This document shows positions 1 to 64,000 of a DNA stretch of 64,000 nt, piece after piece; position 1 is the first letter of the stretch; each line of letters starts with the position of its first letter. The notes beneath the pieces are model-generated. The model saw only the letters and a program-made list of their open reading frames with translations. It was not told the DNA's origin and searched no databases. Origin of the DNA: Nocardioides sp. Root682. Its GTDB lineage: Bacteria; Actinomycetota; Actinomycetes; Propionibacteriales; Nocardioidaceae. The position numbers and the translations under genes are program-made. Location: NCBI RefSeq assembly GCF_001427795.1, contig NZ_LMHJ01000001.1:1699664-1763663 (forward strand). The letters run 5' to 3'.

Positions 1-98
1 ACGAGGACACCCTCGTGCCGACCGTCCCGGGCGGCCGCTACCTCGACCCCGAAGCGGCTGCTGCCGCCGCGGCGGCCGTGGCGAACCAGGGCCGGTAG
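1..98 (+). CDS. 3' end of an unidentified gene (partial)
   Basis: An open frame enters from the left edge (codons begin at base 3) and stops at TAG 96-98. About 31 residues are visible. They contain a VPGGRYLDP segment followed by seven alanines and end in NQGR. The codon use is typical high-GC coding. Too little is present to name a family. It converges with the TetR gene across a palindrome-rich spacer. Confidence 0.55.
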   Translation, partial: EDTLVPTVPGGRYLDPEAAAAAAAAVANQGR

Positions 99-120
99 TC
101 AGTCTCGGCAGCCGCACACA

Positions 121-154
121 CGGGAGTTTCACCGGCTGACCGGTGAAACTCCCG
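121..154. terminator. Perfect 15-bp stem-loop, copy 1
   Basis: Arms 121-135 and 140-154 are exact reverse complements around a 4-nt loop. It follows the partial gene ending at 98 and faces the TetR gene ending at 249, so it can act as a terminator for either strand, although there is no T-run. Its core GAGTTTCACCGG is repeated in the palindrome at 218-245. Confidence 0.6.
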
Positions 155-169
155 CTCTGCGGGCGGGTT

Positions 170-211
170 GGACGACGAAACTCATGCTTGGACGAGGAAC
201 CTTCGTCGTCC
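170..211. repeat. Middle inverted repeat, 10-bp arms
   Basis: GGACGACGAA at 170-179 is the exact reverse complement of 202-211, with a 22-nt loop. It lies between the two GAGTTTCACCGG palindromes, so three nested or tandem stem-loops fill the 120-245 spacer. Its function is unknown; termination or a mobile palindromic element are both possible. Confidence 0.45.
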
Positions 212-217
212 CAGCGT

Positions 218-245
218 GAGTTTCACCGGCCGGCCGGTGAAACTC
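218..245. terminator. Perfect 28-nt palindrome, copy 2
   Basis: GAGTTTCACCGG at 218-229 is followed by CCGG and its exact complement at 234-245. It sits 3 nt beyond the TetR stop codon, the expected place for that gene's terminator. The arms match copy 1 at 121-154 in sequence, and only the loops differ. Confidence 0.6.
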
Positions 246-248
246 CCC

Positions 249-812
249 CTAGTCGGCCAGAACCCCGTCGGCGACGACGGCCAGCATCGACTTCGCCGCC
301 TCAGCGTCGAGGTCGCTGTTGTCGACGACGGCAGCAACCCCACCCACGAGCCGGCACAGCTGCATCGCGTCGACGTCACGGCGCATGGCTCCCTCAGCTG
401 CCAGTGCGTCGATCACCCGCTGGTTGGCGTCGAGATAGGTGCGGCACTTGGTGGCGAACGGTGACCCTTCGTCACCCAGCGCACTGGTGATCCGCCATGC
501 AGCGCCCTTGTGGCGGGTGAGGAACTCGACGTACGCCTGGAACCAGGCGAGAAGCCGGTCCCGCGGGCTGCCCTCGCCGGCCAGCGACTTCGCCGCGGCA
601 GCATTCACCGTCTCGACCCACGCCTGGATGGCGGCGTCGTACAGCGCCTCCTTGGTCGGGAAGTGGCGGTAGAGCGTCCCGACACCGACTCCGGCGGTCT
701 TGGCGACCTCATCCATCGACACGGCGTCGTAGCCCTTCTCGCGGAAGAGCTGACGAGCGATGTCCGCGATGTGCTCACGGTTGCGGACGGCATCGGCGCG
801 CAACGAGTTCAC
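249..812 (-). CDS. TetR/AcrR family transcriptional regulator
   Basis: A 187-aa one-component regulator, probably the ligand-responsive repressor of the MFS gene that diverges from it. The N-terminal helix-turn-helix spans about residues 5-52 (RQLFREKGYDAVSMDEV, then GVGVGTLYRHFPTKEAL, the classic TetR recognition helix). The rest is the helical ligand-binding and dimer domain. The GTG start at 812 was chosen because AAGGGAA lies just upstream and the residues before it do not fit the family. The frame can be read further 5' but runs into the operator region. The ligand is unknown, though efflux neighbours suggest a toxic small molecule. Confidence 0.88.
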   Translation of the reverse strand: MNSLRADAVRNREHIADIARQLFREKGYDAVSMDEVAKTAGVGVGTLYRHFPTKEALYDAAIQAWVETVNAAAAKSLAGEGSPRDRLLAWFQAYVEFLTRHKGAAWRITSALGDEGSPFATKCRTYLDANQRVIDALAAEGAMRRDVDAMQLCRLVGGVAAVVDNSDLDAEAAKSMLAVVADGVLAD

Positions 813-828
813 CTGTTCCCTTGCTAAA

Positions 829-874
829 CGGAGACACCCTCCGTATTGTGGAGGACAACCGGAGTCATCCTCCG
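829..874. promoter_or_regulatory. Candidate TetR operator with nested inverted repeats
   Basis: The divergent region holds CGGAG 829-833 / CTCCG 839-843, CCTCC 838-842 / GGAGG 850-854, GGAGG 850-854 / CCTCC 869-873, and CGGAG 860-864 / CTCCG 870-874. Such clustered dyads between a TetR gene and its efflux target are the normal operator position. TATTGT at 844-849 could be the -10 of the MFS gene. Inferred, not shown. Confidence 0.5.
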
Positions 875-917
875 CTAAGTGTACGTCGGCCTCCCCGGCC
901 AGAACAGGACACCACCC

Positions 918-2321
918 TTGTCTTCCATCACGCTCTCTCCCGCGGCGCCACGGGCCATCGCCCGCACGACGTCGACCGGTATCTCCATCGTTCTCCTCGC
1001 CCAGCTCATGCTGGTCCTCGACTCCGCCGTGATGAACGTCGGACTCCCCCACATCGCCACTGATCTCCACTTCGGCCCCGCCTCGCTGTCGTGGGTCCTC
1101 AACGGCTACGCACTTGCCTTCGGCGGCCTCCTGCTCCTCGGCGGCCGGCTCGGCGACGTCTTCGGCCGGCTCTCGGTCTTCTGCGTCGGCCTCGCCGTGT
1201 TCACGCTCTTCTCCCTGCTCGGCGGCCTCGCCACCGAGCCGTGGATGCTCGTGACGGCGCGTGCCTTCCAGGGCGTCGGCGCTGCGATCGCGGCACCCTC
1301 CGTGCTTGCCCTGATCACCACCACTGCGCGCGACGAAGCCGCCCGCAACCGTGGGCTCGCCCTCTTCACGGCGGTCTCCTCGGGAGGCGCCGCCCTCGGC
1401 ATGCTGCTCGGCGGCGTCCTCACCGACCTGCTGTCATGGCGCTGGACGCTGTTCATCAACGTGCCCATCGGGATCGCGGTCCTGCTCACCGTCCGCCGCC
1501 ACGTCGCCGACACCCCCCGTCGACCGGGCCGCTTCGACGTCGTCGGGGCCGTGAGCGCCACCGGCGCCGCTGTCGCCCTCGTGTGGACACTCATCAAGGC
1601 GCCCGAGCACGGTTGGGGCTCAGCGGAGACCATCCTCGGACTCCTCCTCGCCGCCGTCCTCGCGGTCGTGCTGGTCGTCACCGAGGCACGCCACAGCCAC
1701 CCGTTGCTCCGCCTCGGCCTGCTGCGAAGCCGCTCCCGCGTCGCCACCCTCGTCACGATGGCGGGCCTGTACGGCGGCATGCTGGCCACGTTCTTCCTGA
1801 TGGTGCAGTACTTCGAGGAGGACCTGGGCTACGGGCCGCTGCAGACCGGCTTTGCGTTCCTGCCGATCCCGCTCAGCGTGTTCACCATGTCGCGGATCAC
1901 CCCGCGTCTGGTCACCCGGTTCCGGCAACCGCCGATCATCGTCGCGGGTGCCGCGGGCACGCTCGCCAGCTTCGTGTTCCTCAACCAGATCGATGCCGGG
2001 ACGACCTACTGGACCGGCGTCTTCCCTGCCCTGCTGGTGATGGGCCTGAGCATGGGCGGCAGCTTCATGCCGATCACGTCGTTGGCCCTGCTCGGTGTCG
2101 AGCCGGAACACGCCGGAGCAGCCTCCGGCCTGCTGCAGACCATGCAGCAGCTCGGTGGCGCGGTCGGCCTGGCCGTGGTCGCTTCGGTCTACGCCTCGCA
2201 CCGCGTGCCGGGTGACTTCCTCGCCGGAGCCCACGCCGGCTTCGCGGCCGCGGCGATCATCGCCGCGATCGGCCTCGCGAGCGCCGCAACACTGCTCGCC
2301 CGGCCGCGCACCGCATCCTGA
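918..2321 (+). CDS. MFS drug-efflux transporter, DHA2 (EmrB/QacA) type
   Basis: A proton-driven major facilitator of the drug:H+ antiporter-2 group, about 467 aa, with the multiple hydrophobic segments of a 12-14 TM permease. Diagnostic stretches are LDSAVMNVGLPHI in TM1 and GGRLGDVFGR between TM2 and TM3. The TTG at 918 is preferred because an AGGA ribosome site lies about 9 nt upstream. A GTG at 879 in the same frame would add 13 residues but has no such site. Divergent from the TetR gene and probably repressed by it. Substrate unknown. Confidence 0.85.
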   Translation: MSSITLSPAAPRAIARTTSTGISIVLLAQLMLVLDSAVMNVGLPHIATDLHFGPASLSWVLNGYALAFGGLLLLGGRLGDVFGRLSVFCVGLAVFTLFSLLGGLATEPWMLVTARAFQGVGAAIAAPSVLALITTTARDEAARNRGLALFTAVSSGGAALGMLLGGVLTDLLSWRWTLFINVPIGIAVLLTVRRHVADTPRRPGRFDVVGAVSATGAAVALVWTLIKAPEHGWGSAETILGLLLAAVLAVVLVVTEARHSHPLLRLGLLRSRSRVATLVTMAGLYGGMLATFFLMVQYFEEDLGYGPLQTGFAFLPIPLSVFTMSRITPRLVTRFRQPPIIVAGAAGTLASFVFLNQIDAGTTYWTGVFPALLVMGLSMGGSFMPITSLALLGVEPEHAGAASGLLQTMQQLGGAVGLAVVASVYASHRVPGDFLAGAHAGFAAAAIIAAIGLASAATLLARPRTAS

Positions 2322-2337
2322 TCAACACTCCGCACGC

Positions 2338-2375
2338 AGATCGGCCCGCCCCGTGCACACGGGGCGGGCCGATCT
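2338..2375. terminator. Bidirectional stem-loop between MFS gene and phoU
   Basis: Perfect 18-bp arms 2338-2355 and 2358-2375 around a 2-nt loop. It sits in the 70-nt gap between two convergent stop codons, so it probably terminates both transcripts. Confidence 0.75.
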
Positions 2376-2391
2376 GGTGAATGAATGGCTG

Positions 2392-3045
2392 TCAGGCAGC
2401 GGGGACCGGGTTGTGCCCGGTCACCACGAAGATGACCCGGTTGGCGATCGAGACCGCGTGGTCGGCGATGCGCTCGTAGTAGCGGCCGAGCAGGGCGATG
2501 TCGACGGCCGCCTCGACACCGTGCGACCAGTCGTCGGAGAGCAGCTCGGAGAAGCTGGTACGACGGAGCTGGTCCATCTCCTCGTCGTCGCGACCCAGGG
2601 CGATCGCCGCCTCGACGTCCCGACCGGCGATGACCTCGCACACCCGCGCGACCATGTCCTCGGCGACCTCGGCCATCCGTGTCATCGTCGGACGGGCCTC
2701 CGCGGGCACGGCGACGTCCGGCACGCGGAGGCGCGCGACCTTGGCGACGTGCACGGAGAGGTCGCCCATCCGCTCGAGCTCGGCGACCATGCGCAGCGCG
2801 GCGACGACGGTGCGCAGGTCACGGGCGACCGGCTGCTGCAGGGAGAGCAGGCTGAAGGCGTTCTCCTCGACCTGCTCGCGGGCACGGTCGATCTCGGCAT
2901 CGTCGCTGATGACCTTCTCCGCAATCGAGGAGTCACCGGTCATCAGGGCGGTGGTGGCCTGGCCGACGGCGACCTGGACGCGGCGGGCGATGCCCGCGAG
3001 GTCCTCGAAGATCGCATCGAGCTGGTCAATGTAGGCGTCACGCAT
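2392..3045 (-). CDS. phoU: Phosphate signalling protein PhoU
   Basis: A 217-aa all-helical protein that couples the Pst phosphate transporter to the SenX3-RegX3 kinase and keeps the regulon off when phosphate is plentiful. Two PhoU repeats are visible, with the characteristic ELERMGDLSVHVAK in the first and ALLGRYYERIADHAVSIANR in the second; the E-R-x-x-D residues bind metal. The ATG at 3045 is chosen because the TAGGCT hexamer ends 7 nt before it. It is transcribed divergently from senX3, as in other actinobacteria. No pst genes lie in the window. Confidence 0.93.
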   Translation of the reverse strand: MRDAYIDQLDAIFEDLAGIARRVQVAVGQATTALMTGDSSIAEKVISDDAEIDRAREQVEENAFSLLSLQQPVARDLRTVVAALRMVAELERMGDLSVHVAKVARLRVPDVAVPAEARPTMTRMAEVAEDMVARVCEVIAGRDVEAAIALGRDDEEMDQLRRTSFSELLSDDWSHGVEAAVDIALLGRYYERIADHAVSIANRVIFVVTGHNPVPAA

Positions 3046-3052
3046 GCGGCAG

Positions 3053-3058
3053 AGCCTA
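3053..3058 (-). promoter_or_regulatory. -10 element for phoU (leaderless)
   Basis: TAGGCT on the minus strand with a 7-nt spacer to the ATG at 3045, so transcription should begin at or next to the start codon. Confidence 0.5.
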
Positions 3059-3084
3059 GGCAACACAGGTGACCAACCGGCGCA

Positions 3085-3106
3085 TGCCGGTGAACGGGGA
3101 ATGAAC
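3085..3106 (-). promoter_or_regulatory. Candidate Pho box (RegX3/PhoP-type direct repeat)
   Basis: On the minus strand two adjacent 11-nt units both begin GTTCA (GTTCATTCCCC, then GTTCACCGGCA). This matches the actinobacterial Pho-box layout of 11-nt direct repeats with a GTTCA core. A weaker third GTCACC lies at about 3068-3074. Between phoU and senX3 it could control both. Inferred from the motif. Confidence 0.5.
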
Positions 3107-3155
3107 ATCGCGAAGCCCGGCCTCGCCGATTCCCGGCTCGATCTGCGCTGAGCCG

Positions 3156-3161
3156 TACGAT
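3156..3161 (+). promoter_or_regulatory. -10 element for senX3 (leaderless)
   Basis: TACGAT ends 6 nt before the GTG at 3168, and there is no ribosome-binding sequence between them. Confidence 0.5.
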
Positions 3162-3167
3162 CGAGCT

Positions 3168-4379
3168 GTGGATCCGACGACGCAGGCCTTCCTGGCCGCG
3201 ATCCTCGGCGCCCTCGTGTCCGGCGGCGCGATGTTCGCCTGGTACCTCAGCGATCGGCAACAACGACAGTACGTCGCACCCGAGGAACCGCAGGTGCCGG
3301 ACGGGGTCGCCGCCGTGCTCTCCGTGCTGCGCAGCAGCGCGGTCGTCGTCGACGAGTCCGACGTGGTCCTCAAGGCTTCCGCGCCGGCGTACGCCATGGG
3401 CTTCGTCCGTGGCACCAGCCTGCTGTCCGAGGAGCTCGGCAACCTGATCCGCCAGGTCCGCCGCGACGGACAGATCCGCGAGACCGAGCTGATCGTGCCG
3501 CGGGCGGCCGGCGTCCCCCGCCACGTCACGGCCCGCGTCGCACCGCTCGGCTCCCGCCTGGTCCTGGCCCTGGTCGAGGACCGCACGCGGGAGCGACAGG
3601 TCGACGCCGTACGTCGCGACTTCGTCGCCAACGTCAGCCACGAGCTGAAGACACCGATCGGTGCGATCCGGCTCCTCGCCGAAGCGGTACAGGACGCATC
3701 GGACGACCCCGAGGCGGTCTATCGCTTCGCCTCGCGGATGCTGACCGAGAGCGACCGGTTGTCGCGACTGATCCTGCAGATCATCGAGCTCTCACGGCTG
3801 CAGGGGGACGAGCCGATCGACTCCCCGGTGCCCGTCTCGATCGACGAGATCGTCGCCGCCGCAGTCGACGGCAGCCACACCAACGCCACCGCGAAGGACA
3901 TCTCGATCATCGCCGAGGGCGACGAGGGCCTCAAGGTGATCGGCAGCGAGAAGCAGGTCAGCGCGGCCGTCGCCAACCTGGTCGCGAACGCCATCGCGTA
4001 CTCCGAGCCGAACTCCCGCGTGGTCGTGACCCGCAAGCGGGTCGGCTCCTCCGTCGAGATCTCCGTGATCGACCAGGGCATCGGCATCCCCGAGGCCGAG
4101 GTCGACCGGATCTTCGAACGGTTCTACCGCGTCGATCCCGCGCGACACCGCTCCACGGGAGGCACCGGACTCGGCCTGTCGATCGTCAAGCACGTTGCCG
4201 CCACCCACGGCGGAGACGTGCGCGTCTGGTCCGTCGAGGGCCAGGGCTCGACGTTCACGCTGTCCCTTCCCAAACACCCCGACCACCAGGAGGCCAGGCC
4301 GCTCATCCGGCTGGCCCCGCTCGCGTCCGACCCGGACTCACCGGCCGAACGCACCGAAGATCAGGAGAAGTCCCCATGA
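3168..4379 (+). CDS. senX3: Sensor histidine kinase SenX3 (phosphate starvation)
   Basis: A 403-aa membrane kinase that phosphorylates RegX3 when phosphate is low. One N-terminal membrane helix (about residues 6-27) is followed by a PAS-like region (about 45-140). The HisKA domain has the H-box FVANVSHELKTPIGA with the phospho-acceptor His158. The C-terminal HATPase domain shows NLVANAIAYS (N box), DQGIGIP (G1), FERFYRVD (F box) and GGTGLGLSIVK (G2). The last 45 residues are a Pro/Asp-rich tail. The GTG start has a leaderless promoter. The stop overlaps the regX3 start by 4 nt, so translation is coupled. Confidence 0.93.
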   Translation: MDPTTQAFLAAILGALVSGGAMFAWYLSDRQQRQYVAPEEPQVPDGVAAVLSVLRSSAVVVDESDVVLKASAPAYAMGFVRGTSLLSEELGNLIRQVRRDGQIRETELIVPRAAGVPRHVTARVAPLGSRLVLALVEDRTRERQVDAVRRDFVANVSHELKTPIGAIRLLAEAVQDASDDPEAVYRFASRMLTESDRLSRLILQIIELSRLQGDEPIDSPVPVSIDEIVAAAVDGSHTNATAKDISIIAEGDEGLKVIGSEKQVSAAVANLVANAIAYSEPNSRVVVTRKRVGSSVEISVIDQGIGIPEAEVDRIFERFYRVDPARHRSTGGTGLGLSIVKHVAATHGGDVRVWSVEGQGSTFTLSLPKHPDHQEARPLIRLAPLASDPDSPAERTEDQEKSP

Positions 4380-5053
4380 CCCGTGTCCTTGTCGTCGAAG
4401 ACGAAGAAAGCTACAGCGACGCCCTCGCCTACCTGCTCCGCAAGGAGGGGTTCGAGGTCGCGATCGCGGCGGACGGCAACGAGGCGTTGAAGGAGTTCGA
4501 CCGCAACGGCGCGGACATCGTGCTGCTGGACCTGATGCTCCCCGGCATCCCCGGCACCGAGGTCTGCCGCACCATCCGGCAGACGTCGAACGTGCCCGTG
4601 ATCATGGTCAGCGCGAAGGACGACGAGGTCGACAAGGTCGTCGGACTCGAGCTCGGCGCCGACGACTACGTCACCAAGCCGTACTCCCCGCGCGAGCTGG
4701 TCGCCCGGATCCGTGCCGTGCTGCGCCGCGGCAACGAGGCCGAGCTGCTTCCCGACACCCTCGAGGCCGGACCGGTCCGGATGGACGTCGAGCGCCACGT
4801 CGTGACCGTCGACGGCACCGAGCAGCGACTCCCGCTCAAGGAGTTCGAGCTGCTCGAGATGTTCCTGCGCAACCCCGGCCGGGTGCTGACCCGTGGCCAG
4901 CTGATCGACCGGGTCTGGGGCTCGGACTACGTCGGCGACACCAAGACGCTCGACGTGCACGTCAAGCGCCTGCGGGCCAAGCTCGAGCCCGAGCCGAGCG
5001 AGCCGAAGTACCTCGTCACCGTGCGCGGGCTGGGCTACAAGCTGGAAGTCTGA
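4376..5053 (+). CDS. regX3: Two-component response regulator RegX3
   Basis: A 225-aa OmpR/PhoB-type regulator activated by SenX3. The receiver domain (about residues 1-118) has the acidic pocket VVEDEE, phospho-acceptor Asp52 in VLLDLMLPG, and switch residues VSAKDD; GADDYVTKPYSPRELVARI follows. The C-terminal winged helix (about 128-225) contains FELLEMFLRNPGRVLTR and ends VRGLGYKLEV, as in PhoB. It overlaps senX3 by 4 nt. Its 3' end overlaps the convergent EamA gene by 19 nt, inside a dispersed repeat. Expected to control phosphate uptake and phoU. Confidence 0.93.
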   Translation: MTRVLVVEDEESYSDALAYLLRKEGFEVAIAADGNEALKEFDRNGADIVLLDLMLPGIPGTEVCRTIRQTSNVPVIMVSAKDDEVDKVVGLELGADDYVTKPYSPRELVARIRAVLRRGNEAELLPDTLEAGPVRMDVERHVVTVDGTEQRLPLKEFELLEMFLRNPGRVLTRGQLIDRVWGSDYVGDTKTLDVHVKRLRAKLEPEPSEPKYLVTVRGLGYKLEV

Positions 5054-6003
5054 TCGGGGTCTCGAGACGCTTGCTGCGCAAGCTCCTCGACCTCCGCGGG
5101 CAGATCGCACTCGAGGACGACGTCCGCAGCGGGCTCGATGATCGCGACCTTCGCACTCCGGCCGCCCGCAGCCACCAGGCAGCCGACCAGGATCAGCGGG
5201 AAGCCGACGATCATGCCGTTGGTGATCTTCTCGTCGAGCACGATCACGCCGAGCACGATCGCCACCGCGGGGTTGACGTAGGTGATGATCGTCGACCGCG
5301 TCGGCCCCGCCTCCTTGATCAGGTCGAGGAAGACGACGAAGGCCAGCGCGGTGCAGACCAGTGAGAGCACGCCGATGCTGACCCAGGCCTCGGCCGGCAG
5401 GTCGGTCGGCGGATTCGCCACACCGAACGGTGCGTAGACGACGGCAGTGACGGTCAGCGCGCAGGCCATCACGCCGAGACCGGAGACGTCGGAGAACCAG
5501 CGCGCCAGGATCAGCGGTCCGGCTGCGTAGCAGACCGCCACGCCCAGCATCTCCGCCACCGCGAGCATGTCGAGATGCCCCAGGTCGAGGCCGACCAGGC
5601 AGGCCACCCCGGCAAAACCGAGGACCAGACCGCCCAGCTGCTTGAGCGTGAACCGCTCGGCATGGGCGGTCACCAGGAACGCCAGTGCCCCGAACAGCGG
5701 GACCGCGGCCACCAGCAGGCCGGCCAGCGACGAGGAGATGCGCTGCTCGGCGTGCCCGAGCAGCACCCACGGGATCATGATCTCGATGACCGCGAACAGG
5801 ACGAGCGGCTGCCAGCGGGCGAGCACCGGCGCGACCTCGCGGCGCATCAGCGCGATCGGCAGCAGCACGAGGACCGCGAGCGCCGTACGCAGGAAGACGA
5901 GCTCAGCAGGCGACACGTGCTCGACGGCGATCCTGATGAAGAGGTACGGCAGGCCCCAGATCAAGCACATCGCCAGGAACAGGGTCCAACCGCGGTTCGT
6001 CAC
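5035..6003 (-). CDS. EamA/DMT-superfamily permease
   Basis: A 322-aa transporter with ten predicted membrane helices formed by two EamA repeats (about residues 5-140 and 150-285). The second repeat carries GPTRSTIITYVNPAVAI, a typical DMT signature. Such proteins export amino acids or metabolites, but the substrate cannot be read from sequence. The soluble C-terminal tail contains VEELAQQASRDPD, which is encoded by a dispersed 35-bp repeat (5058-5092) and reappears almost unchanged in the Fur protein at 43303-43773. The family usually ends soon after the last helix, so the tail is probably repeat-derived. GTG start. Confidence 0.85.
   Translation of the reverse strand: MTNRGWTLFLAMCLIWGLPYLFIRIAVEHVSPAELVFLRTALAVLVLLPIALMRREVAPVLARWQPLVLFAVIEIMIPWVLLGHAEQRISSSLAGLLVAAVPLFGALAFLVTAHAERFTLKQLGGLVLGFAGVACLVGLDLGHLDMLAVAEMLGVAVCYAAGPLILARWFSDVSGLGVMACALTVTAVVYAPFGVANPPTDLPAEAWVSIGVLSLVCTALAFVVFLDLIKEAGPTRSTIITYVNPAVAIVLGVIVLDEKITNGMIVGFPLILVGCLVAAGGRSAKVAIIEPAADVVLECDLPAEVEELAQQASRDPDQTSSL
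5058..5092. repeat. Dispersed palindromic repeat, family A, copy 1
   Basis: A 35-bp element bounded by GGTCTCGAGACG and CTCCTCGACC. It differs from copy 3 (43716-43750) at 4 positions and has the same ends as copy 2 (32758-32793, inverted). It forms the 3' end of the EamA frame and begins 4 nt after the regX3 stop. Confidence 0.75.
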
Positions 6004-6058
6004 CGGATCAATCTACGGACCGCCACCGACATCTCCCCACCGATTTCTTGCCAGTCCA

Positions 6059-6085
6059 TGTCGAGAACCGGCCAAGGGCTCCGTC
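6059..6085 (+). promoter_or_regulatory. Predicted ECF42-type sigma promoter
   Basis: TGTCGA at 6059-6064 and CGTC at 6082-6085 are separated by 17 bp. From memory, published ECF42 targets carry TGTCGA at -35 and CG(A/T)C at -10. It lies upstream of the DGPF gene that precedes the sigma factor, the expected autoregulated target. An inverted repeat AGGTGGC/GCCACCT lies downstream at about 6096-6116. Confidence 0.55.
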
Positions 6086-6135
6086 CCAGGAGTGAAGGTG
6101 GCAAGAATGGCCACCTCGGACCCAAGGAGACCACG

Positions 6136-6555
6136 ATGGCGAAGTACCTCTTGCTCAAGCACTACAACCGCACCAGCGGCCCGGACTGGCTGCCCGGCAC
6201 CAACGTGCCGATGGACCAGTGGGAGCCGGACGAGATCACGGCCCACGTCGAGTTCATGCGCCAGTGGGCCGACGAGATGAGCGAGCGCGGCGAGTTCGTC
6301 GACGGTCAGGCCCTCGAGCCGGCCGGCGCGTTCGTCCGGTACGACGGCGAGGGCAGGCCGCCCGTCACCGATGGCCCGTTCCCCGAGACCAAGGAGCTGA
6401 TCGCCGGCTGGATGATCATCGACGTCGACTCGCAGGAGCGCGCCTACGAAGCGGCCGCCAGCCTGTCGGCGGCGCCGGGCAAGGGCGGCCGGCCGATCCA
6501 CGAGTGGATCGAGGTGCGCCCGTTCTACGGCGAGCCGCCCGTGGTCACCGAGTGA
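6136..6555 (+). CDS. DGPF/YCII-related domain protein
   Basis: A 139-aa cytoplasmic protein of the YCII-like ferredoxin-fold family. The hallmark TDGPFPETKELIAGWMIIDV is present at about residues 78-97. The N-terminus MAKYLLLKHY is the usual first strand. The ATG at 6136 has AAGGAGA 5 nt upstream, so the longer open frame 5' of it is not used. The stop overlaps the GTG of the ECF42-type sigma factor by 4 nt, the standard pairing for this group. The biochemical activity of DGPF proteins is unknown. Confidence 0.88.
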   Translation: MAKYLLLKHYNRTSGPDWLPGTNVPMDQWEPDEITAHVEFMRQWADEMSERGEFVDGQALEPAGAFVRYDGEGRPPVTDGPFPETKELIAGWMIIDVDSQERAYEAAASLSAAPGKGGRPIHEWIEVRPFYGEPPVVTE

Positions 6556-7685
6556 ACGAGGACCTGCTGCGGGAGCTGACCCCGCAGGTCCTGGGCATCC
6601 TCGTCCGCCGCGGGATCGAGTTCGCGGCGGCCGAGGACGCCGTCCAGGAAGCCCTCGTCGAGGCCGTACGACGATGGCCGGATGCGATGCCCGACGACCC
6701 GCGTGCGTGGCTGGTCACGGTGGCCGGCCGCAAGATGATCGACGAGCACCGCTCGGTGGCCGCCCGCAACCGGCGCGAGCTCCAGCACCGCCTCGAGCCC
6801 GACGCGGGACCGACCGAACAGGCCGACGACACGCTGCTCCTGCTGAGTCGTTGCTGCCACCCGGACCTCACACCGGCGTCAGCGGTGGCGCTGACCCTGC
6901 GCGCGGTCGGCGGGCTGACCACCGCGCAGGTCGCGCAGGCGTTCCTGGTGCCGGAGGCCACGATGGCGCAGCGGATCTCCCGCGCCAAGCGGACGATCGC
7001 CGGGCAGCCGTTCGCGCGCCCGGGCGAGGTCACCGCCGTCCTGCGGGTTCTCTACCTGATCTTCAACGAGGGCTTCACCGGCGAGGTCGACCTCGCCGTC
7101 GAGGCGATCCGGCTGACCCGGCAGCTGGCTGCCACGACCCCTGACCCGGAGGTCGGCGGCCTCCTCGCCCTCATGCTGCTGCACCACGCGCGGCGGGCTG
7201 CGCGTCGTACTCCCGGCGGGGAGCTGGTCACCCTGGCCGACCAGGACCGCTCTCGGTGGGACACGGCGATGATCGCGGAGGCGGTCGGGATCCTGCAGGA
7301 CGCGCTGGACCGCGACGCGGTGGGCGAGTACCAGGCGCAGGCCGCGATCGCAGCCCTCCACGACGACGCCGCCCGGGCCGAGGAGACCGACTGGGTCCAG
7401 ATCCTGGAGTGGTACGACGAGCTCGTCCGCCTCTCCCCCAGCCCGATCGTGCTGCTCAACCGGGCCGTGGCGGTCGGAGCTGCCGACGGCCCGCTGGCGG
7501 GCCTGAAGGCGCTCGCGCCCCTCGACACCACGCTGCCGCGCTACGACGCGGTCGCGGCGTGGCTCCACGAGCAGGCCGGGGACACCGTCGAGGCGGCCCG
7601 GCTCTACTCCGTCGCCGCCGGCAAGGCGCCGACCCTCCCGGAGGCCAACCACCTGCGACGGCAGTCGGCGCGGCTACGCGCCTGA
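6552..7685 (+). CDS. ECF42-type RNA polymerase sigma factor with C-terminal extension
   Basis: 377 aa. Sigma-2 (about residues 1-75: AAAEDAVQEALVEAVRRWP, then DPRAWLVTVAGRKMIDEHR) and sigma-4 (about 100-155: GGLTTAQVAQAFLVPEATMAQRIS) regions are followed by a long helical extension (about 170-377). That extension has LIFNEGF, LALMLLHHARR and a TPR-like C-terminus ending in NHLRRQSARL. The extension is typical of ECF42 factors paired with DGPF proteins and is thought to replace an anti-sigma factor. GTG 6552 overlaps the DGPF stop. The stimulus is unknown. Confidence 0.9.
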   Translation: MNEDLLRELTPQVLGILVRRGIEFAAAEDAVQEALVEAVRRWPDAMPDDPRAWLVTVAGRKMIDEHRSVAARNRRELQHRLEPDAGPTEQADDTLLLLSRCCHPDLTPASAVALTLRAVGGLTTAQVAQAFLVPEATMAQRISRAKRTIAGQPFARPGEVTAVLRVLYLIFNEGFTGEVDLAVEAIRLTRQLAATTPDPEVGGLLALMLLHHARRAARRTPGGELVTLADQDRSRWDTAMIAEAVGILQDALDRDAVGEYQAQAAIAALHDDAARAEETDWVQILEWYDELVRLSPSPIVLLNRAVAVGAADGPLAGLKALAPLDTTLPRYDAVAAWLHEQAGDTVEAARLYSVAAGKAPTLPEANHLRRQSARLRA

Positions 7686-8174
7686 GTCGGTCTCCGCAGG
7701 CTCCAGCCAGCCCCGGAACGCCTCGAGGTTCGCGGTCGACTCGCCCCGGTCGATCCGCCACTGCCACTCCTTGCGGATGGAGGACTCGAAGCCGAGCTCG
7801 AGGATCGTGTTGAACGACTCGTCGGCGTAGGTCAGCACCGAGCCGAGGAGCCTGTCCAGGTCTTCCGGCGTCGCCGACGAGAGCGGCAACCTGGCGTCCA
7901 GGTAGATGTCGCCGTGGTGGTCCAGGGCGAAGCCGACGCCGTACATCTTGAGGTTGCGCTCGAGGAGCCAGCGGTAGACCCGTTCGAACTCCTCGTCGGG
8001 GCGGCGACACACGAACGCGTGCACGCCCAGTGCGTGCGGCCCGACGTCGAGGCGCACAGGAGTCTGGAGCTTCTTCTCACCGGGCAACGAGAACGTGAAG
8101 GTGCCCGGCGTCGACTCCTCGAACTCGATGTCGTTGTCCACCAGATGGGTGCGTACGACGTCCGCGGGTTCCAT
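7674..8174 (-). CDS. YbjN domain-containing protein
   Basis: A 166-aa cytoplasmic protein of the YbjN family (type III secretion chaperone-like fold). The conserved core is visible in FVCRRPDEEFERVYRWLLERN and YLDARLPLSS. The ATG at 8174 shares its first base with the mshA stop (TGATG), so it is translationally coupled to mshA; this mshA-ybjN order is frequent in actinobacteria. The 3' end overlaps the convergent sigma gene by 12 nt. Molecular role unknown; a chaperone or regulatory function is possible. Confidence 0.83.
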   Translation of the reverse strand: MEPADVVRTHLVDNDIEFEESTPGTFTFSLPGEKKLQTPVRLDVGPHALGVHAFVCRRPDEEFERVYRWLLERNLKMYGVGFALDHHGDIYLDARLPLSSATPEDLDRLLGSVLTYADESFNTILELGFESSIRKEWQWRIDRGESTANLEAFRGWLEPAETDSGA

Positions 8175-9466
8175 CACGCAGACGAGCCTACTTCTTGGCG
8201 CATGAGCGAGTGGGCACGTTCGTAGACGGCCAGCGTCTGCGCGGCCGTGGCGTCCCACGAGAACCTCTCGGACTGCACGAGGGCGCCGGCGGCGAGCCGC
8301 TCGCGGAAGTCGGCATCGGCGACGACCCGCTCCAGGGCGAGGGCCCAGTCGTGCGGCTCGTGGGTGTCGACCAGCAAGCCACTGTGACCGTCCCGGACGA
8401 CGGTCGTGAGCCCACCTACTGCGGCGGCCACGACCGGCGACCCGGCGGCCTGTGCCTCGGCGGCGACCAGCCCGAACGACTCGTTGTACGACGGCACCGC
8501 GACGAGCGTGGCCGCGGAGTACCACCCCGCGAGCTCGTGCTGCGGCACGGGCGGGACGAACCGGACGACGTCGTCGATGCGCAGCTCGGCCGCCAGGTTG
8601 GCCAGAGCAGCGGGCCGCTCCAGGCCACTGCCGGACGGGCCGCCGACGACCGGCACGACCAGGCGCGAACGGAGGTCGGGGCGGCGGAACAGGAGCTCGG
8701 CGACAGCGCGGAGCAGCACGTCGGGGGCCTTGAGCGGCTGGATGCGTCCGGCGAAGAGCAGCACCAGCGCGTCGTCAGCCAGGTCGCGGGCCCGACGGGC
8801 GGCCGACCGCTCCGCGGGCGACATGCTCCGGAACACGTCGGTGTCGACGCCCGGGTGCACCACCTCGACGCGGGCCGGCTCGGCGTCGTACAGGTTGATC
8901 AGCTGCTTGGCCTCGAGGTCGGTGTTCGCGATCAGCACGTCGGCTGCCTCGACGACCTGCTCCTCGCCGATGACTCGGGCCTCGGGCTCGGGGGTGTCGC
9001 CCTCGGCGAGTGCTTCGTTCTTGACCTTGGCCATGGTGTGCATCGAGTGCACGAGCGGCACGCCCCAGCGGTCGCGCGCAAGCGCGCCGACCTGCCCGGA
9101 CAGCCAGTAGTGGGAGTGCACGACGTCGAAGTGGCCGGCGGGGTGCACCGCCTCCGCCCGGAGCACCTCGCGCGCGAACACGCAGAGCTGGCCGGGCAGC
9201 TGCTCCTTGGTGAGTCCCTCGAACGGACCCGCGTGCACGTGGTGCACGGTCACGCCGGGGGACATCGGGACGATCGGCTCGAGGCTGGAGCGGGTGGCCC
9301 GGGTGAAGATGTCGACCTCGATGCCACGCTGGGCGAGCCGCCGCGCGACCTCGACGACGTAGACGTTCATGCCGCCCGCGTCACCGGTGCCGGGCTGGTC
9401 CAGCGGCGAGGTGTGCAGGCTGATCATCGCGACGCGTCCGACCTCGGACGCCCCTGACTCCCCCAT
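8174..9466 (-). CDS. mshA: D-inositol-3-phosphate glycosyltransferase MshA
   Basis: The first enzyme of mycothiol synthesis, joining GlcNAc from UDP-GlcNAc to 1L-myo-inositol 3-phosphate. The 430-aa length is normal. The N-terminal domain has [21 protein letters not shown] (nucleotide and inositol-phosphate loop) and [13 protein letters not shown]. The C-terminal GT-B half has [17 protein letters not shown] and [17 protein letters not shown], the GT4 E-x7-E motif. The ATG has a strong AGGAGGTG ribosome site. ybjN follows in the same transcript. It shows that the host uses mycothiol as its redox buffer. Confidence 0.94.
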
Positions 9467-9572
9467 GCCACCTCCTGCTGATGTCGCTCGCTGCCGTCCG
9501 AACTCCCGTCGGCCGGCGATTGGTCAACCCTCCCAGTGTGCCCGGCATTCCCGTCCGGCAAGAATGGCGTTC

Positions 9573-10325
9573 ATGAACAGACCGATCGCCGTCGTGACCG
9601 GAGCCTCCAGCGGCATCGGCGCCGCCACCGCGCGCCACCTCGCCGACGCCGGCTTCGAGGTGATCTGCGCGGCGCGCCGGGCGGACCGGATCGAGGCGCT
9701 CGCTGTCGAGATCGGCGGTCGGGCCGTCGTCTGCGACGTGACCGACGAGTCCTCGGTGCAGGCGCTGGCGTCCACAGCGGGCCCGCGGGTCGACGTACTC
9801 GTGAACAACGCGGGGGGCGCGTTCGGCTCGGCTCCGGTCGCCGAGGGCGACGCCGACCAGTGGCGCCGGATGTACGACGTCAACGTGGTCGGCCTGATGC
9901 AGGTCACCCGGGCGCTGCTGCCCGCGCTGATCGCCGGCGGAGTGGCCAGCGGTGCCGGCACGATCATCAACGTCGGCTCGATCGCGGGGCGCGTGGCCTA
10001 CGAGGGCGGAGCCGGGTACACCGCCGCGAAGCACGGCACGAAGGTCGTGACCGAGACGCTGCGCCTGGAGCTGGTGACCCAACCGGTGCGGGTGTGCGAG
10101 GTCGCGCCGGGGATGGTGCGGACCGACGAGTTCGCGCTGGTGCGGTTCGACGGCGACCAGGCGAAGGCAGACGCGGTCTACGCCGGCGTGGCCGAGCCGT
10201 TGGTGGCCGACGACATCGCCGACGCGATCACCTGGGTCGCGACCCGCCCGCCCCACGTCAACATCGACGAGCTGGTCATCAAGCCACGGGCGCAGGCTGC
10301 TCCACACAAGGTGCATCGCGCCTGA
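9573..10325 (+). CDS. SDR family NAD(P)-dependent oxidoreductase (YdfG-like)
   Basis: A 250-aa classical short-chain dehydrogenase. The cofactor loop is TGASSGIGAA at the N-terminus. The NNAG motif lies near residue 79, the catalytic serine in NVGSIAG, and Y-x3-K in YTAAKHG. The C-terminal IDELVIKP resembles YdfG-type NADP-dependent 3-hydroxy acid or serine dehydrogenases, but the substrate is not certain. ATG 9573 is taken as the start, with ATG 9564 as an alternative. It converges with, and overlaps by 47 nt, the RiPP-locus nucleotidyltransferase, so it is probably unrelated to that locus. Confidence 0.88.
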   Translation: MNRPIAVVTGASSGIGAATARHLADAGFEVICAARRADRIEALAVEIGGRAVVCDVTDESSVQALASTAGPRVDVLVNNAGGAFGSAPVAEGDADQWRRMYDVNVVGLMQVTRALLPALIAGGVASGAGTIINVGSIAGRVAYEGGAGYTAAKHGTKVVTETLRLELVTQPVRVCEVAPGMVRTDEFALVRFDGDQAKADAVYAGVAEPLVADDIADAITWVATRPPHVNIDELVIKPRAQAAPHKVHRA

Positions 10326-11466
10326 CCCGTCCCAGCAGCGCCCGCACCAGGTTGCCGAACCGCAACCGCAGCGCCGACGGGACGCCCGTCCACGCCGTCC
10401 GGGAACGGATCGGCAGGGCCGCGTGAGCCGGGAGCGCCAGGACCACGACTGCCCGCCCCAGGTCCCCCGGGTTCCGGCTGGACGCCACGTGATGGCGGAA
10501 GTGTCCCCCGCTGCCGCCGGAGTACGTCGACGGGTTCGACACCGAGTGGTTCGCGCGCGCCCGGTCGAGCACTGCCGCCGGCACCCGGTCGAGCTGGGCG
10601 TGGATCCGCGGAGGCACGCCAACAGGGAGCCCGACCGTCTCGCGCGCAACCGCCAACGACACGGCCGCCGGCGCGCGCAGGCCTCCGTCGAACACTGCCG
10701 GATCGCGAGCGAGCCGACGGAGGTCGATCAAGGTGCGCATCCAGGTCCAGCCCTCACGGTGCCCGGCCAGGTGGCCCAGCGCGTCGCGGGGGCTGAGCGT
10801 CGCCACCTGCGCCCCACCGATCTCGACCAGCTCCCGGCGCGGCCACAGCTCGGCGAACTCAGGATGGGCGCCGCGCAACGGCTCGAACCGCCAGTGCAGG
10901 TCGACGTCGCCGCCCGCGCCGATGTACGTCAGCGCGCTGCCCCATCGGTTCACGTGCCCCCAGGCCCACATCTCGGGCTCGATCTGCCCGTACGCGTGCA
11001 GCGCCCAGCCCGCGGCCTTCAGCACCCGGTGGGCGTCGGCGACCTTCCCCGGCGCGACGAGCAGGTCGATGTCACCGGGTCCGCGGGCGTCGTACTGCCC
11101 CGTCGTCTGGACGGCGAGGGCCTGTCCCTTGAAGACGAGCACATCGATGCCGTGCTCGTCGAGGAGCCGGACGGCACGGACCGTCTCGAGGGTCTGGAGC
11201 ATCAGCCGCTGCTGGTTGCGCTGGCGCCAGGCGTCCATGACCGACGTGATCTCGCGGGGCAGTCCGAGGGCGTCGGCGTGTGTGCGCAGCACGTCGGAGA
11301 CCCGGTGCCGGCCGATCACCTCCAGGAGATCGTGAGGCGCAACCTCGCCGAGGGAGACAGGTTCCGCAGGCCGCCCTTCCTCCGCTCCCAGGGCACCCTT
11401 CACGAGCGTCCGGAGGACGCCGAGAGCGGCGGGGCTGGCGGTCATGACGTCGAGCGTGGCAGCCAC
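10279..11466 (-). CDS. Nucleotidyltransferase-family protein of the RiPP locus
   Basis: 395 aa, resembling the nucleotidyltransferase family (Pfam NTP_transf_5-like) often found beside lasso-peptide genes. The core shows LLDEHGIDVLVFKGQALA, then GPGDIDLLVAP with the D-x-D metal-binding pair, and GGDVDLHWR. A helical region SPRDALGHLAGHREGWTW follows. Members are thought to transfer a nucleotide or sugar-phosphate to a peptide or small molecule; the substrate here is unknown. GTG 11466 is used, with ATG 11445 as an alternative. It diverges from the 46-aa precursor gene, with a 144-nt shared control region. Confidence 0.75.
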   Translation of the reverse strand: MAATLDVMTASPAALGVLRTLVKGALGAEEGRPAEPVSLGEVAPHDLLEVIGRHRVSDVLRTHADALGLPREITSVMDAWRQRNQQRLMLQTLETVRAVRLLDEHGIDVLVFKGQALAVQTTGQYDARGPGDIDLLVAPGKVADAHRVLKAAGWALHAYGQIEPEMWAWGHVNRWGSALTYIGAGGDVDLHWRFEPLRGAHPEFAELWPRRELVEIGGAQVATLSPRDALGHLAGHREGWTWMRTLIDLRRLARDPAVFDGGLRAPAAVSLAVARETVGLPVGVPPRIHAQLDRVPAAVLDRARANHSVSNPSTYSGGSGGHFRHHVASSRNPGDLGRAVVVLALPAHAALPIRSRTAWTGVPSALRLRFGNLVRALLGRVRRDAPCVEQPAPVA

Positions 11467-11475
11467 GGGAACCCC

Positions 11476-11497
11476 GGACCATCGGAATCGATGGTCC
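11476..11497. promoter_or_regulatory. Inverted repeat in the RiPP divergent promoter
   Basis: GGACCATCG (11476-11484) and CGATGGTCC (11489-11497) are perfect 9-bp arms around GAAT, 10 nt upstream of the nucleotidyltransferase start and 114 nt upstream of the precursor. It could be a regulator operator. AT-rich GGTTAAAAAATG at about 11503-11513 follows. No regulator gene lies in the locus. Confidence 0.45.
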
Positions 11498-11610
11498 CGT
11501 CAGGTTAAAAAATGCGGGAACTCCGCACGAAGGCGTGTCCCCGGACGTCAAAGTTCTGTTCAACGCCTGACGGGGACCTCCCTCCCGCCGTCATGACAGA
11601 AGGAGCTCAC

Positions 11611-11751
11611 ATGAAGCTTGCCTACGAAACGCCGGTGCTCGAGGCCCTCAGCCTCAGCGCCACGCACGACGACATCGAGGTCGATGTCGACGCCGACGTC
11701 GACCCCGTGGCCGAGGTGGACGTCCACCTGGGCATCGGGCTCGGCAGCTGA
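11611..11751 (+). CDS. Acidic RiPP precursor peptide (lasso-like leader)
   Basis: A 46-aa peptide with a strong GAAGGAGC ribosome site 4 nt before ATG 11611. Residues 1-19 resemble a lasso leader: YETPVLEALSLSAT matches the Y-x2-P-x-L pattern recognised by PqqD-type RRE proteins, followed by a Thr at 18 as in the usual penultimate leader position. The remainder (about 20-46) is very acidic with alternating Asp/Glu and hydrophobic residues (EVDVDADVDPVAEVDV) and ends HLGIGLGS with a C-terminal serine. No Gly/Ala/Ser/Cys follows the likely cleavage site to start a lasso ring. No Cys is present. Followed by the B2 protease gene. Confidence 0.78.
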   Translation: MKLAYETPVLEALSLSATHDDIEVDVDADVDPVAEVDVHLGIGLGS

Positions 11752-11774
11752 ACACCCGCTCCGGACTGCTGCTC

Positions 11775-12197
11775 GTGGCGGCGTGGACCCTGCTGGGGCT
11801 CACCCGCCTGCTCACGGTGGTGCTGCCCTTCCGGGCGATCCGGCACCTCCTGGGTGAGCAACGGTCACCGAACGGAGCTGACCCGGCCTCGGGGCCGGTC
11901 CCCCCACCTGCCGACGCGCGCGACGAGAATCGCGCCCGGCAGATCGGCTGGGCCGTGCGGACTGCCGCCCACCGGACCCCCTGGCGATCGGACTGCTATC
12001 CACAGGCCCTCACCGCGCGCACCTTGCTGCGCGTGGCCCGCGTGCCCCACGCGGTGACCTTCGGCGTACGCCGTGACGACGCCGGCACCCTGAAGGCGCA
12101 TGCCTGGGTGAGTGCCGGGCGCGTCGCCGTGGCCGGTGGCACCGGCCAGTCCTGGGTCGGCGTCGGCAACTTCACCTGGTCCCCGCGCGGCCGCTGA
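11775..12197 (+). CDS. Lasso-peptide-type B2 leader protease (transglutaminase-like)
   Basis: A 140-aa cysteine protease expected to cut the leader from the precursor. The Transglut_core3 signature is clear: WRSDCYPQALTARTLLR gives nucleophile Cys74, and LKAHAWV gives His109. VPHAVTFGV lies between them and GRVAVAGG after. The N-terminal LTRLLTVVLPFRAIRHLLG is the usual B2 lead-in helix. GTG 11775 is the first standard start, 23 nt after the precursor stop. The frame is open further back, so a non-standard start overlapping that stop is possible. It requires the separate PqqD-like RRE (13115-13408) to recognise its substrate. Confidence 0.87.
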   Translation: MAAWTLLGLTRLLTVVLPFRAIRHLLGEQRSPNGADPASGPVPPPADARDENRARQIGWAVRTAAHRTPWRSDCYPQALTARTLLRVARVPHAVTFGVRRDDAGTLKAHAWVSAGRVAVAGGTGQSWVGVGNFTWSPRGR

Positions 12198-12210
12198 CAG
12201 GTCCGTGCCC

Positions 12211-13131
12211 ATGTACTCCGCCTACGGCCTCCGACTCTCCAGTGAGATCGCCCTGCCCGAGGTGGGCGGCTCCCTCGACGGGCCGGGAGCCGCCGACATC
12301 GAGATCACGCTGGGCACACCGGCCGGCCCGTCGGCATCCGCCACCCTGCTCCCTCTCGGCCTGTGGGTCGACGGCGACCGGATCGGCGTCGACGTCCCCG
12401 ACGTCGGCCGCTACGTCTGCGAGGGCGGCACCCGGATCGTCGTGCAGCCTGCTCCCGAGGTGGAGGCCGGAGTCCTCAAGCTCTTCCTGCTCGGTACGGC
12501 GCTCGGCGCGCTGATGGTGCAGCGCGGCCATCTCGTGCTGCACGGCAACGCCTTCCGCGTCGGCGACGCGTGCGCGGTGGTGGTCGGTCACTCCGGCGCG
12601 GGGAAGTCAACGCTCGCGGCCGAGATGCACCGCCGCGGACACGACATCCTCAGCGACGACGTCGTCCCGATCGATGCCGACGGCCGTGCTCTCCCCGGCT
12701 GGCCGCGCCTCAAGCTGTGGCAGGACGCGCTCGACCGGCTCGGCATCGACTCGAGCGGCTACGACCGGATCCGCGGGGCGCACGCGAAGTTCCACGTGCC
12801 CCTGGACCGGCCACCGCTCGACCCGCTGCCCGTGCGCTGGATCTACGTGCTCGACCGGCACCGCGGTCCGCTCACGATCACTCCGCTCACGGGAGCGGCG
12901 ATCTTCACCAGCCTGCACGAGCACAGCTACCGCAAGGAGATCCTGGTGGGCGCCCATCGGCAGACCCATCTGGCCCGGAGCGCGGCACTTGCCGCGACCG
13001 TGCGACCCGCGCGCCTCGACCGCCCCCGCGGCATGGACTCCGTCGTGGCCTCGGCCGACGCGATCCTCGCCGACATCGACCAGTCCCTCTCCGGGACCCC
13101 TGGGAAGGAACACCATGCGACGAGCCACTGA
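12211..13131 (+). CDS. HPr-kinase-like peptide kinase
   Basis: A 306-aa P-loop kinase of the HprK-like group found in tailoring lasso clusters such as paeninodin, where the homologue phosphorylates the precursor's C-terminal serine. Walker A is GHSGAGKST at residues 126-134, followed by ILSDDVVPID at about 146-155, the HprK-type acidic motif. The N-terminal 115 residues form the divergent sheet domain common to these proteins (starting MYSAYGLRLSSEIALPE). The precursor here does end in serine, which fits. It lies 13 nt after the B2 gene and overlaps the PqqD gene by 17 nt. Confidence 0.85.
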   Translation: MYSAYGLRLSSEIALPEVGGSLDGPGAADIEITLGTPAGPSASATLLPLGLWVDGDRIGVDVPDVGRYVCEGGTRIVVQPAPEVEAGVLKLFLLGTALGALMVQRGHLVLHGNAFRVGDACAVVVGHSGAGKSTLAAEMHRRGHDILSDDVVPIDADGRALPGWPRLKLWQDALDRLGIDSSGYDRIRGAHAKFHVPLDRPPLDPLPVRWIYVLDRHRGPLTITPLTGAAIFTSLHEHSYRKEILVGAHRQTHLARSAALAATVRPARLDRPRGMDSVVASADAILADIDQSLSGTPGKEHHATSH

Positions 13132-13408
13132 GACCCCTGCTGCGTCGGGCCGCTGGGTCCGCGACTCCGCCCTCCACGCCGTCGAGATGGACGCCGAATT
13201 CGTGATGATGGGCGTCGAGCAGGGCGAGTACTACGCGGTCAAGGGCGTCGCCGCAGCCCTGTGGCGCCACCTCGCCCAGCCGCACGACGTCAGCGAGCTG
13301 GCCACCCTCGTCTCCGAGGAGTACGACGTCAGTGCCGAGGCCTGCCGCGCCGACGTCGCGGCTTTCCTCGACCAGCTCGCGGCCAAGGGCATGGTCCGCG
13401 CGGTGTGA
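13115..13408 (+). CDS. PqqD-family RRE protein (B1-like)
   Basis: A 97-aa winged-helix RiPP recognition element that binds the precursor leader and presents it to the B2 protease and kinase. PqqD features are the N-terminal strands WVRDSALHAVEMDAEFVMM and GEYYAVKGVAAALWRHL, followed by a helical half (DVSELATLVSEEYDVS, AFLDQLAAKGMV). ATG 13115 has GGAAGGAA upstream and begins inside the kinase gene, so the two are coupled. It is the last gene of the run. No asparagine-synthetase-like cyclase follows; the next gene is convergent, 4 nt away. Confidence 0.87.
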   Translation: MRRATETPAASGRWVRDSALHAVEMDAEFVMMGVEQGEYYAVKGVAAALWRHLAQPHDVSELATLVSEEYDVSAEACRADVAAFLDQLAAKGMVRAV

Positions 13409-13411
13409 GCC

Positions 13412-14101
13412 TCAGGCGAGGGCGCGGTCCAGCGCGGCCTCGACGTGCAGCGAGGTGCACGGGAACACGGGGATCTCGGAATCGGCCTGGCGCACGAGCA
13501 GCTCCAGCTCGGAGCACCCCAGGATCACGCCGCCCGCGCCGGCGTCCCACAGCTCGCTGATCATCGCGACGACCGAGCGACGGGAGTCGTCGACGACCTT
13601 CCCATGGACCAGCTCGTCGTAGATGATCCGGTTGAGCTCGTCGTGGTGCGTCGGCTCCGGCACCAGCACGCCCAGGCCGTGGCTTGCGATGCGGTCGGTG
13701 AAGAAGGTGCGCGACATCGCGAACTTCGTGCCGAGCAGGGCCACCGTCTCGACGCCCTGCTCCTTGCACGCCTCGGCGACGACGTCGCCCAGGTGCAGCA
13801 GCGGGATGGAGACCGCGTCCTGGACCTGTTCGGCAACGCGGTGGAAGGTCGTCGTGCACAACATCAGGAAGTCGGCACCGGCGCGTTCGACCGAGATGGC
13901 GGCGTCACGCAGGATGGCCGCGACGCCATCCCAGTCCTCGGCCTCCTGGAGTGCGGTGACCTCGCCGAAATCGACCGATGTCATCGCTGTCCGTGCCGAG
14001 TGGAAGCCCCCGAGACGCTGCTCGACACCGCGATTGAGCGCCTCGTAGTAGGCCGCACTGCTCTCCCAGGACATGCCGCCGACGAGCCCGATGGTCTGCA
14101 T
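13412..14101 (-). CDS. Aspartate/glutamate racemase family protein (YgeA-like)
   Basis: A 229-aa cofactor-independent racemase fold. The N-terminal GLVGGMSWESSAAYYEALN is the family opening. The two catalytic cysteines are in FLMLCTTTFH (Cys about 82) and ILGCSELELL (Cys about 196). The first motif has CTTTFH where the family usually has CTNTxH, so substrate range may differ. It faces the RiPP operon with only 3 nt between stop codons. A role in that pathway is possible but unproven. It may instead provide D-amino acids for the cell wall. Confidence 0.85.
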   Translation of the reverse strand: MQTIGLVGGMSWESSAAYYEALNRGVEQRLGGFHSARTAMTSVDFGEVTALQEAEDWDGVAAILRDAAISVERAGADFLMLCTTTFHRVAEQVQDAVSIPLLHLGDVVAEACKEQGVETVALLGTKFAMSRTFFTDRIASHGLGVLVPEPTHHDELNRIIYDELVHGKVVDDSRRSVVAMISELWDAGAGGVILGCSELELLVRQADSEIPVFPCTSLHVEAALDRALA

Positions 14102-14174
14102 GGGGGAAGTCTAGAGGTGTCGCAGGACACCTCGACGGGGCGTCGGCGATGTGAGCCGGAGCCTGCCCCGCGGT

Positions 14175-14180
14175 TAGGCT
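14175..14180 (+). promoter_or_regulatory. -10 element upstream of typA
   Basis: TAGGCT about 73 nt before the typA ATG, giving a probable 5' untranslated region of about 65 nt. A GC-rich potential stem (GCGCGCGAGCGCG) follows, which could affect translation. Confidence 0.35.
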
Positions 14181-14253
14181 GGCAGGCGGCCACCGCGCGC
14201 GAGCGCGTGTCCGGCCACACCAGAACCTTCGACGAGAGCGACGCCGTACTCCC

Positions 14254-16176
<1,923 letters not shown>

Positions 16177-16207
16177 GTCTCCTTCGCCAGGCTCAGCCTG
16201 GTCTGGA

Positions 16208-16252
16208 CAATGGCACGTCGTAGTCACCTCAGGTGGCCACGACGTGCCATTG
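16208..16252 (+). terminator. Stem-loop after typA
   Basis: 14-bp perfect arms 16208-16221 and 16239-16252 with a 17-nt loop that itself contains CACCTCAGGTG. It lies 32 nt after the typA stop. A similar intrinsic hairpin without a T-run is common in high-GC actinobacteria. Confidence 0.7.
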
Positions 16253-16384
16253 CCGTTCCCGGGCACCCGCTGTGTGATGGGGAGTGGGACCGGCCGCATA
16301 CGGCTTTGCTTCTCGGTGGCGATTCTCGGGGAGTTGGGTGCAGCGACAATCAGCCGCGCACGTCCACCGTGAGGAATGCTCCCA

Positions 16385-18331
16385 ATGCCTTCAGCCTCCC
16401 GATCCTCCCGCGCTCACCCGCGTCCACTCCGGCGCCGCGGCCTTCGCCGCTCCGGCACCTTTCTCGCCTGTCTGGCGGTCGTCGCAGCCACCCTCGTCAG
16501 CTCCGGCGCCGAGGCGGTGGCCTTCGGCCCGTACAACATCGACGGGACCGTTCCCGGGGGCGACGGCGCGCAGCATCTCGACGACCCCTCGGGCAGCGCC
16601 AAGGAGATCGGGCCGAAGAACGGCAGCCCGACCAAGATCAGCGTGATCCACACGGCGACGCCGCCGATGCTCGAGCTCACGAATCCCAACGGCCAGGTCG
16701 ACCTGAAGCAGGCGTGGCTCAACCTCAAGCGCCAGGGCGGCGCCGACTTCCTGTACTTCGCCTGGGAGCGCGACTCGAACACGGGCAGTGGCTTCATCTC
16801 CTTCGAGTTCATGAAGAACGGACTGCCGTCCGGTTGCGCCACCTCGTATGCCGTCGCCACCTGCAACCCCTGGCGGACTGCCACCGAGGCCGGCAACGTG
16901 AAGGTCGGTCGCAGCGCCGGCGACTTCCTGATCCTGTGGGACCAGAGCGGCAGCAGCGCAGTCCTGTCCAAGCGTGTCTGGACGCAGGCGAGCCCGAACG
17001 CACCCCTGGTGCTCGGCGCGCCTGTGCTGCTCAGCGCGGACCCCACCAAGGCGGCTGGTCTCTACAGCCCGGACAAGACCCGCGGTGAAGCGGCGATCAA
17101 CCTCACGTTGTCCGGCCTGACCGACGGCCAGTCGTGCACGACGTTCGCGAACGTCATCCCGAGCACGGTCACCGGCAACTCCGACACGGCCGACTACAAG
17201 GACACCATCCTCCAGAAGATCGACCCGCTCAGCAGCTGCGCGCCGACGATCAGCACGACCCCGGCGGACGGCGACGTCTCGATCGGGAGCGGCGTCGTCG
17301 AGGTCGCCGACGTCGCGACGGTGGGCCTGACCGGCGGCAACGGGACGCCGTCCGGATCGGTCTCGTACTGGCTCTGCGACACGGACACCGACGGACCGAC
17401 GTGCGGGGCAGGCGAGGGCGAGCTGATCGGCTCGACCAACCTGACCGGCAACACCTTCCCCGTCGAGGTCACCTCTCCCACGGCGTTCATCACCGCAGCC
17501 GGGTCCTACTGCTGGCGCGCCACCTGGAGCGGCGACGCCGCGAACGGCATTCCTGCGGCCTCCGAGAACGACAAGGCAGGCGAGTGCTTCGAGGTCAGCG
17601 CGGCCACACCGACGCTCTCCACCGAAGCAGGCGACGACACCACCGCAGGGGGCACCGTCAGCGACACCGCGACCCTGAGCGGAACGGCAACTCAGCCGGT
17701 CGGCGACGGGATCAGCACCACGGCGCCGGTGGGCGCAGCTGACGCGGGCGGGACCATCACCTTCGACCTCTACGGGCCCAGCGACACCGGGTGCGGGCAG
17801 GGCGAACCTGTCTACACGGTGTCGGTCGACGTGGAGGGCGATGGCGAGTACTCCACGCCGGACCCGCAGTTCGAGCCGGACTCGGTCGGCGTCTACCACT
17901 GGGTCGCCACGTACAGCGGCGATGACCCCAACACCAACGGCGTCAGCCACAACACGGACTGCGACGAGGACTCCGAGGAGGTCGAGGTCACCGACGTCCC
18001 GTCGACGATCGAGACCGCCCAGTCGTGGGTGCCGAACGACTCGGCGACCTTGTCGGCCGCCGCCGGCGGCGACATGAAGGGCACCGTGACCTTCGACCTC
18101 TATGCCACCGGAGACTGCACGGGCGCAGTGGTGTTCACGGAGGACGTCGCGATCGATGACCCCTCGGGCGTGATCGTGGGCACCTCGAACGAGGACGCCT
18201 TCGGTGCCGGTGACTACTCGTGGCAGGTGACCTACGACAGCACCAACCCGGCTCAACGGGACATCGATGGAGGCTGTGAGGAGACCTCCTCACTGGCCGT
18301 CGACGACGGAGACCCGGTCTCGAGTGACTGA
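16385..18331 (+). CDS. Secreted protein with bacterial Ig-like repeats
   Basis: 648 aa. An arginine-rich N-terminus and hydrophobic core (FLACLAVVAATLVSSGAEA) form a Sec signal peptide with cleavage near residue 46. About 60-300 is an unrecognised domain with paired cysteines. About 305-640 holds three Ig-like modules, each with a strand pattern like GSVSYWLCD / GTITFDLYG / GTVTFDLYA and a later YCWRATWSGD / YHWVATYSGD / YSWQVTYDS motif. There is no LPXTG or membrane anchor, so it is probably released or wall-associated. The GAGGA ribosome site favours ATG 16385 over 16376. Function unknown. Confidence 0.78.
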   Translation: MPSASRSSRAHPRPLRRRGLRRSGTFLACLAVVAATLVSSGAEAVAFGPYNIDGTVPGGDGAQHLDDPSGSAKEIGPKNGSPTKISVIHTATPPMLELTNPNGQVDLKQAWLNLKRQGGADFLYFAWERDSNTGSGFISFEFMKNGLPSGCATSYAVATCNPWRTATEAGNVKVGRSAGDFLILWDQSGSSAVLSKRVWTQASPNAPLVLGAPVLLSADPTKAAGLYSPDKTRGEAAINLTLSGLTDGQSCTTFANVIPSTVTGNSDTADYKDTILQKIDPLSSCAPTISTTPADGDVSIGSGVVEVADVATVGLTGGNGTPSGSVSYWLCDTDTDGPTCGAGEGELIGSTNLTGNTFPVEVTSPTAFITAAGSYCWRATWSGDAANGIPAASENDKAGECFEVSAATPTLSTEAGDDTTAGGTVSDTATLSGTATQPVGDGISTTAPVGAADAGGTITFDLYGPSDTGCGQGEPVYTVSVDVEGDGEYSTPDPQFEPDSVGVYHWVATYSGDDPNTNGVSHNTDCDEDSEEVEVTDVPSTIETAQSWVPNDSATLSAAAGGDMKGTVTFDLYATGDCTGAVVFTEDVAIDDPSGVIVGTSNEDAFGAGDYSWQVTYDSTNPAQRDIDGGCEETSSLAVDDGDPVSSD

Positions 18332-18361
18332 GGCCTGAAAGGCCCGCACTCCGGGCGAAGC

Positions 18362-18404
18362 GTCGTCACCCGACCAGTACCCACGAGACTGGTCGGGTGA
18401 CGAC
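18362..18404 (+). promoter_or_regulatory. 17-bp perfect inverted repeat spanning the MFS start codon
   Basis: Arms 18362-18378 and 18388-18404 are exact reverse complements with a 9-nt loop. The GTG start codon (18397-18399) lies inside the right arm. The dyad could be the terminator of the upstream gene, a repressor operator, or an mRNA hairpin hiding the start. No ribosome-binding site is visible. Confidence 0.6.
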
Positions 18405-19767
18405 TTCCCGGAGCCCGGACCGCTGGCTCTTCGCGACGCTCGCCGCCGTCACCACGGTCACCGCGATCGTCAGCAGCCTCGGCGCTCCCCTGGTCCCCAG
18501 CATCGCCAGCCGGTACGACGTCCCGATCAGCACCGCGCAGTGGATCCTGACCGCGACGCTGATCATCGCGGCTGCCGCCACCCCGGCCCTCGGCCGCTGG
18601 GGCAGCGGTCGCCTGCGCCGCCCCGTCATCCTCGGCGCGCTCGGCGTCGTCCTGGTCGGCACCGTGCTGGCCGCCGTACCGCTGGGGATCGGTCCGCTGA
18701 TCGCCGGGCGGGCCCTGCAGGGGGTGGGGCTGGCGCTCTCCCCGCTGACGATGGCCGTCGCCCGCGACGTCTGGTCCGGCGACCGTCTCGCGTCGCGGCT
18801 GTCGTTGCTCTCGATCGCCACCGTGGCCGGCGCAGGGCTGGGCTACCCGATCACCGGCTTGCTCGCCGAGTACGCGGGCGTCAGCGGTGCCTACGCGTTC
18901 GGCGCCCTGCTCGTCGCGCTCAGCCTCGGCCTCGCGGTCCGCCACCTGCCCCACCACGCCGAGGGAGTGCCCCAGGCCGTCGACCTGCCGAGCGTCGCGC
19001 TGGTCGCGACCGGCATGGTCTGCACGCTGCTGGCCGTCAGCGAGGGAGAGCGCTGGGGCTGGCTGTCGGCTCCGGTCCTTCTCCTCGCCGTCGGCGGGAT
19101 CGCACTGCTGGCCGGCTGGATCGCCCGCACGGTCCGGGTCACCCGCGATGGTGGCCAGCCGCTCGTCGACCTCCGCCTGGCCACCCGGCCGGGCGTCCTG
19201 GGGCCGAACCTGGTCGGCATCGCCCTCGCCTTCGCGATGTACGGCATGCTGACCATCGTCGTCCTGCTGGTGCGCAACGACAGCAGCGCCGGGTGGGGCC
19301 TGGACCGCGGCCCCCTCAGCGCCGGGCTCGTGCTGGTCCCGTACGCGTTGCTGAGCGTCGCCGCCAGCCGGGTGGCGTTGCGGATGGCGCGTCGCTTCGG
19401 CCCCCACGTCCTGCTCCCCATCGGCTCGACGATCTTTGCGTCGTCCCTGGTCATGCTGACGCTCTGGCACGACACCTTCACCCAGGCCCTGGTCGCGATG
19501 GCGGTCGGCGGCCTCGGCAGCGGCTTCACGTTCTCCTCGCTGCCGATGCTGATCGTGCCCCACGTCCCGGCAGCGGAGACGGGCAGCGCGATGGCGTTCA
19601 ACCAGCTGCTCCGCTACCTCGGCTTCTCCGTGGGCTCGGCCACGAGCGTCGCCCTGCTCGCGGTGTACGGCGGCCACGAGACCGCCTTCCGGGCGACCGC
19701 GCTGACGATGGCCGGCGCGTGCCTGGTGGCCGCGGCCGTCGTACCCCTGGGACGCCTGCGGCGCTGA
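18397..19767 (+). CDS. MFS transporter
   Basis: A 456-aa major facilitator permease with hydrophobic segments throughout. TM1-TM2 has AIVSSLGAPLVPSIA and a loop GRWGSGRLRRP. TM4-TM5 has IAGRALQGVGLAL (the antiporter-type motif) and a GLGYPITGLLAEYAG stretch. It belongs with drug-efflux-like families, but the substrate is unknown. The GTG is the only reasonable start, since membrane segment 1 begins about 12 residues later. No regulator gene is adjacent; the perfect dyad over the start may provide control. Confidence 0.82.
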   Translation: MTTSRSPDRWLFATLAAVTTVTAIVSSLGAPLVPSIASRYDVPISTAQWILTATLIIAAAATPALGRWGSGRLRRPVILGALGVVLVGTVLAAVPLGIGPLIAGRALQGVGLALSPLTMAVARDVWSGDRLASRLSLLSIATVAGAGLGYPITGLLAEYAGVSGAYAFGALLVALSLGLAVRHLPHHAEGVPQAVDLPSVALVATGMVCTLLAVSEGERWGWLSAPVLLLAVGGIALLAGWIARTVRVTRDGGQPLVDLRLATRPGVLGPNLVGIALAFAMYGMLTIVVLLVRNDSSAGWGLDRGPLSAGLVLVPYALLSVAASRVALRMARRFGPHVLLPIGSTIFASSLVMLTLWHDTFTQALVAMAVGGLGSGFTFSSLPMLIVPHVPAAETGSAMAFNQLLRYLGFSVGSATSVALLAVYGGHETAFRATALTMAGACLVAAAVVPLGRLRR

Positions 19768-19803
19768 CATCCACCACCCAGGCACCGTGGAGGGACCGGC
19801 AGG

Positions 19804-19858
19804 TCCACCACTCGTCCACTTCCGGCCGGATTCACCCCGAAACCGGTCGAGTGGTGGA
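19804..19858. repeat. Long-loop inverted repeat upstream of the AbiEi/DUF559 gene
   Basis: TCCACCACTCG (19804-19814) and CGAGTGGTGGA (19848-19858) are perfect 11-bp arms 33 nt apart. The 153-nt spacer between the MFS stop and the next gene holds this dyad and no other clear signal. It could be a terminator or an autoregulatory site; AbiEi-type proteins bind inverted repeats upstream of their own genes. Confidence 0.45.
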
Positions 19859-19920
19859 TCGGTAGGGACCCTGTGGATGACCAAGTGCACCGGCGGCGCT
19901 GATGACCGACGATCTCTGGC

Positions 19921-20790
19921 ATGCGTCCGTCGGAAGTGCTGCGAGAGAGCGGTGGCGTCGCCGACACCGCCGTCCTTCGCGCGCGCTGCGGAAGGAAGGC
20001 GATCAAGCGAGCGCTGGAATCGGGCGACATCATCCGGCTGCGCCGGGGTGTGTACGGCGTCCCGGGAATCGCTGAGGCGCAGCTGCGATCGATCGAGTTG
20101 TCCGCAACGATCGTCGGCCCGTCGGCTGCGTTGATCTGGGAGTGGAAGCTCAAGCACCTCCCGGAGCGACCGCACCTTGCCCTGTTCAAGGGCCGCGCGC
20201 TCACGCGTCGTCAGCGTGCTCAGATCGTCCCGCACTGGTGGTCCTCCCGGGGCGATGTCCTCATCAACGCCCAGGGGGCCTGTGTCCAGACGCCGCTGGC
20301 GACGGCCGTTCACTGTCTCCGGACGATGCCCTTCGACGAGGCACTCGCTGTTGCCGACTCAGCCCTGCGGTCCGGGCTGGTGACCCGCGACGACCTGCTC
20401 ATCGCCATCGCGTCCGCGCCGCGCATCGGGCGCGCCCGGGCCGAGGCCGTGGCGCGAGCGGCTGACCGTCGCTCAGCGAACCCCTTCGAGTCAGTACTAC
20501 GGGCAATCTGTCGAGATGTGCGTGGCCTCGATGTCGAGCCGCAAGTGCAGATCGGTCCGTATCGGGTCGACCTCGCAGACCGTCACCGGCGCATGGTGAT
20601 CGAGGCGGAATCGCGGGAATGGCACGCTGGACCGGCCGAGCACAACGCGGACATTCGCCGCTACACGACCTTGGTGCGCGAAGGGTGGCTGGTGATTCGG
20701 TTCAGCTACGACGACGTGATGAACGACCCTGGTTACGTGCTCGAGGTTCTGCGCGACGTCCTTCGTCTGGCCCCGGTTCGGGCAGCGTGA
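19921..20790 (+). CDS. AbiEi-type winged-helix fused to DUF559 nuclease-like domain
   Basis: 289 aa. The N-terminal part (about 1-60: CGRKAIKRALESGDIIRLRRGVYG) is the winged helix of AbiEi antitoxins. The middle region resembles the AbiEi C-terminal domain (TPLATAVHCLRTMPFDEALAVAD). The C-terminal 100 residues are DUF559, a Vsr/PD-(D/E)xK-like fold, with YRVDLADRHRRMVIEAE and VREGWLVIRFSYDDVM. In this fold the D and E residues normally bind metal. No AbiEii nucleotidyltransferase toxin is next to it. The family is abundant in actinobacteria and its role is unproven; phage defence or DNA repair are candidates. Confidence 0.8.
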   Translation: MRPSEVLRESGGVADTAVLRARCGRKAIKRALESGDIIRLRRGVYGVPGIAEAQLRSIELSATIVGPSAALIWEWKLKHLPERPHLALFKGRALTRRQRAQIVPHWWSSRGDVLINAQGACVQTPLATAVHCLRTMPFDEALAVADSALRSGLVTRDDLLIAIASAPRIGRARAEAVARAADRRSANPFESVLRAICRDVRGLDVEPQVQIGPYRVDLADRHRRMVIEAESREWHAGPAEHNADIRRYTTLVREGWLVIRFSYDDVMNDPGYVLEVLRDVLRLAPVRAA

Positions 20791-20803
20791 GACGACGAGC
20801 AGG

Positions 20804-21583
20804 TCAGCGACCGAAGGTCGGCTTCTCCTTGGCCAGGAATGCCCGGACACCCTCGTTGAAGTCGGGGCCGGTGTAGACCTCGCGGAGCCGCGCCTCCTCG
20901 CCCTCGGGCGAGGCCTCGAGAGCCTGCGCGTAGGTGAGCAGCTGCTGCTTGGTGACTTCGAGCGTGACCCGAGAGGCCTGGCTGATGCCACCGACCAGCG
21001 AAGCGATCTCGGCGTCCAGGGCAGCGGCGTCGGCCACCGACGCGACCAGGGCGCCGACGGAGGAGGCGCGGTCGGCGGAGATCAGACGGGAGGCGAGCAG
21101 CATCTCGCGGGTGAGGGACTCGCCGAAGACGGCCTGGCACCGGTAGAGGACCGTTCCGGACAGGGCGTTGCCGAGGGTCCGGGCGATCGGGTAGCCGAAC
21201 TTCGAGGCGGTGGTCGCGACCCGCAGGTCGCAGTGGGTGGCGACCGCGAGCCCGCCGCCGACACACACGCCGTCGATGGCGGCGATGGTGACCTGGGGCA
21301 GCGACCAGAGCCGCTCGAACATCTCCCGGATCCAGTTCTCGTAGTCGACCGCATCGGCCTCGAGGAAGTCGCTGATCTCATTGCCGGCCGCGAACGCCTT
21401 GCCGCCGGCACCGCGCAGCACCACGACCCCGACGGATCGGTCGGCGGCGGTCTCCTCCCAGAGCTCGCGCATCTGCGCGTACATCGCCTTGGTGAAGGCG
21501 TTGCGGCGCTCCGGTCGGTTGAAGGTCACCTCGAGCACACCGGGGCCGAGGCGGTCCCGTTCGATCAACAGGTCGTCAGTCAC
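20804..21583 (-). CDS. Enoyl-CoA hydratase/isomerase family protein
   Basis: A 259-aa crotonase-fold enzyme. The oxyanion-hole segments are AFAAGNEISDFLEA and IAAIDGVCVGGGLAVATHCDLRVA. The first catalytic glutamate position of true hydratases is not obvious (VGGGLAVATHCDL lacks the usual Glu after GGG), so a different crotonase activity is possible. The GTG start lies inside the 3' end of vanZ (8-nt overlap), making it the last gene of the gpgS-folP2 operon. It shows no obvious functional link to its neighbours. Confidence 0.85.
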   Translation of the reverse strand: MTDDLLIERDRLGPGVLEVTFNRPERRNAFTKAMYAQMRELWEETAADRSVGVVVLRGAGGKAFAAGNEISDFLEADAVDYENWIREMFERLWSLPQVTIAAIDGVCVGGGLAVATHCDLRVATTASKFGYPIARTLGNALSGTVLYRCQAVFGESLTREMLLASRLISADRASSVGALVASVADAAALDAEIASLVGGISQASRVTLEVTKQQLLTYAQALEASPEGEEARLREVYTGPDFNEGVRAFLAKEKPTFGR

Positions 21584-21959
21584 GGCCCGAGGGTACGGCG
21601 CGCAGCAGTGCATCCCGTACCGGCGTCCGGCTGGTGAGGACTCCCAGGCCCACCCCGGCCGCGTTCGCGACCGCGTCGCGCCAGTCCATCGTCCGGTCGG
21701 CGGTGAGCGTGCCCTGCCCGATCTCCATGGCGACGCCGTAGGACACGGCGAAGATCGCGGCCCAGAGCAGGGGTCGCCCGGGACGGAAGAGCTGCACGCC
21801 CGCGGCCGCGACCAGGAAGTACGTCGACAGGTGCATCCACTTGTCACTGGCAGGCACGTCCGGTCCGGACCTGGGCGCCCCGAGCGAGGCGTACGCGACC
21901 GCGACGAGCAGCGCGACCCACAGCCCGAGCCAGAGCCAGGGCAGGCGGAAGGCCTTCAC
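21576..21959 (-). CDS. VanZ family membrane protein
   Basis: A 127-aa integral membrane protein with three to four helices. The conserved pieces are SDKWMHLSTYFLVAAAG and EIGQGTLTADRTMDWRDAVANAAGVGLG, typical of VanZ-like proteins. Those are linked to teicoplanin tolerance in enterococci but have no defined role in actinobacteria. GTG 21959 overlaps the rhomboid stop by 4 nt. Confidence 0.85.
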   Translation of the reverse strand: MKAFRLPWLWLGLWVALLVAVAYASLGAPRSGPDVPASDKWMHLSTYFLVAAAGVQLFRPGRPLLWAAIFAVSYGVAMEIGQGTLTADRTMDWRDAVANAAGVGLGVLTSRTPVRDALLRAVPSGRD

Positions 21960-22549
21960 CGGCGCCTGCCGGCGAGCCCGCGCTCGCTGACCACGACGGC
22001 CGCGAGCACCCCCGCGATCGCGCCGAACAGGTGGCCCTGCCAGGAGACTCCGGGCTGACCGGGCAGCACGCCCCACAGCACTCCGCCGTACACCAGCAGC
22101 ACGGCCACGCCGATCCCGATCTCGAGCGGCTTGCGGTCGACCAGGCCCTGCACCACGAGGTAGGTGAGCCAGCCGAAGATCAGGCCGGAGGCGCCGATGT
22201 GGACCGAGTGGTCGCCCGCGACCAGCCAGACCGCCAGTCCGCCGACCAGCCAGATCACTGCGGTCGCGACGAGGCCGCGTGCGATGCCGGTGGCCAGCGT
22301 CAGGAATCCCAGCACCAGCGCGGGCACGGTGTTGGCGACCAGGTGTCCCCAACCGCCGTGCAGGAGCGGGGCCGCCAGGATGCCGAGCAGCCCCTCGTCG
22401 GAGCGGGGCCGGATCCCCCAGCCGTCGAGCCGGTGCGAGGCGGCGACGTCGATCCCCTCGATGACCCAGAGCACGGCGACGAACCCGGCCGCGCCGACTG
22501 CTGCCACCTGCCACGCCGGCCGCTCGCTGCTCTGGATGCTCATGGGCAT
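21956..22549 (-). CDS. Rhomboid family intramembrane serine protease
   Basis: A 197-aa protease with six predicted membrane helices. The catalytic dyad is seen as GASGLIFG (Ser in helix 4) and WQGHLFGAIAG (His in helix 6), and LLHGGWGHLVANT is the helix 2 signature with its conserved His and Asn. It should cleave membrane proteins within the bilayer; the substrate is unknown. ATG 22549 shares a base with the preceding stop (TGATG); an ATG 6 nt further in is possible. Confidence 0.9.
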   Translation of the reverse strand: MPMSIQSSERPAWQVAAVGAAGFVAVLWVIEGIDVAASHRLDGWGIRPRSDEGLLGILAAPLLHGGWGHLVANTVPALVLGFLTLATGIARGLVATAVIWLVGGLAVWLVAGDHSVHIGASGLIFGWLTYLVVQGLVDRKPLEIGIGVAVLLVYGGVLWGVLPGQPGVSWQGHLFGAIAGVLAAVVVSERGLAGRRR

Positions 22550-23040
22550 CAGTCTGCCGCGTCGCCCCACACCGCGACCCAGTACTGGACACCGAAGGGC
22601 AGGTCGTCGTAGAGCACGTCCGCCTCCACGAGGGTCCTGCCGGCGAGCGCGTCCAGCGCAGCGACGTCGGCCCACAGCTCGGCTGCCAACCCGGGGTCTG
22701 CCGAGCCCAGGTCCGCGCGCAACGCGGCGTCGAAGCCCTCGGCCCGCTCGTCGAAGTGCCCCGGCGCCTTCTCGGTACGACGCCCCGAACCGTTGGCGAC
22801 GACGAGGAGCCCGGTCTCGTCGGACTCGACGACCAGTGACCCAGCGGCACGCACCAGCGCTGCCCCGACCCGTCCTCCCGAGCCACCGGACGCGACGACC
22901 CGGATCCGCGGACCGAGCCGACCCACCGCGGCCAGGCAGGCCGCACGCAGCTCCGCGACCGGGTCCTCCAGCGACGCATAGCGTGGCAGCAGCGCCAGCA
23001 CTCCCGGCACCAGTGCGGCCGGGTGCACCTGCGCGCTCAC
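22549..23040 (-). CDS. LigB-like (class III extradiol dioxygenase subunit B-like) protein, short
   Basis: 163 aa, similar to actinobacterial proteins annotated as class III extradiol dioxygenase subunit B-like. The recognisable pieces are PAALVPGVLALLP at the N-terminus and VVANGSGRRTEKAPGHFDERAEGFD in the middle. Homologues are usually longer (around 220-240 aa) and the metal-binding histidines of true dioxygenases are not apparent, so enzyme activity is doubtful. It overlaps folP2 by 4 nt and the rhomboid gene by 1 nt. This placement is conserved in relatives, but the function is unknown. Confidence 0.65.
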   Translation of the reverse strand: MSAQVHPAALVPGVLALLPRYASLEDPVAELRAACLAAVGRLGPRIRVVASGGSGGRVGAALVRAAGSLVVESDETGLLVVANGSGRRTEKAPGHFDERAEGFDAALRADLGSADPGLAAELWADVAALDALAGRTLVEADVLYDDLPFGVQYWVAVWGDAAD

Positions 23041-23900
23041 TGCAGCCCCCGGATCGCGCGCAGGGGCGGGCGGCGACCGGCGATGGACCACACCATGTCG
23101 ACGGTCTGGCGGGTCTCGACCACCTGGTGCACGCGGTAGATCCTGGCGCCGGCGAGGGCACAGACGGACGTGGCCGCCAGCGTCCCGAGAAGCCGCTCCC
23201 CCACCTCCATGCCCAGCGTCTCGCCGACGAAGTCCTTGTTGGACAGCGACACCAGCACCGGCCACCCCGTGGCGACCATCTCTCCCAGGCGTCGGGTGAC
23301 CTCGAGGGAGTGGAAGGTGTTCTTGCCGAAGTCGTGGGCCGGGTCGATCACGATCGACTCCCGCGCGACGCCGGCGGCCAGTGCGCGCTCGGCGTAGGCC
23401 ACGGTGTCGGCGATCGCGGAGGCGACCACGTCGTCGTACTCGATCCGGTAGGGGCGGGTCCGGGGCGTCACTCCTCCGGTGTGCGTGCAGACGATCGCTG
23501 CTCCCCACTGGGCCGCGACGTCGACGAGCTCGGGGTCGGCTCCACCCCATGCGTCGTTGAGGACGTCGGCACCGGCTTCGCAGACGGCCGCGCCGACCTC
23601 GGCGCGCCAGGTGTCGACCGAGATCACCAGGCCTGGCCACTCCGCCCGCACCCGGGCCACGAAGTCCACGACCCGCGCCTTCTCCTCGGCGGCCGAGATC
23701 TCGACGCCCGGGGCGGCCTTGATGCCGCCGATGTCGACGATCTCGGCGCCCTGCGCCACCACCTCGGCCACCCTTGCGAACGCGGCGTCCTCGGCCCAGG
23801 TCGCGCCCTTGTCGAAGAAGGAGTCGGGTGTCCGGTTGACGATGGCCATCATCAACGTGTCGTCGTCGCCGAAGGTGTGGCGACCGAGAGCAAGGGTCAC
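23037..23900 (-). CDS. folP2: Dihydropteroate synthase homologue FolP2
   Basis: A 287-aa TIM-barrel protein of the pterin-binding family. The first loop is MAIVNRTPDSFFDKG, and IDPAHDFGKNTFHS, VLVSLSNKDFVGE and RVHQVVETRQTVDM match the pterin and late loops. The normal loop-2 sequence (GGESTRPG, which contacts pABA) is replaced by GGIKAAPG. That substitution, and the gpgS neighbour, point to the FolP2 paralogue, which in mycobacteria lacks dihydropteroate synthase activity. True role unknown. GTG start, with 4-nt overlaps at both ends. Confidence 0.85.
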   Translation of the reverse strand: MTLALGRHTFGDDDTLMMAIVNRTPDSFFDKGATWAEDAAFARVAEVVAQGAEIVDIGGIKAAPGVEISAAEEKARVVDFVARVRAEWPGLVISVDTWRAEVGAAVCEAGADVLNDAWGGADPELVDVAAQWGAAIVCTHTGGVTPRTRPYRIEYDDVVASAIADTVAYAERALAAGVARESIVIDPAHDFGKNTFHSLEVTRRLGEMVATGWPVLVSLSNKDFVGETLGMEVGERLLGTLAATSVCALAGARIYRVHQVVETRQTVDMVWSIAGRRPPLRAIRGLQ

Positions 23901-24784
23901 AGCAGGTCCTTTGCCGGCGGGCGTTCATGAATCGGTACGGCGTGCTCGACCGGCTGCAGCCCGCGGAGGTACTGCCGCAGCACCGGGTCCTGCGCAGCAG
24001 CGACGTCGACCCGCGCCAACGCCGCCGCAAGGATCTGCGTCGCCATCCCGCCCAGGTCGCGCAGCGCCTGGTGCCGGTGCGCGCGCACGCCCAGGTCGAC
24101 CTGCGCGAGAGCCTCCGTCCCACCGGCGCGCACGGTGTCGATCAGCGCTGCCAGCTCCACCGCGTAGCCGCTGGGCACGGGGAGGCCGGCGAACCAGGAC
24201 CGCCGTACGGCCCACTCACCCGCCAACGGCTGGACCAACCCACCGAGCTCGGGGAACAACAGGGCGATCAGCGGGCGGGCGACGAGCTCGGTGACCCGGC
24301 CGCCTTCGAGGGGGCCGTCGGCACCGGGCCGGTCGTAGAAGCCCTTGACCAGCTGCACCTCGGGCGAGCTCAGCAGCGGCCCCAGGAGTCCCGGCACGAA
24401 GTGGGTGTCCCAGTCGTGGAGGTCGGCGTCCATGAACACCACGAGCTCGCCGCTGGTGACGAACAGCGACTTCCACATCGCCTCGCCCTTGCCGGGGTGC
24501 GTGCCGAGGTCGGGGCGGATCTCCGCGGACCGGTGCACGCGGGCGCCCGCCGACACCGCGACGGCGAAGGTGTCGTCGACGGAGTCGCTGTCGATGACGA
24601 CGATCTCGTCGACGAGCGCCACGGTCTCCATCAGCGCCTCGCGCACCCGGGTGACGACGGCGCCCACCGTCGCGGCCTCGTTGCGGGCCGGCACGACCAG
24701 GCTGACGCGCTGTCCCAGCGCCATCTTCTGACCCAGAAGTCCCTCGAGGCTCCAGTCGTCCCAGTGGGCGGCGCGGATCCCCAT
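23897..24784 (-). CDS. gpgS: Glucosyl-3-phosphoglycerate synthase GpgS
   Basis: A 295-aa GT-A (GT81) enzyme that transfers glucose from UDP-glucose to 3-phosphoglycerate. This is the first step to glucosylglycerate and, in mycobacteria, methylglucose lipopolysaccharide. Motifs are LVVPARNEAATVGAVV, EIVVIDSDSVDDT, PGKGEAMWKSL and the metal-binding FMDADLHDWD; later PLAGEWAVRR and PSGYAVELAALID bind the acceptor. ATG 24784 is chosen because TAGGTT lies 7 nt before it (leaderless); a TTG at 24793 is less likely. First gene of the six-gene overlapping operon running to 20804. Confidence 0.93.
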   Translation of the reverse strand: MGIRAAHWDDWSLEGLLGQKMALGQRVSLVVPARNEAATVGAVVTRVREALMETVALVDEIVVIDSDSVDDTFAVAVSAGARVHRSAEIRPDLGTHPGKGEAMWKSLFVTSGELVVFMDADLHDWDTHFVPGLLGPLLSSPEVQLVKGFYDRPGADGPLEGGRVTELVARPLIALLFPELGGLVQPLAGEWAVRRSWFAGLPVPSGYAVELAALIDTVRAGGTEALAQVDLGVRAHRHQALRDLGGMATQILAAALARVDVAAAQDPVLRQYLRGLQPVEHAVPIHERPPAKDLL

Positions 24785-24791
24785 GCTCGCC

Positions 24792-24797
24792 AACCTA
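24792..24797 (-). promoter_or_regulatory. -10 element for the gpgS operon (leaderless)
   Basis: TAGGTT on the minus strand with a 7-nt spacer to ATG 24784. It should drive gpgS-folP2-LigB-like-rhomboid-vanZ-echA, since these genes overlap and no other promoter is visible between them. Confidence 0.45.
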
Positions 24798-24897
24798 CCG
24801 GCAGGGAACGCTCACCAACTTCGGTGCCCCAGCAAGGGAAACGGGTGTACCGTCGGGCCATCTCGGGACCGGGCGCTCCCTCCCCCCTGGAGTTCAC

Positions 24898-25080
24898 ATG
24901 TCCTTCCGCCGTTGGCGTCGCAAGATGCGATGCCTGCTCAAACACGGTCCGCGCCGTTGTCCGCACATCGAACGACACGGGCGCAGGTCGAAGCACCGAC
25001 CACAACCGCAACCCGCGCCGTTCAGGCCCGAGCCACTTCCACAGACACGATCCGCGACCGGGCGCCACGCCCTGCACTGA
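24898..25080 (+). CDS. Small, highly basic hypothetical protein
   Basis: A 60-aa frame rich in Arg, His and Pro (starts MSFRRWRRKMRCLL, with three Cys) and no hydrophobic segment. Support: TGGAG 7 nt before the ATG, and a TACCGT hexamer at 24848-24853 that would give a leader of about 38 nt. Against: unusual codon use with many A/T-ending codons, and no recognisable family. It fills most of the 308-nt gap between the divergent or convergent minus-strand genes gpgS and amidase. It may be real or a random frame. Confidence 0.35.
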   Translation: MSFRRWRRKMRCLLKHGPRRCPHIERHGRRSKHRPQPQPAPFRPEPLPQTRSATGRHALH

Positions 25081-25092
25081 CGGCTCCACCGG

Positions 25093-25956
25093 TCACTGCA
25101 CCAGATAGCTCCGGATCGCCTGCGCGAGGGCCCGGGCGTACCGCCGCCTGCCCACCGCGCTCTCGACCAGCGCAGCGTCCGCAGGATCGCGCATGTTGGC
25201 GAGCTCCACCATCACGGTCGGCACGTCGGACAGGTTCAGGGTGCCGAGGTCGGAGCGGACGTCGATCCCGTTCCTCCCGGCGTACGACGACGCCGGGAAC
25301 CCCGCCGCCTCCAGGGCATCGCGTACGTCGACCGCGAGCCTGCGTGACGGTTGGACGATGTCGTCGGTCCAGCCGTCGAGCACGCCCGGCCGGATCACGT
25401 GGAACCCACGGAACCTCCCGTGGGCCGAGCCCGTCGCGACGCCGTCCGCGTGGATGCTCAGCCGGAGGTCGGCCGTGGGTCCCGCCTCGCCCGGGTTGCC
25501 GATCGTCCCGCGCTCGTCCACGCACGGACCCCAGAGGTCATCGGAGTTGCTGGCGCGGGTCAGGACCACCCGCGCGCCGAGGCGCCGCAGGATCCGCCGC
25601 GCCGCAACAGCCACCTCCCAGTTGAAAGTGGCCTCGGGGTAGCCCGCGTTGGTGGCCGCACCGGTGGTGTTGCACTCCTTCTCGAACCCGCCCGCGTCGA
25701 CGGGCCGGGCGATCTCGGAACGGAAGTGCCGGTTGCCCAGCTGGTGGCCGGGGTCGAGCACCACCACCTTCCCCGCCAACGGCTTCGTCGAGGTGGTCGA
25801 GGGAGGCTCGCTCGGTCCCACGCTCGTCGAGTGCCCGTCGCGAGGAACGAGCGACGGCGTGTCTCGACCGGGTGGCCCGTCGCCACTGCAGCCACCAGCC
25901 AGAACAGCCACCAGCACCATCGCGACCCCACAGGCACTTCGACCGCTCCGACTCAT
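25093..25956 (-). CDS. N-acetylmuramoyl-L-alanine amidase (Amidase_3), lipoprotein
   Basis: A 287-aa zinc amidase that removes stem peptides from peptidoglycan. The lipobox VLAGGCSG makes it a membrane-anchored lipoprotein, followed by a Ser/Thr/Pro linker of about 40 residues. In the catalytic domain VVLDPGHQLG gives the first zinc His, a Glu follows in the FNWEVA region, LRLSIHADGV gives the second His, and VPTVMVELANMRD contains the catalytic Glu. ATG 25956 is preferred over GTG 25965: TAAGGT (25964-25969) is both 7 nt upstream as a -10 and contains AAGG. Confidence 0.88.
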   Translation of the reverse strand: MSRSGRSACGVAMVLVAVLAGGCSGDGPPGRDTPSLVPRDGHSTSVGPSEPPSTTSTKPLAGKVVVLDPGHQLGNRHFRSEIARPVDAGGFEKECNTTGAATNAGYPEATFNWEVAVAARRILRRLGARVVLTRASNSDDLWGPCVDERGTIGNPGEAGPTADLRLSIHADGVATGSAHGRFRGFHVIRPGVLDGWTDDIVQPSRRLAVDVRDALEAAGFPASSYAGRNGIDVRSDLGTLNLSDVPTVMVELANMRDPADAALVESAVGRRRYARALAQAIRSYLVQ

Positions 25957-25963
25957 CCCCATC

Positions 25964-25969
25964 ACCTTA
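25964..25969 (-). promoter_or_regulatory. -10 element for the amidase gene (leaderless)
   Basis: TAAGGT on the minus strand, 7-nt spacer to ATG 25956. The AAGG inside it could alternatively serve as a ribosome site if transcription starts further upstream. Confidence 0.4.
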
Positions 25970-26040
25970 GGGCCGCCGGGGTGGCCTGCGCGTACTGTCG
26001 AAAGACGTGGCCATCCAGGCCCCCTCAGAGAGTTGCGCCG

Positions 26041-27207
26041 ATGGTCGACGAGTCAAGCCGCCCGATTCCCCTCCTGGAGCTGGGGGTGATCGGTTCGTCG
26101 ACGAAGGAGAACGAGTTCCGGCTGCCGATCCACCCCGACCACATCCGCGGCCTCGACGCGGACCTTCGGGCTCGGATCACCCTGGAGCATGGCTACGGCG
26201 CGCGGTTCGGCGCTTCGGACGCGGCCCTCGGGGAGCACGTCGCCGGGTTCGCCTCTCGCGAACAGATCTTGGCGGACTCCGACGTCGTACTGCTCGCGAA
26301 GCCGCAACATGAGGACATTGCCGCACTGGGCCCCGGACAGGCCTTGTGGGGCTGGCCGCACTGCGTGCAGGACGAAGCACTCACCCAGCTGGCGATCGAT
26401 CGGAAGCTGACGCTGATCGCCTTCGAGGCGATGAACCACTGGCGGCGCGACGGTGGCTTCGGGCTACACGTGTTCCACAAGAACAACGAGCTCGCCGGCT
26501 ACTGCTCGGTGCTGCATGCCATGGCGTTGGCTGGCCTGACGGGCGACTACGGGCGGCCCCTGACCGCGGTGGTGATCGGTTTCGGTGCCACGGCTCGCGG
26601 CGCGGTGACGGCGCTCAACGCACACGGCGTGCACCAGGTGGCAGTGCTGACCAACCGCGAGGTGACGGCAGTGGGTTCGCCGATCCATTCGGTGCTGATC
26701 CGGCAGTTCGACCACGACCCGGATGGCGACAGCCACGTGTTGACCGAGCGGGGCCGCGAGCCGCTGACGGCCTACCTGGCCGAGAACGACATCGTCGTCA
26801 ACTGCACGCTGCAGGACACGGCCGCCCCTCTCGTGTACCTCGGCACCGACGACGTGGGTGCCTTCCGGCCGGGCAGTCTGATCGTCGACGTGTCGTGCGA
26901 TCTCGGCATGGGCTTCGCCTGGGCTCGTCCGACGTCCTTCGAGGACCCGACGTTCCTGGTGGGCGACAACGTCCTCTACTACGGGGTCGACCACAGCCCG
27001 TCCTACCTGTGGAACTCGGCGAGCTGGGAGAACAGCAACGCGCTGATCCCGTTCCTGCGCCCGGTGCTCGAGGGTGCCCGCGGGTGGGACGCCCACGACA
27101 CGATCCGGCGCGCGATCGAGATCCGCGATGGCCGGGTGGTCAACCCCGCGATCCTGGCCTTCCAGGGCCGGGCTGCCGAGCCGCCCCACCGGGTCCTTCA
27201 CGCGTAG
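26041..27207 (+). CDS. N5-(carboxyethyl)ornithine synthase-like oxidoreductase
   Basis: 388 aa of the alanine-dehydrogenase/PNT superfamily, closest in pattern to N5-(carboxyethyl)ornithine synthase, which reductively condenses pyruvate with ornithine or lysine using NADPH. The N-terminal domain has SSTKENEFRLPIHP, LEHGYGARFG and VLLAKPQ. The Rossmann half has VVIGFGATARGAVTALNAHG and ends in a conserved block YYGVDHSPSYLWNSASWE. TACTGT at 25993-25998 and GAGAG before the ATG support the start. It stands alone, and its 3' end overlaps galE by 10 nt convergently. The substrate assignment is by family resemblance only. Confidence 0.8.
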   Translation: MVDESSRPIPLLELGVIGSSTKENEFRLPIHPDHIRGLDADLRARITLEHGYGARFGASDAALGEHVAGFASREQILADSDVVLLAKPQHEDIAALGPGQALWGWPHCVQDEALTQLAIDRKLTLIAFEAMNHWRRDGGFGLHVFHKNNELAGYCSVLHAMALAGLTGDYGRPLTAVVIGFGATARGAVTALNAHGVHQVAVLTNREVTAVGSPIHSVLIRQFDHDPDGDSHVLTERGREPLTAYLAENDIVVNCTLQDTAAPLVYLGTDDVGAFRPGSLIVDVSCDLGMGFAWARPTSFEDPTFLVGDNVLYYGVDHSPSYLWNSASWENSNALIPFLRPVLEGARGWDAHDTIRRAIEIRDGRVVNPAILAFQGRAAEPPHRVLHA

Positions 27208-28198
27208 CCGAGCACGTCCTTGCGCTTCTCGCCCCACGCCAGCGCGGACGCGATGGCTTCGTCGAGAGACAGCTCGGTCTTCCACCCCAGCAACGCAGCG
27301 GCCTTGTCGGCATTGGCGAAGGCACCGGCGGCATCGCCCGGACGGGCGGGAGCCTCGGTCACCGGGATCGACTTGCCGACGACGCGTTCGACCGCGGCCA
27401 GCAGCTCGCGCACGGTCACACCGTCACCGCCGCCGATGTTGATGTAGGTGTACGTCGACGCGACCTTCTCGAGGACGTTGTCGAACTCCTCGATCGCGCG
27501 CACGTGGGCGCGGGCCAGGTCCCAGGCGTGGATGTAGTCACGGATGCCCGTGCCGTCACGGGTCGGGTGGTCGGTCCCGGTGATCGTGAAGCTGTCCCGC
27601 TGCCCCAGCGCGGTCTGCGCCATCAGCGGCACCACGTGGGTCGCGTCCTTGAGGTGGTAGCCGGTCTCGAGGTCCGGGTCGGCGCCGATCGGGTTGAAGT
27701 AGCGAAGGATGATGGCGCGCAGATCGGTGGCCCGGGAGAGGTCCTCCAGGACCATCTCCATCATCCGCTTGGTGCGGGCGTACGGCGAGGTCGGGTCGAC
27801 CGGGTCCTCCTCGGTCACCTCGAAGTCCGGGGTCATCGCGTAGAGCGACGCCGTCGAGGAGAAGAGGATCCGTCCCTTGCCGAGCGCGGTCAGCTCGTCG
27901 AACATCTCCAGCGACTTCGCGACGTTGTCGCGGTAGTACTCGTACGGCTTCTCCACCGACTCCGGCACGACGATCCGGGCCGCCATGTGGATGGTGGCCT
28001 CGAGGTCGGGGTGCTCGGCCACGATGCGCCGCAGCAGCGCGCGGTCGGCGATGTCGCCCTCGTAGAAGATCCGGTCGCCGACGTACGCACGAGGACCGCT
28101 GAGCAGGGAGTCGAGGATGACGGGCGTGTGTCCGGCCTGCTCGAGGGCCTTGGACGTGATCGAGCCGAGATAACCGGCGCCGCCGGTGACGAGGACCT

Positions 28199-28202
<4 letters not shown>
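27198..28202 (-). CDS. galE: UDP-glucose 4-epimerase GalE
   Basis: A 334-aa extended SDR that interconverts UDP-glucose and UDP-galactose. NAD loop [11 protein letters not shown]-x2 acceptor loop VILDSLLSG, active-site Ser/Thr SSTASLYA, and catalytic SPYARTK with Y-x3-[21 protein letters not shown] and [14 protein letters not shown] are GalE-specific. It overlaps rmlA by 4 nt, so both come from one message. It supplies galactose donors to the glycan locus. Confidence 0.93.
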
Positions 28203-31539
<3,337 letters not shown>

Positions 31540-31570
31540 GCTGGGAACCCCCACCGAAGTCGGAGACGAA

Positions 31571-32752
31571 GTGTTCGCGCTCGCCTGTCCCACCCAGACC
31601 TATGCCTGGGGTTCCACCGATGCCATCCCCGGCTTCCAGCGCCGACCCGGCACCGGCGAGCCCGTGGCAGAGGTCTGGATGGGGACCCACCCGCTCGGCA
31701 CTGCCCGCGTCATCGACGCCGACGGCAGCGAACGTCCGCTGACCGAGGTGTCCGGCGACCTCAGCTTCATGCTGAAGGTCCTCGCCGCCGACCAGCCGCT
31801 GTCGATCCAGGTGCACCCGGATCGCGCGCGCGCCCGGGCCGGGTTCGACGCCGAGGAGGCCGCAGGCATCGCACTGGACGCGCCGAACCGGGTGTTCAAG
31901 GACCCGCGCCCCAAGCCGGAGATGGTCTACGCCCTCTCCACCTTCGACACCCTCGTCGGACTGCGCCGCACCTCGGAGATCGTGCGCGTGCTGCGCGCAC
32001 TGGAGCACCCGCTCACCAAGGAGCTGACCGAGGCCCTGCTGGACGACCCCGGTTTCGCCGGCATCATCAGGTTGATCGAGGGTCTGGTGACCAACCCGCC
32101 CTCCGCCGAGGTGGTGGGCGAGGTCGTCGCCGAGTGCCAGCGAGCCCTCGACAACGGGCTGGACATCAAGCGCGCGTACGCCACCGCCGTCGAGCTCGCC
32201 GCGACCTCACCGGGCGACGTCGGCGTCCTCATCGCCCTGCTGATGAACCGGCTGACGTTGCAGCCCGGCGAGGCGGCGTACCTCGCCACCGGCATCATCC
32301 ACGCCCACCTGCGGGGATTGTGCCTCGAGGTCATGGTGTCCTCCGACAACGTCCTGCGTGCGGGCCTGACGACCAAGCACGTCGACCCCGAAGGGCTGGT
32401 CCAGTGCCTCGAGGAGGGCACGTCCCGCGCGGCTCGGGTCGAGCCCCAGGTCGTCAACTACTCGACCGACGTGTTCATCCCCGGTACGGAGTTCGCACTC
32501 TCGGTCACGCAGAGCTCACCCGCCGACCCCGCGGGCGTCGTCCTCCCCGCCTCGGGAGCACGCTTCCTGATCTGCACCGACGGTGCGGTCGCGGTGGTCA
32601 ACACGCGCGGCGACATCCTGCGCCTGCAGCGCGGCGACGCGGCCTACGCGGAGGACGACGACGGTGCGCTCCGCGTGCTCGGCACCGGCGAGGTCGCCCA
32701 GGCGTTCGTGCCGACCGGCGGCGAGACCGGCCAGCTCTTCGACCTGCTGTAG
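31571..32752 (+). CDS. manA: Mannose-6-phosphate isomerase, class I (ManA)
   Basis: A 393-aa zinc enzyme interconverting mannose-6-P and fructose-6-P and feeding GDP-mannose synthesis. TYAWGSTDAIPGF at the N-terminus; the metal site is made by LSIQVHPDRARA, DPRPKPEMVYAL and LATGIIHAHLRG, and the catalytic SSDNVLRAGLTTKHVD follows. The C-terminal jelly-roll is complete. GTG start with GGAGA 5 nt upstream. It follows rmlCD in the same direction with its own promoter. A family-A repeat lies right after the stop. Confidence 0.93.
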   Translation: MFALACPTQTYAWGSTDAIPGFQRRPGTGEPVAEVWMGTHPLGTARVIDADGSERPLTEVSGDLSFMLKVLAADQPLSIQVHPDRARARAGFDAEEAAGIALDAPNRVFKDPRPKPEMVYALSTFDTLVGLRRTSEIVRVLRALEHPLTKELTEALLDDPGFAGIIRLIEGLVTNPPSAEVVGEVVAECQRALDNGLDIKRAYATAVELAATSPGDVGVLIALLMNRLTLQPGEAAYLATGIIHAHLRGLCLEVMVSSDNVLRAGLTTKHVDPEGLVQCLEEGTSRAARVEPQVVNYSTDVFIPGTEFALSVTQSSPADPAGVVLPASGARFLICTDGAVAVVNTRGDILRLQRGDAAYAEDDDGALRVLGTGEVAQAFVPTGGETGQLFDLL

Positions 32753-32757
32753 CCGTT

Positions 32758-32793
32758 GGTCGAGGAGGTCGCCCTGGCGACCGTCTCGAGACC
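32758..32793. repeat. Dispersed palindromic repeat, family A, copy 2 (inverted)
   Basis: A 36-bp element in the 40-nt gap between the convergent manA and DUF2516 genes. The inner GGTCGC/GCGACC and outer GGTC/GAGACC pair, so it may also serve as a terminator. Confidence 0.7.
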
Positions 32794-33092
32794 TACCTGC
32801 GACGCAAGCCTGCAAGCGCCGGCCGTACGTCGGCCAGGTAGACCAGCGCCGCGACGGTCATCGCGAGGTTCACGATCGAGAGATTGATCGGCACCAGCTG
32901 CAGGAGCACGCCGACGCCGAGGATCGCGGTCCAGGTCGCCTTGTTGAGCTTGTCGGCGGCGACGTAGGACTCACCCGAGTAGAGCAGGGCGCTGACGAAC
33001 GCGAAGATCTTGATCACCAGCAACGCGAAGGCGATGCCGATGTTGATCCAGATCTCGACGTCGCTGATGGCGCCTACGAATCCCCCACTCAT
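32793..33092 (-). CDS. DUF2516 family membrane protein
   Basis: A 99-aa protein with two to three membrane helices: a first helix WINIGIAFALLVIKIFAFVSALL and later ones in ATWTAILGVGVLLQLV and LAMTVAALVYLAD. The conserved AADKLNKATW between them marks DUF2516. In mycobacteria the same gene (Rv0476 position) follows hbhA, as it does here. TAGGAT lies 9 nt before ATG 33092. Function unknown. Confidence 0.85.
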   Translation of the reverse strand: MSGGFVGAISDVEIWINIGIAFALLVIKIFAFVSALLYSGESYVAADKLNKATWTAILGVGVLLQLVPINLSIVNLAMTVAALVYLADVRPALAGLRRR

Positions 33093-33116
33093 GATGCGCA
33101 GATCCTAGCCGCCGTG

Positions 33117-33159
33117 GGAAAAAGACCACGACCCCGAGGCTCGCGGCCTCGGGGTCGTG
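33117..33159 (-). terminator. Rho-independent terminator of the HbhA-like gene
   Basis: 14-bp perfect stem 33127-33140 / 33146-33159 with a 5-nt loop, followed on the minus strand by a TCTTTTTCCC run. It lies 20 nt past the stop at 33179. It is the only canonical intrinsic terminator with a T-run noticed in the window. Confidence 0.85.
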
Positions 33160-33178
33160 ACGGAAGTGGAGCGTCAGC

Positions 33179-33736
33179 TCACTTGGCAGCAGCCTTCTTG
33201 GCCGGAGCCTTCTTGGCGGCAGCCTTCTTCGCGGGAGCCTTCTTGGCGGCCGGCTTGGTCGCCGGAGCCTTCTTCGCAGCCGGCTTCGGGGTGCTCTTGC
33301 GGAGCTTCACGACGACGCCCTCGCCGCGCTTGGCGAGGTCGGCGTACAGCGCGGTGGCGGTGGCGACGTTCTCGTCGACCTTGCCCTTGACCGTGGTCTG
33401 CACCTTGGCCGGGAGGGCCTTGGCGTCAGCCTGGAGCTCGGCGAACTTCGCCTCGGCCTGGCCCTTGCGGTCAGCGAACGTGCTGGCGGCGCGGTCCTGG
33501 AGGGTCTTGGCCTCAGGGAGCTCGAAGCCCTTGACCGTGCTCTGGACGTCAGCGACCTTGGCGGTCACCTTGGCCTGAACGTCGGCGACGTAGCCCTTGA
33601 CCTTCTCGACGGCGAGGTCGGTCGCGCCGACACCGGCGTAGATCGGCTTCTGCGCGGCCTCGGGGACCTCGGGGAGGTCGATGGACTTGATGTCGATCGT
33701 GGGGATCTCGATCTTCGGGAGCTCGAACTTCGGCAT
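33179..33736 (-). CDS. Heparin-binding hemagglutinin-like protein (HbhA-like)
   Basis: 185 aa. The N-terminal stretch PKFELPKIEIPTIDIKSIDLP is followed by an alpha-helical coiled-coil (about 45-140). The C-terminus is a Lys/Ala/Pro-rich tail of KKAPAKKA units (about 150-185), the layout of mycobacterial HbhA, whose methylated lysine tail binds heparan sulfate and which also sits on lipid inclusions. Host adhesion is unlikely in a soil-type organism; envelope or lipid-body binding is more plausible. ATG 33736 has AAGGG 8-9 nt upstream, and GTG 33745 is less likely. Directly after the XRE gene, as in Rv0474-Rv0475. Confidence 0.82.
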   Translation of the reverse strand: MPKFELPKIEIPTIDIKSIDLPEVPEAAQKPIYAGVGATDLAVEKVKGYVADVQAKVTAKVADVQSTVKGFELPEAKTLQDRAASTFADRKGQAEAKFAELQADAKALPAKVQTTVKGKVDENVATATALYADLAKRGEGVVVKLRKSTPKPAAKKAPATKPAAKKAPAKKAAAKKAPAKKAAAK

Positions 33737-33741
33737 TGCAT

Positions 33742-34182
33742 TCACCCTTCGTTGGTGACGTTGTTGGGAATTTCCTGGGCAGCGATCGGTGCTTCGGCGG
33801 CGTCCGCAACACGGGGGGGAGCTTCGGCCGCGTTCAGCGCGAGGAACGACGCATAGACGTCGAGGAGCGACTGCTTCTGTCGCTCGCTGAGGACGGTGTC
33901 GCCGAGGATGGCGAGTTCCACCGACCCAGCCAGGCCGTCCTCCGGGTTGAGGATTCCGGCCCGGATGTACAGCTGCTCTGCGGAGATCCGCAGCGCCTTG
34001 GCGATCTGCTGGAGCACCTCGGCGGACGGCTTGCGCAGTCCCCGCTCGATCTGGCTGAGGTACGGGTTGGAGACACCGGCCTGGTCAGCGAGCTGCCTCA
34101 GCGAGAGCCGCGACGAGAGCCGCTGCTCCTTGAGGTAGTCGCCGAGGGAGCCGACGGTCTTCCCGACCTTGCCTTTTGCCAT
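33742..34182 (-). CDS. XRE-family transcriptional regulator (Rv0474-like)
   Basis: 146 aa. The N-terminal helix-turn-helix (about 12-68) shows LKEQRLSSRLSLRQLADQAG and VSNPYLSQIERGLRKPSAE, a textbook XRE pair, followed by EVLQQIAKALRISAEQLY. The C-terminal half is a dimerisation or ligand region with an Ala-rich end. It probably autoregulates and controls the downstream HbhA-like gene 5 nt away. Repeated TAGCAA motifs upstream (34195-34213 and 34256-34264) are candidate sites. Confidence 0.88.
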   Translation of the reverse strand: MAKGKVGKTVGSLGDYLKEQRLSSRLSLRQLADQAGVSNPYLSQIERGLRKPSAEVLQQIAKALRISAEQLYIRAGILNPEDGLAGSVELAILGDTVLSERQKQSLLDVYASFLALNAAEAPPRVADAAEAPIAAQEIPNNVTNEG

Positions 34183-34194
34183 GGGTACATAGTG

Positions 34195-34264
34195 CTAGCA
34201 ATAGTTAGCAAACTGCAAGCACGCGGGACGTGAACTCCTTCACACTGTCGTTTCCTTAGCAACT
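34195..34264. promoter_or_regulatory. Candidate XRE operator: repeated (C/T)TAGCAA
   Basis: CTAGCAATA at 34195-34203, TTAGCAAAC at 34205-34213 and TTAGCAACT at 34256-34264 are direct repeats. This is an unusually AT-rich stretch between the divergent XRE gene and the CysC fusion. Spacing of 10 nt (one helical turn) between the first two suits a dimeric repressor. Confidence 0.45.
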
Positions 34265-34276
34265 CACTCGACTCTG

Positions 34277-34282
34277 TACGAT
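34277..34282 (+). promoter_or_regulatory. -10 element for the CysC fusion (leaderless)
   Basis: TACGAT with a 7-nt spacer to GTG 34290. The third TAGCAA repeat lies just upstream, so the XRE protein could also affect this promoter. Confidence 0.5.
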
Positions 34283-34289
34283 CACCGAT

Positions 34290-36185
34290 GTGTCGAGCCC
34301 GCCCGTTCCCCAGCACTGCCCCACGCCCCGGGAGCTCGACGACCTCGAGCTGCTGACCTCCGGCGCAGCGGGGCCGATCCTCGGCTTCAACGAACCGGGC
34401 AGCCCGATCACCCTCGACCTGCCCGAGGCGCTGTCACTGCACCTCGACGAGGGCAACGAGGTCGAGCTCGTCGATCCCGAGGGACTGCCCCTGGCCCGGA
34501 TCGCCCAGACACTGCGCGGTCTCAGCGTGACGCCCCTGGCCCACGCCCAGTTCGGCCCGTTCCGCCGGCTCTACCTCACGCCGGACCTGGCTCGCGCGAC
34601 CTATGCCGGCCGGACGGTCGTGCCCGTCACCGACCTGATCACCGACACCCAGTTCGAGCAGCTGCGGGCGCTCGGACCCGTCCTGCTCGTCGCCCTGGTG
34701 GGCCGCGGCAGCGCCGCAGTCAGACCGGTCGCACTGCTGCGGGCCACCACCGCGGTCGCCGATCTCGTCGACGGCGCCGTGGTCGCGGTCCCCCTCACCG
34801 TGCACGACACCGAGGCCGATGCGGCGCTGCGCAGCTCGGTGCTTGCGGCGTACGCCGGCGCCGACCCCCTCGTCGAGCTCATCCCCGGTGGGGCACCGCT
34901 TCCCGTGCTCGCCGAGATCGTCGCCCAGGAGCATCCGGCCCCGGCCGACCAGGGCCTGGTGCTGTTCTTCACCGGCCTCTCGGGCAGTGGCAAGTCGACC
35001 CTGGCCCAGGCCCTGATGGACCGCCTGCTGGAACAGGGCCACCGATCCCTGACCAGCCTCGACGGCGATGTCGTACGTCGTAACCTCTCGGCCGGCCTGA
35101 GCTTCTCGAAGGCGGACCGGGAGACCAACATCCGCCGGATCGGTTGGGTCGCCGCCGAGATCGCTCGTCATGGCGGCGTCGCGGTCTGCAGCCCGATCGC
35201 GCCCTTCGACGAGACCCGGCAGCAGGTGCGCAGCATGGTCGAGGACGCCGGCGGCGCGTTCTTCCTCGTCCACGTGGCCACGCCGCTCGAGGAGTGCGAA
35301 CGACGCGACCGCAAGGGCCTCTACGCCAAGGCGCGCCGGGGCGAGATCCCCGAGTTCACCGGTATCTCCTCCCCCTACGAAGAACCTGCGGACGCCGACG
35401 TACGCGTCGACACCACCGGTCGCAGCATCGAGGACGCGCTCGAGGACGTCACCCTGGCGCTCCGCGAAGCCGGCTACCTCGACGTCCGCCTCGACACCGC
35501 CGATCTGGTCGGGTCCGGCTTCGCCAGCACCGCCACCGGGCCGGCAGCAGTCGGCGCCCGAGACAGCTCCTCGGTGGCCGCGCGGCGAGCGAGCTCCTCC
35601 GCGGTCGAGGTGCGCACCCCAGCGACCCCCGGGGCGCCCCTGCGTGTCCTGTTCGTGTGCACGGCGAACATCTGCCGCTCGCCGTACATGGAGCTGCGTG
35701 CCCGCACCCTGCTCGGCTCCTCGACCCGGGTGGAGTTCACCAGCGCCGGCACCCACGGGTTCCGCGCACACGAGGTCGATCGCACGATGGCCACCGTCCT
35801 GACCGATCGTGGGGTCAGCCCGGAGCTGCTGGCGAGCTTCGTCAGCCGCCCGCTGACGCGTGAGCTCATCGCGCAGGCCGACCTGGTGCTCACCGCCGAG
35901 TCGTCTCACCGCACCTTCGTCCTCGAAGAAGCGCCCGGGGCATTCCGCAAGGCCTTCACCCTCGGACAGTTCGCGGAGTCGGTCGACCGGGTCAGCACCT
36001 CGCTCACCGGCGCTGCGCTCGTCACCGCCGTCGGTCACCGCCGAGCCGGTGCCATCGACGCGCACGACATCCGGGACCCCTACCGACGTGGCCGCGCTGC
36101 GGCGGAGGCCTCCGCAGACCAGATCGACTCGCTCCTCCAGGCCGTGCTCACGCGCCTGGCCGGACCCCAGGCAGGCAACGCATGA
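34290..36185 (+). CDS. ATP-sulfurylase-like / APS kinase / LMW protein-tyrosine-phosphatase fusion
   Basis: 631 aa, three parts. (1) About 1-205 resembles the N-terminal PUA-like domain of ATP sulfurylase (LTSGAAGPILGF, EVELVDPEGLPLARI), without its catalytic core. (2) About 220-400 is APS kinase (CysC): Walker A GLSGSGKST at 229-237, then SLDGDVVRRNLSAGLSFSK and FTGISSPYEEP; it makes PAPS. (3) After a 50-residue linker, about 450-625 is a low-molecular-weight tyrosine phosphatase: FVCTANICRSPYME with nucleophile Cys457 and the C-x5-R loop, and the acid DPYRRG near the end. The tauE gene overlaps by 4 nt. The phosphatase may act on the BY-kinase at 50.5 kb (inference). Confidence 0.88.
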   Translation: MSSPPVPQHCPTPRELDDLELLTSGAAGPILGFNEPGSPITLDLPEALSLHLDEGNEVELVDPEGLPLARIAQTLRGLSVTPLAHAQFGPFRRLYLTPDLARATYAGRTVVPVTDLITDTQFEQLRALGPVLLVALVGRGSAAVRPVALLRATTAVADLVDGAVVAVPLTVHDTEADAALRSSVLAAYAGADPLVELIPGGAPLPVLAEIVAQEHPAPADQGLVLFFTGLSGSGKSTLAQALMDRLLEQGHRSLTSLDGDVVRRNLSAGLSFSKADRETNIRRIGWVAAEIARHGGVAVCSPIAPFDETRQQVRSMVEDAGGAFFLVHVATPLEECERRDRKGLYAKARRGEIPEFTGISSPYEEPADADVRVDTTGRSIEDALEDVTLALREAGYLDVRLDTADLVGSGFASTATGPAAVGARDSSSVAARRASSSAVEVRTPATPGAPLRVLFVCTANICRSPYMELRARTLLGSSTRVEFTSAGTHGFRAHEVDRTMATVLTDRGVSPELLASFVSRPLTRELIAQADLVLTAESSHRTFVLEEAPGAFRKAFTLGQFAESVDRVSTSLTGAALVTAVGHRRAGAIDAHDIRDPYRRGRAAAEASADQIDSLLQAVLTRLAGPQAGNA

Positions 36186-37183
36186 GCGAGTGGCTCACCC
36201 TCACGGCGCTCTCGATCGCGACCGCCGGCTTCCTCGTCGGCATCGTCGTCGGTCTCACCGGCATGGGCGGCGGCGCCCTGATGACGCCCGCGCTGATCTT
36301 CCTCGGCGTCGGCCACACCGCGGCGATCGTCACTGCGGACCTCACGGCTGCGGCCATCTACAAGACGGGCGGCGCGATCACGCACGCCCGCGAGGGATCA
36401 CCGAACTTCCGCCTGGCCGGCTGGCTGATCGCCGGATCCGTGCCCATGGCGTTCGTGGGGCCCTACCTCGCCAACGCCCTCACCGATGATCCCGAACAGC
36501 TCGAGAAGACCCTCAAGCTCTGCATCGGCATCGCGCTGCTGTTCGCCGCGTCGACCTATGCCTTGCGCATCTACATCAACCTCCGCCGGGTGGAGCGCGG
36601 TGGCGTCGTCCCCGACGACGACCCGCACATCCGCCCCATCCCCACCCTGCTGGTCGGGATGCTCGGCGGCCTGCTCGTCGGAGTGACCAGCGTCGGCTCG
36701 GGCTCGGTCATCATGATCGCGCTGCTGATGATGTACCCCGGACTCACCGCCCTGCGGCTCGTCGGCACCGACCTCGTCCAGGCGGTCCCGCTGGTCCTCA
36801 GCGCGGCGCTGGCGAACATCGCGATCCACGGCCTCGAGTGGGCGCTGCTGATCCCGCTGGTGCTCGGCTCGGTGCCCGGGACGCTGCTCGGTTCCCGGCT
36901 CGCCCCGCGGGTCCCTCAGTCGTTCATCAAGCGCGGCATCGTGATCGTGCTGACCATGTCCGGCGTCGCGCTGCTCTTCAAGTCAGGGCTGCACCCGTTC
37001 GGCGAGGGCCACGAGACCCTCGAGGCGGTGCTCGTCGCTGCCATCGGCCTGGCGATGCTGGTCCTGGTCCCCGTCATCTGGGGTCTGATCCGCAAGCGGC
37101 ACGGCATGCCGATGTTCGGCGCACCGACCGTCGCCGAGATCGAAGCGCTCCGCCCGGAGGACAAGGCGCCGGAACCCGCCTGA
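36182..37183 (+). CDS. TauE/SafE family sulfite or organosulfur exporter
   Basis: A 333-aa permease with about nine membrane helices. The two repeats carry VGLTGMGGGALMTPALIFLG and GVTSVGSGSVIMIALLMMYPG, the family's paired motifs. ATG 36182 overlaps the CysC fusion stop, so it is co-translated. This links it to sulfur metabolism, possibly sulfite, sulfate or sulfonate movement. Direction and substrate are not proven. Confidence 0.87.
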   Translation: MSEWLTLTALSIATAGFLVGIVVGLTGMGGGALMTPALIFLGVGHTAAIVTADLTAAAIYKTGGAITHAREGSPNFRLAGWLIAGSVPMAFVGPYLANALTDDPEQLEKTLKLCIGIALLFAASTYALRIYINLRRVERGGVVPDDDPHIRPIPTLLVGMLGGLLVGVTSVGSGSVIMIALLMMYPGLTALRLVGTDLVQAVPLVLSAALANIAIHGLEWALLIPLVLGSVPGTLLGSRLAPRVPQSFIKRGIVIVLTMSGVALLFKSGLHPFGEGHETLEAVLVAAIGLAMLVLVPVIWGLIRKRHGMPMFGAPTVAEIEALRPEDKAPEPA

Positions 37184-37200
37184 CCCCGTCGGGGCGTGCG

Positions 37201-37341
37201 TCAGCGCGTTCCGAGAGGTGACAGGGGGCGCGCGTCGCCCTCGAGCTGGAACGGCTGCGTCGCGGCAGCGTGGGCAAGACCGAAGGTCACCGCGGCTGCA
37301 GCAGCGACCCAGACGGCTCCGAAACCCAACAACATCTCCAT
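37201..37341 (-). CDS. Small single-pass membrane protein
   Basis: 46 aa: MEMLLGFGAVWVAAAAAVTFGL forms one N-terminal helix, and the tail ends PLSPLGTR. A very strong purine-rich ribosome site (GGAGGAGAGAGG) lies 7-20 nt before ATG 37341, and TACCTT upstream could be its -10. No family recognised. It lies between convergent tauE and ugd. Confidence 0.5.
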   Translation of the reverse strand: MEMLLGFGAVWVAAAAAVTFGLAHAAATQPFQLEGDARPLSPLGTR

Positions 37342-37437
37342 GGCTGACCACCTCTCTCCTCCAAGGTAGCCCTCGGGCCCGAAACAACCCATCAGCCGAT
37401 CGGTGCGTCCCGCGATGGTTCTTTCGCACTAGGCCGG

Positions 37438-38604
37438 TCAGTCGCGCCCGTAGATGTCGCGCGTGTAGACCTTCTCCGCCACGTCGTCGAGCAGGTCGCA
37501 CCGGCGGTTGGTGATGATGACGTCGGCCTTCGCCTTGAACTCGTCGAGGTCCCGGATCACCTTGGAGTTGAAGAACCGCTTCTGGTCGAGCTCCGGCTCG
37601 AACACGATCACCTTCACGCCGCGCGCCTTGATCCGCTTCATCACGCCCTGGACCGCCGACTCGCGGAAGTTGTCCGACCCCGCCTTCATGGTCAGCCGGT
37701 AGATGCCGACGACCTTCGGGTCGCGGCGCAGGACGTCGTCGGCGATGAACTCCTTGCGGGTGGTGTTCGCCTCGACGATCGCGCTGATCAGGTTCTGGGG
37801 CACCGACTGGTAGTTCGCCTGCAGCTGCCGGGTGTCCTTGGGCAGGCAGTAGCCGCCGTACCCGAAGGACGGGTTGTTGTAGTGCGCGCCGATCCGCGGG
37901 TCGAGGCCGACGCCCTCGATGATCTGGCTCGTTGCGAGCCCGTGGGTCGCGGCGTAGGTGTCGAGCTCGTTGAAGTAGGCCACGCGCAGCGCGAGGTAGG
38001 TGTTGGCGAAGAGCTTGATCGCCTCCGCCTCCGTCGACCCCGTGAACAGCACCGGCACGTCCTCGTCGAGCGCGGCCTGCACGAGCAGCTTGGCGAACAG
38101 CCGCCCGGGTTCCGTGTCCGATCCGATCACGATCCGCGACGGGTGGAGGTTGTCGTGGAGCGCCCGGCCTTCGCGCAGGAACTCGGGGCTGAACAGGATG
38201 GAGGCGCCGGGGTGCAGGTCACGCAGCGTGTTGGTGTAGCCGACCGGCACGGTCGACTTCACAACGATCGTCGCCGCAGGATTCGCGGCAAGCGCGTCCG
38301 CCGTGACCTTCTCGACGGTGCTCGTGTCGAAGTAGTTGGTCTCCGGGTCATAGTTCGTCGGCGTCGCGACGACGACGTACGACGCATCGGCGTAGGCAAG
38401 CTTGCGGTCGCGCGTTGCGTGGAGCGACAGGCCACCCTTCGCGAGGTACTCCTCGAGCTCGACGTCGACGACGGGTGAGCGCCCCTCGTTGACCGCCGCC
38501 ACCCGGTCCGCGTCGACATCGAGGACCGTGACGTCGTTGAACCGCGACAGCAGCACCGCATTGGACAGTCCGACGTAACCGGCTCCGACCACAGTGATCT
38601 TCAT
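37438..38604 (-). CDS. ugd: UDP-glucose 6-dehydrogenase
   Basis: A 388-aa enzyme that oxidises UDP-glucose twice to UDP-glucuronate. N-terminal [15 protein letters not shown] binds [25 protein letters not shown] and [11 protein letters not shown] follow. [21 protein letters not shown] is the family block and [15 protein letters not shown] holds the catalytic Cys. The C-terminal UDP-binding domain contains [16 protein letters not shown]. It supplies uronic acid to the surface-glycan genes. ATG 38604. Confidence 0.93.
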
Positions 38605-38679
38605 GGTTCCGACGGTGAGCGGCCTCCCTGAACGACCGCAGACGTCGGTGTGAAGGGCACGTGGCGACCTGACGCACGG

Positions 38680-39483
38680 TCAGCGGCGGGTTCCCGACTG
38701 GTCCCACTCCCACAGGCACGAGATCGGCAGGCCCCACATGCCCGGGCGCTGCTGGTGGCCGCGGGGTGCCGTGTTCAGGACGATGCCGCCCCGGAAGCGG
38801 GACCCGGCACGCGCGGCGAGGGCCTCGAGCGAAGCGAACTGGTGCGGCCGGAAGCTGCTCGCGGTGCGCACCTCGATGCCGTAGACGCTGTTGTCGGGGA
38901 GCTCGACGACCAGGTCGACCGCCAGCCCGTTGCGCTCGCGCAGGTGGCTCACCCTGTGTTCGACGGCGCTCCCGGGCTGCTGCCGCAGGAGCTCGGCCGC
39001 GACGACGCCCTCCAGCAGCGGAGCCAGCCGGCTGCGGCCCCGGAAGTCGGAGAGCTCCTCCACGGACACCCCCGACAGGTGGCGCGCGACGGCGACGTCG
39101 TCGAACACCACCCGCGGACGGCCGATCGCACGCTTCGCGACCGGGGAGCGACAGCCGGGCACGAGGCGGACCAGGCCCAGCGCGACGAGCACGTCGACGT
39201 ACGGCGACAGCGTCGTGGCCGGGATGCCCGAGGAGGCCGCCAGCAGGGACTTGTTGAGCTCGGCCGACGGCGGGTCCGCGAGGGCCGCCAGCAGGGCCAG
39301 CAGGCGCGCGGGATCCACCCGCCGCAGCGCCCTGGCCCGCCGGCGGGCGAGCCGCTGCAGGTCGCGCTCCAGGCCGTCACGCGGAGCCATCAGGTCGACG
39401 TACTCCGCAATGCCCCAGCGGGACCGGACCTCTCCCGGGACCGACGCGCGGGAGCCCAGACGGGCGAGGAAGTCGGCGGCCAC
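38680..39483 (-). CDS. DUF4143-like protein lacking its AAA ATPase half
   Basis: 267 aa resembling the C-terminal portion of AAA/DUF4143 ATPases. GIAEYVDLMAPRDGLERDLQRL, then a helical/winged section (SLLAASSGIPATTLSPYVDVLVALGLVRLVPG), then RPRVVFDDVAVARHLSG and a nuclease-like C-terminal sheet DLVVELPDNSVYGIEVR. Typical members are about 400 aa with an N-terminal P-loop; here the frame upstream of GTG 39483 runs into the cysD region and has no Walker motif. It is either a standalone variant or a 5'-truncated gene. Start uncertain. Confidence 0.6.
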   Translation of the reverse strand: MAADFLARLGSRASVPGEVRSRWGIAEYVDLMAPRDGLERDLQRLARRRARALRRVDPARLLALLAALADPPSAELNKSLLAASSGIPATTLSPYVDVLVALGLVRLVPGCRSPVAKRAIGRPRVVFDDVAVARHLSGVSVEELSDFRGRSRLAPLLEGVVAAELLRQQPGSAVEHRVSHLRERNGLAVDLVVELPDNSVYGIEVRTASSFRPHQFASLEALAARAGSRFRGGIVLNTAPRGHQQRPGMWGLPISCLWEWDQSGTRR

Positions 39484-39582
39484 GGACCGCAGTCTAGAAG
39501 CTTCCCGCCTCAAACTCGTAGATTTGTCTAAGGCGAAGCCCTTGATGTCCGGCTGACAGGCGCTGCATGGCACGATGCGCGG

Positions 39583-40497
39583 GTGACTCAGACACGTACC
39601 GACTACCGCCTGAGCCAGCTGGACCAGCTGGAGGCCGAGTCGATCCACATCTTCCGCGAAGTCGCGGCCGAGTTCGAGAAGCCGGTCCTGATGTTCTCGG
39701 GCGGCAAGGACTCGATCGTGATGCTCCGCCTGGCGGAGAAGGCCTTCTTCCCGGCGAAGATCCCGTTCTCGATCCTCCAGGTCGACACCGGCCTCGACTT
39801 CCCCGAGGTCATGGAGACGCGTGACCGGTGGGTCAGCCGCCTCGGCGTGAACCTGGTGGTCGCGAGCATCGACGACGCCATCAAGAACGGCATCATTCCC
39901 GACGCCGCGAAGATCAGCCGCAACCGCCTGCAAATCCCGACCCTGCTCAACGCGATCGAGGAGAACGGCTTCACCGCCGCCTTCGGTGGCGGTCGGCGCG
40001 ACGAGGAGAAGGCCCGCGCCAAGGAGCGCGTCTACTCCCACCGCGACGAGTTCGGCCAGTGGGACCCGAAGATGCAGCGCCCCGAGCTGTGGAGCCTCTA
40101 CAACGGCCGGCTCCACGAGGGCGAGCACATGCGGATCTTCCCGATCTCGAACTGGACCGAGCTGGACGTCTGGGACTACATCGGCCGCGAGAACATCGAG
40201 ATCCCGAACATCTACTTCAGCCACCAGCGCCGCGTCTTCACGCGCGACGGCATGTTGATGAGCGAGACCCCGCTCAACCCGCTGCGCGAGGGCGAGGTCG
40301 TCGAGGAGCGCACGGTCCGTTTCCGCACCTGCGGTGACATCACGCTCACCGGCTGTGTCGAGAGCACCGCCTCCACGATCGACGAGATCATCGACGAGGT
40401 CGCCGTGGCCAGGAAGACCGAGCGCGGCGCCACCCGTGGCGACGACCGGTTCTCCGAGGCCGCCATGGAAGACCGCAAGAAAGAGGGCTACTTCTGA
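39583..40497 (+). CDS. cysD: Sulfate adenylyltransferase subunit 2 (CysD)
   Basis: 304 aa of the PP-loop N-type ATP pyrophosphatase family; with CysN it makes APS from sulfate and ATP. FSGGKDSIVMLRLAEKAFFP is the SGGKDS PP-loop, FGGGRRDEEKARAKER the second signature, and VRFRTCGDITLTGCVES lies near the C-terminus. GTG 39583 follows a weak CACGAT hexamer (39567-39572). Stop and cysN start share one base (TGATG). Confidence 0.94.
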   Translation: MTQTRTDYRLSQLDQLEAESIHIFREVAAEFEKPVLMFSGGKDSIVMLRLAEKAFFPAKIPFSILQVDTGLDFPEVMETRDRWVSRLGVNLVVASIDDAIKNGIIPDAAKISRNRLQIPTLLNAIEENGFTAAFGGGRRDEEKARAKERVYSHRDEFGQWDPKMQRPELWSLYNGRLHEGEHMRIFPISNWTELDVWDYIGRENIEIPNIYFSHQRRVFTRDGMLMSETPLNPLREGEVVEERTVRFRTCGDITLTGCVESTASTIDEIIDEVAVARKTERGATRGDDRFSEAAMEDRKKEGYF

Positions 40498-41777
40498 TGG
40501 GCACCGACACCACCCGCGACACCACCCACCGTATGGACCTGCTGCGCTTCGCCACCGCAGGTTCGGTGGACGACGGGAAGTCGACCCTCATCGGGCGTCT
40601 CCTGCTCGACTCGAAGGCGATCTTCGAGGACCAGCTCGAGGCCGTCGAGGCGACCTCGCAGTCCAAGGGCTACGACTACACCGACCTGGCGCTGCTCACC
40701 GACGGGCTCCGCTCCGAGCGCGAGCAGGGCATCACCATCGATGTCGCCTACCGCTACTTCGCGACGCCGAACCGCAAGTTCATCATCGCCGACACCCCGG
40801 GCCACGTGCAGTACACCCGCAACATGGTCACCGGCGCCTCGACCGCCGACCTCGGCCTGGTGCTCGTCGACGCCCGCCAGGGCCTGACCGAGCAGTCCCG
40901 CCGCCACGCGGTGATCCTGTCGCTGCTCCGGGTTCCGCACCTGGTGCTCGCGGTCAACAAGATGGACCTGGTCGACTACGACCAGAAGGTCTACGACGAG
41001 ATCTACCGTGAGTTCACGCAGTTCGCGACCAAGCTGAACGTGCCCGACCTCGAGGTCATCCCGATCTCCGCGCTCTCGGGCGACAACGTCGTCAACCGCT
41101 CCGAGAACATGCCGTGGTACTCCGGTCCCACGCTGATGCACCACCTCGAGCACGTGCACGTCGCCTCCGACCGCGACCTGATCGACGCCCGGTTCCCGGT
41201 GCAGTACGTCATCCGGCCCAAGTCCGACGAGTACCACGACTACCGCGGCTACGCCGGTCAGGTGGCCGGTGGCGTGCTCAAGCCCGGCGACGAGGTCGTC
41301 GTCCTGCCCTCCGGCATGACCTCGAAGATCTCGAAGATCGACCTCTTCGACCAGGACATCGCCGAGGCGTTCCCGCCGATGAGCGTGACCGTGCACCTCG
41401 AGGACGACGTCGACGTCTCGCGCGGCGACATGATCGCCCGCGTACGGAATGCGCCGACGCCGACCCAGGACATCGACGCGATGATCTGCTGGATGACGAC
41501 CGCACCGCTGCTGCCCCGCCAGAAGCTGGCCATCAAGCACACGACCCGTACGGGCCGCGCGCTGGTCAAGTACATCCAGTACCGCCTGGACGTCAACACG
41601 CTGCACCGTGACCAGGAGACCAAGGAGCTCGGCGTCAACGAGATCGGTCGCGTCACCCTGCGCACGACGGTCCCGCTGCTCGTGGACCCGTACTCGAAGA
41701 ACCGCACGACCGGGTCCTTCATCCTGATCGACGAGGCGACCGGCATCACCGTCGGCGCCGGCATGATCAACGGCTGA
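40497..41777 (+). CDS. cysN: Sulfate adenylyltransferase subunit 1 (CysN), GTPase
   Basis: A 426-aa EF-Tu-like GTPase that energises CysD. G1 AGSVDDGKSTLIGRLL, G2 EREQGITIDVAYRYF, G3 ADTPGHVQYTRNM, G4 AVNKMDLVDYD. Beta-barrel domains II and III follow. The length shows it has no fused CysC; the APS kinase is instead in the fusion at 34290-36185. A very large palindrome follows the stop. Confidence 0.95.
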   Translation: MGTDTTRDTTHRMDLLRFATAGSVDDGKSTLIGRLLLDSKAIFEDQLEAVEATSQSKGYDYTDLALLTDGLRSEREQGITIDVAYRYFATPNRKFIIADTPGHVQYTRNMVTGASTADLGLVLVDARQGLTEQSRRHAVILSLLRVPHLVLAVNKMDLVDYDQKVYDEIYREFTQFATKLNVPDLEVIPISALSGDNVVNRSENMPWYSGPTLMHHLEHVHVASDRDLIDARFPVQYVIRPKSDEYHDYRGYAGQVAGGVLKPGDEVVVLPSGMTSKISKIDLFDQDIAEAFPPMSVTVHLEDDVDVSRGDMIARVRNAPTPTQDIDAMICWMTTAPLLPRQKLAIKHTTRTGRALVKYIQYRLDVNTLHRDQETKELGVNEIGRVTLRTTVPLLVDPYSKNRTTGSFILIDEATGITVGAGMING

Positions 41778-41799
41778 GCCCCAGGCACTTCCTGGGCAC

Positions 41800-41843
41800 T
41801 TCCTGCGCCTGTTGGGGGTTGCAACCCCCAACAGGCGCAGGAA
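41800..41843. terminator. 44-bp perfect palindrome between cysN and ygfZ
   Basis: 22-nt arms (41800-41821 and 41822-41843) are exact reverse complements with no spacer. The next 18 nt (41844-41861) form a second perfect palindrome, TCCCCGGGC and its complement. The gap between the convergent stops is only 96 nt, so this is a strong two-way terminator by position. Direct repeats of GCACTTCCTG precede it. Confidence 0.8.
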
Positions 41844-41873
41844 TCCCCGGGCGCCCGGGGAATCCTGCGGCCC

Positions 41874-42833
41874 CTAGCGCTGCGGACGGAAGTGCAGGCC
41901 CACCTCGGGGTCGACCAGGACCTCCTGCGCGGCCGGCAGGCCGTCGACCTCGAGCTGTACAGCGACGTCGGTGCTGCGCTTGAGCAGCGCCAGCGCGATC
42001 GGGCCGAGCTCGTGGTGCCGGGCCGAGGATCCGACGGCTCCGACGGCACGCCCACCGCCGGTCGGGACGATCTCGGAGCCCGGCTTCGGCAGCCGGTTCT
42101 CCGAACCGTCGAGGTGCAGCAACGTCAGCCTTCGCGGGGGGCGGCCGAGGTTGTGCACGCGCGCCACCGTCTCCTGCCCGCGGTAGCAGCCCTTGTCCAT
42201 GTGGACCGCGGACCACGGCTCCTCGCTGGCCAGCCACCCGACCTCGTTCGGAATCGTGCGCTCGTCGGTGTCCAGGCCGAGGCGCGGCTCGCCACGCGCG
42301 ATCCGCAGCGCCTCGAAGGCCCACAGGCCCGCGGCCGGCCCGGCCGCTTCGGCGTACGACGCCAGCTGCTCGCGCGGGACGAGGTCGTACTTGCCGGGCG
42401 GGCGCCAGGCCACGGCCAGCTCCGCCGTCACGTCGGCGATCTCGACGCGGGTCATGAACTTCATCCGCTCGAGGAACTCGATCAGCGCCGCCGCGCGGCC
42501 GGGCTCGGTGTGCGCCGTGAACGCCTCGCCGTCGTCGACACCGGTGAACGCATGCTCGACGTGCCCCTGCGGGCTGAGCACGAGCGCACTGATCCAGCGG
42601 CCCGGCTCGAGGCCCTCGAAGAACTGGGTGGTCAGCGCGTGCAGCCAGGTCAGCCGGTCGGGACCGCTGACCCTGAGGACGTCGCGGTGGGACAGGTCGA
42701 CGAAGCCCTCGCCCGTGTCCAGCGCTCGCTGTTCGCCGAACAGGCTGCCGTAGTGCGCCGCGACGGGAGCGTCGATGCCGTCGCCGGCGACGGCGCCGGG
42801 GAGGGCGAGGAGCGGGCTGGCGGGGCTGGTCAT
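41874..42833 (-). CDS. ygfZ: Folate-binding protein YgfZ (Fe-S cluster repair/assembly)
   Basis: 319 aa of the GcvT-like fold. The invariant YgfZ motif appears as DKGCYRGQETVARVHN (the K-G-C-Y-x-G-Q-E core with its redox Cys). N-terminal FVDLSHRDVLRVSGPDRLTWLHALTTQ matches the tetrahydrofolate-binding domain. It helps maintain certain Fe-S enzymes such as radical-SAM proteins. It overlaps the cytidylyltransferase gene by 4 nt and is last in a four-gene operon. Confidence 0.92.
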   Translation of the reverse strand: MTSPASPLLALPGAVAGDGIDAPVAAHYGSLFGEQRALDTGEGFVDLSHRDVLRVSGPDRLTWLHALTTQFFEGLEPGRWISALVLSPQGHVEHAFTGVDDGEAFTAHTEPGRAAALIEFLERMKFMTRVEIADVTAELAVAWRPPGKYDLVPREQLASYAEAAGPAAGLWAFEALRIARGEPRLGLDTDERTIPNEVGWLASEEPWSAVHMDKGCYRGQETVARVHNLGRPPRRLTLLHLDGSENRLPKPGSEIVPTGGGRAVGAVGSSARHHELGPIALALLKRSTDVAVQLEVDGLPAAQEVLVDPEVGLHFRPQR

Positions 42834-43306
42834 GTGAGATCCCTGTAGTGCTCGAGGAGTCGGGTGAGGGTGCCGAGCGCCGTCTGCATCTCCTCGATGT
42901 GCATCGGGTCGAGGGTGCGCAGCATTTCCTTGATGTCCGTGCTGGACACCCCGGAGGTGCGAGGCAGGTACTTCACCTCACAAACGTCGGCGAGGTCGTC
43001 GAACTTCCCGGCCCAGTCATCGCCCATCACGAACACGTCGACTCCGTGCTCGACGATGTCGGAGCGCTTCTGCTCCCACGCCCCTTCGGGGATGACCAGG
43101 TCGACGCCACGGATCGCGCCGACGATGGCGGCCCGGTCGTCGTACGACACGACCGACTTCTTGCCCTTGCCGGCATTGAACTCGTCGGTGGAGACCCCGA
43201 CGATGAGCCGGTCCCCCAACGCCGCCAGCCGCTCGATGAGCCGCAGGTGGCCGATGTGGAACAGGTCGAACGTGCCATAGGTCAGCACGGTCCGCGGGGC
43301 GGTCAT
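42830..43306 (-). CDS. Glycerol-3-phosphate cytidylyltransferase-like (TagD/TarD)
   Basis: 158 aa with the nucleotidyltransferase HxGH signature FDLFHIGHLRLIERL and the RTxGISST-type motif PRTSGVSSTDIKEML. The closest match is TagD, which makes CDP-glycerol for teichoic acid-like polymers. The extra C-terminal 25 residues and the setting leave room for another CDP-alcohol product. It overlaps both neighbours by 4 nt. Confidence 0.85.
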   Translation of the reverse strand: MTAPRTVLTYGTFDLFHIGHLRLIERLAALGDRLIVGVSTDEFNAGKGKKSVVSYDDRAAIVGAIRGVDLVIPEGAWEQKRSDIVEHGVDVFVMGDDWAGKFDDLADVCEVKYLPRTSGVSSTDIKEMLRTLDPMHIEEMQTALGTLTRLLEHYRDLT

Positions 43307-43773
43307 CGGGTTTCTCCTTCGCAGGCGGCACAGCGGCCGAAGACAGTGAGGTGCCCGAGGTCGGGGGTGAAGCCGCGCGCCGCGAGGACCTCGACGAACG
43401 GAGCCGCCTCGGCGGTGTCGATCGAGGTGACGCTCTGGCAGCCGCGGCAGACGAGGTGGAAGTGCTCGTGGCCACGAGTCGAGTGGTACGTCGGCGCCCG
43501 GTCGGACAGGTGCGCGTGCCGCACCAGGCCGATCTCCTCCAGCACCTCGAGGGTGCGATAGACGGTGGAGGCGTTCACGGCACTGGCCGTCACCTGGACC
43601 CTGGCGAGGACCTCGTCCGGAGTCGCGTGCCCGAGCTCGTCGACGGCAGCAAGGATCAGCTCGCGCTGCGGGGTGAGGCGGTAGCCCTTGTCGCGGAGCG
43701 CGACCCGCCAGTCAGGGTCTCGAGACGGTTGCTGGGCATCCTCCTCGACCACCGGATCGTGGTGATCATGCAC
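43303..43773 (-). CDS. Fur-family metal regulator (Zur-like)
   Basis: 156 aa. The winged helix (about 22-95: KGYRLTPQRELILAAVDELGHATPDEVLARV, NASTVYRTLEVLEEIGLVRH) is followed by the metal and dimer domain with HEHFHLVCRGCQS and a second pair CAACE, giving the structural zinc site. The N-terminus is non-standard: DPVVEEDAQQPSRDPDW (residues 6-22) comes from a dispersed family-A repeat. GTG 43773 starts inside the nitrobindin gene (8-nt overlap). Whether it senses zinc, iron or peroxide is not settled. Confidence 0.88.
   Translation of the reverse strand: MHDHHDPVVEEDAQQPSRDPDWRVALRDKGYRLTPQRELILAAVDELGHATPDEVLARVQVTASAVNASTVYRTLEVLEEIGLVRHAHLSDRAPTYHSTRGHEHFHLVCRGCQSVTSIDTAEAAPFVEVLAARGFTPDLGHLTVFGRCAACEGETR
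43716..43750. repeat. Dispersed palindromic repeat, family A, copy 3
   Basis: A 35-bp element, 31 of 35 bases identical to copy 1 (5058-5092), lying in frame within the 5' end of the Fur gene and encoding VVEEDAQQPSRDP. Confidence 0.75.
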
Positions 43774-44260
43774 GCTGGAGCCTCGCCCAGAGGTGGGGCT
43801 GCAGGGCCTGGCCCATGGCGGCCATGTCGTAGGCGTAGAGCAGGTCGCCGTCGACGTTCCCGTAGAGACGGCGTCCGGCGGTGTACTCCTTGGCGGTCTC
43901 GGTGCGTGCCACGGCGTCGGTGACCATCTCGAACTTGCCGTTGCTGGCCTCGGCCGTCCAGATCTCCGCGAAGCCCGTGTTGTGGGTCAGCAGGACTTCG
44001 AACTTGCCGTCGCCGACGGCCCGGATGAAGCCGGTCTCGATGGCCGCGTCACGGACCTTCTCCCCCGCCTCGTCGATGATCCAGGCGCGCGCCATGTAGT
44101 GGAAGAACGGCCGGCCGTCGTGGGTGAAGATCAGCTCCTGGCCGAACTCGAACTTCTCGATCGTCGGGTAGTCGCCGTGGCCGTTGCCACGCCACGTGCC
44201 GAGCATCCACGCGATGGGACCACAGTTGGGGTGCAGGTTCTCGGGGAGTTCGAAGGCCAC
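43766..44260 (-). CDS. Nitrobindin-like heme-binding protein (FABP family)
   Basis: A 164-aa ten-stranded barrel. MLGTWRGNGHGDYPTIEKFEFGQEL is the nitrobindin signature (GTWxGxG), and the distal end has MGQALQPHLWARLQR with the His expected to ligate ferric heme. Nitrobindins bind NO and isomerise peroxynitrite. First gene of the operon with fur, tagD-like and ygfZ, consistent with a redox/Fe-S theme. Leaderless GTG. Confidence 0.88.
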   Translation of the reverse strand: MAFELPENLHPNCGPIAWMLGTWRGNGHGDYPTIEKFEFGQELIFTHDGRPFFHYMARAWIIDEAGEKVRDAAIETGFIRAVGDGKFEVLLTHNTGFAEIWTAEASNGKFEMVTDAVARTETAKEYTAGRRLYGNVDGDLLYAYDMAAMGQALQPHLWARLQRA

Positions 44261-44266
44261 GCCCTC

Positions 44267-44272
44267 AGTCTA
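44267..44272 (-). promoter_or_regulatory. -10 element for the nitrobindin operon (leaderless)
   Basis: TAGACT on the minus strand, 6-nt spacer to GTG 44260. Confidence 0.45.
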
Positions 44273-44290
44273 GAGACGTGCCGGGGTCTC

Positions 44291-44296
44291 TAGGCT
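44291..44296 (+). promoter_or_regulatory. -10 element for the DsrE-like gene (leaderless)
   Basis: TAGGCT with a 7-nt spacer to ATG 44304, back-to-back with the nitrobindin promoter 19 nt away. Confidence 0.5.
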
Positions 44297-44303
44297 GGCG
44301 CAC

Positions 44304-44666
44304 ATGGCTCGCGAACTGGTTGTGAAGGTCACCTGCGGCGCGGACGAGCCCGAACGGTGCAACCAGGGCTTCACGGTCGCGGCCACCGCGGCCGCCTCCG
44401 GCGTCGCCGTGTCGCTGTGGCTGACGGGCGAGGCAGCGTGGCTCGCAGTCCCGGGACGCGCCGAGGAGCTGGACCTCCCGCTCGCCACGCCGATCGCCGA
44501 CCTGCTCGACATGGTGCTCGCCACCGGGTCGGTCACGGTCTGCGCCCAGTGCGCCGCACGGCGCGAGCTGGCGGTCGAGGACCTGGTCGACGGCGTACGG
44601 ATCGCGGGGGCTCCGGTCTTCGTCGAGGAAGCCCTGCGTGACGGCGTGCAGGCTCTCGTCTACTGA
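44304..44666 (+). CDS. DsrE-family protein
   Basis: A 120-aa protein of the DsrE/YchN fold (sulfur-relay-like). Conserved segments are VKVTCGADEPERCNQGFTVAATAAASG, SLWLTGEAAWL and VTVCAQCAARRELAVEDL. Cysteines at CGADEPERC and CAQCAAR could carry sulfur or bind metal. Single gene with its own leaderless promoter. Exact role unknown. Confidence 0.8.
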   Translation: MARELVVKVTCGADEPERCNQGFTVAATAAASGVAVSLWLTGEAAWLAVPGRAEELDLPLATPIADLLDMVLATGSVTVCAQCAARRELAVEDLVDGVRIAGAPVFVEEALRDGVQALVY

Positions 44667-44691
44667 TTCAGCCCTCTGCCAGCCCTCTGCC

Positions 44692-44697
44692 TAGGCT
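44692..44697 (+). promoter_or_regulatory. -10 element for the GDSL lipoprotein gene (leaderless)
   Basis: TAGGCT with a 6-nt spacer to GTG 44704. The preceding CAGCCCTCTGC repeat is a short tandem duplication. Confidence 0.45.
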
Positions 44698-44703
44698 GGA
44701 CCA

Positions 44704-45555
44704 GTGGTTCGTCTCATCGCCGTCGTCAGCGCACTCGGGCTCACCGGTGCCCTCCTGTCCGGTTGTCTCCTCCCCCGAGGTGGGTCCGGCCCGACGTACG
44801 TCGCCATGGGCGACTCGTACACCGCGGCGCCGTACATCGGCCGGCTCGACAAGCGCGACACCTGCTTCCGCTCGAGGAACAACTACCCCCATCTCGTGGC
44901 CGACGAGGCGGATCTCGACCTGACCGACGCCAGTTGCGCGGCGGCCACGACCGAAGCCGTCGAGGGCGAGCAGCGCACGCCGCAGGGCAAGGTCCGCCCG
45001 CCCCAGCTCGACGCCGTCGACCGCGACACCGACGTCGTGACGCTCGGCATCGGCGCCAACGACTTCAACCTGATCGGCCGGATCATCATCGACTGCGTCA
45101 AGGTCGCGCGCACGGTCCCCGCCGGACAGCCCTGCACCGACCTCGACGCCCGCGCGGGCGACGACGCCGTCGACAGCCGTCTCGTCGAGATGGAACAGCG
45201 CCTGGTGGCGGTGATCGAAGCGGTCCGCGCCAAGGCACCGGACGCGCAGGTCCTGGTCATCGGTTACCCGCAGATCTTCCCCGAATCAGGCGGGTGTTCC
45301 GACCTGCCGATCCCGGCCGCCGATGTCACGTTCGCGCGCCGGCTCAACGTCGGCGCCAACAAGGCCCTCGAGGCCGCGGCCACCGAGACCGGTGTCGACT
45401 TCGTCGACGTGTTCGCCGAGACGGAGGGCCACGACATCTGCGGTGACGACCCGTGGATCGCCGGAGCGATCGCGCACGAGAAGGGACAGCCGTACCACCC
45501 CTACGCCGAGGAGCAGGAGCTCGTCGCACGCCTCGTCACCGAGGCGCTGGACTGA
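44704..45555 (+). CDS. SGNH/GDSL hydrolase, lipoprotein
   Basis: 283 aa. The signal peptide ends in the lipobox LLSGCLL, so the enzyme is anchored outside the membrane. Block [12 protein letters not shown] contains the nucleophile Ser, block III IGANDF the Asn, and block V YHPYAEEQ the His. Paired cysteines (CFRS, DASCAA, DCVKV, QPCTD, GGCSD, DICGD) suggest three disulfides, as in secreted actinobacterial lipases. Likely an esterase or lipase. Its stop shares a base with the dtd start. Confidence 0.88.
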
Positions 45556-45983
45556 TGCGCGCGGTCCTGCAGCGGGTCTCCTCCGCGTCGGTCGTCGTCG
45601 ACGGCGCCGTGGTCGGAGCGATCGACGTGCCAGGTCTGCTCGTCTACCTCGGAGTCACCCACGACGACGGACCGCCCGAGGTCGCGTGGATGGCCCGCAA
45701 GATCGCTGATCTCCGACTCCTCGACGACGAGCGCTCGGTCGGCGAGGTCGGCGCACCCGTCCTGGTGGTCTCCCAGTTCACGCTGTACGGCGACGCCCGC
45801 AAGGGTCGGCGGCCGACGTGGATCGCCGCGGCGCCCGCCCCGGTCAGTGAGCCGCTCTACGAAGCGGTCTGCACGGCACTCGAGGCGGCCGGAACGCACG
45901 TCGAGCGAGGGACGTTCGGCGCCCACATGGAGGTCTCCTCGGTGAACGACGGTCCCTTCACCGTCGTCCTGGAGACTCCCTGA
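45555..45983 (+). CDS. dtd: D-aminoacyl-tRNA deacylase (DTD)
   Basis: 142 aa; hydrolyses D-amino acids from mischarged t[20 protein letters not shown] is the standard N-terminus, [16 protein letters not shown] holds the SQFTL active-site motif, and [12 protein letters not shown] corresponds to the NxGPVT cross-subunit motif, here NDGPFT. ATG overlaps the GDSL stop (TGATG). Confidence 0.93.
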
Positions 45984-45994
45984 ATCTGGCTGAA

Positions 45995-46462
45995 TCAGGC
46001 CGTACGACGGGTCAGGCGCAGGCCGAGCAGGTACATCTCGCAGCCCAGGCAGAACGCGAACACCGCGTTGAGGAACGCCGCGATCACGGCGAAGCCGGCG
46101 AACACCTGACCGAGCAGCACCGCACCGGTGGCGAACCCGATCGTCGCACCGATCGCGAACACCAGTCCGACGGCCTGGGCGAAGCGCGGCGGCGTGGGGT
46201 CCTCGAGCTCTGTCGGCAGCGAGAGGCGCGGCCTGATCAGGCTGCGGAACAACAGACCGGTCGGCGTCTTCTGCACGCCCAGTCCGGCCCCGATCGCGAA
46301 GAACACCGCCTGCACGCCGGTGATGACGGCCGCGACGCCCGGCGCGGACTCCGAGAGCAGCAGCGCCACCGCGAAGATCACGAGAGTCACGGAGGCGGTG
46401 AACCGCGGGCCCCGCGGATCGATGCCCTGGCCAGTGGTACGCAGGTCGGTCGTGCTGGTCAT
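45995..46462 (-). CDS. DUF4395 family membrane protein
   Basis: A 155-aa integral membrane protein with about four helices and a conserved FAFCLGCEMYLLGLRL near the C-terminus, marking DUF4395. Two Cys in FCLGCEM could exchange electrons with the thioredoxin encoded just before it (1-nt overlap, TGATG); such Trx-DUF4395 pairs are widespread in actinobacteria. Role inferred as membrane thiol-redox or sulfur transfer. Confidence 0.85.
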   Translation of the reverse strand: MTSTTDLRTTGQGIDPRGPRFTASVTLVIFAVALLLSESAPGVAAVITGVQAVFFAIGAGLGVQKTPTGLLFRSLIRPRLSLPTELEDPTPPRFAQAVGLVFAIGATIGFATGAVLLGQVFAGFAVIAAFLNAVFAFCLGCEMYLLGLRLTRRTA

Positions 46463-46947
46463 CAGTTCTCCGGGTGGGTGGCGGGGAGTGCGGCGAGCAC
46501 CTGCTCGCGGCGGGGTGCACCGGCGGCCCGGGTGAGCTCGTTGCCGGCAGCGTCGAGGATCAGGGTGGTCGGCGTACGACGGATGTCGAGTGCCCGGACC
46601 AGTGCGAGATGTTCCTCCGCGTCGATCTCCAGGTGCGCCACGCCGTCGTACCGGTCCGCGACATCGGCAAGGACGACGCGGGTCGTGCGACAGGGGGCGC
46701 AGAACGCGCTGGAGAACTGCACGAGGGTGGCCTGCTGGCCCAGCTCGGCGGTCGGGAGGGCAGCCGTGACCGAGGACCACGCGGTGGCGTCTCGAGACGC
46801 GGCCGGTTCCTCGCCGCTGCTCGACGACCCTGTGGGCTCCCGGTCGTCGAAGCGGTCGTCGAAGCGGCCGTCGACGCGTCGCCGGCGCAGGCCGAAGGCC
46901 ACCGCCACGACGACGGCGACCACGAGGATCAACAGACCGGGGTTCAC
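46462..46947 (-). CDS. Membrane-anchored thioredoxin-family protein
   Basis: 161 aa. An N-terminal membrane helix (LLILVVAVVVAVAFGL) and a short charged linker precede a thioredoxin domain with active site FCAPCRTT and cis-Pro TPTTLI. The linker includes SGEEPAASRDA, possibly a decayed family-A repeat (GTCTCGAGACG at 46791-46801). GTG 46947 has GGAG 7 nt upstream; TTG 46959 is less likely. Followed by DUF4395. Likely reduces sulfur-transfer partners. Confidence 0.87.
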   Translation of the reverse strand: MNPGLLILVVAVVVAVAFGLRRRRVDGRFDDRFDDREPTGSSSSGEEPAASRDATAWSSVTAALPTAELGQQATLVQFSSAFCAPCRTTRVVLADVADRYDGVAHLEIDAEEHLALVRALDIRRTPTTLILDAAGNELTRAAGAPRREQVLAALPATHPEN

Positions 46948-46961
46948 AACAGGCTCCAACG

Positions 46962-46998
46962 CCGACGGCGGCTCCCGGATTCCGGGAGCCGCCGTCGG
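46962..46998 (-). terminator. 18-bp stem between DUF1416 and thioredoxin genes
   Basis: Arms 46962-46979 and 46981-46998 are exact complements around one base. It lies just upstream of the thioredoxin start within the minus-strand sulfur operon, so it could stop most transcripts after DUF1416. It abuts the family-B repeat. Confidence 0.7.
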
Positions 46999-47031
46999 GT
47001 TTCGAGGCTCGCTGACGCTCGCACCTCAACC
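46998..47031. repeat. Dispersed palindromic repeat, family B, copy 2
   Basis: A 34-bp element, the inverse complement of 30111-30143 with a single extra base. It is intergenic, 12 nt from the DUF1416 stop. Confidence 0.75.
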
Positions 47032-47042
47032 ACCGGGTCGAA

Positions 47043-47351
47043 TCAGATGTTGATCTGGACCTCGGCGACCGAACCGGTCGCCGCCCGGACGACCCGGTCG
47101 ACCGGGTCGGCCTTCGGGGCCAGGGTGCGCAGCGTCCACTCGCCGTCGCCGGCGAAGAACCGGAAGTGGCCCGTCGCGGAGGTCGGGACCTCGGCGGTGA
47201 ACTCGCCACTCTTGTCGAGCAGGCGGACGTAGGCACCGGACACCGGGGTGGCCTCGTCGCCCGCGCCGCGCAGGACCTGGCCCTGGATGACGGCCTCCTT
47301 GGCGACGTTCACGCCGTCAAGGGAGAGGCCGCCCACCTTCGCGCCGCACAT
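47043..47351 (-). CDS. DUF1416 family protein (SseC-like)
   Basis: A 102-aa beta-sandwich, carboxypeptidase-regulatory-like protein. MCGAKVGGLSLDGVNV opens the family and GHFRFFAGDGEWTLRTLAP is its core. In mycobacteria the same gene (sseC) follows the thiosulfate sulfurtransferase, as here with a 1-nt overlap. Function is not established; the N-terminal Cys2 may take part in sulfur transfer. Confidence 0.87.
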   Translation of the reverse strand: MCGAKVGGLSLDGVNVAKEAVIQGQVLRGAGDEATPVSGAYVRLLDKSGEFTAEVPTSATGHFRFFAGDGEWTLRTLAPKADPVDRVVRAATGSVAEVQINI

Positions 47352-48199
47352 CAGGCGACACCCGGCTCGTCACCGAGAGCGATCGGAACGCCGACGAGGG
47401 AGCCGTACTCGGTCCACGAGCCGTCGTAGTTCTTGACGTTCTTCTTGCCGAGCAGCTCCTGCAGCACGAACCAGGTCAGCGAGGAGCGCTCACCGATGCG
47501 GCACAGGGCGATGGTGTCGAGCGACTCGTCGAAGCCGACCTCGGCGTAGAGCGCCTGCAGGTCCGCCTCGGACTTGAAGGTGCCGTCGTCGTTGGCGTTC
47601 TTGCTCCAGGGCACGTTCACCGAGGTGGGGACGTGGCCGGCGCGCTGCGACTGCTCCTGCGGGAGGTGGGCCGGCGCGAGGAGGCGGCCGGCGTACTCGT
47701 CGGGGCTGCGCACGTCGACGAGGTTCTGCACGCCGATCGCGGCCACGACCTCGTCACGGAACGCACGGATCGCGGTGTTCTGCTCCTGCGCGACGTAGGT
47801 GGTCGCGGCGCGGGTCGGCAGCTCGTCGGTCAGCTCGCGGCTGTCGAGCTCCCACTTCTTGCGGCCACCGTCCATGAGCTTGACGTCGTTGTGGCCGTAG
47901 AGGGTGAAGTACCAGTACGCGTAGGCAGCGAACCAGTTGTTGTTGCCGCCGTAGAGGATCACCGTGTCGTCGTTGGAGACGCCGCGGGCCGACAGGAGGG
48001 CCTCGAACTGCTCCTTGTTGACGAAGTCGCGACGGACCTGGTCCTGGAGGTCGGTGGTCCAGTCGAGCTTGATCGCGCCGGCGATGTGGCCCTTGTCGTA
48101 GGCGGTGGTGTCCTCGTCGACCTCGATGAGAACGACGTTCGGGGTGTTGAGGTTGTCCTCAACCCACTGGGTGGAGACGAGCGAGTTCTCGCGGCTCAT
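47351..48199 (-). CDS. Thiosulfate sulfurtransferase (rhodanese, CysA2/SseA-like)
   Basis: 282 aa, two rhodanese domains. The N-terminal domain is structural (IEVDEDTTAYDKGHIAGAIKLDW, VILYGGNNNWFAAYAYW). The C-terminal one (LVDVRSPDEYAGRLLAP, GHVPTSVNVPW) has the active loop CRIGERSS with catalytic Cys. ATG 48199 has AGAAGGAA upstream. A cysteine-rich leader peptide lies 195 nt before it, so expression should respond to cysteine supply. First enzyme gene of the operon with DUF1416, thioredoxin and DUF4395. Confidence 0.92.
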   Translation of the reverse strand: MSRENSLVSTQWVEDNLNTPNVVLIEVDEDTTAYDKGHIAGAIKLDWTTDLQDQVRRDFVNKEQFEALLSARGVSNDDTVILYGGNNNWFAAYAYWYFTLYGHNDVKLMDGGRKKWELDSRELTDELPTRAATTYVAQEQNTAIRAFRDEVVAAIGVQNLVDVRSPDEYAGRLLAPAHLPQEQSQRAGHVPTSVNVPWSKNANDDGTFKSEADLQALYAEVGFDESLDTIALCRIGERSSLTWFVLQELLGKKNVKNYDGSWTEYGSLVGVPIALGDEPGVA

Positions 48200-48357
48200 G
48201 GCTGATTCCTTCTGGTGGTTGCGATGTGAGGCGGAAGTGCGAATGACTGGCTGTACGGCGGTACGCCGGGGAGGCGGGGCCCTGGGCAGGACACGCCGGG
48301 GCTGCGTGAGTACGGCGGCGCCCGGCCATGCTCCGTCATCGAAAGGACGGGCGAATG

Positions 48358-48395
48358 GACGGGCCCTGAACGCTCAGGCTCGGAAGGGCCCCGTC
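48358..48395 (-). promoter_or_regulatory. Candidate attenuator hairpin after the leader peptide
   Basis: GACGGGCCC (48358-48366) pairs with GGGCCCCGTC (48386-48395), with one bulged C. The stem starts at the leader's stop codon on the minus strand, so ribosome position on the Cys codons could alter its folding. The remaining 150 nt to the sulfurtransferase start hold no other gene. Confidence 0.4.
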
Positions 48396-48474
48396 AGCAG
48401 GGTCGACACAGTGCCGAGCTGACGCGGCAGTTGTCCACCGCGCGCCGCTTGGTCAGCAGCAGGATTGTCGACAT
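48394..48474 (-). CDS. Cysteine-responsive leader peptide upstream of the sulfurtransferase
   Basis: 26 aa: MSTILLLTKRRAVDNC continuing to a C-terminal CRPC, with Cys at 16, 23 and 26. It matches the small actinobacterial leader peptides upstream of CysA-type sulfurtransferase genes, for which cysteine-dependent attenuation has been described in mycobacteria. There is no ribosome site: TACGCT ends 7 nt before ATG 48474, so the mRNA is leaderless. Low cysteinyl-tRNA would stall the ribosome at the last codons and raise downstream expression (by analogy). Confidence 0.8.
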   Translation of the reverse strand: MSTILLLTKRRAVDNCRVSSALCRPC

Positions 48475-48481
48475 GGAGAGG

Positions 48482-48487
48482 AGCGTA
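48482..48487 (-). promoter_or_regulatory. -10 element for the leader peptide and sulfur operon
   Basis: TACGCT on the minus strand, 7-nt spacer to ATG 48474. Confidence 0.55.
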
Positions 48488-48553
48488 TGCGCATTCCGGT
48501 CACCACCACACGCGACGTCTCTCATCGTGAGATCCGCATCCAGATAGTGAGAT

Positions 48554-50377
48554 TCAGCGGATCCGGCAGGCGGAGTTGACGGTCCCGTTGGAGCTGCCCA
48601 CGAAGGCGCCCGGGGTGACCGCGAGCTCGACGTCACCCTCCTGGTCCGGACCGCTGCGCATCACGAAGTCGAGGCGATGGCGGTCCTGCGGCTCGAGCTC
48701 CACCCCGATCCGCGCGAGCGATCGCCCGGCAAGCTTCTCGATCACCGGATTCACCACCCGTTGTCCGTCGATCGACAACGAGATGATCTCGCCGCCGACG
48801 GGCGACGTCACGTAGACCACCAGCAGCTGGTCTCCCGGCTCGACGCGGACCCCGGGGAAACCCTTGCCCGTGATCGAGGGCGGAAGGTCCTCCGCATCGG
48901 CCGGGGTGTCGCTGTGGAAGCTGATCGAACCGGCCAGGTCCTGGCGGCCGTCGATGCAGGACCGGGGAACCACCTCGGCGTCGTACTTCAGGTAGTACTG
49001 CAGCTTGGTCGGACCACCGTCGTTGATGTAGATGCCCACATGGGGCTGGTCGTCGGCCTCGTCGGAGAACTCACCCGCGATCGTGGTGCCGGCGATCTCG
49101 GACTGGTTCTCGGGCTCGAAGCTGTGCATCCGGATCCGGCCCTCCATCACCCCGGCGACCAGCCCACGGATCGACTCGGCCGTGTCGCCGCGGCCGGCCG
49201 TGAAGGCGTCGAAGACCGCCTCGGAGACGGCCTGCTGGTAGTCGCTGTGGACGTCCCGGTCGTTGGTGATCCGGTAGACCTCGTTCTCCACCGCCCCCAC
49301 GACGCTGTCGGCATCGACCGGTGGGTAGCCGGGCACGGGGACCGGCCCGGTGCCGCGCAGGAGGTAGGACACCGCGACCGGGTCGATGAAGAACATGCCG
49401 TCGAGGCGCCCGCCGATCTCGCGTTCCCAGCGGGCCCGGATGATCTCGGCCGACCGGACGAAGTCAGGGGTCAACGTGGCGTCCACCGCCGCGATGCCCA
49501 GGATCCGACCGAAGATGCGGGTCTCCTCGGGCGTCAGCTTCACGACCGGAGCGAGGTTCTGCCCGATGTCGGCCATGTCGGTCTGTTCGACGATGTCGAC
49601 CTTCCCGTCCTTCATCCGGACCAGCGAGAGGGCACCGGGCAGGCCACCACCGCTGCGCAGCTCGGCGTTGTTCTGCAGCACCATCAGGTAGTAGCGGGCC
49701 CGGTCGGTTCCCATCATTCGCGGGATGATGCGGGCCGCGCGGTACGTCGACCCGAGCGTCGTCTGCGCATCGGTCACCAGGTCCCGCAACTGGTCGTAGC
49801 GTCCCTTGATCGGGCCGAGGAAGTGTCTCGAGTCGACTTCGTCGAGGGCACTGGCCGCGCTGCCGAACGCGGCCTCGCTCTGCTCGGCCGGGGCGACCAT
49901 CCCCTCGATCCGGTCGACCGGGAAGACACCGTCGACGGGCTGGAAGGAGTCCGCCTGCACCAGGTCCGCAGCGTCTGCCACCGGCGGCAGGCCGTCGCGG
50001 CCGATGTCGGCCAGCACCTTCGAGACGACGGAGATGCCCTCTGCGTCGTCGCCGAGAAGGGGCACCAGCTCGAAGGCGGACCAGGTCGGGCCCGACGTGC
50101 GGGACTCGGCGGTCTCGGCGGCGTCCTTGAACCGCTCAGCCGCTTCACGCACACCCTTGGCATCACCGCGGATCGCGGCGGCACGCAGGATCTCCCCCTG
50201 CTGCTCGACCTCGCGCAACTGCTGGGCGGCGGACCAGGCGACCCAGATCGACCAGAGCACGGCGAGGCCCAGCAGCCCGACCCCGATCAGCACCGGCTTG
50301 CGACGGGCGATCTTGCGGATCTTCCTGCGGGCCCGCTGCCAGCGGGTGCCATGACGACGACGGACCTCAGGCGACAC
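48554..50377 (-). CDS. DUF4012 domain-containing membrane protein
   Basis: 607 aa. A basic N-terminus (about 1-27), one membrane helix (about 29-48: VLIGVGLLGLAVLWSIWVAW), then a large extracellular region. DUF4012 is recognisable in YYLMVLQNNAELRSGGGLPGAL and IAAVDATLTPDFVRSAEII, with DGMFFIDPVAVSYLLRGTGPV later. The family sits in exopolysaccharide and envelope loci and may relate to LytR-CpsA-Psr-like glycan attachment, which is unproven. GTG 50377; TAGGCT at 50442-50447 gives a leader holding a 9-codon upstream frame. Divergent from the BY-kinase gene. Confidence 0.83.
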   Translation of the reverse strand: MSPEVRRRHGTRWQRARRKIRKIARRKPVLIGVGLLGLAVLWSIWVAWSAAQQLREVEQQGEILRAAAIRGDAKGVREAAERFKDAAETAESRTSGPTWSAFELVPLLGDDAEGISVVSKVLADIGRDGLPPVADAADLVQADSFQPVDGVFPVDRIEGMVAPAEQSEAAFGSAASALDEVDSRHFLGPIKGRYDQLRDLVTDAQTTLGSTYRAARIIPRMMGTDRARYYLMVLQNNAELRSGGGLPGALSLVRMKDGKVDIVEQTDMADIGQNLAPVVKLTPEETRIFGRILGIAAVDATLTPDFVRSAEIIRARWEREIGGRLDGMFFIDPVAVSYLLRGTGPVPVPGYPPVDADSVVGAVENEVYRITNDRDVHSDYQQAVSEAVFDAFTAGRGDTAESIRGLVAGVMEGRIRMHSFEPENQSEIAGTTIAGEFSDEADDQPHVGIYINDGGPTKLQYYLKYDAEVVPRSCIDGRQDLAGSISFHSDTPADAEDLPPSITGKGFPGVRVEPGDQLLVVYVTSPVGGEIISLSIDGQRVVNPVIEKLAGRSLARIGVELEPQDRHRLDFVMRSGPDQEGDVELAVTPGAFVGSSNGTVNSACRIR

Positions 50378-50522
50378 GACACCGCCGAATCGCCATCTGA
50401 AACCCCTTCGCGCGCACCCCGCATCCGACCGCCGTGCGGCCAGCCTAACCGGACCCGGACACCGTCCACGTAGGATCACGCACGGTGTTGCCAGAGTGCA
50501 TCCTCACAGCAAGGGCGAGGTC

Positions 50523-51932
50523 TTGGATTTCAAGCAGTTTCTGATGGTGTTGCGTCGTCGCTGGATGAGCGTCGTCGCACTCGTTCTCGTGGCCGTGGCC
50601 GCGAGCGCTGCCATCACCTTCACCCGTACCCCCGTCTACGAGTCGAAGTCGCAGGTCTTCCTCACCGTTGACGTTCGCGACACGACCGACGCCTACGCCG
50701 CTCTGCTGTTCGCGTCCAACCGCGCCGCGTCGTACGCCGACCTCGCCTCCAGCACGCAGCTCTCCGAGCGGGTGATCCGCCAGCTCGACCTGCCCGTGAC
50801 CGCGACCGGCCTGGCCTCGCGGATCAGCGCGGAGGTCGTCGAGAGCACCTCGCTCATCCAGATCCGGGTGGTCGACGAGGACCCGCAGGAGGCCCAGAAG
50901 ATCGCGGACGTCACCACGACCGAGTTCACCAAGTACGTCGCCGAGCTGGAGACGCCGGGCGGCGGTTCCGACTCCCAGATCCTCGCGCAGATCACCGACG
51001 AGGCGACCCTCAACACCTCGCAGGTCAGCCCCAACGTCGCGCTGAACCTCGGCGTCGCGTTCCTGATCGGCCTGCTGGTCGGCGTTGCCCTCGCCCTGGC
51101 CCGGGAGATCCTCGACCGCACCATCCGCACGGCCGACCACGTCGCCGAGCTCACCGAGTCGCCGGTCCTGGCCAGCATCGGCTTCGACGGCGACATCAAG
51201 TCCGCGCCGCTGCTGACCGACCTCGGCGGCTTCGCAGCACGCACCGAGGCGTTCCGCCTCCTGCGGACCAACCTGCAGTTCATCGACCTCGACCACCAGC
51301 CGCGTTGCATCGTGATCACCAGCGCCGTGCCCGGCGAGGGCAAGACGATGACGTCGACGAACCTCGCCGTCGCGCTGGCCCAGACCGGCCGCAACACGCT
51401 GATCATCGACGCCGACCTCCGCCGTCCCCGCGTGGCCAGCACGCTCGGGCTCGACCCGGCCATCGGCCTGACGACCGCACTGGTCGGCAAGACCGAGATC
51501 CACGACGCGATCCAGGTCCACGAGGCCAGCGGGCTGCACGTGCTCGCCAGCGGCGCCAAGCCGCCGAACCCGACCGAGATCCTCCAGTCGAAGATCACCC
51601 AGGACCTGATCAAGCGCCTGCGGTCGTCGTACGACATGGTCATCATCGATGCCCCGCCGCTACTGCCCGTGGCCGACGCGTCGGTCCTCGCGAAGCTGGC
51701 CGACGGCGTCATCATCGTCGTGCGCCACGGCCGGACGACCAAGGACCAGGTCAACGAGGCGATCAACCGCCTCGGCCAGGTCGGAGGCCGCCTCTACGGC
51801 GTCGTGGTCAACATGGTCGCCAAGCGTGCGGTCGGCTCGTACTACTACTACTACTACGAGGAGTCGAGCCCGTCCGGACGCCAGGCGACCGGCAAGGCCT
51901 CGTCCTCGTTGAGCGGGCGCCGGAAGGCCTGA
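50523..51932 (+). CDS. Wzz-type chain-length protein / tyrosine autokinase (BY-kinase)
   Basis: 469 aa. The N-terminal Wzz domain (FKQFLMVLRRRW, helix at about 17-36, second helix at about 170-195 VALNLGVAFLIGLLVGVALAL) controls polysaccharide chain length. The cytoplasmic kinase has Walker A TSAVPGEGKTMTSTNLA, Walker A' IIDADLRRPR and Walker B YDMVIIDAPPLL. The tail has six tyrosines in a row (GSYYYYYYEES), the autophosphorylation cluster. TTG 50523 has AAGGG 7 nt upstream and TAGGAT at 50471-50476 fits a leader of about 35 nt; GTG 50496 is the longer alternative. Key enzyme of the surface-glycan locus. Confidence 0.9.
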   Translation: MDFKQFLMVLRRRWMSVVALVLVAVAASAAITFTRTPVYESKSQVFLTVDVRDTTDAYAALLFASNRAASYADLASSTQLSERVIRQLDLPVTATGLASRISAEVVESTSLIQIRVVDEDPQEAQKIADVTTTEFTKYVAELETPGGGSDSQILAQITDEATLNTSQVSPNVALNLGVAFLIGLLVGVALALAREILDRTIRTADHVAELTESPVLASIGFDGDIKSAPLLTDLGGFAARTEAFRLLRTNLQFIDLDHQPRCIVITSAVPGEGKTMTSTNLAVALAQTGRNTLIIDADLRRPRVASTLGLDPAIGLTTALVGKTEIHDAIQVHEASGLHVLASGAKPPNPTEILQSKITQDLIKRLRSSYDMVIIDAPPLLPVADASVLAKLADGVIIVVRHGRTTKDQVNEAINRLGQVGGRLYGVVVNMVAKRAVGSYYYYYYEESSPSGRQATGKASSSLSGRRKA

Positions 51933-52700
51933 TCAGGCCTTCTTGACGAAGATCATCAGCGTCGGCGCCAGTCGCGGCGGGGTGAGCCGGTCCACGAGCT
52001 GCGCGACCCGCCAGGCCGGCGCTGCGTGGCCGAAGTACGTCGGCTCCGAGGCGTGCCCGTAGACGACCAGCTCGTTCGGCTCGGGGAAGAGCCGCGCCAG
52101 GTGCTTGCGGGTGTTCATGCTGTAGCGGACCGGGAAGACGTCCTCGGCCTTGCGCTCCGGCTGGAGCCGCTTCAGCACACGGGTGTGGAGGTCGTTGGGC
52201 ACCGCACGGGCGCCCAGTCCGATCACGCCCCACTTGTTGGGTGTGCGCGCGGCCAGCCAGCCGCCGGGCTTGAGCACCCGGAGCAGCTCCCCCGCCACCC
52301 GCTCCGCGTCCTCTCGGGCGACGTGCTCGAGGACGTGGTCGGCGAGGACCACGTCGAACGACGCGTCCTCGAAGGAGAGGTCGTCGCCCGGTGAGATCAC
52401 CTGGGCGGACGCGAGGGTCGGGTTCTCCAGGACCACGGGGTCGACGTCGACGCCGCAGACCTGGTCCACCCGCTCGTGGAAGGCGCGCAGCCGCTTGTGC
52501 AGGGCCGGCAGCGGCTCGGTCGCCCACAGGCCGCGACCGGCTCCGAAGTCGAGCACCCGGCTGTCGGCCTCGAGCAGTGCGTTCACCCGCGTGTAGAACT
52601 CGATGAATCCGTCGTGGCGCGTGTAACCGCCCGCGCGCACCTCGGGGTAGAGGCGGCTCAGGGTCGCGCCGGGTCGGAAGGTGTCGTCCGGTTCAGTCAT
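51933..52700 (-). CDS. Class I SAM-dependent methyltransferase
   Basis: 255 aa. Motif I VLDFGAGRGLWA, motif II QVCGVDVDP, motif IV FDVVLADHVLEHV and post-motif LLRVLKPGGWLAARTPN are clear. The C-terminal 80 residues resemble proteins that methylate glycans or lipids. ATG 52700 has GAAGG upstream (GTG 52721 is the longer form). The stop abuts the BY-kinase stop with no gap. Target unknown; a sugar hydroxyl is likely from context. Confidence 0.85.
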   Translation of the reverse strand: MTEPDDTFRPGATLSRLYPEVRAGGYTRHDGFIEFYTRVNALLEADSRVLDFGAGRGLWATEPLPALHKRLRAFHERVDQVCGVDVDPVVLENPTLASAQVISPGDDLSFEDASFDVVLADHVLEHVAREDAERVAGELLRVLKPGGWLAARTPNKWGVIGLGARAVPNDLHTRVLKRLQPERKAEDVFPVRYSMNTRKHLARLFPEPNELVVYGHASEPTYFGHAAPAWRVAQLVDRLTPPRLAPTLMIFVKKA

Positions 52701-52781
52701 CTGCTTGCCTTCACTGATCACGGCGCACCACGAGTGCGCATTCGGGTCGAGAATAGGTCGTGCCGGGCATGGGCCGGGCGG

Positions 52782-54035
52782 TCATGCGGTTTCACCGGCC
52801 AACAGTGCGTCCACCGCGGCGAGCACTCGCGCCGGCTGGATCGAGACGTCGTCGAGGACCCCGGCGTTGGGGCCTCTCTGCCCGCTGCCACCGCTGCCAC
52901 CGTCGCCGATGAGGTAGCGGTAGTCCGCACCGACCGCCTGGCAGATCGCCCACAGCCCGAGGTGGACGTAGCTGCCCGCGAACATCTCGATGACCTTCAC
53001 ACCGGGCTCGCTGAAGGTCAGGTTCGTGAGCGCCGCGCCGTGCGGGGAGACGACGATCTCGGCCGCGTGGAAGAGGTCGATCTGCTCCTGCACGGAGTGC
53101 TGCCCGGGATCCACCATCCTGAATCCCCGGCGTTCGAGGTGGGGCCACAGCTCGGCCTCCTCGATGTAGCGCCGGGTGCGCGGGACGTCGCCCCGGGTCA
53201 CGTAGAGGCGCAGGGGCCCCTCGGCGCCGGCGTCCTTGCTCGGCCGAAGTCGAGCGCGCAGCCAGGCCACGGAAGCCGGTGGCGCCTGCAGCGCCCAGTT
53301 GGGATTGCTCGGCACCAGCAGCCGGTCGGCGGAGATCGTCTTGCCGCGCTCGGGCTGGATCAGCGTCCCGGTCACACCGGCCAGCTCGAGGAGCTGGCGC
53401 TGGTAGCGGGTCTTGTGCGGCACGATCACGACATCGGGCCGTTCGCCGGGCAGGCAGTCCTCGAGCACCGCCAGCCGGGCGATCGCGTCGTACAGGAAGT
53501 GGTAGTAGTTCTCGGCCGTGCCCCGCGTGGTCAGGCTCAGCGCGGTGCCGGCGACGTGCTCGACCGGGCCCAGCGTGGGCCGGAGGAAGATCGGGTGCTC
53601 ACGCCAGTCGAAGACACCGAAGTAGGTGCTCGTCTCGTGGTCGAGCACCTTCCCCGGAGTGGTGGTCGCGCCGTAGTCGCCGGTGAGCCGCCCGCCCTTG
53701 ATCTCGAGGGTGAAGGTCGCTGGCACCGTGACGGCCGGCACGTCCGGAGTCGGCTCGGTCGCGGCGTGCACCGCCTCGAACAGCCAATAGTGCGCTGGTT
53801 CACCCGACGTGACCGGACGGACCAGCCGCTCCTCCGGTCGCCCGGGGTGCAGCACGACGGCGCCGGGCTCCCGGGCCGCCGTCTCCGTTGCGTGGTACGT
53901 CGCGCGCCGTGGCACGCCGCGCGCGCCGAGCAGCGGCGAGATCGCGCGGAACAGGTGGCCCAGCAGGCGCGTCGCGACGAGGTGGAGCCGCTTGAACAGC
54001 GGCCACCAGGGCCGCAACCACGAGGGCAGCGTCAC
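52782..54035 (-). CDS. Glycosyltransferase family 61 protein
   Basis: 417 aa. The DUF563/GT61 catalytic section is seen in GTAENYYHFLYDAIARLAVLED, KTRYQRQLLELAG, VTRGDVPRTRRYIEEAELWP and IVVSPHGAALTNLTFSEPGVKVIEMF, the diagnostic SPHGAALTN block. The N-terminal 150 residues are less conserved. A Gly/Ser-rich insertion (DGGSGGSGQ) occurs near the C-terminus. GTG 54035 overlaps the upstream GT2-like gene by 4 nt. Donor and acceptor are unknown. Confidence 0.85.
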   Translation of the reverse strand: MTLPSWLRPWWPLFKRLHLVATRLLGHLFRAISPLLGARGVPRRATYHATETAAREPGAVVLHPGRPEERLVRPVTSGEPAHYWLFEAVHAATEPTPDVPAVTVPATFTLEIKGGRLTGDYGATTTPGKVLDHETSTYFGVFDWREHPIFLRPTLGPVEHVAGTALSLTTRGTAENYYHFLYDAIARLAVLEDCLPGERPDVVIVPHKTRYQRQLLELAGVTGTLIQPERGKTISADRLLVPSNPNWALQAPPASVAWLRARLRPSKDAGAEGPLRLYVTRGDVPRTRRYIEEAELWPHLERRGFRMVDPGQHSVQEQIDLFHAAEIVVSPHGAALTNLTFSEPGVKVIEMFAGSYVHLGLWAICQAVGADYRYLIGDGGSGGSGQRGPNAGVLDDVSIQPARVLAAVDALLAGETA

Positions 54036-55075
54036 CGGGCCACCAGCCGTCGTACGACGGCCCACACCGGCCGGAAGCGCACGATGCGACCGATGATCAC
54101 GCGCATCCACAGTGGCTTGATGATCCGCTTGACCGCCCGCGACAGCCGGCCGTCGATCTGCAGCAGGACCAGCTCGAGCTCGGCCTCCGCCTGCTCGTTG
54201 AGCGCGACCTCTGCCGGATGGACCAGCGGGAAGGTCATGGCACTGGCCGGCATCGGCTCGCGAGCCGTGTGGGTGTGGGTGGCGTCCGGGCCGAATCCGT
54301 CGTTCTCCACCAGGTTCAGCGAGGGGGTGATCGACAGGCCACGCTCCGACATGATCGTCACCCACCAGTGGTGGTCCCAGCCGCGGAGGTCGCCGTTGAC
54401 CTCCCCCGCCACCTGGGTGAAGTGGCGCAGGGCGGCCTCGGTCACCAAGGCGTCCGGATGCGGCAGGACCGGCGTCGGGCGGACCGCGTCAGCAGTGCGG
54501 GGGTCGTGGCCGACCCGCTCCTCCGCTCCCGCGTGGTCGCGCGGGAAGACGGCCCGGTGCGCGTGCCAGCGGTCGGCCCAGGTCGCCCAACCCCAGACGC
54601 TGGCCCACGTGGTGAACGCATAGCTGGCACCACCGAACATCCCGCGGGGGACGCCCTTGTTGTCGCCGGCGACCTGCCACACGACCGGCTGGTCGGCGTA
54701 CCTGTCGAGCAGCTCGACGCAGAAGTCGAAGAACGTCGGGTGAGGGACACAGTCGTCCTCCAGGACGATGGCCCGGTCGACCTGCCCGAACACCCAGTCC
54801 AGGCCGAGCTCGATGTTGGCCTCGAGCCCGAGGTTGCCCTCGGCAAAGCGGGTGTGGACGCGGCCCGGCCACGCCGCCGTGCTCAGCACCTCGCGCACCT
54901 CGGCGCAGCGTGACGCGTCGTCGGGATGGGTCGACCGGGGCCCGTCGACGACGAGGAAGACCTCCTCCGGCTGCGCTGCCAGCACCGCCTCGACGGTGCG
55001 CCGCACCACCGCAGGTCGGTTGAAGGCCACGATCACGACCGGGGTGCCCAGCGTGGTTCTCGACGGTTCAGGCAC
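54032..55075 (-). CDS. GT2-like glycosyltransferase, paralogue 1
   Basis: A 347-aa GT-A fold enzyme. PVVIVAFNRPAVVRRTVEAVL is the nucleotide-binding start, FLVVDGPR and GNLGLEANIELGLDWVF follow, AIVLEDDCVPHPTFF carries the D-D metal site, and TTWASVWGWATWADRW is the family hallmark. The C-terminal 60 residues are basic and helical, probably membrane-associated. Closely related to its neighbour at 55068-56081 over the whole catalytic part, so they arose by tandem duplication. GTG start. Confidence 0.86.
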   Translation of the reverse strand: MPEPSRTTLGTPVVIVAFNRPAVVRRTVEAVLAAQPEEVFLVVDGPRSTHPDDASRCAEVREVLSTAAWPGRVHTRFAEGNLGLEANIELGLDWVFGQVDRAIVLEDDCVPHPTFFDFCVELLDRYADQPVVWQVAGDNKGVPRGMFGGASYAFTTWASVWGWATWADRWHAHRAVFPRDHAGAEERVGHDPRTADAVRPTPVLPHPDALVTEAALRHFTQVAGEVNGDLRGWDHHWWVTIMSERGLSITPSLNLVENDGFGPDATHTHTAREPMPASAMTFPLVHPAEVALNEQAEAELELVLLQIDGRLSRAVKRIIKPLWMRVIIGRIVRFRPVWAVVRRLVAR

Positions 55076-56081
55076 GACGGCCCTTCTCTCGCAGTTGGCT
55101 GGCGACGCGGTGGGCGGTCGCTCCGGCCCGGCTGTTGACAGCGGTCCGCGCCACCCGGCGCAGGCGCGGCGAGCGGACCAGGCGGCGGGCGATCGTCGCG
55201 GCCCGGCCCCCGACGCGGCTCAGCACGAGCTCGAGCTCGTGCTCCACCGCGGGGTTCAACGCCACCTCCGCCGGATGACGCAACGGGAACGACAGCTCCT
55301 CCGGAGCGTGGTCACGCTTGCCCTCGGCGACGCCGTGCGTGGCGTCCTCGCCCCATCCGATGTTCTCGACGAGGTTCGACGAAGGCGAGATCGCCAGCTT
55401 GTCGAGCGTCATCATCGTCAGCCACCAGTGCTTGTCCCATCCGTGGGTCACCGTGTCGAGCGACGTGGCCGCCTCGGCGAAGTGCTGCTGGCCCGAACGG
55501 GTGACCAGGAGGCCCGGCCGCGGTTCGGCGGCCATCGTGCGCACCGGGGCGTCCCCGTCGCGGTGGTCGCGAGGGAACACCTCCCGGTGGCGCTGCCAGC
55601 GGTCGGCCCACGTCGCCCAGCCCCAGACACTCGCCCAGGCGGTGAACGCATAGCTGTCGCCCCGGAACAGGCGGTCCGGGACGCCGAGACCGCTGCCCGA
55701 GACCTGCCACACCCTCGGCTCGTCGCGGTAGCGCTCCAGCAGCTCGTCGGCGTAGCGGAAGAACGACGGGGTCGCCTCGCAGTCGTCCTCGAGCACGATC
55801 GCGCGGTCGGTCCGTGAGAACACCCAGTCCAGGCCGAGCTCGACATTGGCCTCGAGACCGAGGTTGCGGTCGGCGTACCGGCGGTGGACCTCGCACGGCC
55901 AGTCGACCTGTTCCAGGACCGCGCGGGTGGCGGCGCACTTCTCGACGTCGTCGGGCCTGGCGTCCCTCGGGCCGTCGACCACGAGGTAGAGCTCCGTGGG
56001 TCGCGCGGCCCGGACCGCGGCCAGCGTGCGCTCGGTCAGGTGCGGCCGGTTGAAGGCGATCAGTGCCACGGGGGCGGTCAT
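55068..56081 (-). CDS. GT2-like glycosyltransferase, paralogue 2
   Basis: 337 aa with the same order of motifs as paralogue 1: PVALIAFNRPHLTERTL, YLVVDGPR, RNLGLEANVELGLDWVF, RAIVLEDDCEATPSFF and TAWASVWGWATWADRW. Differences cluster after residue 180, which may change donor or acceptor choice. ATG 56081 has GAGGA 9 nt upstream. First gene of the run paralogue 2 - paralogue 1 - GT61, overlapping the next by 8 nt. Confidence 0.86.
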   Translation of the reverse strand: MTAPVALIAFNRPHLTERTLAAVRAARPTELYLVVDGPRDARPDDVEKCAATRAVLEQVDWPCEVHRRYADRNLGLEANVELGLDWVFSRTDRAIVLEDDCEATPSFFRYADELLERYRDEPRVWQVSGSGLGVPDRLFRGDSYAFTAWASVWGWATWADRWQRHREVFPRDHRDGDAPVRTMAAEPRPGLLVTRSGQQHFAEAATSLDTVTHGWDKHWWLTMMTLDKLAISPSSNLVENIGWGEDATHGVAEGKRDHAPEELSFPLRHPAEVALNPAVEHELELVLSRVGGRAATIARRLVRSPRLRRVARTAVNSRAGATAHRVASQLREKGRRA

Positions 56082-56174
56082 CAAGCAAGTCCTCGGGGTG
56101 GGCGTGATCGGGCATCGAGCCGTCGGTGGACGACATTCCACCAGATCTCGCATCCGTCCGCGCAGGAGTCCGGT

Positions 56175-56180
56175 TACAGT
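56175..56180 (+). promoter_or_regulatory. -10 element for the sugar O-methyltransferase gene
   Basis: TACAGT with an 8-nt spacer to GTG 56189; leaderless. Confidence 0.4.
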
Positions 56181-56188
56181 TGCCCACC

Positions 56189-57262
56189 GTGCCCCAGATT
56201 TCTGCTGACGCGCTCGTTGCCAAGGCCAAGCGCGCTAACCCCGAACTGGTCCGCGGCTGGCTTCGTCGCCATGCCAAGTCCAGCGCCGCCCGAGCCGGTT
56301 TCATGGTCAGCCGTATCGATGAGGAGGGGCGGCGCTACGTCGCGGTCACCCACAACGACGCGGTCAGCCTCCCGGCCGGCAGCGAGGCGGCCCTGCGCGG
56401 GGACAACCCGCGCCTGACCGCGCTGCAGGCGACCTACGACGGCCTCGACGTCGCAGCGGCGGTGCACACGCAGTGGCGCAAGTCGTTCCTCAACAAGAAC
56501 CTCTCCCTGGCCTGGTTCCGCGGCGACAACGCCTACGTCTGGCAGTTCCGCCAGCTCGGCAACGCTGCTCGCCTGCGGATGTACCTCGCGATGCTCGACG
56601 TCCTCGAGCGCGACTCGCTCGGCCTGTTCGACAAGGTCACCGAGGACGGACTCTTCGGCGCCTTCACCTTCGAGTTCGGCGACCGCCCCGCGGTGAGCCG
56701 CGACCTGCTCGACAGCATCAACGAGATCAACTACCTCAACGACCAGACCGGTCTCGCCTCGATCAAGGGGCTGCGCGTCCTGGACATCGGCGCGGGTTAC
56801 GGGCGCCTCGCCCATCGCATGTCGACGGCCCTCCCGAACCTCGAGGCCTACGACTGCATCGACGGCGTCGCCACGTCGACCTTCCTCTGCGAGTACTACA
56901 CCGGCTTCCGCGAGCTGCCGTCCTCGGTCCGGGTGGTCCCGCTGGACCAGCACGAGACGCTCGGCGAGCGCTACGACGTGGCCGTCAACATCCACAGCTT
57001 CTCGGAGTGCTCGCTCGACGCGATCCGCTGGTGGCTCGACCGCATCGCCGAGCGCGACATCGAGTGGCTCCTGATCGTGCCGAACACCCCCGACGAGCTC
57101 CGCAGCACCGAGCTCGACGGCAGCATGAAGCCGTTCCGCCAGGACGTCCTCGACCGCGGCTACGAGCTGGTCGACGACCGGCCGATCCACCAGTCCGACG
57201 AGCTCCGCGAGCTGATCGACCTGCACGACCGGTTCTACCTGTTCCGCAAGAAGCAGGCCTGA
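56189..57262 (+). CDS. Putative sugar O-methyltransferase
   Basis: 357 aa. The first 190 residues are a helical region with LNKNLSLAWFRGDNAYVWQFRQLG and INEINYLNDQTG. The Rossmann part starts at LRVLDIGAGYGRLAHRM (motif I) and contains YDVAVNIHSFSECSLDAIRWWLDRI and FYLFRKKQ at the end. This matches proteins annotated as putative sugar O-methyltransferases in polysaccharide loci. GTG 56189 is leaderless; the extra 5' codons to 56126 are unlikely. Confidence 0.82.
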   Translation: MPQISADALVAKAKRANPELVRGWLRRHAKSSAARAGFMVSRIDEEGRRYVAVTHNDAVSLPAGSEAALRGDNPRLTALQATYDGLDVAAAVHTQWRKSFLNKNLSLAWFRGDNAYVWQFRQLGNAARLRMYLAMLDVLERDSLGLFDKVTEDGLFGAFTFEFGDRPAVSRDLLDSINEINYLNDQTGLASIKGLRVLDIGAGYGRLAHRMSTALPNLEAYDCIDGVATSTFLCEYYTGFRELPSSVRVVPLDQHETLGERYDVAVNIHSFSECSLDAIRWWLDRIAERDIEWLLIVPNTPDELRSTELDGSMKPFRQDVLDRGYELVDDRPIHQSDELRELIDLHDRFYLFRKKQA

Positions 57263-57284
57263 CGCCTCTGGTGGGTGACGCCGA

Positions 57285-58049
57285 TCAGCGCTTCATGCTG
57301 GTCGGCGTCGCCATCCACGGGTGCACCCGGGCGAGGTCCTTGCGGATCGTCGCGCCGAAGATGTTCCCCTGGCGCGACGCGACCCGGTTGAGCATCCGCT
57401 GCCCCCGGGCGAACACCCGGCGCGCCTTCTGGTCGGACAGCCCCAGCCGCTCCTGGAGCACACGGGACGCCGCCCGCTCCGCGCCGAGGTTCCACTCCGT
57501 GTGGACCTCGATCGGTACGTCGTACGCCGGATCGTAGGCGGCGACGGCCTTGGCCAGCTCGCGCCGCGTCCATCGGTAGACGAAGTTGGGCACCCCGGTG
57601 CCGTCGACGCCGCCGGAGACGTAGTCCCCCGCGACGACGGCCTGCAGCTCGTGCCAGGACACGACGCCGGCGCGGGTGGCCAGCCGCATCGCCGCGGAGT
57701 CCTGGTTCTCGACGAACAGCACGGTCTTGCGCGCGATCCGGTACATCTCGTGCAGGGCCTCGTGCGGACGCGAGCAGTGGTGCAGGCCGGAGTGGCCCAC
57801 GACGTGGTCGAAGCTGCCCGAGGGGTAGGGCATGTCGTGGGCGTCGACCGCCGCGCCCTCGATCGCGCTGCTCGGGCTGTCGGGAGCGATGTTGACGAAC
57901 GTGCAGCTGGTCAGGCCGACCTCGGCGCAGACCTCCTCGTCGAAGGTGCCGGCGAACTGCACCAGCACCGAGTCGTCGACATGGATGACGCCACTGCGGA
58001 GATGCTCCCGCAGAAGCCTCGCGAAGGTGCTGGCTCCGGGTTCGGTCAC
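57285..58049 (-). CDS. Class I SAM-dependent methyltransferase
   Basis: 254 aa. The SAM-binding region is less canonical: CTFVNIAPDSPSSAIEGAAVDAHDMPYPSGSFDHVVGHSGLHHCSRPHEALHEMYRI corresponds to motifs I-IV with AVDAHDMPY in place of the usual DIS-type acid loop, split here by no gap. The C-terminal half is basic. GTG 58049. It converges with the sugar methyltransferase and follows the FkbM gene by 23 nt, probably in one transcript. Target unknown. Confidence 0.78.
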   Translation of the reverse strand: MTEPGASTFARLLREHLRSGVIHVDDSVLVQFAGTFDEEVCAEVGLTSCTFVNIAPDSPSSAIEGAAVDAHDMPYPSGSFDHVVGHSGLHHCSRPHEALHEMYRIARKTVLFVENQDSAAMRLATRAGVVSWHELQAVVAGDYVSGGVDGTGVPNFVYRWTRRELAKAVAAYDPAYDVPIEVHTEWNLGAERAASRVLQERLGLSDQKARRVFARGQRMLNRVASRQGNIFGATIRKDLARVHPWMATPTSMKR

Positions 58050-58072
58050 GAGGAGGATGCTAGGCCGTCGCC

Positions 58073-58963
58073 TCAGAAGGTGGCGGAGACCGGCACGAGC
58101 TGGTCGAGGGCCGCGCGTCCAGCGGTGTCGTCGCCGTGCACGACGGCCACGTCCCAGTACGTCCGCGAGCGCGGGCGATCAACCGGTGCGCCCAGGCGCT
58201 CGGCCGGGACGATGACGTCCGTCGTCGTCGTACGAGCCAAGGGAACTCCCAGGTGGTCCCACACGGCGATGTCGGTGTAGCCGAGCTCGGCGAGCTGTCC
58301 CCAGATGGCGTAGGGGTCATTGCCGGCGAGGCGGGTGAGGTACGGGTCGTACTCGAAGAAGAGGACGGGCCGGGACTCTGCCCAGGTGCTGGCGATGGCC
58401 GGCACCAGGATGACCTCGTACCCGTCGGTGTCCGACTTCACCAGCCGCAGACTCTTGAAGTCGGGGAACTCCTCACGGAGCGATCCGGGCGAGACGGTCT
58501 TCATCGCGTCGGCGGCGTCACCGTCGGTGAAGCGCGTCGTGCCGCCAGTACGGACAGCCGTCTTCGCGCGCCCGTCGTCGACCGTCAGGAGCGCCTCGAC
58601 GACGGAGATCCGGGCATCGCTGTCGACGTTGCGGTGGAGGAACTCGAGGTAGGCGGTGTCGGCCTCGATGCAGAGCACCTTTCCGTCGACCGCGTTCAGG
58701 ATCTGCACCGCCGAGTCGCCCACGTTGGCACCGACGTCCAGCACCGTCAGCGGGTCGGACTGGGCGAGGAGGCGGGCCAGCTCGACGAGGTTCTGGCCGT
58801 ACTGCGGTCCCCACGCGGCGTAGTCCGGCAACCGGTGCGACCACGGCAGCACCAGCTCGACGCCCTGCACGTGTCGGACGACAGGCCGGAACGGGAAACG
58901 GTCCCGCACCAACCAGCCGACACGTCGCTTCACGGTGGAGGCCACCGATCCCAGTCCTGTCAC
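58073..58963 (-). CDS. FkbM family methyltransferase
   Basis: 296 aa. TVLDVGANVGDSAVQIL is motif I, KVLCIEADTAYLEFLHRN motif II, and LRLVKSDTDGYEVILVPA the FkbM signature (K-x-D-x-D-G-x-E). FkbM enzymes O-methylate sugars or polyketides. GTG 58963 is chosen because TAACAT lies exactly 7 nt upstream; the longer frame to 59014 would cross this promoter. Downstream is the methyltransferase at 57285. Confidence 0.87.
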   Translation of the reverse strand: MTGLGSVASTVKRRVGWLVRDRFPFRPVVRHVQGVELVLPWSHRLPDYAAWGPQYGQNLVELARLLAQSDPLTVLDVGANVGDSAVQILNAVDGKVLCIEADTAYLEFLHRNVDSDARISVVEALLTVDDGRAKTAVRTGGTTRFTDGDAADAMKTVSPGSLREEFPDFKSLRLVKSDTDGYEVILVPAIASTWAESRPVLFFEYDPYLTRLAGNDPYAIWGQLAELGYTDIAVWDHLGVPLARTTTTDVIVPAERLGAPVDRPRSRTYWDVAVVHGDDTAGRAALDQLVPVSATF

Positions 58964-58970
58964 CTGCGGG

Positions 58971-58976
58971 ATGTTA
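58971..58976 (-). promoter_or_regulatory. -10 element for the FkbM gene (leaderless)
   Basis: TAACAT on the minus strand, 7-nt spacer to GTG 58963. Confidence 0.45.
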
Positions 58977-59027
58977 GGGCATCGGAGCCATTCCTGCGCC
59001 GCCGGGCGGTGCAAGCCCTGGGGCCTC

Positions 59028-59033
59028 TAGGAT
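59028..59033 (+). promoter_or_regulatory. -10 element for the zinc-ribbon methyltransferase (leaderless)
   Basis: TAGGAT with a 7-nt spacer to ATG 59041; it overlaps the alternative ATG at 59032, which argues against that start. Confidence 0.5.
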
Positions 59034-59040
59034 GACCCGC

Positions 59041-60117
59041 ATGTCGGGTCAGGCAGCAAACACGACCACCACGGCCGCTCTCGATGCCGCTCGGTCCTAC
59101 TACACACACGAGATCGAGCTCGGCGTCGATCGCTACCTCGGCGAGACGTCGACGGTCTGCCCGTGGTGCGGATCGGACCGTCTCCGGCACCGCACGACGT
59201 GCCGGGACCTGCGCCAGTTCAAGCCGGGCCGTTTCAACCTCGACGAGTGCCGCGACTGCAAGCACGTGTTCCAGAACCCCGCCCTGTCCGACGAGGGCCT
59301 GGGCTTCTACTACCGCGACACCTACGACGGCCTCAACGCCGAGCGCGCGGAGGCCAACCTCGGGTCCATGAGCGAGATCTACCGGGGTCGGGCGAGCACC
59401 GTGGCCGACCACCGTCCGGACCGCCCGCGCAGGTGGCTCGACGTCGGCACCGCCTCGGCCCACTTCCCGGCGGCGGCCGCCGAGCTGTTCCCCACCACCG
59501 TCTTCGACGGGCTCGACATGTCCGACGGAGTCCTGTCCGGCCACCGTGCCGGACGGATCCAGACCGCCCACCAGGGCCAGCTGCCGGAGCTCAGCGCCAG
59601 CCTGGCCGGTCAGTACGACCAGGTCAGCATGTTCCACTACCTCGAGCACACCCGGGACCCGCTGGCCGACCTCGACGCCGTGACCCAGGTCCTCACCGAC
59701 GACGGCTGGCTCCTCATCGAGCAGCCGGACCCCCAGGCTCGCTCCGCGCGGCTGTTCGGCTCGTGGTGGGCAGGCTGGAACCAGCCCGAACACCTCCACA
59801 TGATCACGCTCGACAACCTGACCTCGGCGCTCGAGGAGCGCGGCTTCGAGATCGTCGAGGTCGTCCACCGCGAGGCGCACATCCCGCTGGAGGCCTTCAT
59901 CGTCCTGGCGACGCTGCTGAACCGCGTCGCCCCGGGCGAAGAGGTCCCGTGGCGCGACGGACGACCGCCCCGGTTCGCCGGTCTGCGCCGTCTCGTCGGC
60001 AAGGCGCTCTTCGCGCCCTTCGTGCCGGTGGCGCGCTTCGTCGACCGCGTGGTGCTGCCCCGCATGCTGCGCAGCTACCACGCCTACCGGATCCTGGCGC
60101 ACAAGAAGGTCGCCTGA
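59041..60117 (+). CDS. SAM-dependent methyltransferase with N-terminal zinc ribbon
   Basis: 358 aa. Residues about 37-78 form a zinc ribbon (CPWCGSDRL, later ECRDCKHVFQNP), as in sugar C-methyltransferase-like enzymes. The SAM domain has RRWLDVGTASAHFPAAAAELF (a non-standard motif I), FDGLDMSDGVLSG, QYDQVSMFHYLEHTRDPLADL and DDGWLLIEQPDPQ. The C-terminal 100 residues include SWWAGWNQPEHLHMITLDNL, common in this family. Its product is likely a methylated sugar of the glycan. ATG 59041 is leaderless. Confidence 0.85.
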   Translation: MSGQAANTTTTAALDAARSYYTHEIELGVDRYLGETSTVCPWCGSDRLRHRTTCRDLRQFKPGRFNLDECRDCKHVFQNPALSDEGLGFYYRDTYDGLNAERAEANLGSMSEIYRGRASTVADHRPDRPRRWLDVGTASAHFPAAAAELFPTTVFDGLDMSDGVLSGHRAGRIQTAHQGQLPELSASLAGQYDQVSMFHYLEHTRDPLADLDAVTQVLTDDGWLLIEQPDPQARSARLFGSWWAGWNQPEHLHMITLDNLTSALEERGFEIVEVVHREAHIPLEAFIVLATLLNRVAPGEEVPWRDGRPPRFAGLRRLVGKALFAPFVPVARFVDRVVLPRMLRSYHAYRILAHKKVA

Positions 60118-60162
60118 GCGACGCCGGGCTGGCTCAGCCGCGCACGAGACGACGAACGGTCG

Positions 60163-61224
60163 TCACAGGGACCAGGTCGCGAGCTCCATCCCCGTCAGCG
60201 CCCGCAGCCGGTCGACCTCTGGCTGGAGCGACTCTCGCAGGGCAGCCTCCGTCGCCTCGGAGAGCACCGGCCGCTCGATGAGCGCGCCCGTACGACGCCA
60301 CGCAGCCTGACTCACGAACAGACGCGGACCGGCGGGAAGGCGCCGGACCGCACGGACCAGCGGGCCACGACGAAGGGCCATCAGCCAGCCCGGCAGTGCC
60401 CTCTTCTCCTCCAGCGTGTTGAACCGCCCGTACTCCTCCGCGGGCAGCGACAGGGGTGCCAGGTCGAGGAAGGTGAACACCCGGTCCATGGCGGCCGAGA
60501 GGTCGGTCGCGAGGTCGGCGAGGTCGAGCACCAGGACCTGGGACTTCGCAAAGCGCTCGAGGTACAGCGACAGCTGGGTCGCGTAGCGGCTGGACGCGAC
60601 GAGGCCGTTGGTGGGTTCATCGGGATCGGCGAGCTCCTCCTCGATCGAGCGCGAGGCCGCGTTCCACTGCACCAGCTCGACGTACTCCGCGATGATCCGG
60701 TCGACGGGGTCACGCACCAGATAGATGATCCGGGCGTCGGGGACGAGGTCGGCCATCCGCCCGACCACACCGGGGTAGCAGGGTGCCTTGCTGTAGAACG
60801 GCGTCGACTCCAGACGGAACCGGGTGCCGGTCGCGAAGTGGGCCTGGTACTCCCCGATCCACTCGCTGCACCGGGGGTCCTGGAAGAAGCGCATCTCCTT
60901 CTCGGCCGATGCGCTGATCTCCGGGTGCACAGCGAGGTAGTTGTGCATGCTGGTGGTCCCGGCCTTGGTCGCGCCGACGACCACGAGGTTCGGAAGGCGG
61001 GACGGGTCGGGGACGACCGGCGTCCGGTCTCCGCGGACGACCCGGTTCCTCGGGGCGATCCGGACCGAACAGTTCGGACAGGCATCCAGGGATCCCTCGC
61101 CCTCACCCGTCGTCCATCCGGAGCGTCGAAGGCCTTCGAGGGTGTCGATGGTGAGCACCGGTGGCGTGCACAGGTCGCACTGCAGCGTCACCCGGTCGTG
61201 CGCCAGCCGCGCAAGGATCGTCAT
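60163..61224 (-). CDS. Sulfotransferase with N-terminal zinc-ribbon-like segment
   Basis: 353 aa. About 78-340 is a PAPS-dependent sulfotransferase: 5'-phosphosulfate loop VVVGATKAGTTSMHNYLAVHP, EKEMRFFQDPR, FRLESTPFYSK and the 3'-phosphate motif IYLVRDPVDRIIAEYVE. In front is a short zinc-ribbon-like region, Cys16-x2-Cys19 and Cys49-x2-Cys52, an unusual addition. PAPS can come from the CysC fusion at 34.3 kb and CysDN. Likely target is a hydroxyl of the surface glycan. ATG 61224 (GTG 61230 alternative). Confidence 0.85.
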   Translation of the reverse strand: MTILARLAHDRVTLQCDLCTPPVLTIDTLEGLRRSGWTTGEGEGSLDACPNCSVRIAPRNRVVRGDRTPVVPDPSRLPNLVVVGATKAGTTSMHNYLAVHPEISASAEKEMRFFQDPRCSEWIGEYQAHFATGTRFRLESTPFYSKAPCYPGVVGRMADLVPDARIIYLVRDPVDRIIAEYVELVQWNAASRSIEEELADPDEPTNGLVASSRYATQLSLYLERFAKSQVLVLDLADLATDLSAAMDRVFTFLDLAPLSLPAEEYGRFNTLEEKRALPGWLMALRRGPLVRAVRRLPAGPRLFVSQAAWRRTGALIERPVLSEATEAALRESLQPEVDRLRALTGMELATWSL

Positions 61225-61351
61225 GAGCACTCGGCGATCGACAGGGGATCCACGGGTTCACTGGTCAGCTGACAGGCGTCCGGCACGCGAGCAGGATAGT
61301 GCTGCCTGTCACTGTGCAACCCTCCGGCGGGTACTCGCGTCCCGCCCTGTG

Positions 61352-61357
61352 TAGTCT
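61352..61357 (+). promoter_or_regulatory. -10 element for the acyltransferase gene (leaderless)
   Basis: TAGTCT with a 7-nt spacer to GTG 61365. Confidence 0.45.
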
Positions 61358-61364
61358 CACGCGA

Positions 61365-62039
61365 GTGCGCCAGGCCCTCACGACGCTCGTCTTCCTCATG
61401 CCGCCCAGCGGCCTGAAGAACCGACTGCTCAACCTCCTCGGTCACCAGGTCCATCCGTTGGCACGGATCGGCATCAACGTCGTGCGAAGGGTGGGGCGCT
61501 TCGAGGTCGCCGAGGGCGCGCTCATCGCCCACTTCAACCTGTTCCGCGACCTTGCCCTCGTGCAGATGGGGCGCGGCGCCCGGATCATGATGTTCAACCA
61601 GATCCACGGCGACTCCGGCTACGAGCCGGGGGCCATCGACCACGGCACCCTGCGCACCCTGCGCATGGGCGCCCACTCCCACATCATCAGCCAGCACTAC
61701 CTCGACTGCGGAGGCGGACTGCTGCTGGAGGACGACTGCTGGGTGACCGGGATCCGTACGACGGTCCTGACCCACGCCTTCGACCCCCACGAAGGCGGAA
61801 TCGTGCTGGAGCCCGTGGTTCTCCGCAAGGGCGCAGTGGTCGCGACCTGTTGCACCATGCTGCCCGGTTCGGTGATCGGGGAGGGATCCCTGGTCGCGGC
61901 CGGGTCGACGACCTGGACCCGCCAGGAGGTCGCAGCCGAGTCCCTGGCAGGCGGCGTTCCTGCGCGTCGGCTCTCGGCGATGAAGATCTCGTCCTGGGTC
62001 TACCAACGAGCCCGCTACCAGGGCCCGGAAGCACTCTGA
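61365..62039 (+). CDS. Left-handed beta-helix acyltransferase
   Basis: A 224-aa hexapeptide-repeat enzyme of the maltose/galactoside acetyltransferase type. Repeats run through VAEGALIAHFNLFRD, VQMGRGARIMMFNQIHG and LLLEDDCWVTGIRTTVLTHAF, ending with VLRKGAVVATCCTMLPGSVIGEGSLVAAGSTTW and GGVPARRL, the usual acyl-CoA-binding coil, with the catalytic His probably in THAFDPH. Probably O-acetylates a sugar. The ACP gene downstream raises the possibility that it uses an acyl-ACP. Confidence 0.82.
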   Translation: MRQALTTLVFLMPPSGLKNRLLNLLGHQVHPLARIGINVVRRVGRFEVAEGALIAHFNLFRDLALVQMGRGARIMMFNQIHGDSGYEPGAIDHGTLRTLRMGAHSHIISQHYLDCGGGLLLEDDCWVTGIRTTVLTHAFDPHEGGIVLEPVVLRKGAVVATCCTMLPGSVIGEGSLVAAGSTTWTRQEVAAESLAGGVPARRLSAMKISSWVYQRARYQGPEAL

Positions 62040-62085
62040 ATCCCGGCGGCGGATCCCTTCTCGTGTGACCGCACAGGTCTCCTGA

Positions 62086-62091
62086 TACGGT
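62086..62091 (+). promoter_or_regulatory. Extended -10 element for the ACP operon
   Basis: TGATACGGT (hexamer TACGGT), giving a short leader of about 22 nt with a GGAGG ribosome site before ATG 62121. Confidence 0.4.
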
Positions 62092-62120
62092 CCGCCCAAT
62101 CTGCGATGGAGGTCTGGAAC

Positions 62121-62387
62121 ATGAACGACGTACAGGGCACGATCCTGGAGATCGTCGGGTCGCTGCTTGAGCGCGCCAACAAGGGCGACGTCGAGGTCAC
62201 CCTCGACGCCCCGATCCACGGCGACGGGCTCGGCCTCGACTCGCTCGAGACGGCCGAGCTCTCGGCGCTTCTCGAGGACGAGTTCGGCACCGACCCGTTC
62301 GGCGCCGGCCTGATGCCGGAGAACATCTCCGAGATCGTCGCGTTCTACGCGACCGTCGAGGGTGCCGGGGAGTCTGCGCTCGCATGA
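62121..62387 (+). CDS. Acyl carrier protein
   Basis: An 88-aa phosphopantetheine-carrying protein. GLGLDSLETAELSALLEDEFG contains the DSL motif whose Ser receives the prosthetic arm, and the four-helix spacing is normal. GGAGG at 62108-62112 favours ATG 62121 over ATG 62106. It is separate from primary fatty-acid genes and overlaps an FabG-like reductase, so it probably serves a dedicated acyl pathway in this locus. Confidence 0.88.
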   Translation: MNDVQGTILEIVGSLLERANKGDVEVTLDAPIHGDGLGLDSLETAELSALLEDEFGTDPFGAGLMPENISEIVAFYATVEGAGESALA

Positions 62388-63124
62388 CCCAGCGGCCACG
62401 CACCATCCTCATCACCGGAGGCAGCAGGGGTCTGGGCGCGGGCATCGTGCAGTCGTTCCTCGACTCGGGCGACCGGGTCGCGACCTGCTCGCGCACCGCG
62501 ACCGACGCCGTCCGCGCCTGGGAGAAGGACCCGGACCTCGAAGGCCGCTTCCTCTTCCAGGAAGCAGACCTGGCCGACCGGGCCCAGGCATCGGCCTTCG
62601 TGCGGACCGTTCTTGACCAGTGGGGATCGGTGGACGTGCTGGTCAACAACGCGGGCATCGCCCGCGACGGCGTGATCGCCCTGTTCTCCGACGAGGACAG
62701 CGACGCGGTCATCGACCTGAACCTCAAGGCGACGATCCACCTCACCCGCCTGGTCGTGCGCAACATGCTCGTCCACGGCGGCGGCCGGATCATCAACATC
62801 TCCTCGATCGTGGGCCTCACCGGCTACCGCGGCCTGGGCGTCTACAGCGCGACCAAGGCCGCGCTCGACGGCTTCTCCCGCGCGCTGGCCCGTGAGCTCG
62901 GATCCCGCAAGATCACGGTCAACAGCGTGGCCCCCGGCTACCTGCGCACCGAGATGAGCCACGGCCTCGACGAGGAGCAGCTCAACCAGATCGTCCGGCG
63001 CACACCGGCCGGTCGGCTGGGTGAGCCCGACGACATCGCACGTGCCATCCAGTTCCTCGTCGACGAACGCAACGACTGGCTCACCGGACAGGTGATCGTC
63101 GTCGACGGTGGCCTGACCTGTTGA
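62384..63124 (+). CDS. FabG-like 3-oxoacyl-ACP reductase (SDR)
   Basis: A 246-aa classical SDR. ITGGSRGLGAGI binds NADPH, NNAGIARDG and SSIVGLTGYRG hold Asn and Ser, VYSATKAALDGFSRALA the Y-x3-K, and TVNSVAPGYLRTEMS plus WLTGQVIVVDGGL are the standard FabG end. ATG overlaps the ACP stop by 4 nt, which supports a reductase acting on an ACP-bound substrate. Substrate unknown. Confidence 0.88.
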   Translation: MTQRPRTILITGGSRGLGAGIVQSFLDSGDRVATCSRTATDAVRAWEKDPDLEGRFLFQEADLADRAQASAFVRTVLDQWGSVDVLVNNAGIARDGVIALFSDEDSDAVIDLNLKATIHLTRLVVRNMLVHGGGRIINISSIVGLTGYRGLGVYSATKAALDGFSRALARELGSRKITVNSVAPGYLRTEMSHGLDEEQLNQIVRRTPAGRLGEPDDIARAIQFLVDERNDWLTGQVIVVDGGLTC

Positions 63125-63161
63125 CCTGCCGCTCGACGGCCAGCACCCCCCAGAGGACGTC

Positions 63162-64000
63162 ATGACGGACCAGTCCTACCAGCCGGCGGACCACTACGAC
63201 CGGGTGACCCAGGCATGGCGCCTGCTCCTCGGCGCCGAGCTGCACTACGGCGTCTTCGCCGACCCCGCGGAGCCGCTCGACGACGCGACGCGGCGGCTGA
63301 CCCAGCTGATGATCGACGGCGCGCGCTTCGAGCCCGGCAACCGCGTGCTCGACGTCGGCTGCGGCACGGGGGCCCAGGCACGTCACAACGCGCAGGCCTT
63401 CGGGGTCGACGTCGTCGGCATCACGACCAGCGGTGTGGGCGTCGACCTCGCCCGTGAGCTCACCGCCGGCGAAGGCTTCACCGAGCACGTCACTTTCGAG
63501 CAGCGCGACGGCACCGACAACGAGTTCCCCGACGCGTCGTTCGACCGCGTCTGGATCCTGGAGTCCTCGCACCTCATGCGCGAGCGCGAGCGGCTCGTGT
63601 CCGAGGCCGTGCGCGTGCTGCGCCCCGGCGGGCGCCTCGTGTGGTGCGACCTGGTCCGGCACCGGACCATCCCGTTCCTGGAGCTGCGCGACCGACGCGA
63701 GGACTTCGCAACCCTCCGCACGGCGTTCGGCGACGCCCGGATGGAGCCGCTGGCGTCGTACCAGGGCTGGTTCGAGGACGCGGGCCTGGTGGTCGAACAG
63801 GCCGAGGACCTGACCGACGCCACGCTGCCGACCTTCCAGGCCTGGCGCGACAATGCGGCGCTCCACCACGACGAAGCCGTCGAGGCGCTCGGGCTCGACG
63901 CCCTACGGGCCTTCGAACGCAGCGCGGACATCCTCGAGGGACTGTGGCGCGACGGCACCTTCGGCTACGGCCTGATCGCCGCTTCCAAGCCGGCCCGAAC
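63162..64000 (+). CDS. SAM-dependent methyltransferase (UbiE/erythromycin-type), 3' end missing
   Basis: 279 codons are present before the window ends; the gene is probably nearly complete, since IAASKPAR is a typical C-terminal strand. HYDRVTQAWRLLLGAELHYGVF at the N-terminus and VLDVGCGTGAQARHNAQAF (motif I), VVGITTSGVGVDLA (motif II), FDRVWILESSHLM and VLRPGGRLVWCDL are those of small-molecule O-, N- or C-methyltransferases in secondary metabolism. It starts 37 nt after the reductase with GAGGACG upstream, so it is likely the third gene of an operon that continues outside the window. Confidence 0.86.
   Translation, partial: MTDQSYQPADHYDRVTQAWRLLLGAELHYGVFADPAEPLDDATRRLTQLMIDGARFEPGNRVLDVGCGTGAQARHNAQAFGVDVVGITTSGVGVDLARELTAGEGFTEHVTFEQRDGTDNEFPDASFDRVWILESSHLMRERERLVSEAVRVLRPGGRLVWCDLVRHRTIPFLELRDRREDFATLRTAFGDARMEPLASYQGWFEDAGLVVEQAEDLTDATLPTFQAWRDNAALHHDEAVEALGLDALRAFERSADILEGLWRDGTFGYGLIAASKPAR

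Follow-up and report, generated by a model that had tools for sequence, protein, structure and literature searches.

The window, a 64,000-nucleotide stretch of the Nocardioides sp. Root682 genome, contains a five-gene RiPP set related to phospho-lasso pathways which, judging from the sequences, likely yields a linear peptide with a predicted phosphorylation at its C-terminal Ser. The same set was found in 28 Nocardioidaceae-type genomes, counting that of the window, and this recurrence is more than chance. The best reading is a linear phospho-RiPP derived from phospho-lasso pathways through loss of the cyclase. An earlier note on this DNA had proposed, as the alternative to a cyclase located elsewhere, a linear modified peptide of a distinct RiPP class. 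The first part gained support in the form of a linear, predicted phospho-peptide, as neither a linked cyclase nor broken genes turned up in the 27 relatives that carry the set, while the second has a precedent in the LPPs, cyclase-free linear phospho-RiPPs of Bacillota published in May 2026 (PMC13381572). Given the LPPs, the locus is a variant and not a wholly new class.

Gene content of the locus

Open reading frame coordinates together with profile matches confirmed the five genes and the divergent orientation of the NTP gene (Table 1). The YxxP leader read earlier in the precursor is there, as YETPVL, and the closure of the locus by convergent genes on both sides also held.

Table 1. Features of the locus and its flanking genes, in window positions
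Feature	Position	Strand	Evidence or remarks
SDR gene	9573-10322	+	flank, tail-to-tail with NTP side of locus
NTP (nucleotidyltransferase-fold tailoring enzyme, 395 aa)	10282..11466	-	PF14907 118 bits, E 6.8e-34
Divergent intergenic region	11467..11610		conserved GGTTAAA-type block and inverted repeat 5' of ribosome site
Precursor peptide A (46 aa)	11611..11748	+	ATG at 11611; YETPVL; AGGAG ribosome site
B2-type Cys/His leader peptidase	11775..12194	+	NF033537 80.9 bits; PF13471 84.3 bits
HPrK-like peptide kinase K (306 aa)	12211..13128	+	PF07475 31.6 bits, E 1.4e-7
Discrete RRE (PqqD-like, lasso B1 type, 97 aa)	13115..13405	+	PF05402 72.9 bits
Asp/Glu racemase gene	13415-14101	-	flank, tail-to-tail with RRE side of locus

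The five genes fill the stretch from SDR to racemase, B2 being the peptidase among them. Measured against a lasso locus, the set has a B2 with Cys/His, a discrete RRE and a YxxP leader with Thr at -2; what it lacks is an Asn-synthetase-like macrolactam cyclase. We considered the flanking Asp/Glu racemase as a tailoring enzyme for the Asp-rich core and rejected it: it is part of the flank and not of the cassette, because it is also present in all 20 cassette-negative loci examined, which were chosen from the 178 genomes of the genus without a close kinase.

The kinase scored just below the Pfam cut-off of PF07475 (33.3). Its best profile matches among solved structures were HPr kinases, its structure model (pLDDT 88.4) has the PEPCK/HprK fold, and the His-Lys-Asp-Asp set H111, K132, D149 and D150 is invariant in 28/28 sequences. 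B2 lies well over the NF033537 cut-off of 33 bits and keeps C74 and H109 in all 28; a sequence search with it against solved structures gave no match. The same search with NTP gave a chance match only, while its AlphaFold model (pLDDT 82.6) resembles nucleotidyltransferases and its KG and DxD residues (K113, G114, D132, D134 and D189) are invariant in 28/28. By sequence search the RRE matches the solved lasso-type RREs TbiB1, TfuB1, 9x90 and 9x8z (E 3e-6 to 9e-5). An apparent internal TGA in the kinase match of G657, which is the genome with locus L063, was, by coordinates, the natural stop that ends the open frame.

An alignment of 17 upstream regions showed the conservation of the GGTTAAA-type block. 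The inverted repeat of the window, read from the sequence, has 6-bp arms at 11568-11573 and 11588-11593. By a simple scan a 7-bp repeat ranked first among arm pairs in 9 of 17 loci of group I, the window's lineage; in the window itself another pair ranked first. A palindrome 5' of the NTP gene (near 11476-11499) was dropped, since the window alone has it, apart from a partial copy in L034.

Precursor and predicted modification

The window's precursor is predicted to consist of the leader MKLAYETPVLEALSLSATH and the core DDIEVDVDADVDPVAEVDVHLGIGLGS. Homologous precursors were found in all 28 loci, with the leader consensus YxxPxLExLSLxATx, which places Thr at -2 of the predicted cleavage site. 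The predicted cores are 14-30 residues long and free of Lys, Arg, Cys, Trp and Tyr; in group I most of them are rich in Asp/Glu. Ser is the last residue of every one of the 28 precursors and the only hydroxyl residue in the window's predicted core. Core position 3 is Ser in none of the 28 and Thr in one (L063). For the window's predicted core the calculated [M+H]+ is 2763.32 in unmodified form, 2745.31 after loss of water, 2843.29 and 2923.25 with one and two phosphates, and 3005.34 with a phosphate and a hexose; the group I locus L061, of Pimelobacter simplex ATCC 6946, has a different core.

In a linear phospho-RiPP pathway of this kind, the RRE (B1) would bind the YxxP leader and bring the precursor to the HPrK-like kinase for the addition of one or more phosphates to the terminal Ser. 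PadeK, ThcoK, SyanK and PsmK are reported to modify a C-terminal Ser, and BsfK to be stimulated by BsfB1 (PMC9266682, PMC10368454). The PF14907 enzyme may cap the phosphate, adding a nucleotidyl group or, as PsmN is reported to do, a sugar, and B2 would cleave the leader after Ala-Thr-x and so release a short product, 14-30 residues in length. The grounds for the capping step are weak, since the NTP transferase of the LPP cluster gave no detectable modification in the test host and deletion of lppN had no detectable effect (PMC13381572). The same heterologous result would suit a kinase and an NTP enzyme that act on a non-peptide substrate, the product being merely a trimmed linear peptide or signal, but this is unlikely in view of the terminal Ser shared by every precursor, the lack of any other hydroxyl residue in the window's core, and the 17 bp overlap between the kinase gene and the RRE gene.

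Absence of the cyclase

A whole-genome search for an AsnB-like cyclase, suggested in the earlier note, returned zero matches to Asn_synthase (PF00733) in the eight contigs of the window strain, whose genome is rated 100% complete. None of the 28 carrier genomes has a cyclase at the locus, so that the linked cyclase in close relatives, which would have spoken against a linear product, was absent from all 27 relatives examined. In 24 of the 28 (15 of the 18 carriers in the genus and 9 of the 10 others) there was no PF00733 match anywhere in the genome. The exceptions are a QueC (G035), a cyclase that belongs to a second, separate lasso cluster (G186), an Asn-synthase-like ORF about 92 kb off on the same contig (G042) and a marginal match of 3.6e-4 (G198). 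At loci L052-L070 and L092 (n=20) the stretches examined, up to 9 kb on each side, held no Asn-synthase-like ORF.

The search is sensitive enough, since among 14 weaker kinase matches in the same genus, which served as an internal control, ten had a cyclase at most 0.9 kb away, and the lasso-type cyclases of the genus, though divergent, were detected with E values of 5e-18 to 4e-10. Several of the 28 carriers are known from MAGs or draft assemblies, which makes the absence less certain there. PF00733 matches are missing from 100 of the 196 genomes in the genus, so that their absence from a whole genome partly reflects lineage, and the Fisher test on cyclase absence (15/18 carriers vs 85/178 others, p 0.005) is confounded by phylogeny.

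A true lasso peptide, whose cyclase would be elsewhere or too divergent for PF00733, is quite improbable. Asp/Glu at core positions 7-9, where the ring acceptor would lie, is kept in 19 of the 28 cores, including the window's, and Gly occupies the first core position in five; a lasso ring is therefore compatible with those core sequences, and the distant ORF of G042 and the second-cluster cyclase of G186 could be cited in its favor. Yet nine predicted cores have no acid at 7-9, and the 24 genomes devoid of PF00733 were searched with a profile that detects divergent cyclases beside ten distant kinases.

A ring might also be closed by something other than an Asn-synthetase-type enzyme; B2, with its transglutaminase fold, could for instance catalyze a transpeptidation while it cleaves the leader. 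B2 is a member of Transglut_core3 (PF13471) and the sole acyl-enzyme candidate of the locus, and Asp/Glu abounds in most group I cores, but Lys occurs in 0/28 cores and the Cys and His are the same as in the B2 that adjoins a cyclase at L051. No B2 is known to carry out such a cyclization, and we regard this route as very unlikely.

Conservation and inheritance of the cassette

Comparison of the five-gene set across related genomes, another suggestion of the earlier note, showed it conserved without a cyclase in the 28 genomes; genes in the 27 relatives were intact and conserved, not broken as a dying cluster would have them. The 28 kinases formed one clade (support 100/100) that spans three genera of the family. 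The B1 and B2 trees also gave the 28 as one clade, with an SH-aLRT of only 93, and the NTP tree did not recover them as one clade (2 changes). Left out of the trees were ten loci duplicating other genomes, second domains in group I/II loci and too-short pieces; L031, a duplicate of L051, was kept in the kinase tree. Cassette distances follow those of MshA/TypA (Mantel r 0.80-0.84), synteny is kept in 17 of the 18 carriers in the genus, the window included, and dN/dS was 0.14-0.47 across the computed pairs, with 0.19-0.25 for the precursor (3 pairs). A decayed lasso cluster that is losing its other genes after the cyclase would account for G081, a further genome outside the 28 with a remnant of kinase fragments only at the site, and for the 6 of 20 cassette-free loci examined in which SDR and racemase are 22-146 bp apart, but it is most improbable with active sites intact in 28/28, such dN/dS values, the precursor's among them, and a single kinase clade across three genera.

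In group II a homologous ORF lies beside NTP in 10/10 loci and is an ABC exporter by Pfam in L069. Group I has no ABC exporter at the locus; exporter matches in its genomes were only 26-33% in eight of the nine tested, and the ninth (G186) had one of 44%, located in its separate lasso cluster. Tentatively, and with considerable doubt, we propose that Nocardioidaceae made the phospho-lasso pathway a separate ring-less RiPP lineage, in which the cyclase was lost once and B2 retained, and whose product may be short, beta-strand-like and capped on its C-terminal phosphate. On this view the group I locus, seated between core genes, would be passed on vertically and lacks a dedicated exporter, so that the peptide made there might be intracellular or joined to the envelope and not secreted as a bacteriocin.

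The carriers offer 28 precursor/enzyme sets, so the action of HPrK-like kinases and PF14907 enzymes on peptides is directly testable, and the window's core has a single possible phosphorylation site. If the linear reading is true, a tool that calls such a locus 'lassopeptide' mispredicts its product.

Comparison with known systems

The NCBIfam HprK_rel_A/PqqD_rel_X system (TIGR04352, TIGR04353) likewise pairs HPrK-like and PqqD-like proteins, but the scores here are below the curated cut-offs (30.7 vs 200 and 24.2 vs 35). Phospho-lasso pathways of the paeninodin/pseudomycoidin type share A, B1, B2 and the HPrK-like kinase, as well as the Thr near the leader end and the C-terminal Ser, a known HPrK target in paeninodin-type lassos; pseudomycoidin also shares the PF14907-type enzyme. 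They differ in the macrolactam cyclase, absent from the locus here, and in the ring acid, absent from 9/28 cores; moreover, the leader motif has Tyr here, whereas paeninodin RREs prefer Trp. Kinase-bearing lasso clusters of the same genus (e.g. G186 C76 and L051) resemble the locus in their B2, B1, kinase and NTP genes (L051), but their cyclase is within 0.9 kb and their kinases fall outside the clade of the 28.

Among the nearest known systems are also the LPPs (PMC13381572). Both systems lack a cyclase and have a YxxP leader, a discrete RRE, an HprK-like kinase and an NTP transferase, and the MsbA-like pump of LPP clusters may have a counterpart in the ABC exporter of group II; none is encoded at the group I loci. 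The leader peptidase is B2 here and the SipW-like LppS in LPPs; no SipW-like signal peptidase lies between SDR and racemase. The leader reads YxxPxLExLSLxATx here and YxxPxVLxHQxIxFETxxS in LPPs, and the predicted phospho-site is the C-terminal Ser, in contrast to polyphosphate on core Ser3 (PMC13381572). LPPs are restricted to Bacillota according to their authors (PMC13381572), whereas the hosts here are Actinomycetota. A lasso toolkit without the enzyme that defines the class occurs, stable and under selection, in a second phylum, apparently separate from the LPPs of Bacillota.

A five-gene locus conserved among relatives

The five-gene locus spans 3.1 kb of the window and is organized as two divergent transcription units (see the table). 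The kinase gene shares 17 bp with the RRE gene, the ribosome site of the precursor gene is clear, and the locus is flanked by genes for an SDR and an Asp/Glu racemase, each running tail-to-tail into it. The five genes and convergent flanks described in the earlier note are all in place.

Table. Locus genes and other features with their coordinates
Feature	Location	Coordinates	Strand	Description
Nucleotidyltransferase NTP	window		minus	PF14907
Precursor A	window		plus	first plus-strand gene
B2 peptidase	window		plus	second
HPrK-like kinase	window		plus	third
PqqD-type RRE	window		plus	fourth
Inverted repeat	window	11568-11593		6-bp arms, directly 5′ of the precursor's ribosome site
L109	Natronococcus sp. 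A-GB7 (haloarchaeon)	4781-11056		ABC exporter, RRE, B2, three precursors (YEPP leaders, Gly-rich cores), HPrK-like kinase, NTP
L096	Competibacteraceae MAG	613-5640		B2, precursor MKKPYVTPEV...GHSGS, kinase, RRE, ABC ORF, NTP
L113	Propionibacterium sp. MAG	8653-12435		kinase adjoining RRE; weak NTP-like ORF 1 kb further
L181	G081	10198-10337		decayed kinase fragments between racemase and mshA

A kinase search of the genus (196 genomes) returned 14 weaker matches besides 18 close orthologues, which are 53-100% identical and include the gene of the own genome. Seventeen of the 18 genomes, the window's included, carry the five genes in one conserved order, with mshA-SDR on one side and racemase-typA on the other, and the eighteenth (G124) carries the cassette at another site. 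In the named scan of 69 loci, 20 (L052-L070 and L092) share this arrangement of NTP, B2, kinase and RRE and show no Asn-synthase-like ORF in the stretches covered (up to 9 kb each side, shorter at contig ends); their hosts are Nocardioides, Pimelobacter, Marmoricola, Aeromicrobium and MAGs named Nocardioidaceae or Propionibacteriales. Ten of the 20 duplicate genomes of the genus search, leaving 28 distinct carriers. At a threshold of E 1e-30, kinase matches occur in 31 of 294 family genomes (3 of 26 genera) and in 3 of 394 genomes of the class, all three from the same family as the window. Of 7995 proteins scored in a search with the kinase alignment, 1212 reached E 1e-40 or better, and the 120 of these that were listed are mostly named 'hypothetical protein'.

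All five genes appear to be under constraint. Over eight pairs each, the kinase has a dN/dS of 0.15-0.38, the RRE 0.20-0.43, B2 0.14-0.47 (two pairs are rough, with the reading frame extended upstream) and NTP 0.23-0.33; the precursor has 0.19-0.25 over three pairs, compared with 0.05-0.11 in the SDR and racemase genes at the flanks. Kinase His111, Lys132, Asp149 and Asp150, B2 Cys74 and His109, and NTP Lys113, Asp132 and Asp134 are invariant in 28/28 carriers. In group I, the window's lineage, cassette distances track those of MshA and TypA (Mantel r 0.80-0.84; SDR 0.81). Among 20 cassette-free genomes read at the same site, the SDR-racemase gap is 22-146 bp in six. Another, G081, has no SDR match at the site and retains nothing of the cassette but kinase fragments, making it one genome where the cassette has decayed; the others show a larger gap, rearranged genes, or no SDR found.

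Absence of a lasso cyclase

The claim that the locus has no lasso cyclase was borne out, and extends to the entire genome (8 contigs, rated 100% complete), where Asn_synthase (PF00733) has no match; 11 of 14 control genomes do have one. Such absence alone is common in the genus, since only 96 of its 196 genomes have a match. Genome-wide, no PF00733 match was found in 24 of the 28 carriers (15/18 of the genus set and 9/10 of the further set), less certainly so in the several MAGs or drafts among them. The match of G198 is marginal, that of G042 is a 666-aa ORF ~92 kb from the cassette, and that of G186 is a cyclase belonging to a separate lasso cluster, which has a kinase, B2, RRE and NTP of its own. 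The G035 match was rejected as a cyclase, being QueC.

The genus itself provides a strong control for cyclase detection. Among the weaker kinase matches, 10 of 14 have a PF00733 match (E 5e-18 to 4e-10) no more than 0.9 kb away, and the search is therefore sensitive to divergent cyclases; the remaining four are the decayed remnant of G081, two marginal matches (G046 and G135) and one whose contig is small (G165). Outside the 28-carrier group, an Asn-synthase-like ORF was present in 36 of 49 fetched stretches of the named scan, and in 14 of 19 Pseudomonadota loci nearest in the kinase tree, four of the five without it being shortened stretches. For six scanned ORFs of this kind the best model was the lasso cyclase model NF033535, all under its cut-off.

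Three loci elsewhere were also noted. No Asn-synthase was found in the 18.9 kb fetched around L109, a second cyclase-free-looking locus; a kinase match occurs in 12 of 125 genomes of its host's family, the host included. L096 shows no cyclase in its 11-kb stretch, where a lost and a cut-off cyclase are indistinguishable because B2 lies near the start. Neither B2 nor a cyclase was detected in the L113 stretch.

In the kinase tree (94 rows) the 28 carriers form one clade (100/100) nested among Pseudomonadota kinases, with group I (100/99) and group II, the ten other carrier loci (98/95), each a clade. The B1 (RRE) and B2 trees concur on the 28-carrier clade at SH-aLRT 93; the NTP tree does not recover it (2 changes). 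The simplest reading would be a single cyclase loss at the clade base, possibly after transfer into the family.

Precursors, export and predicted product

A precursor gene is present in 28/28 loci, with the leader consensus YxxPxLExLSLxATx and a C-terminal Ser throughout. With cleavage placed by the lasso-leader Thr(-2) rule, all 28 predicted cores lack Lys, Arg, Cys, Trp and Tyr, and the terminal Ser is the sole hydroxyl residue of the window's core. Examples are DIDIDIDITLGLGS for group I (18 loci, mshA site) and DIDIGLGIHIPFPPLGS for group II (10 loci). Nine predicted cores, eight from group II, have no acid at positions 7-9, so the usual lasso ring is impossible in them; 19/28 keep the acid, and Gly comes first in 5/28. 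The repeat upstream of the group I precursor, which reads GACGGAG...CTCCGTC in 8/17 loci and AACGGAG...CTCCGTT in L036, may serve as an operator or form an RNA hairpin.

Next to NTP, 10/10 group II loci have an ORF with homology to an ABC exporter, and that of L069 is an ABC exporter by Pfam. Nine group I genomes were tested: eight have ABC matches of only ~26-33% identity, and the 44% match of G186 lies inside its separate lasso cluster. G186, with loci L047 and L051, combines a cyclase-free cassette with a lasso cluster that has a kinase, and offers a natural experiment in how RREs and leaders are discriminated.

The kinase is modelled with a PEPCK/HprK fold (pLDDT 88), and the NTP model resembles nucleotidyltransferases, LnuA and ANT(2'') among them; its resemblance to FKRP, an enzyme that handles CDP-ribitol, is weaker. 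Phosphorylation of lasso precursors at the C-terminal Ser is described for PadeK (acting ahead of cyclisation), ThcoK, SyanK and PsmK, and addition of a hexose to the Ser phosphate is described as requiring PsmN (PMC9266682); BsfB1 is reported to accelerate its own kinase and aid B2 (PMC10368454). None of the PadeK-, PsmN- or BsfB1-type steps would need a ring, and the locus would therefore likely give a linear phosphopeptide, its C-terminal Ser probably capped.

Comparison with known systems

Among the best-ranked papers of searches in the open-access literature, which leaves most subscription papers and preprints outside, none describes a version without a cyclase from an actinobacterium. 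One Nocardioides description mentions an antiSMASH 'lassopeptide' region (PMC11261691). Nearest among known systems is the LPP family, confined to Bacillota according to its authors (PMC13381572). As described there, LPPs differ from the cassette in their SipW-like LppS peptidase, leader motif, phospho-site (Ser3) and phylum, but share with it the lack of a cyclase, an RRE, a kinase and an NTP enzyme, and the LPP product shown is a polyphosphorylated linear peptide (PMC13381572).
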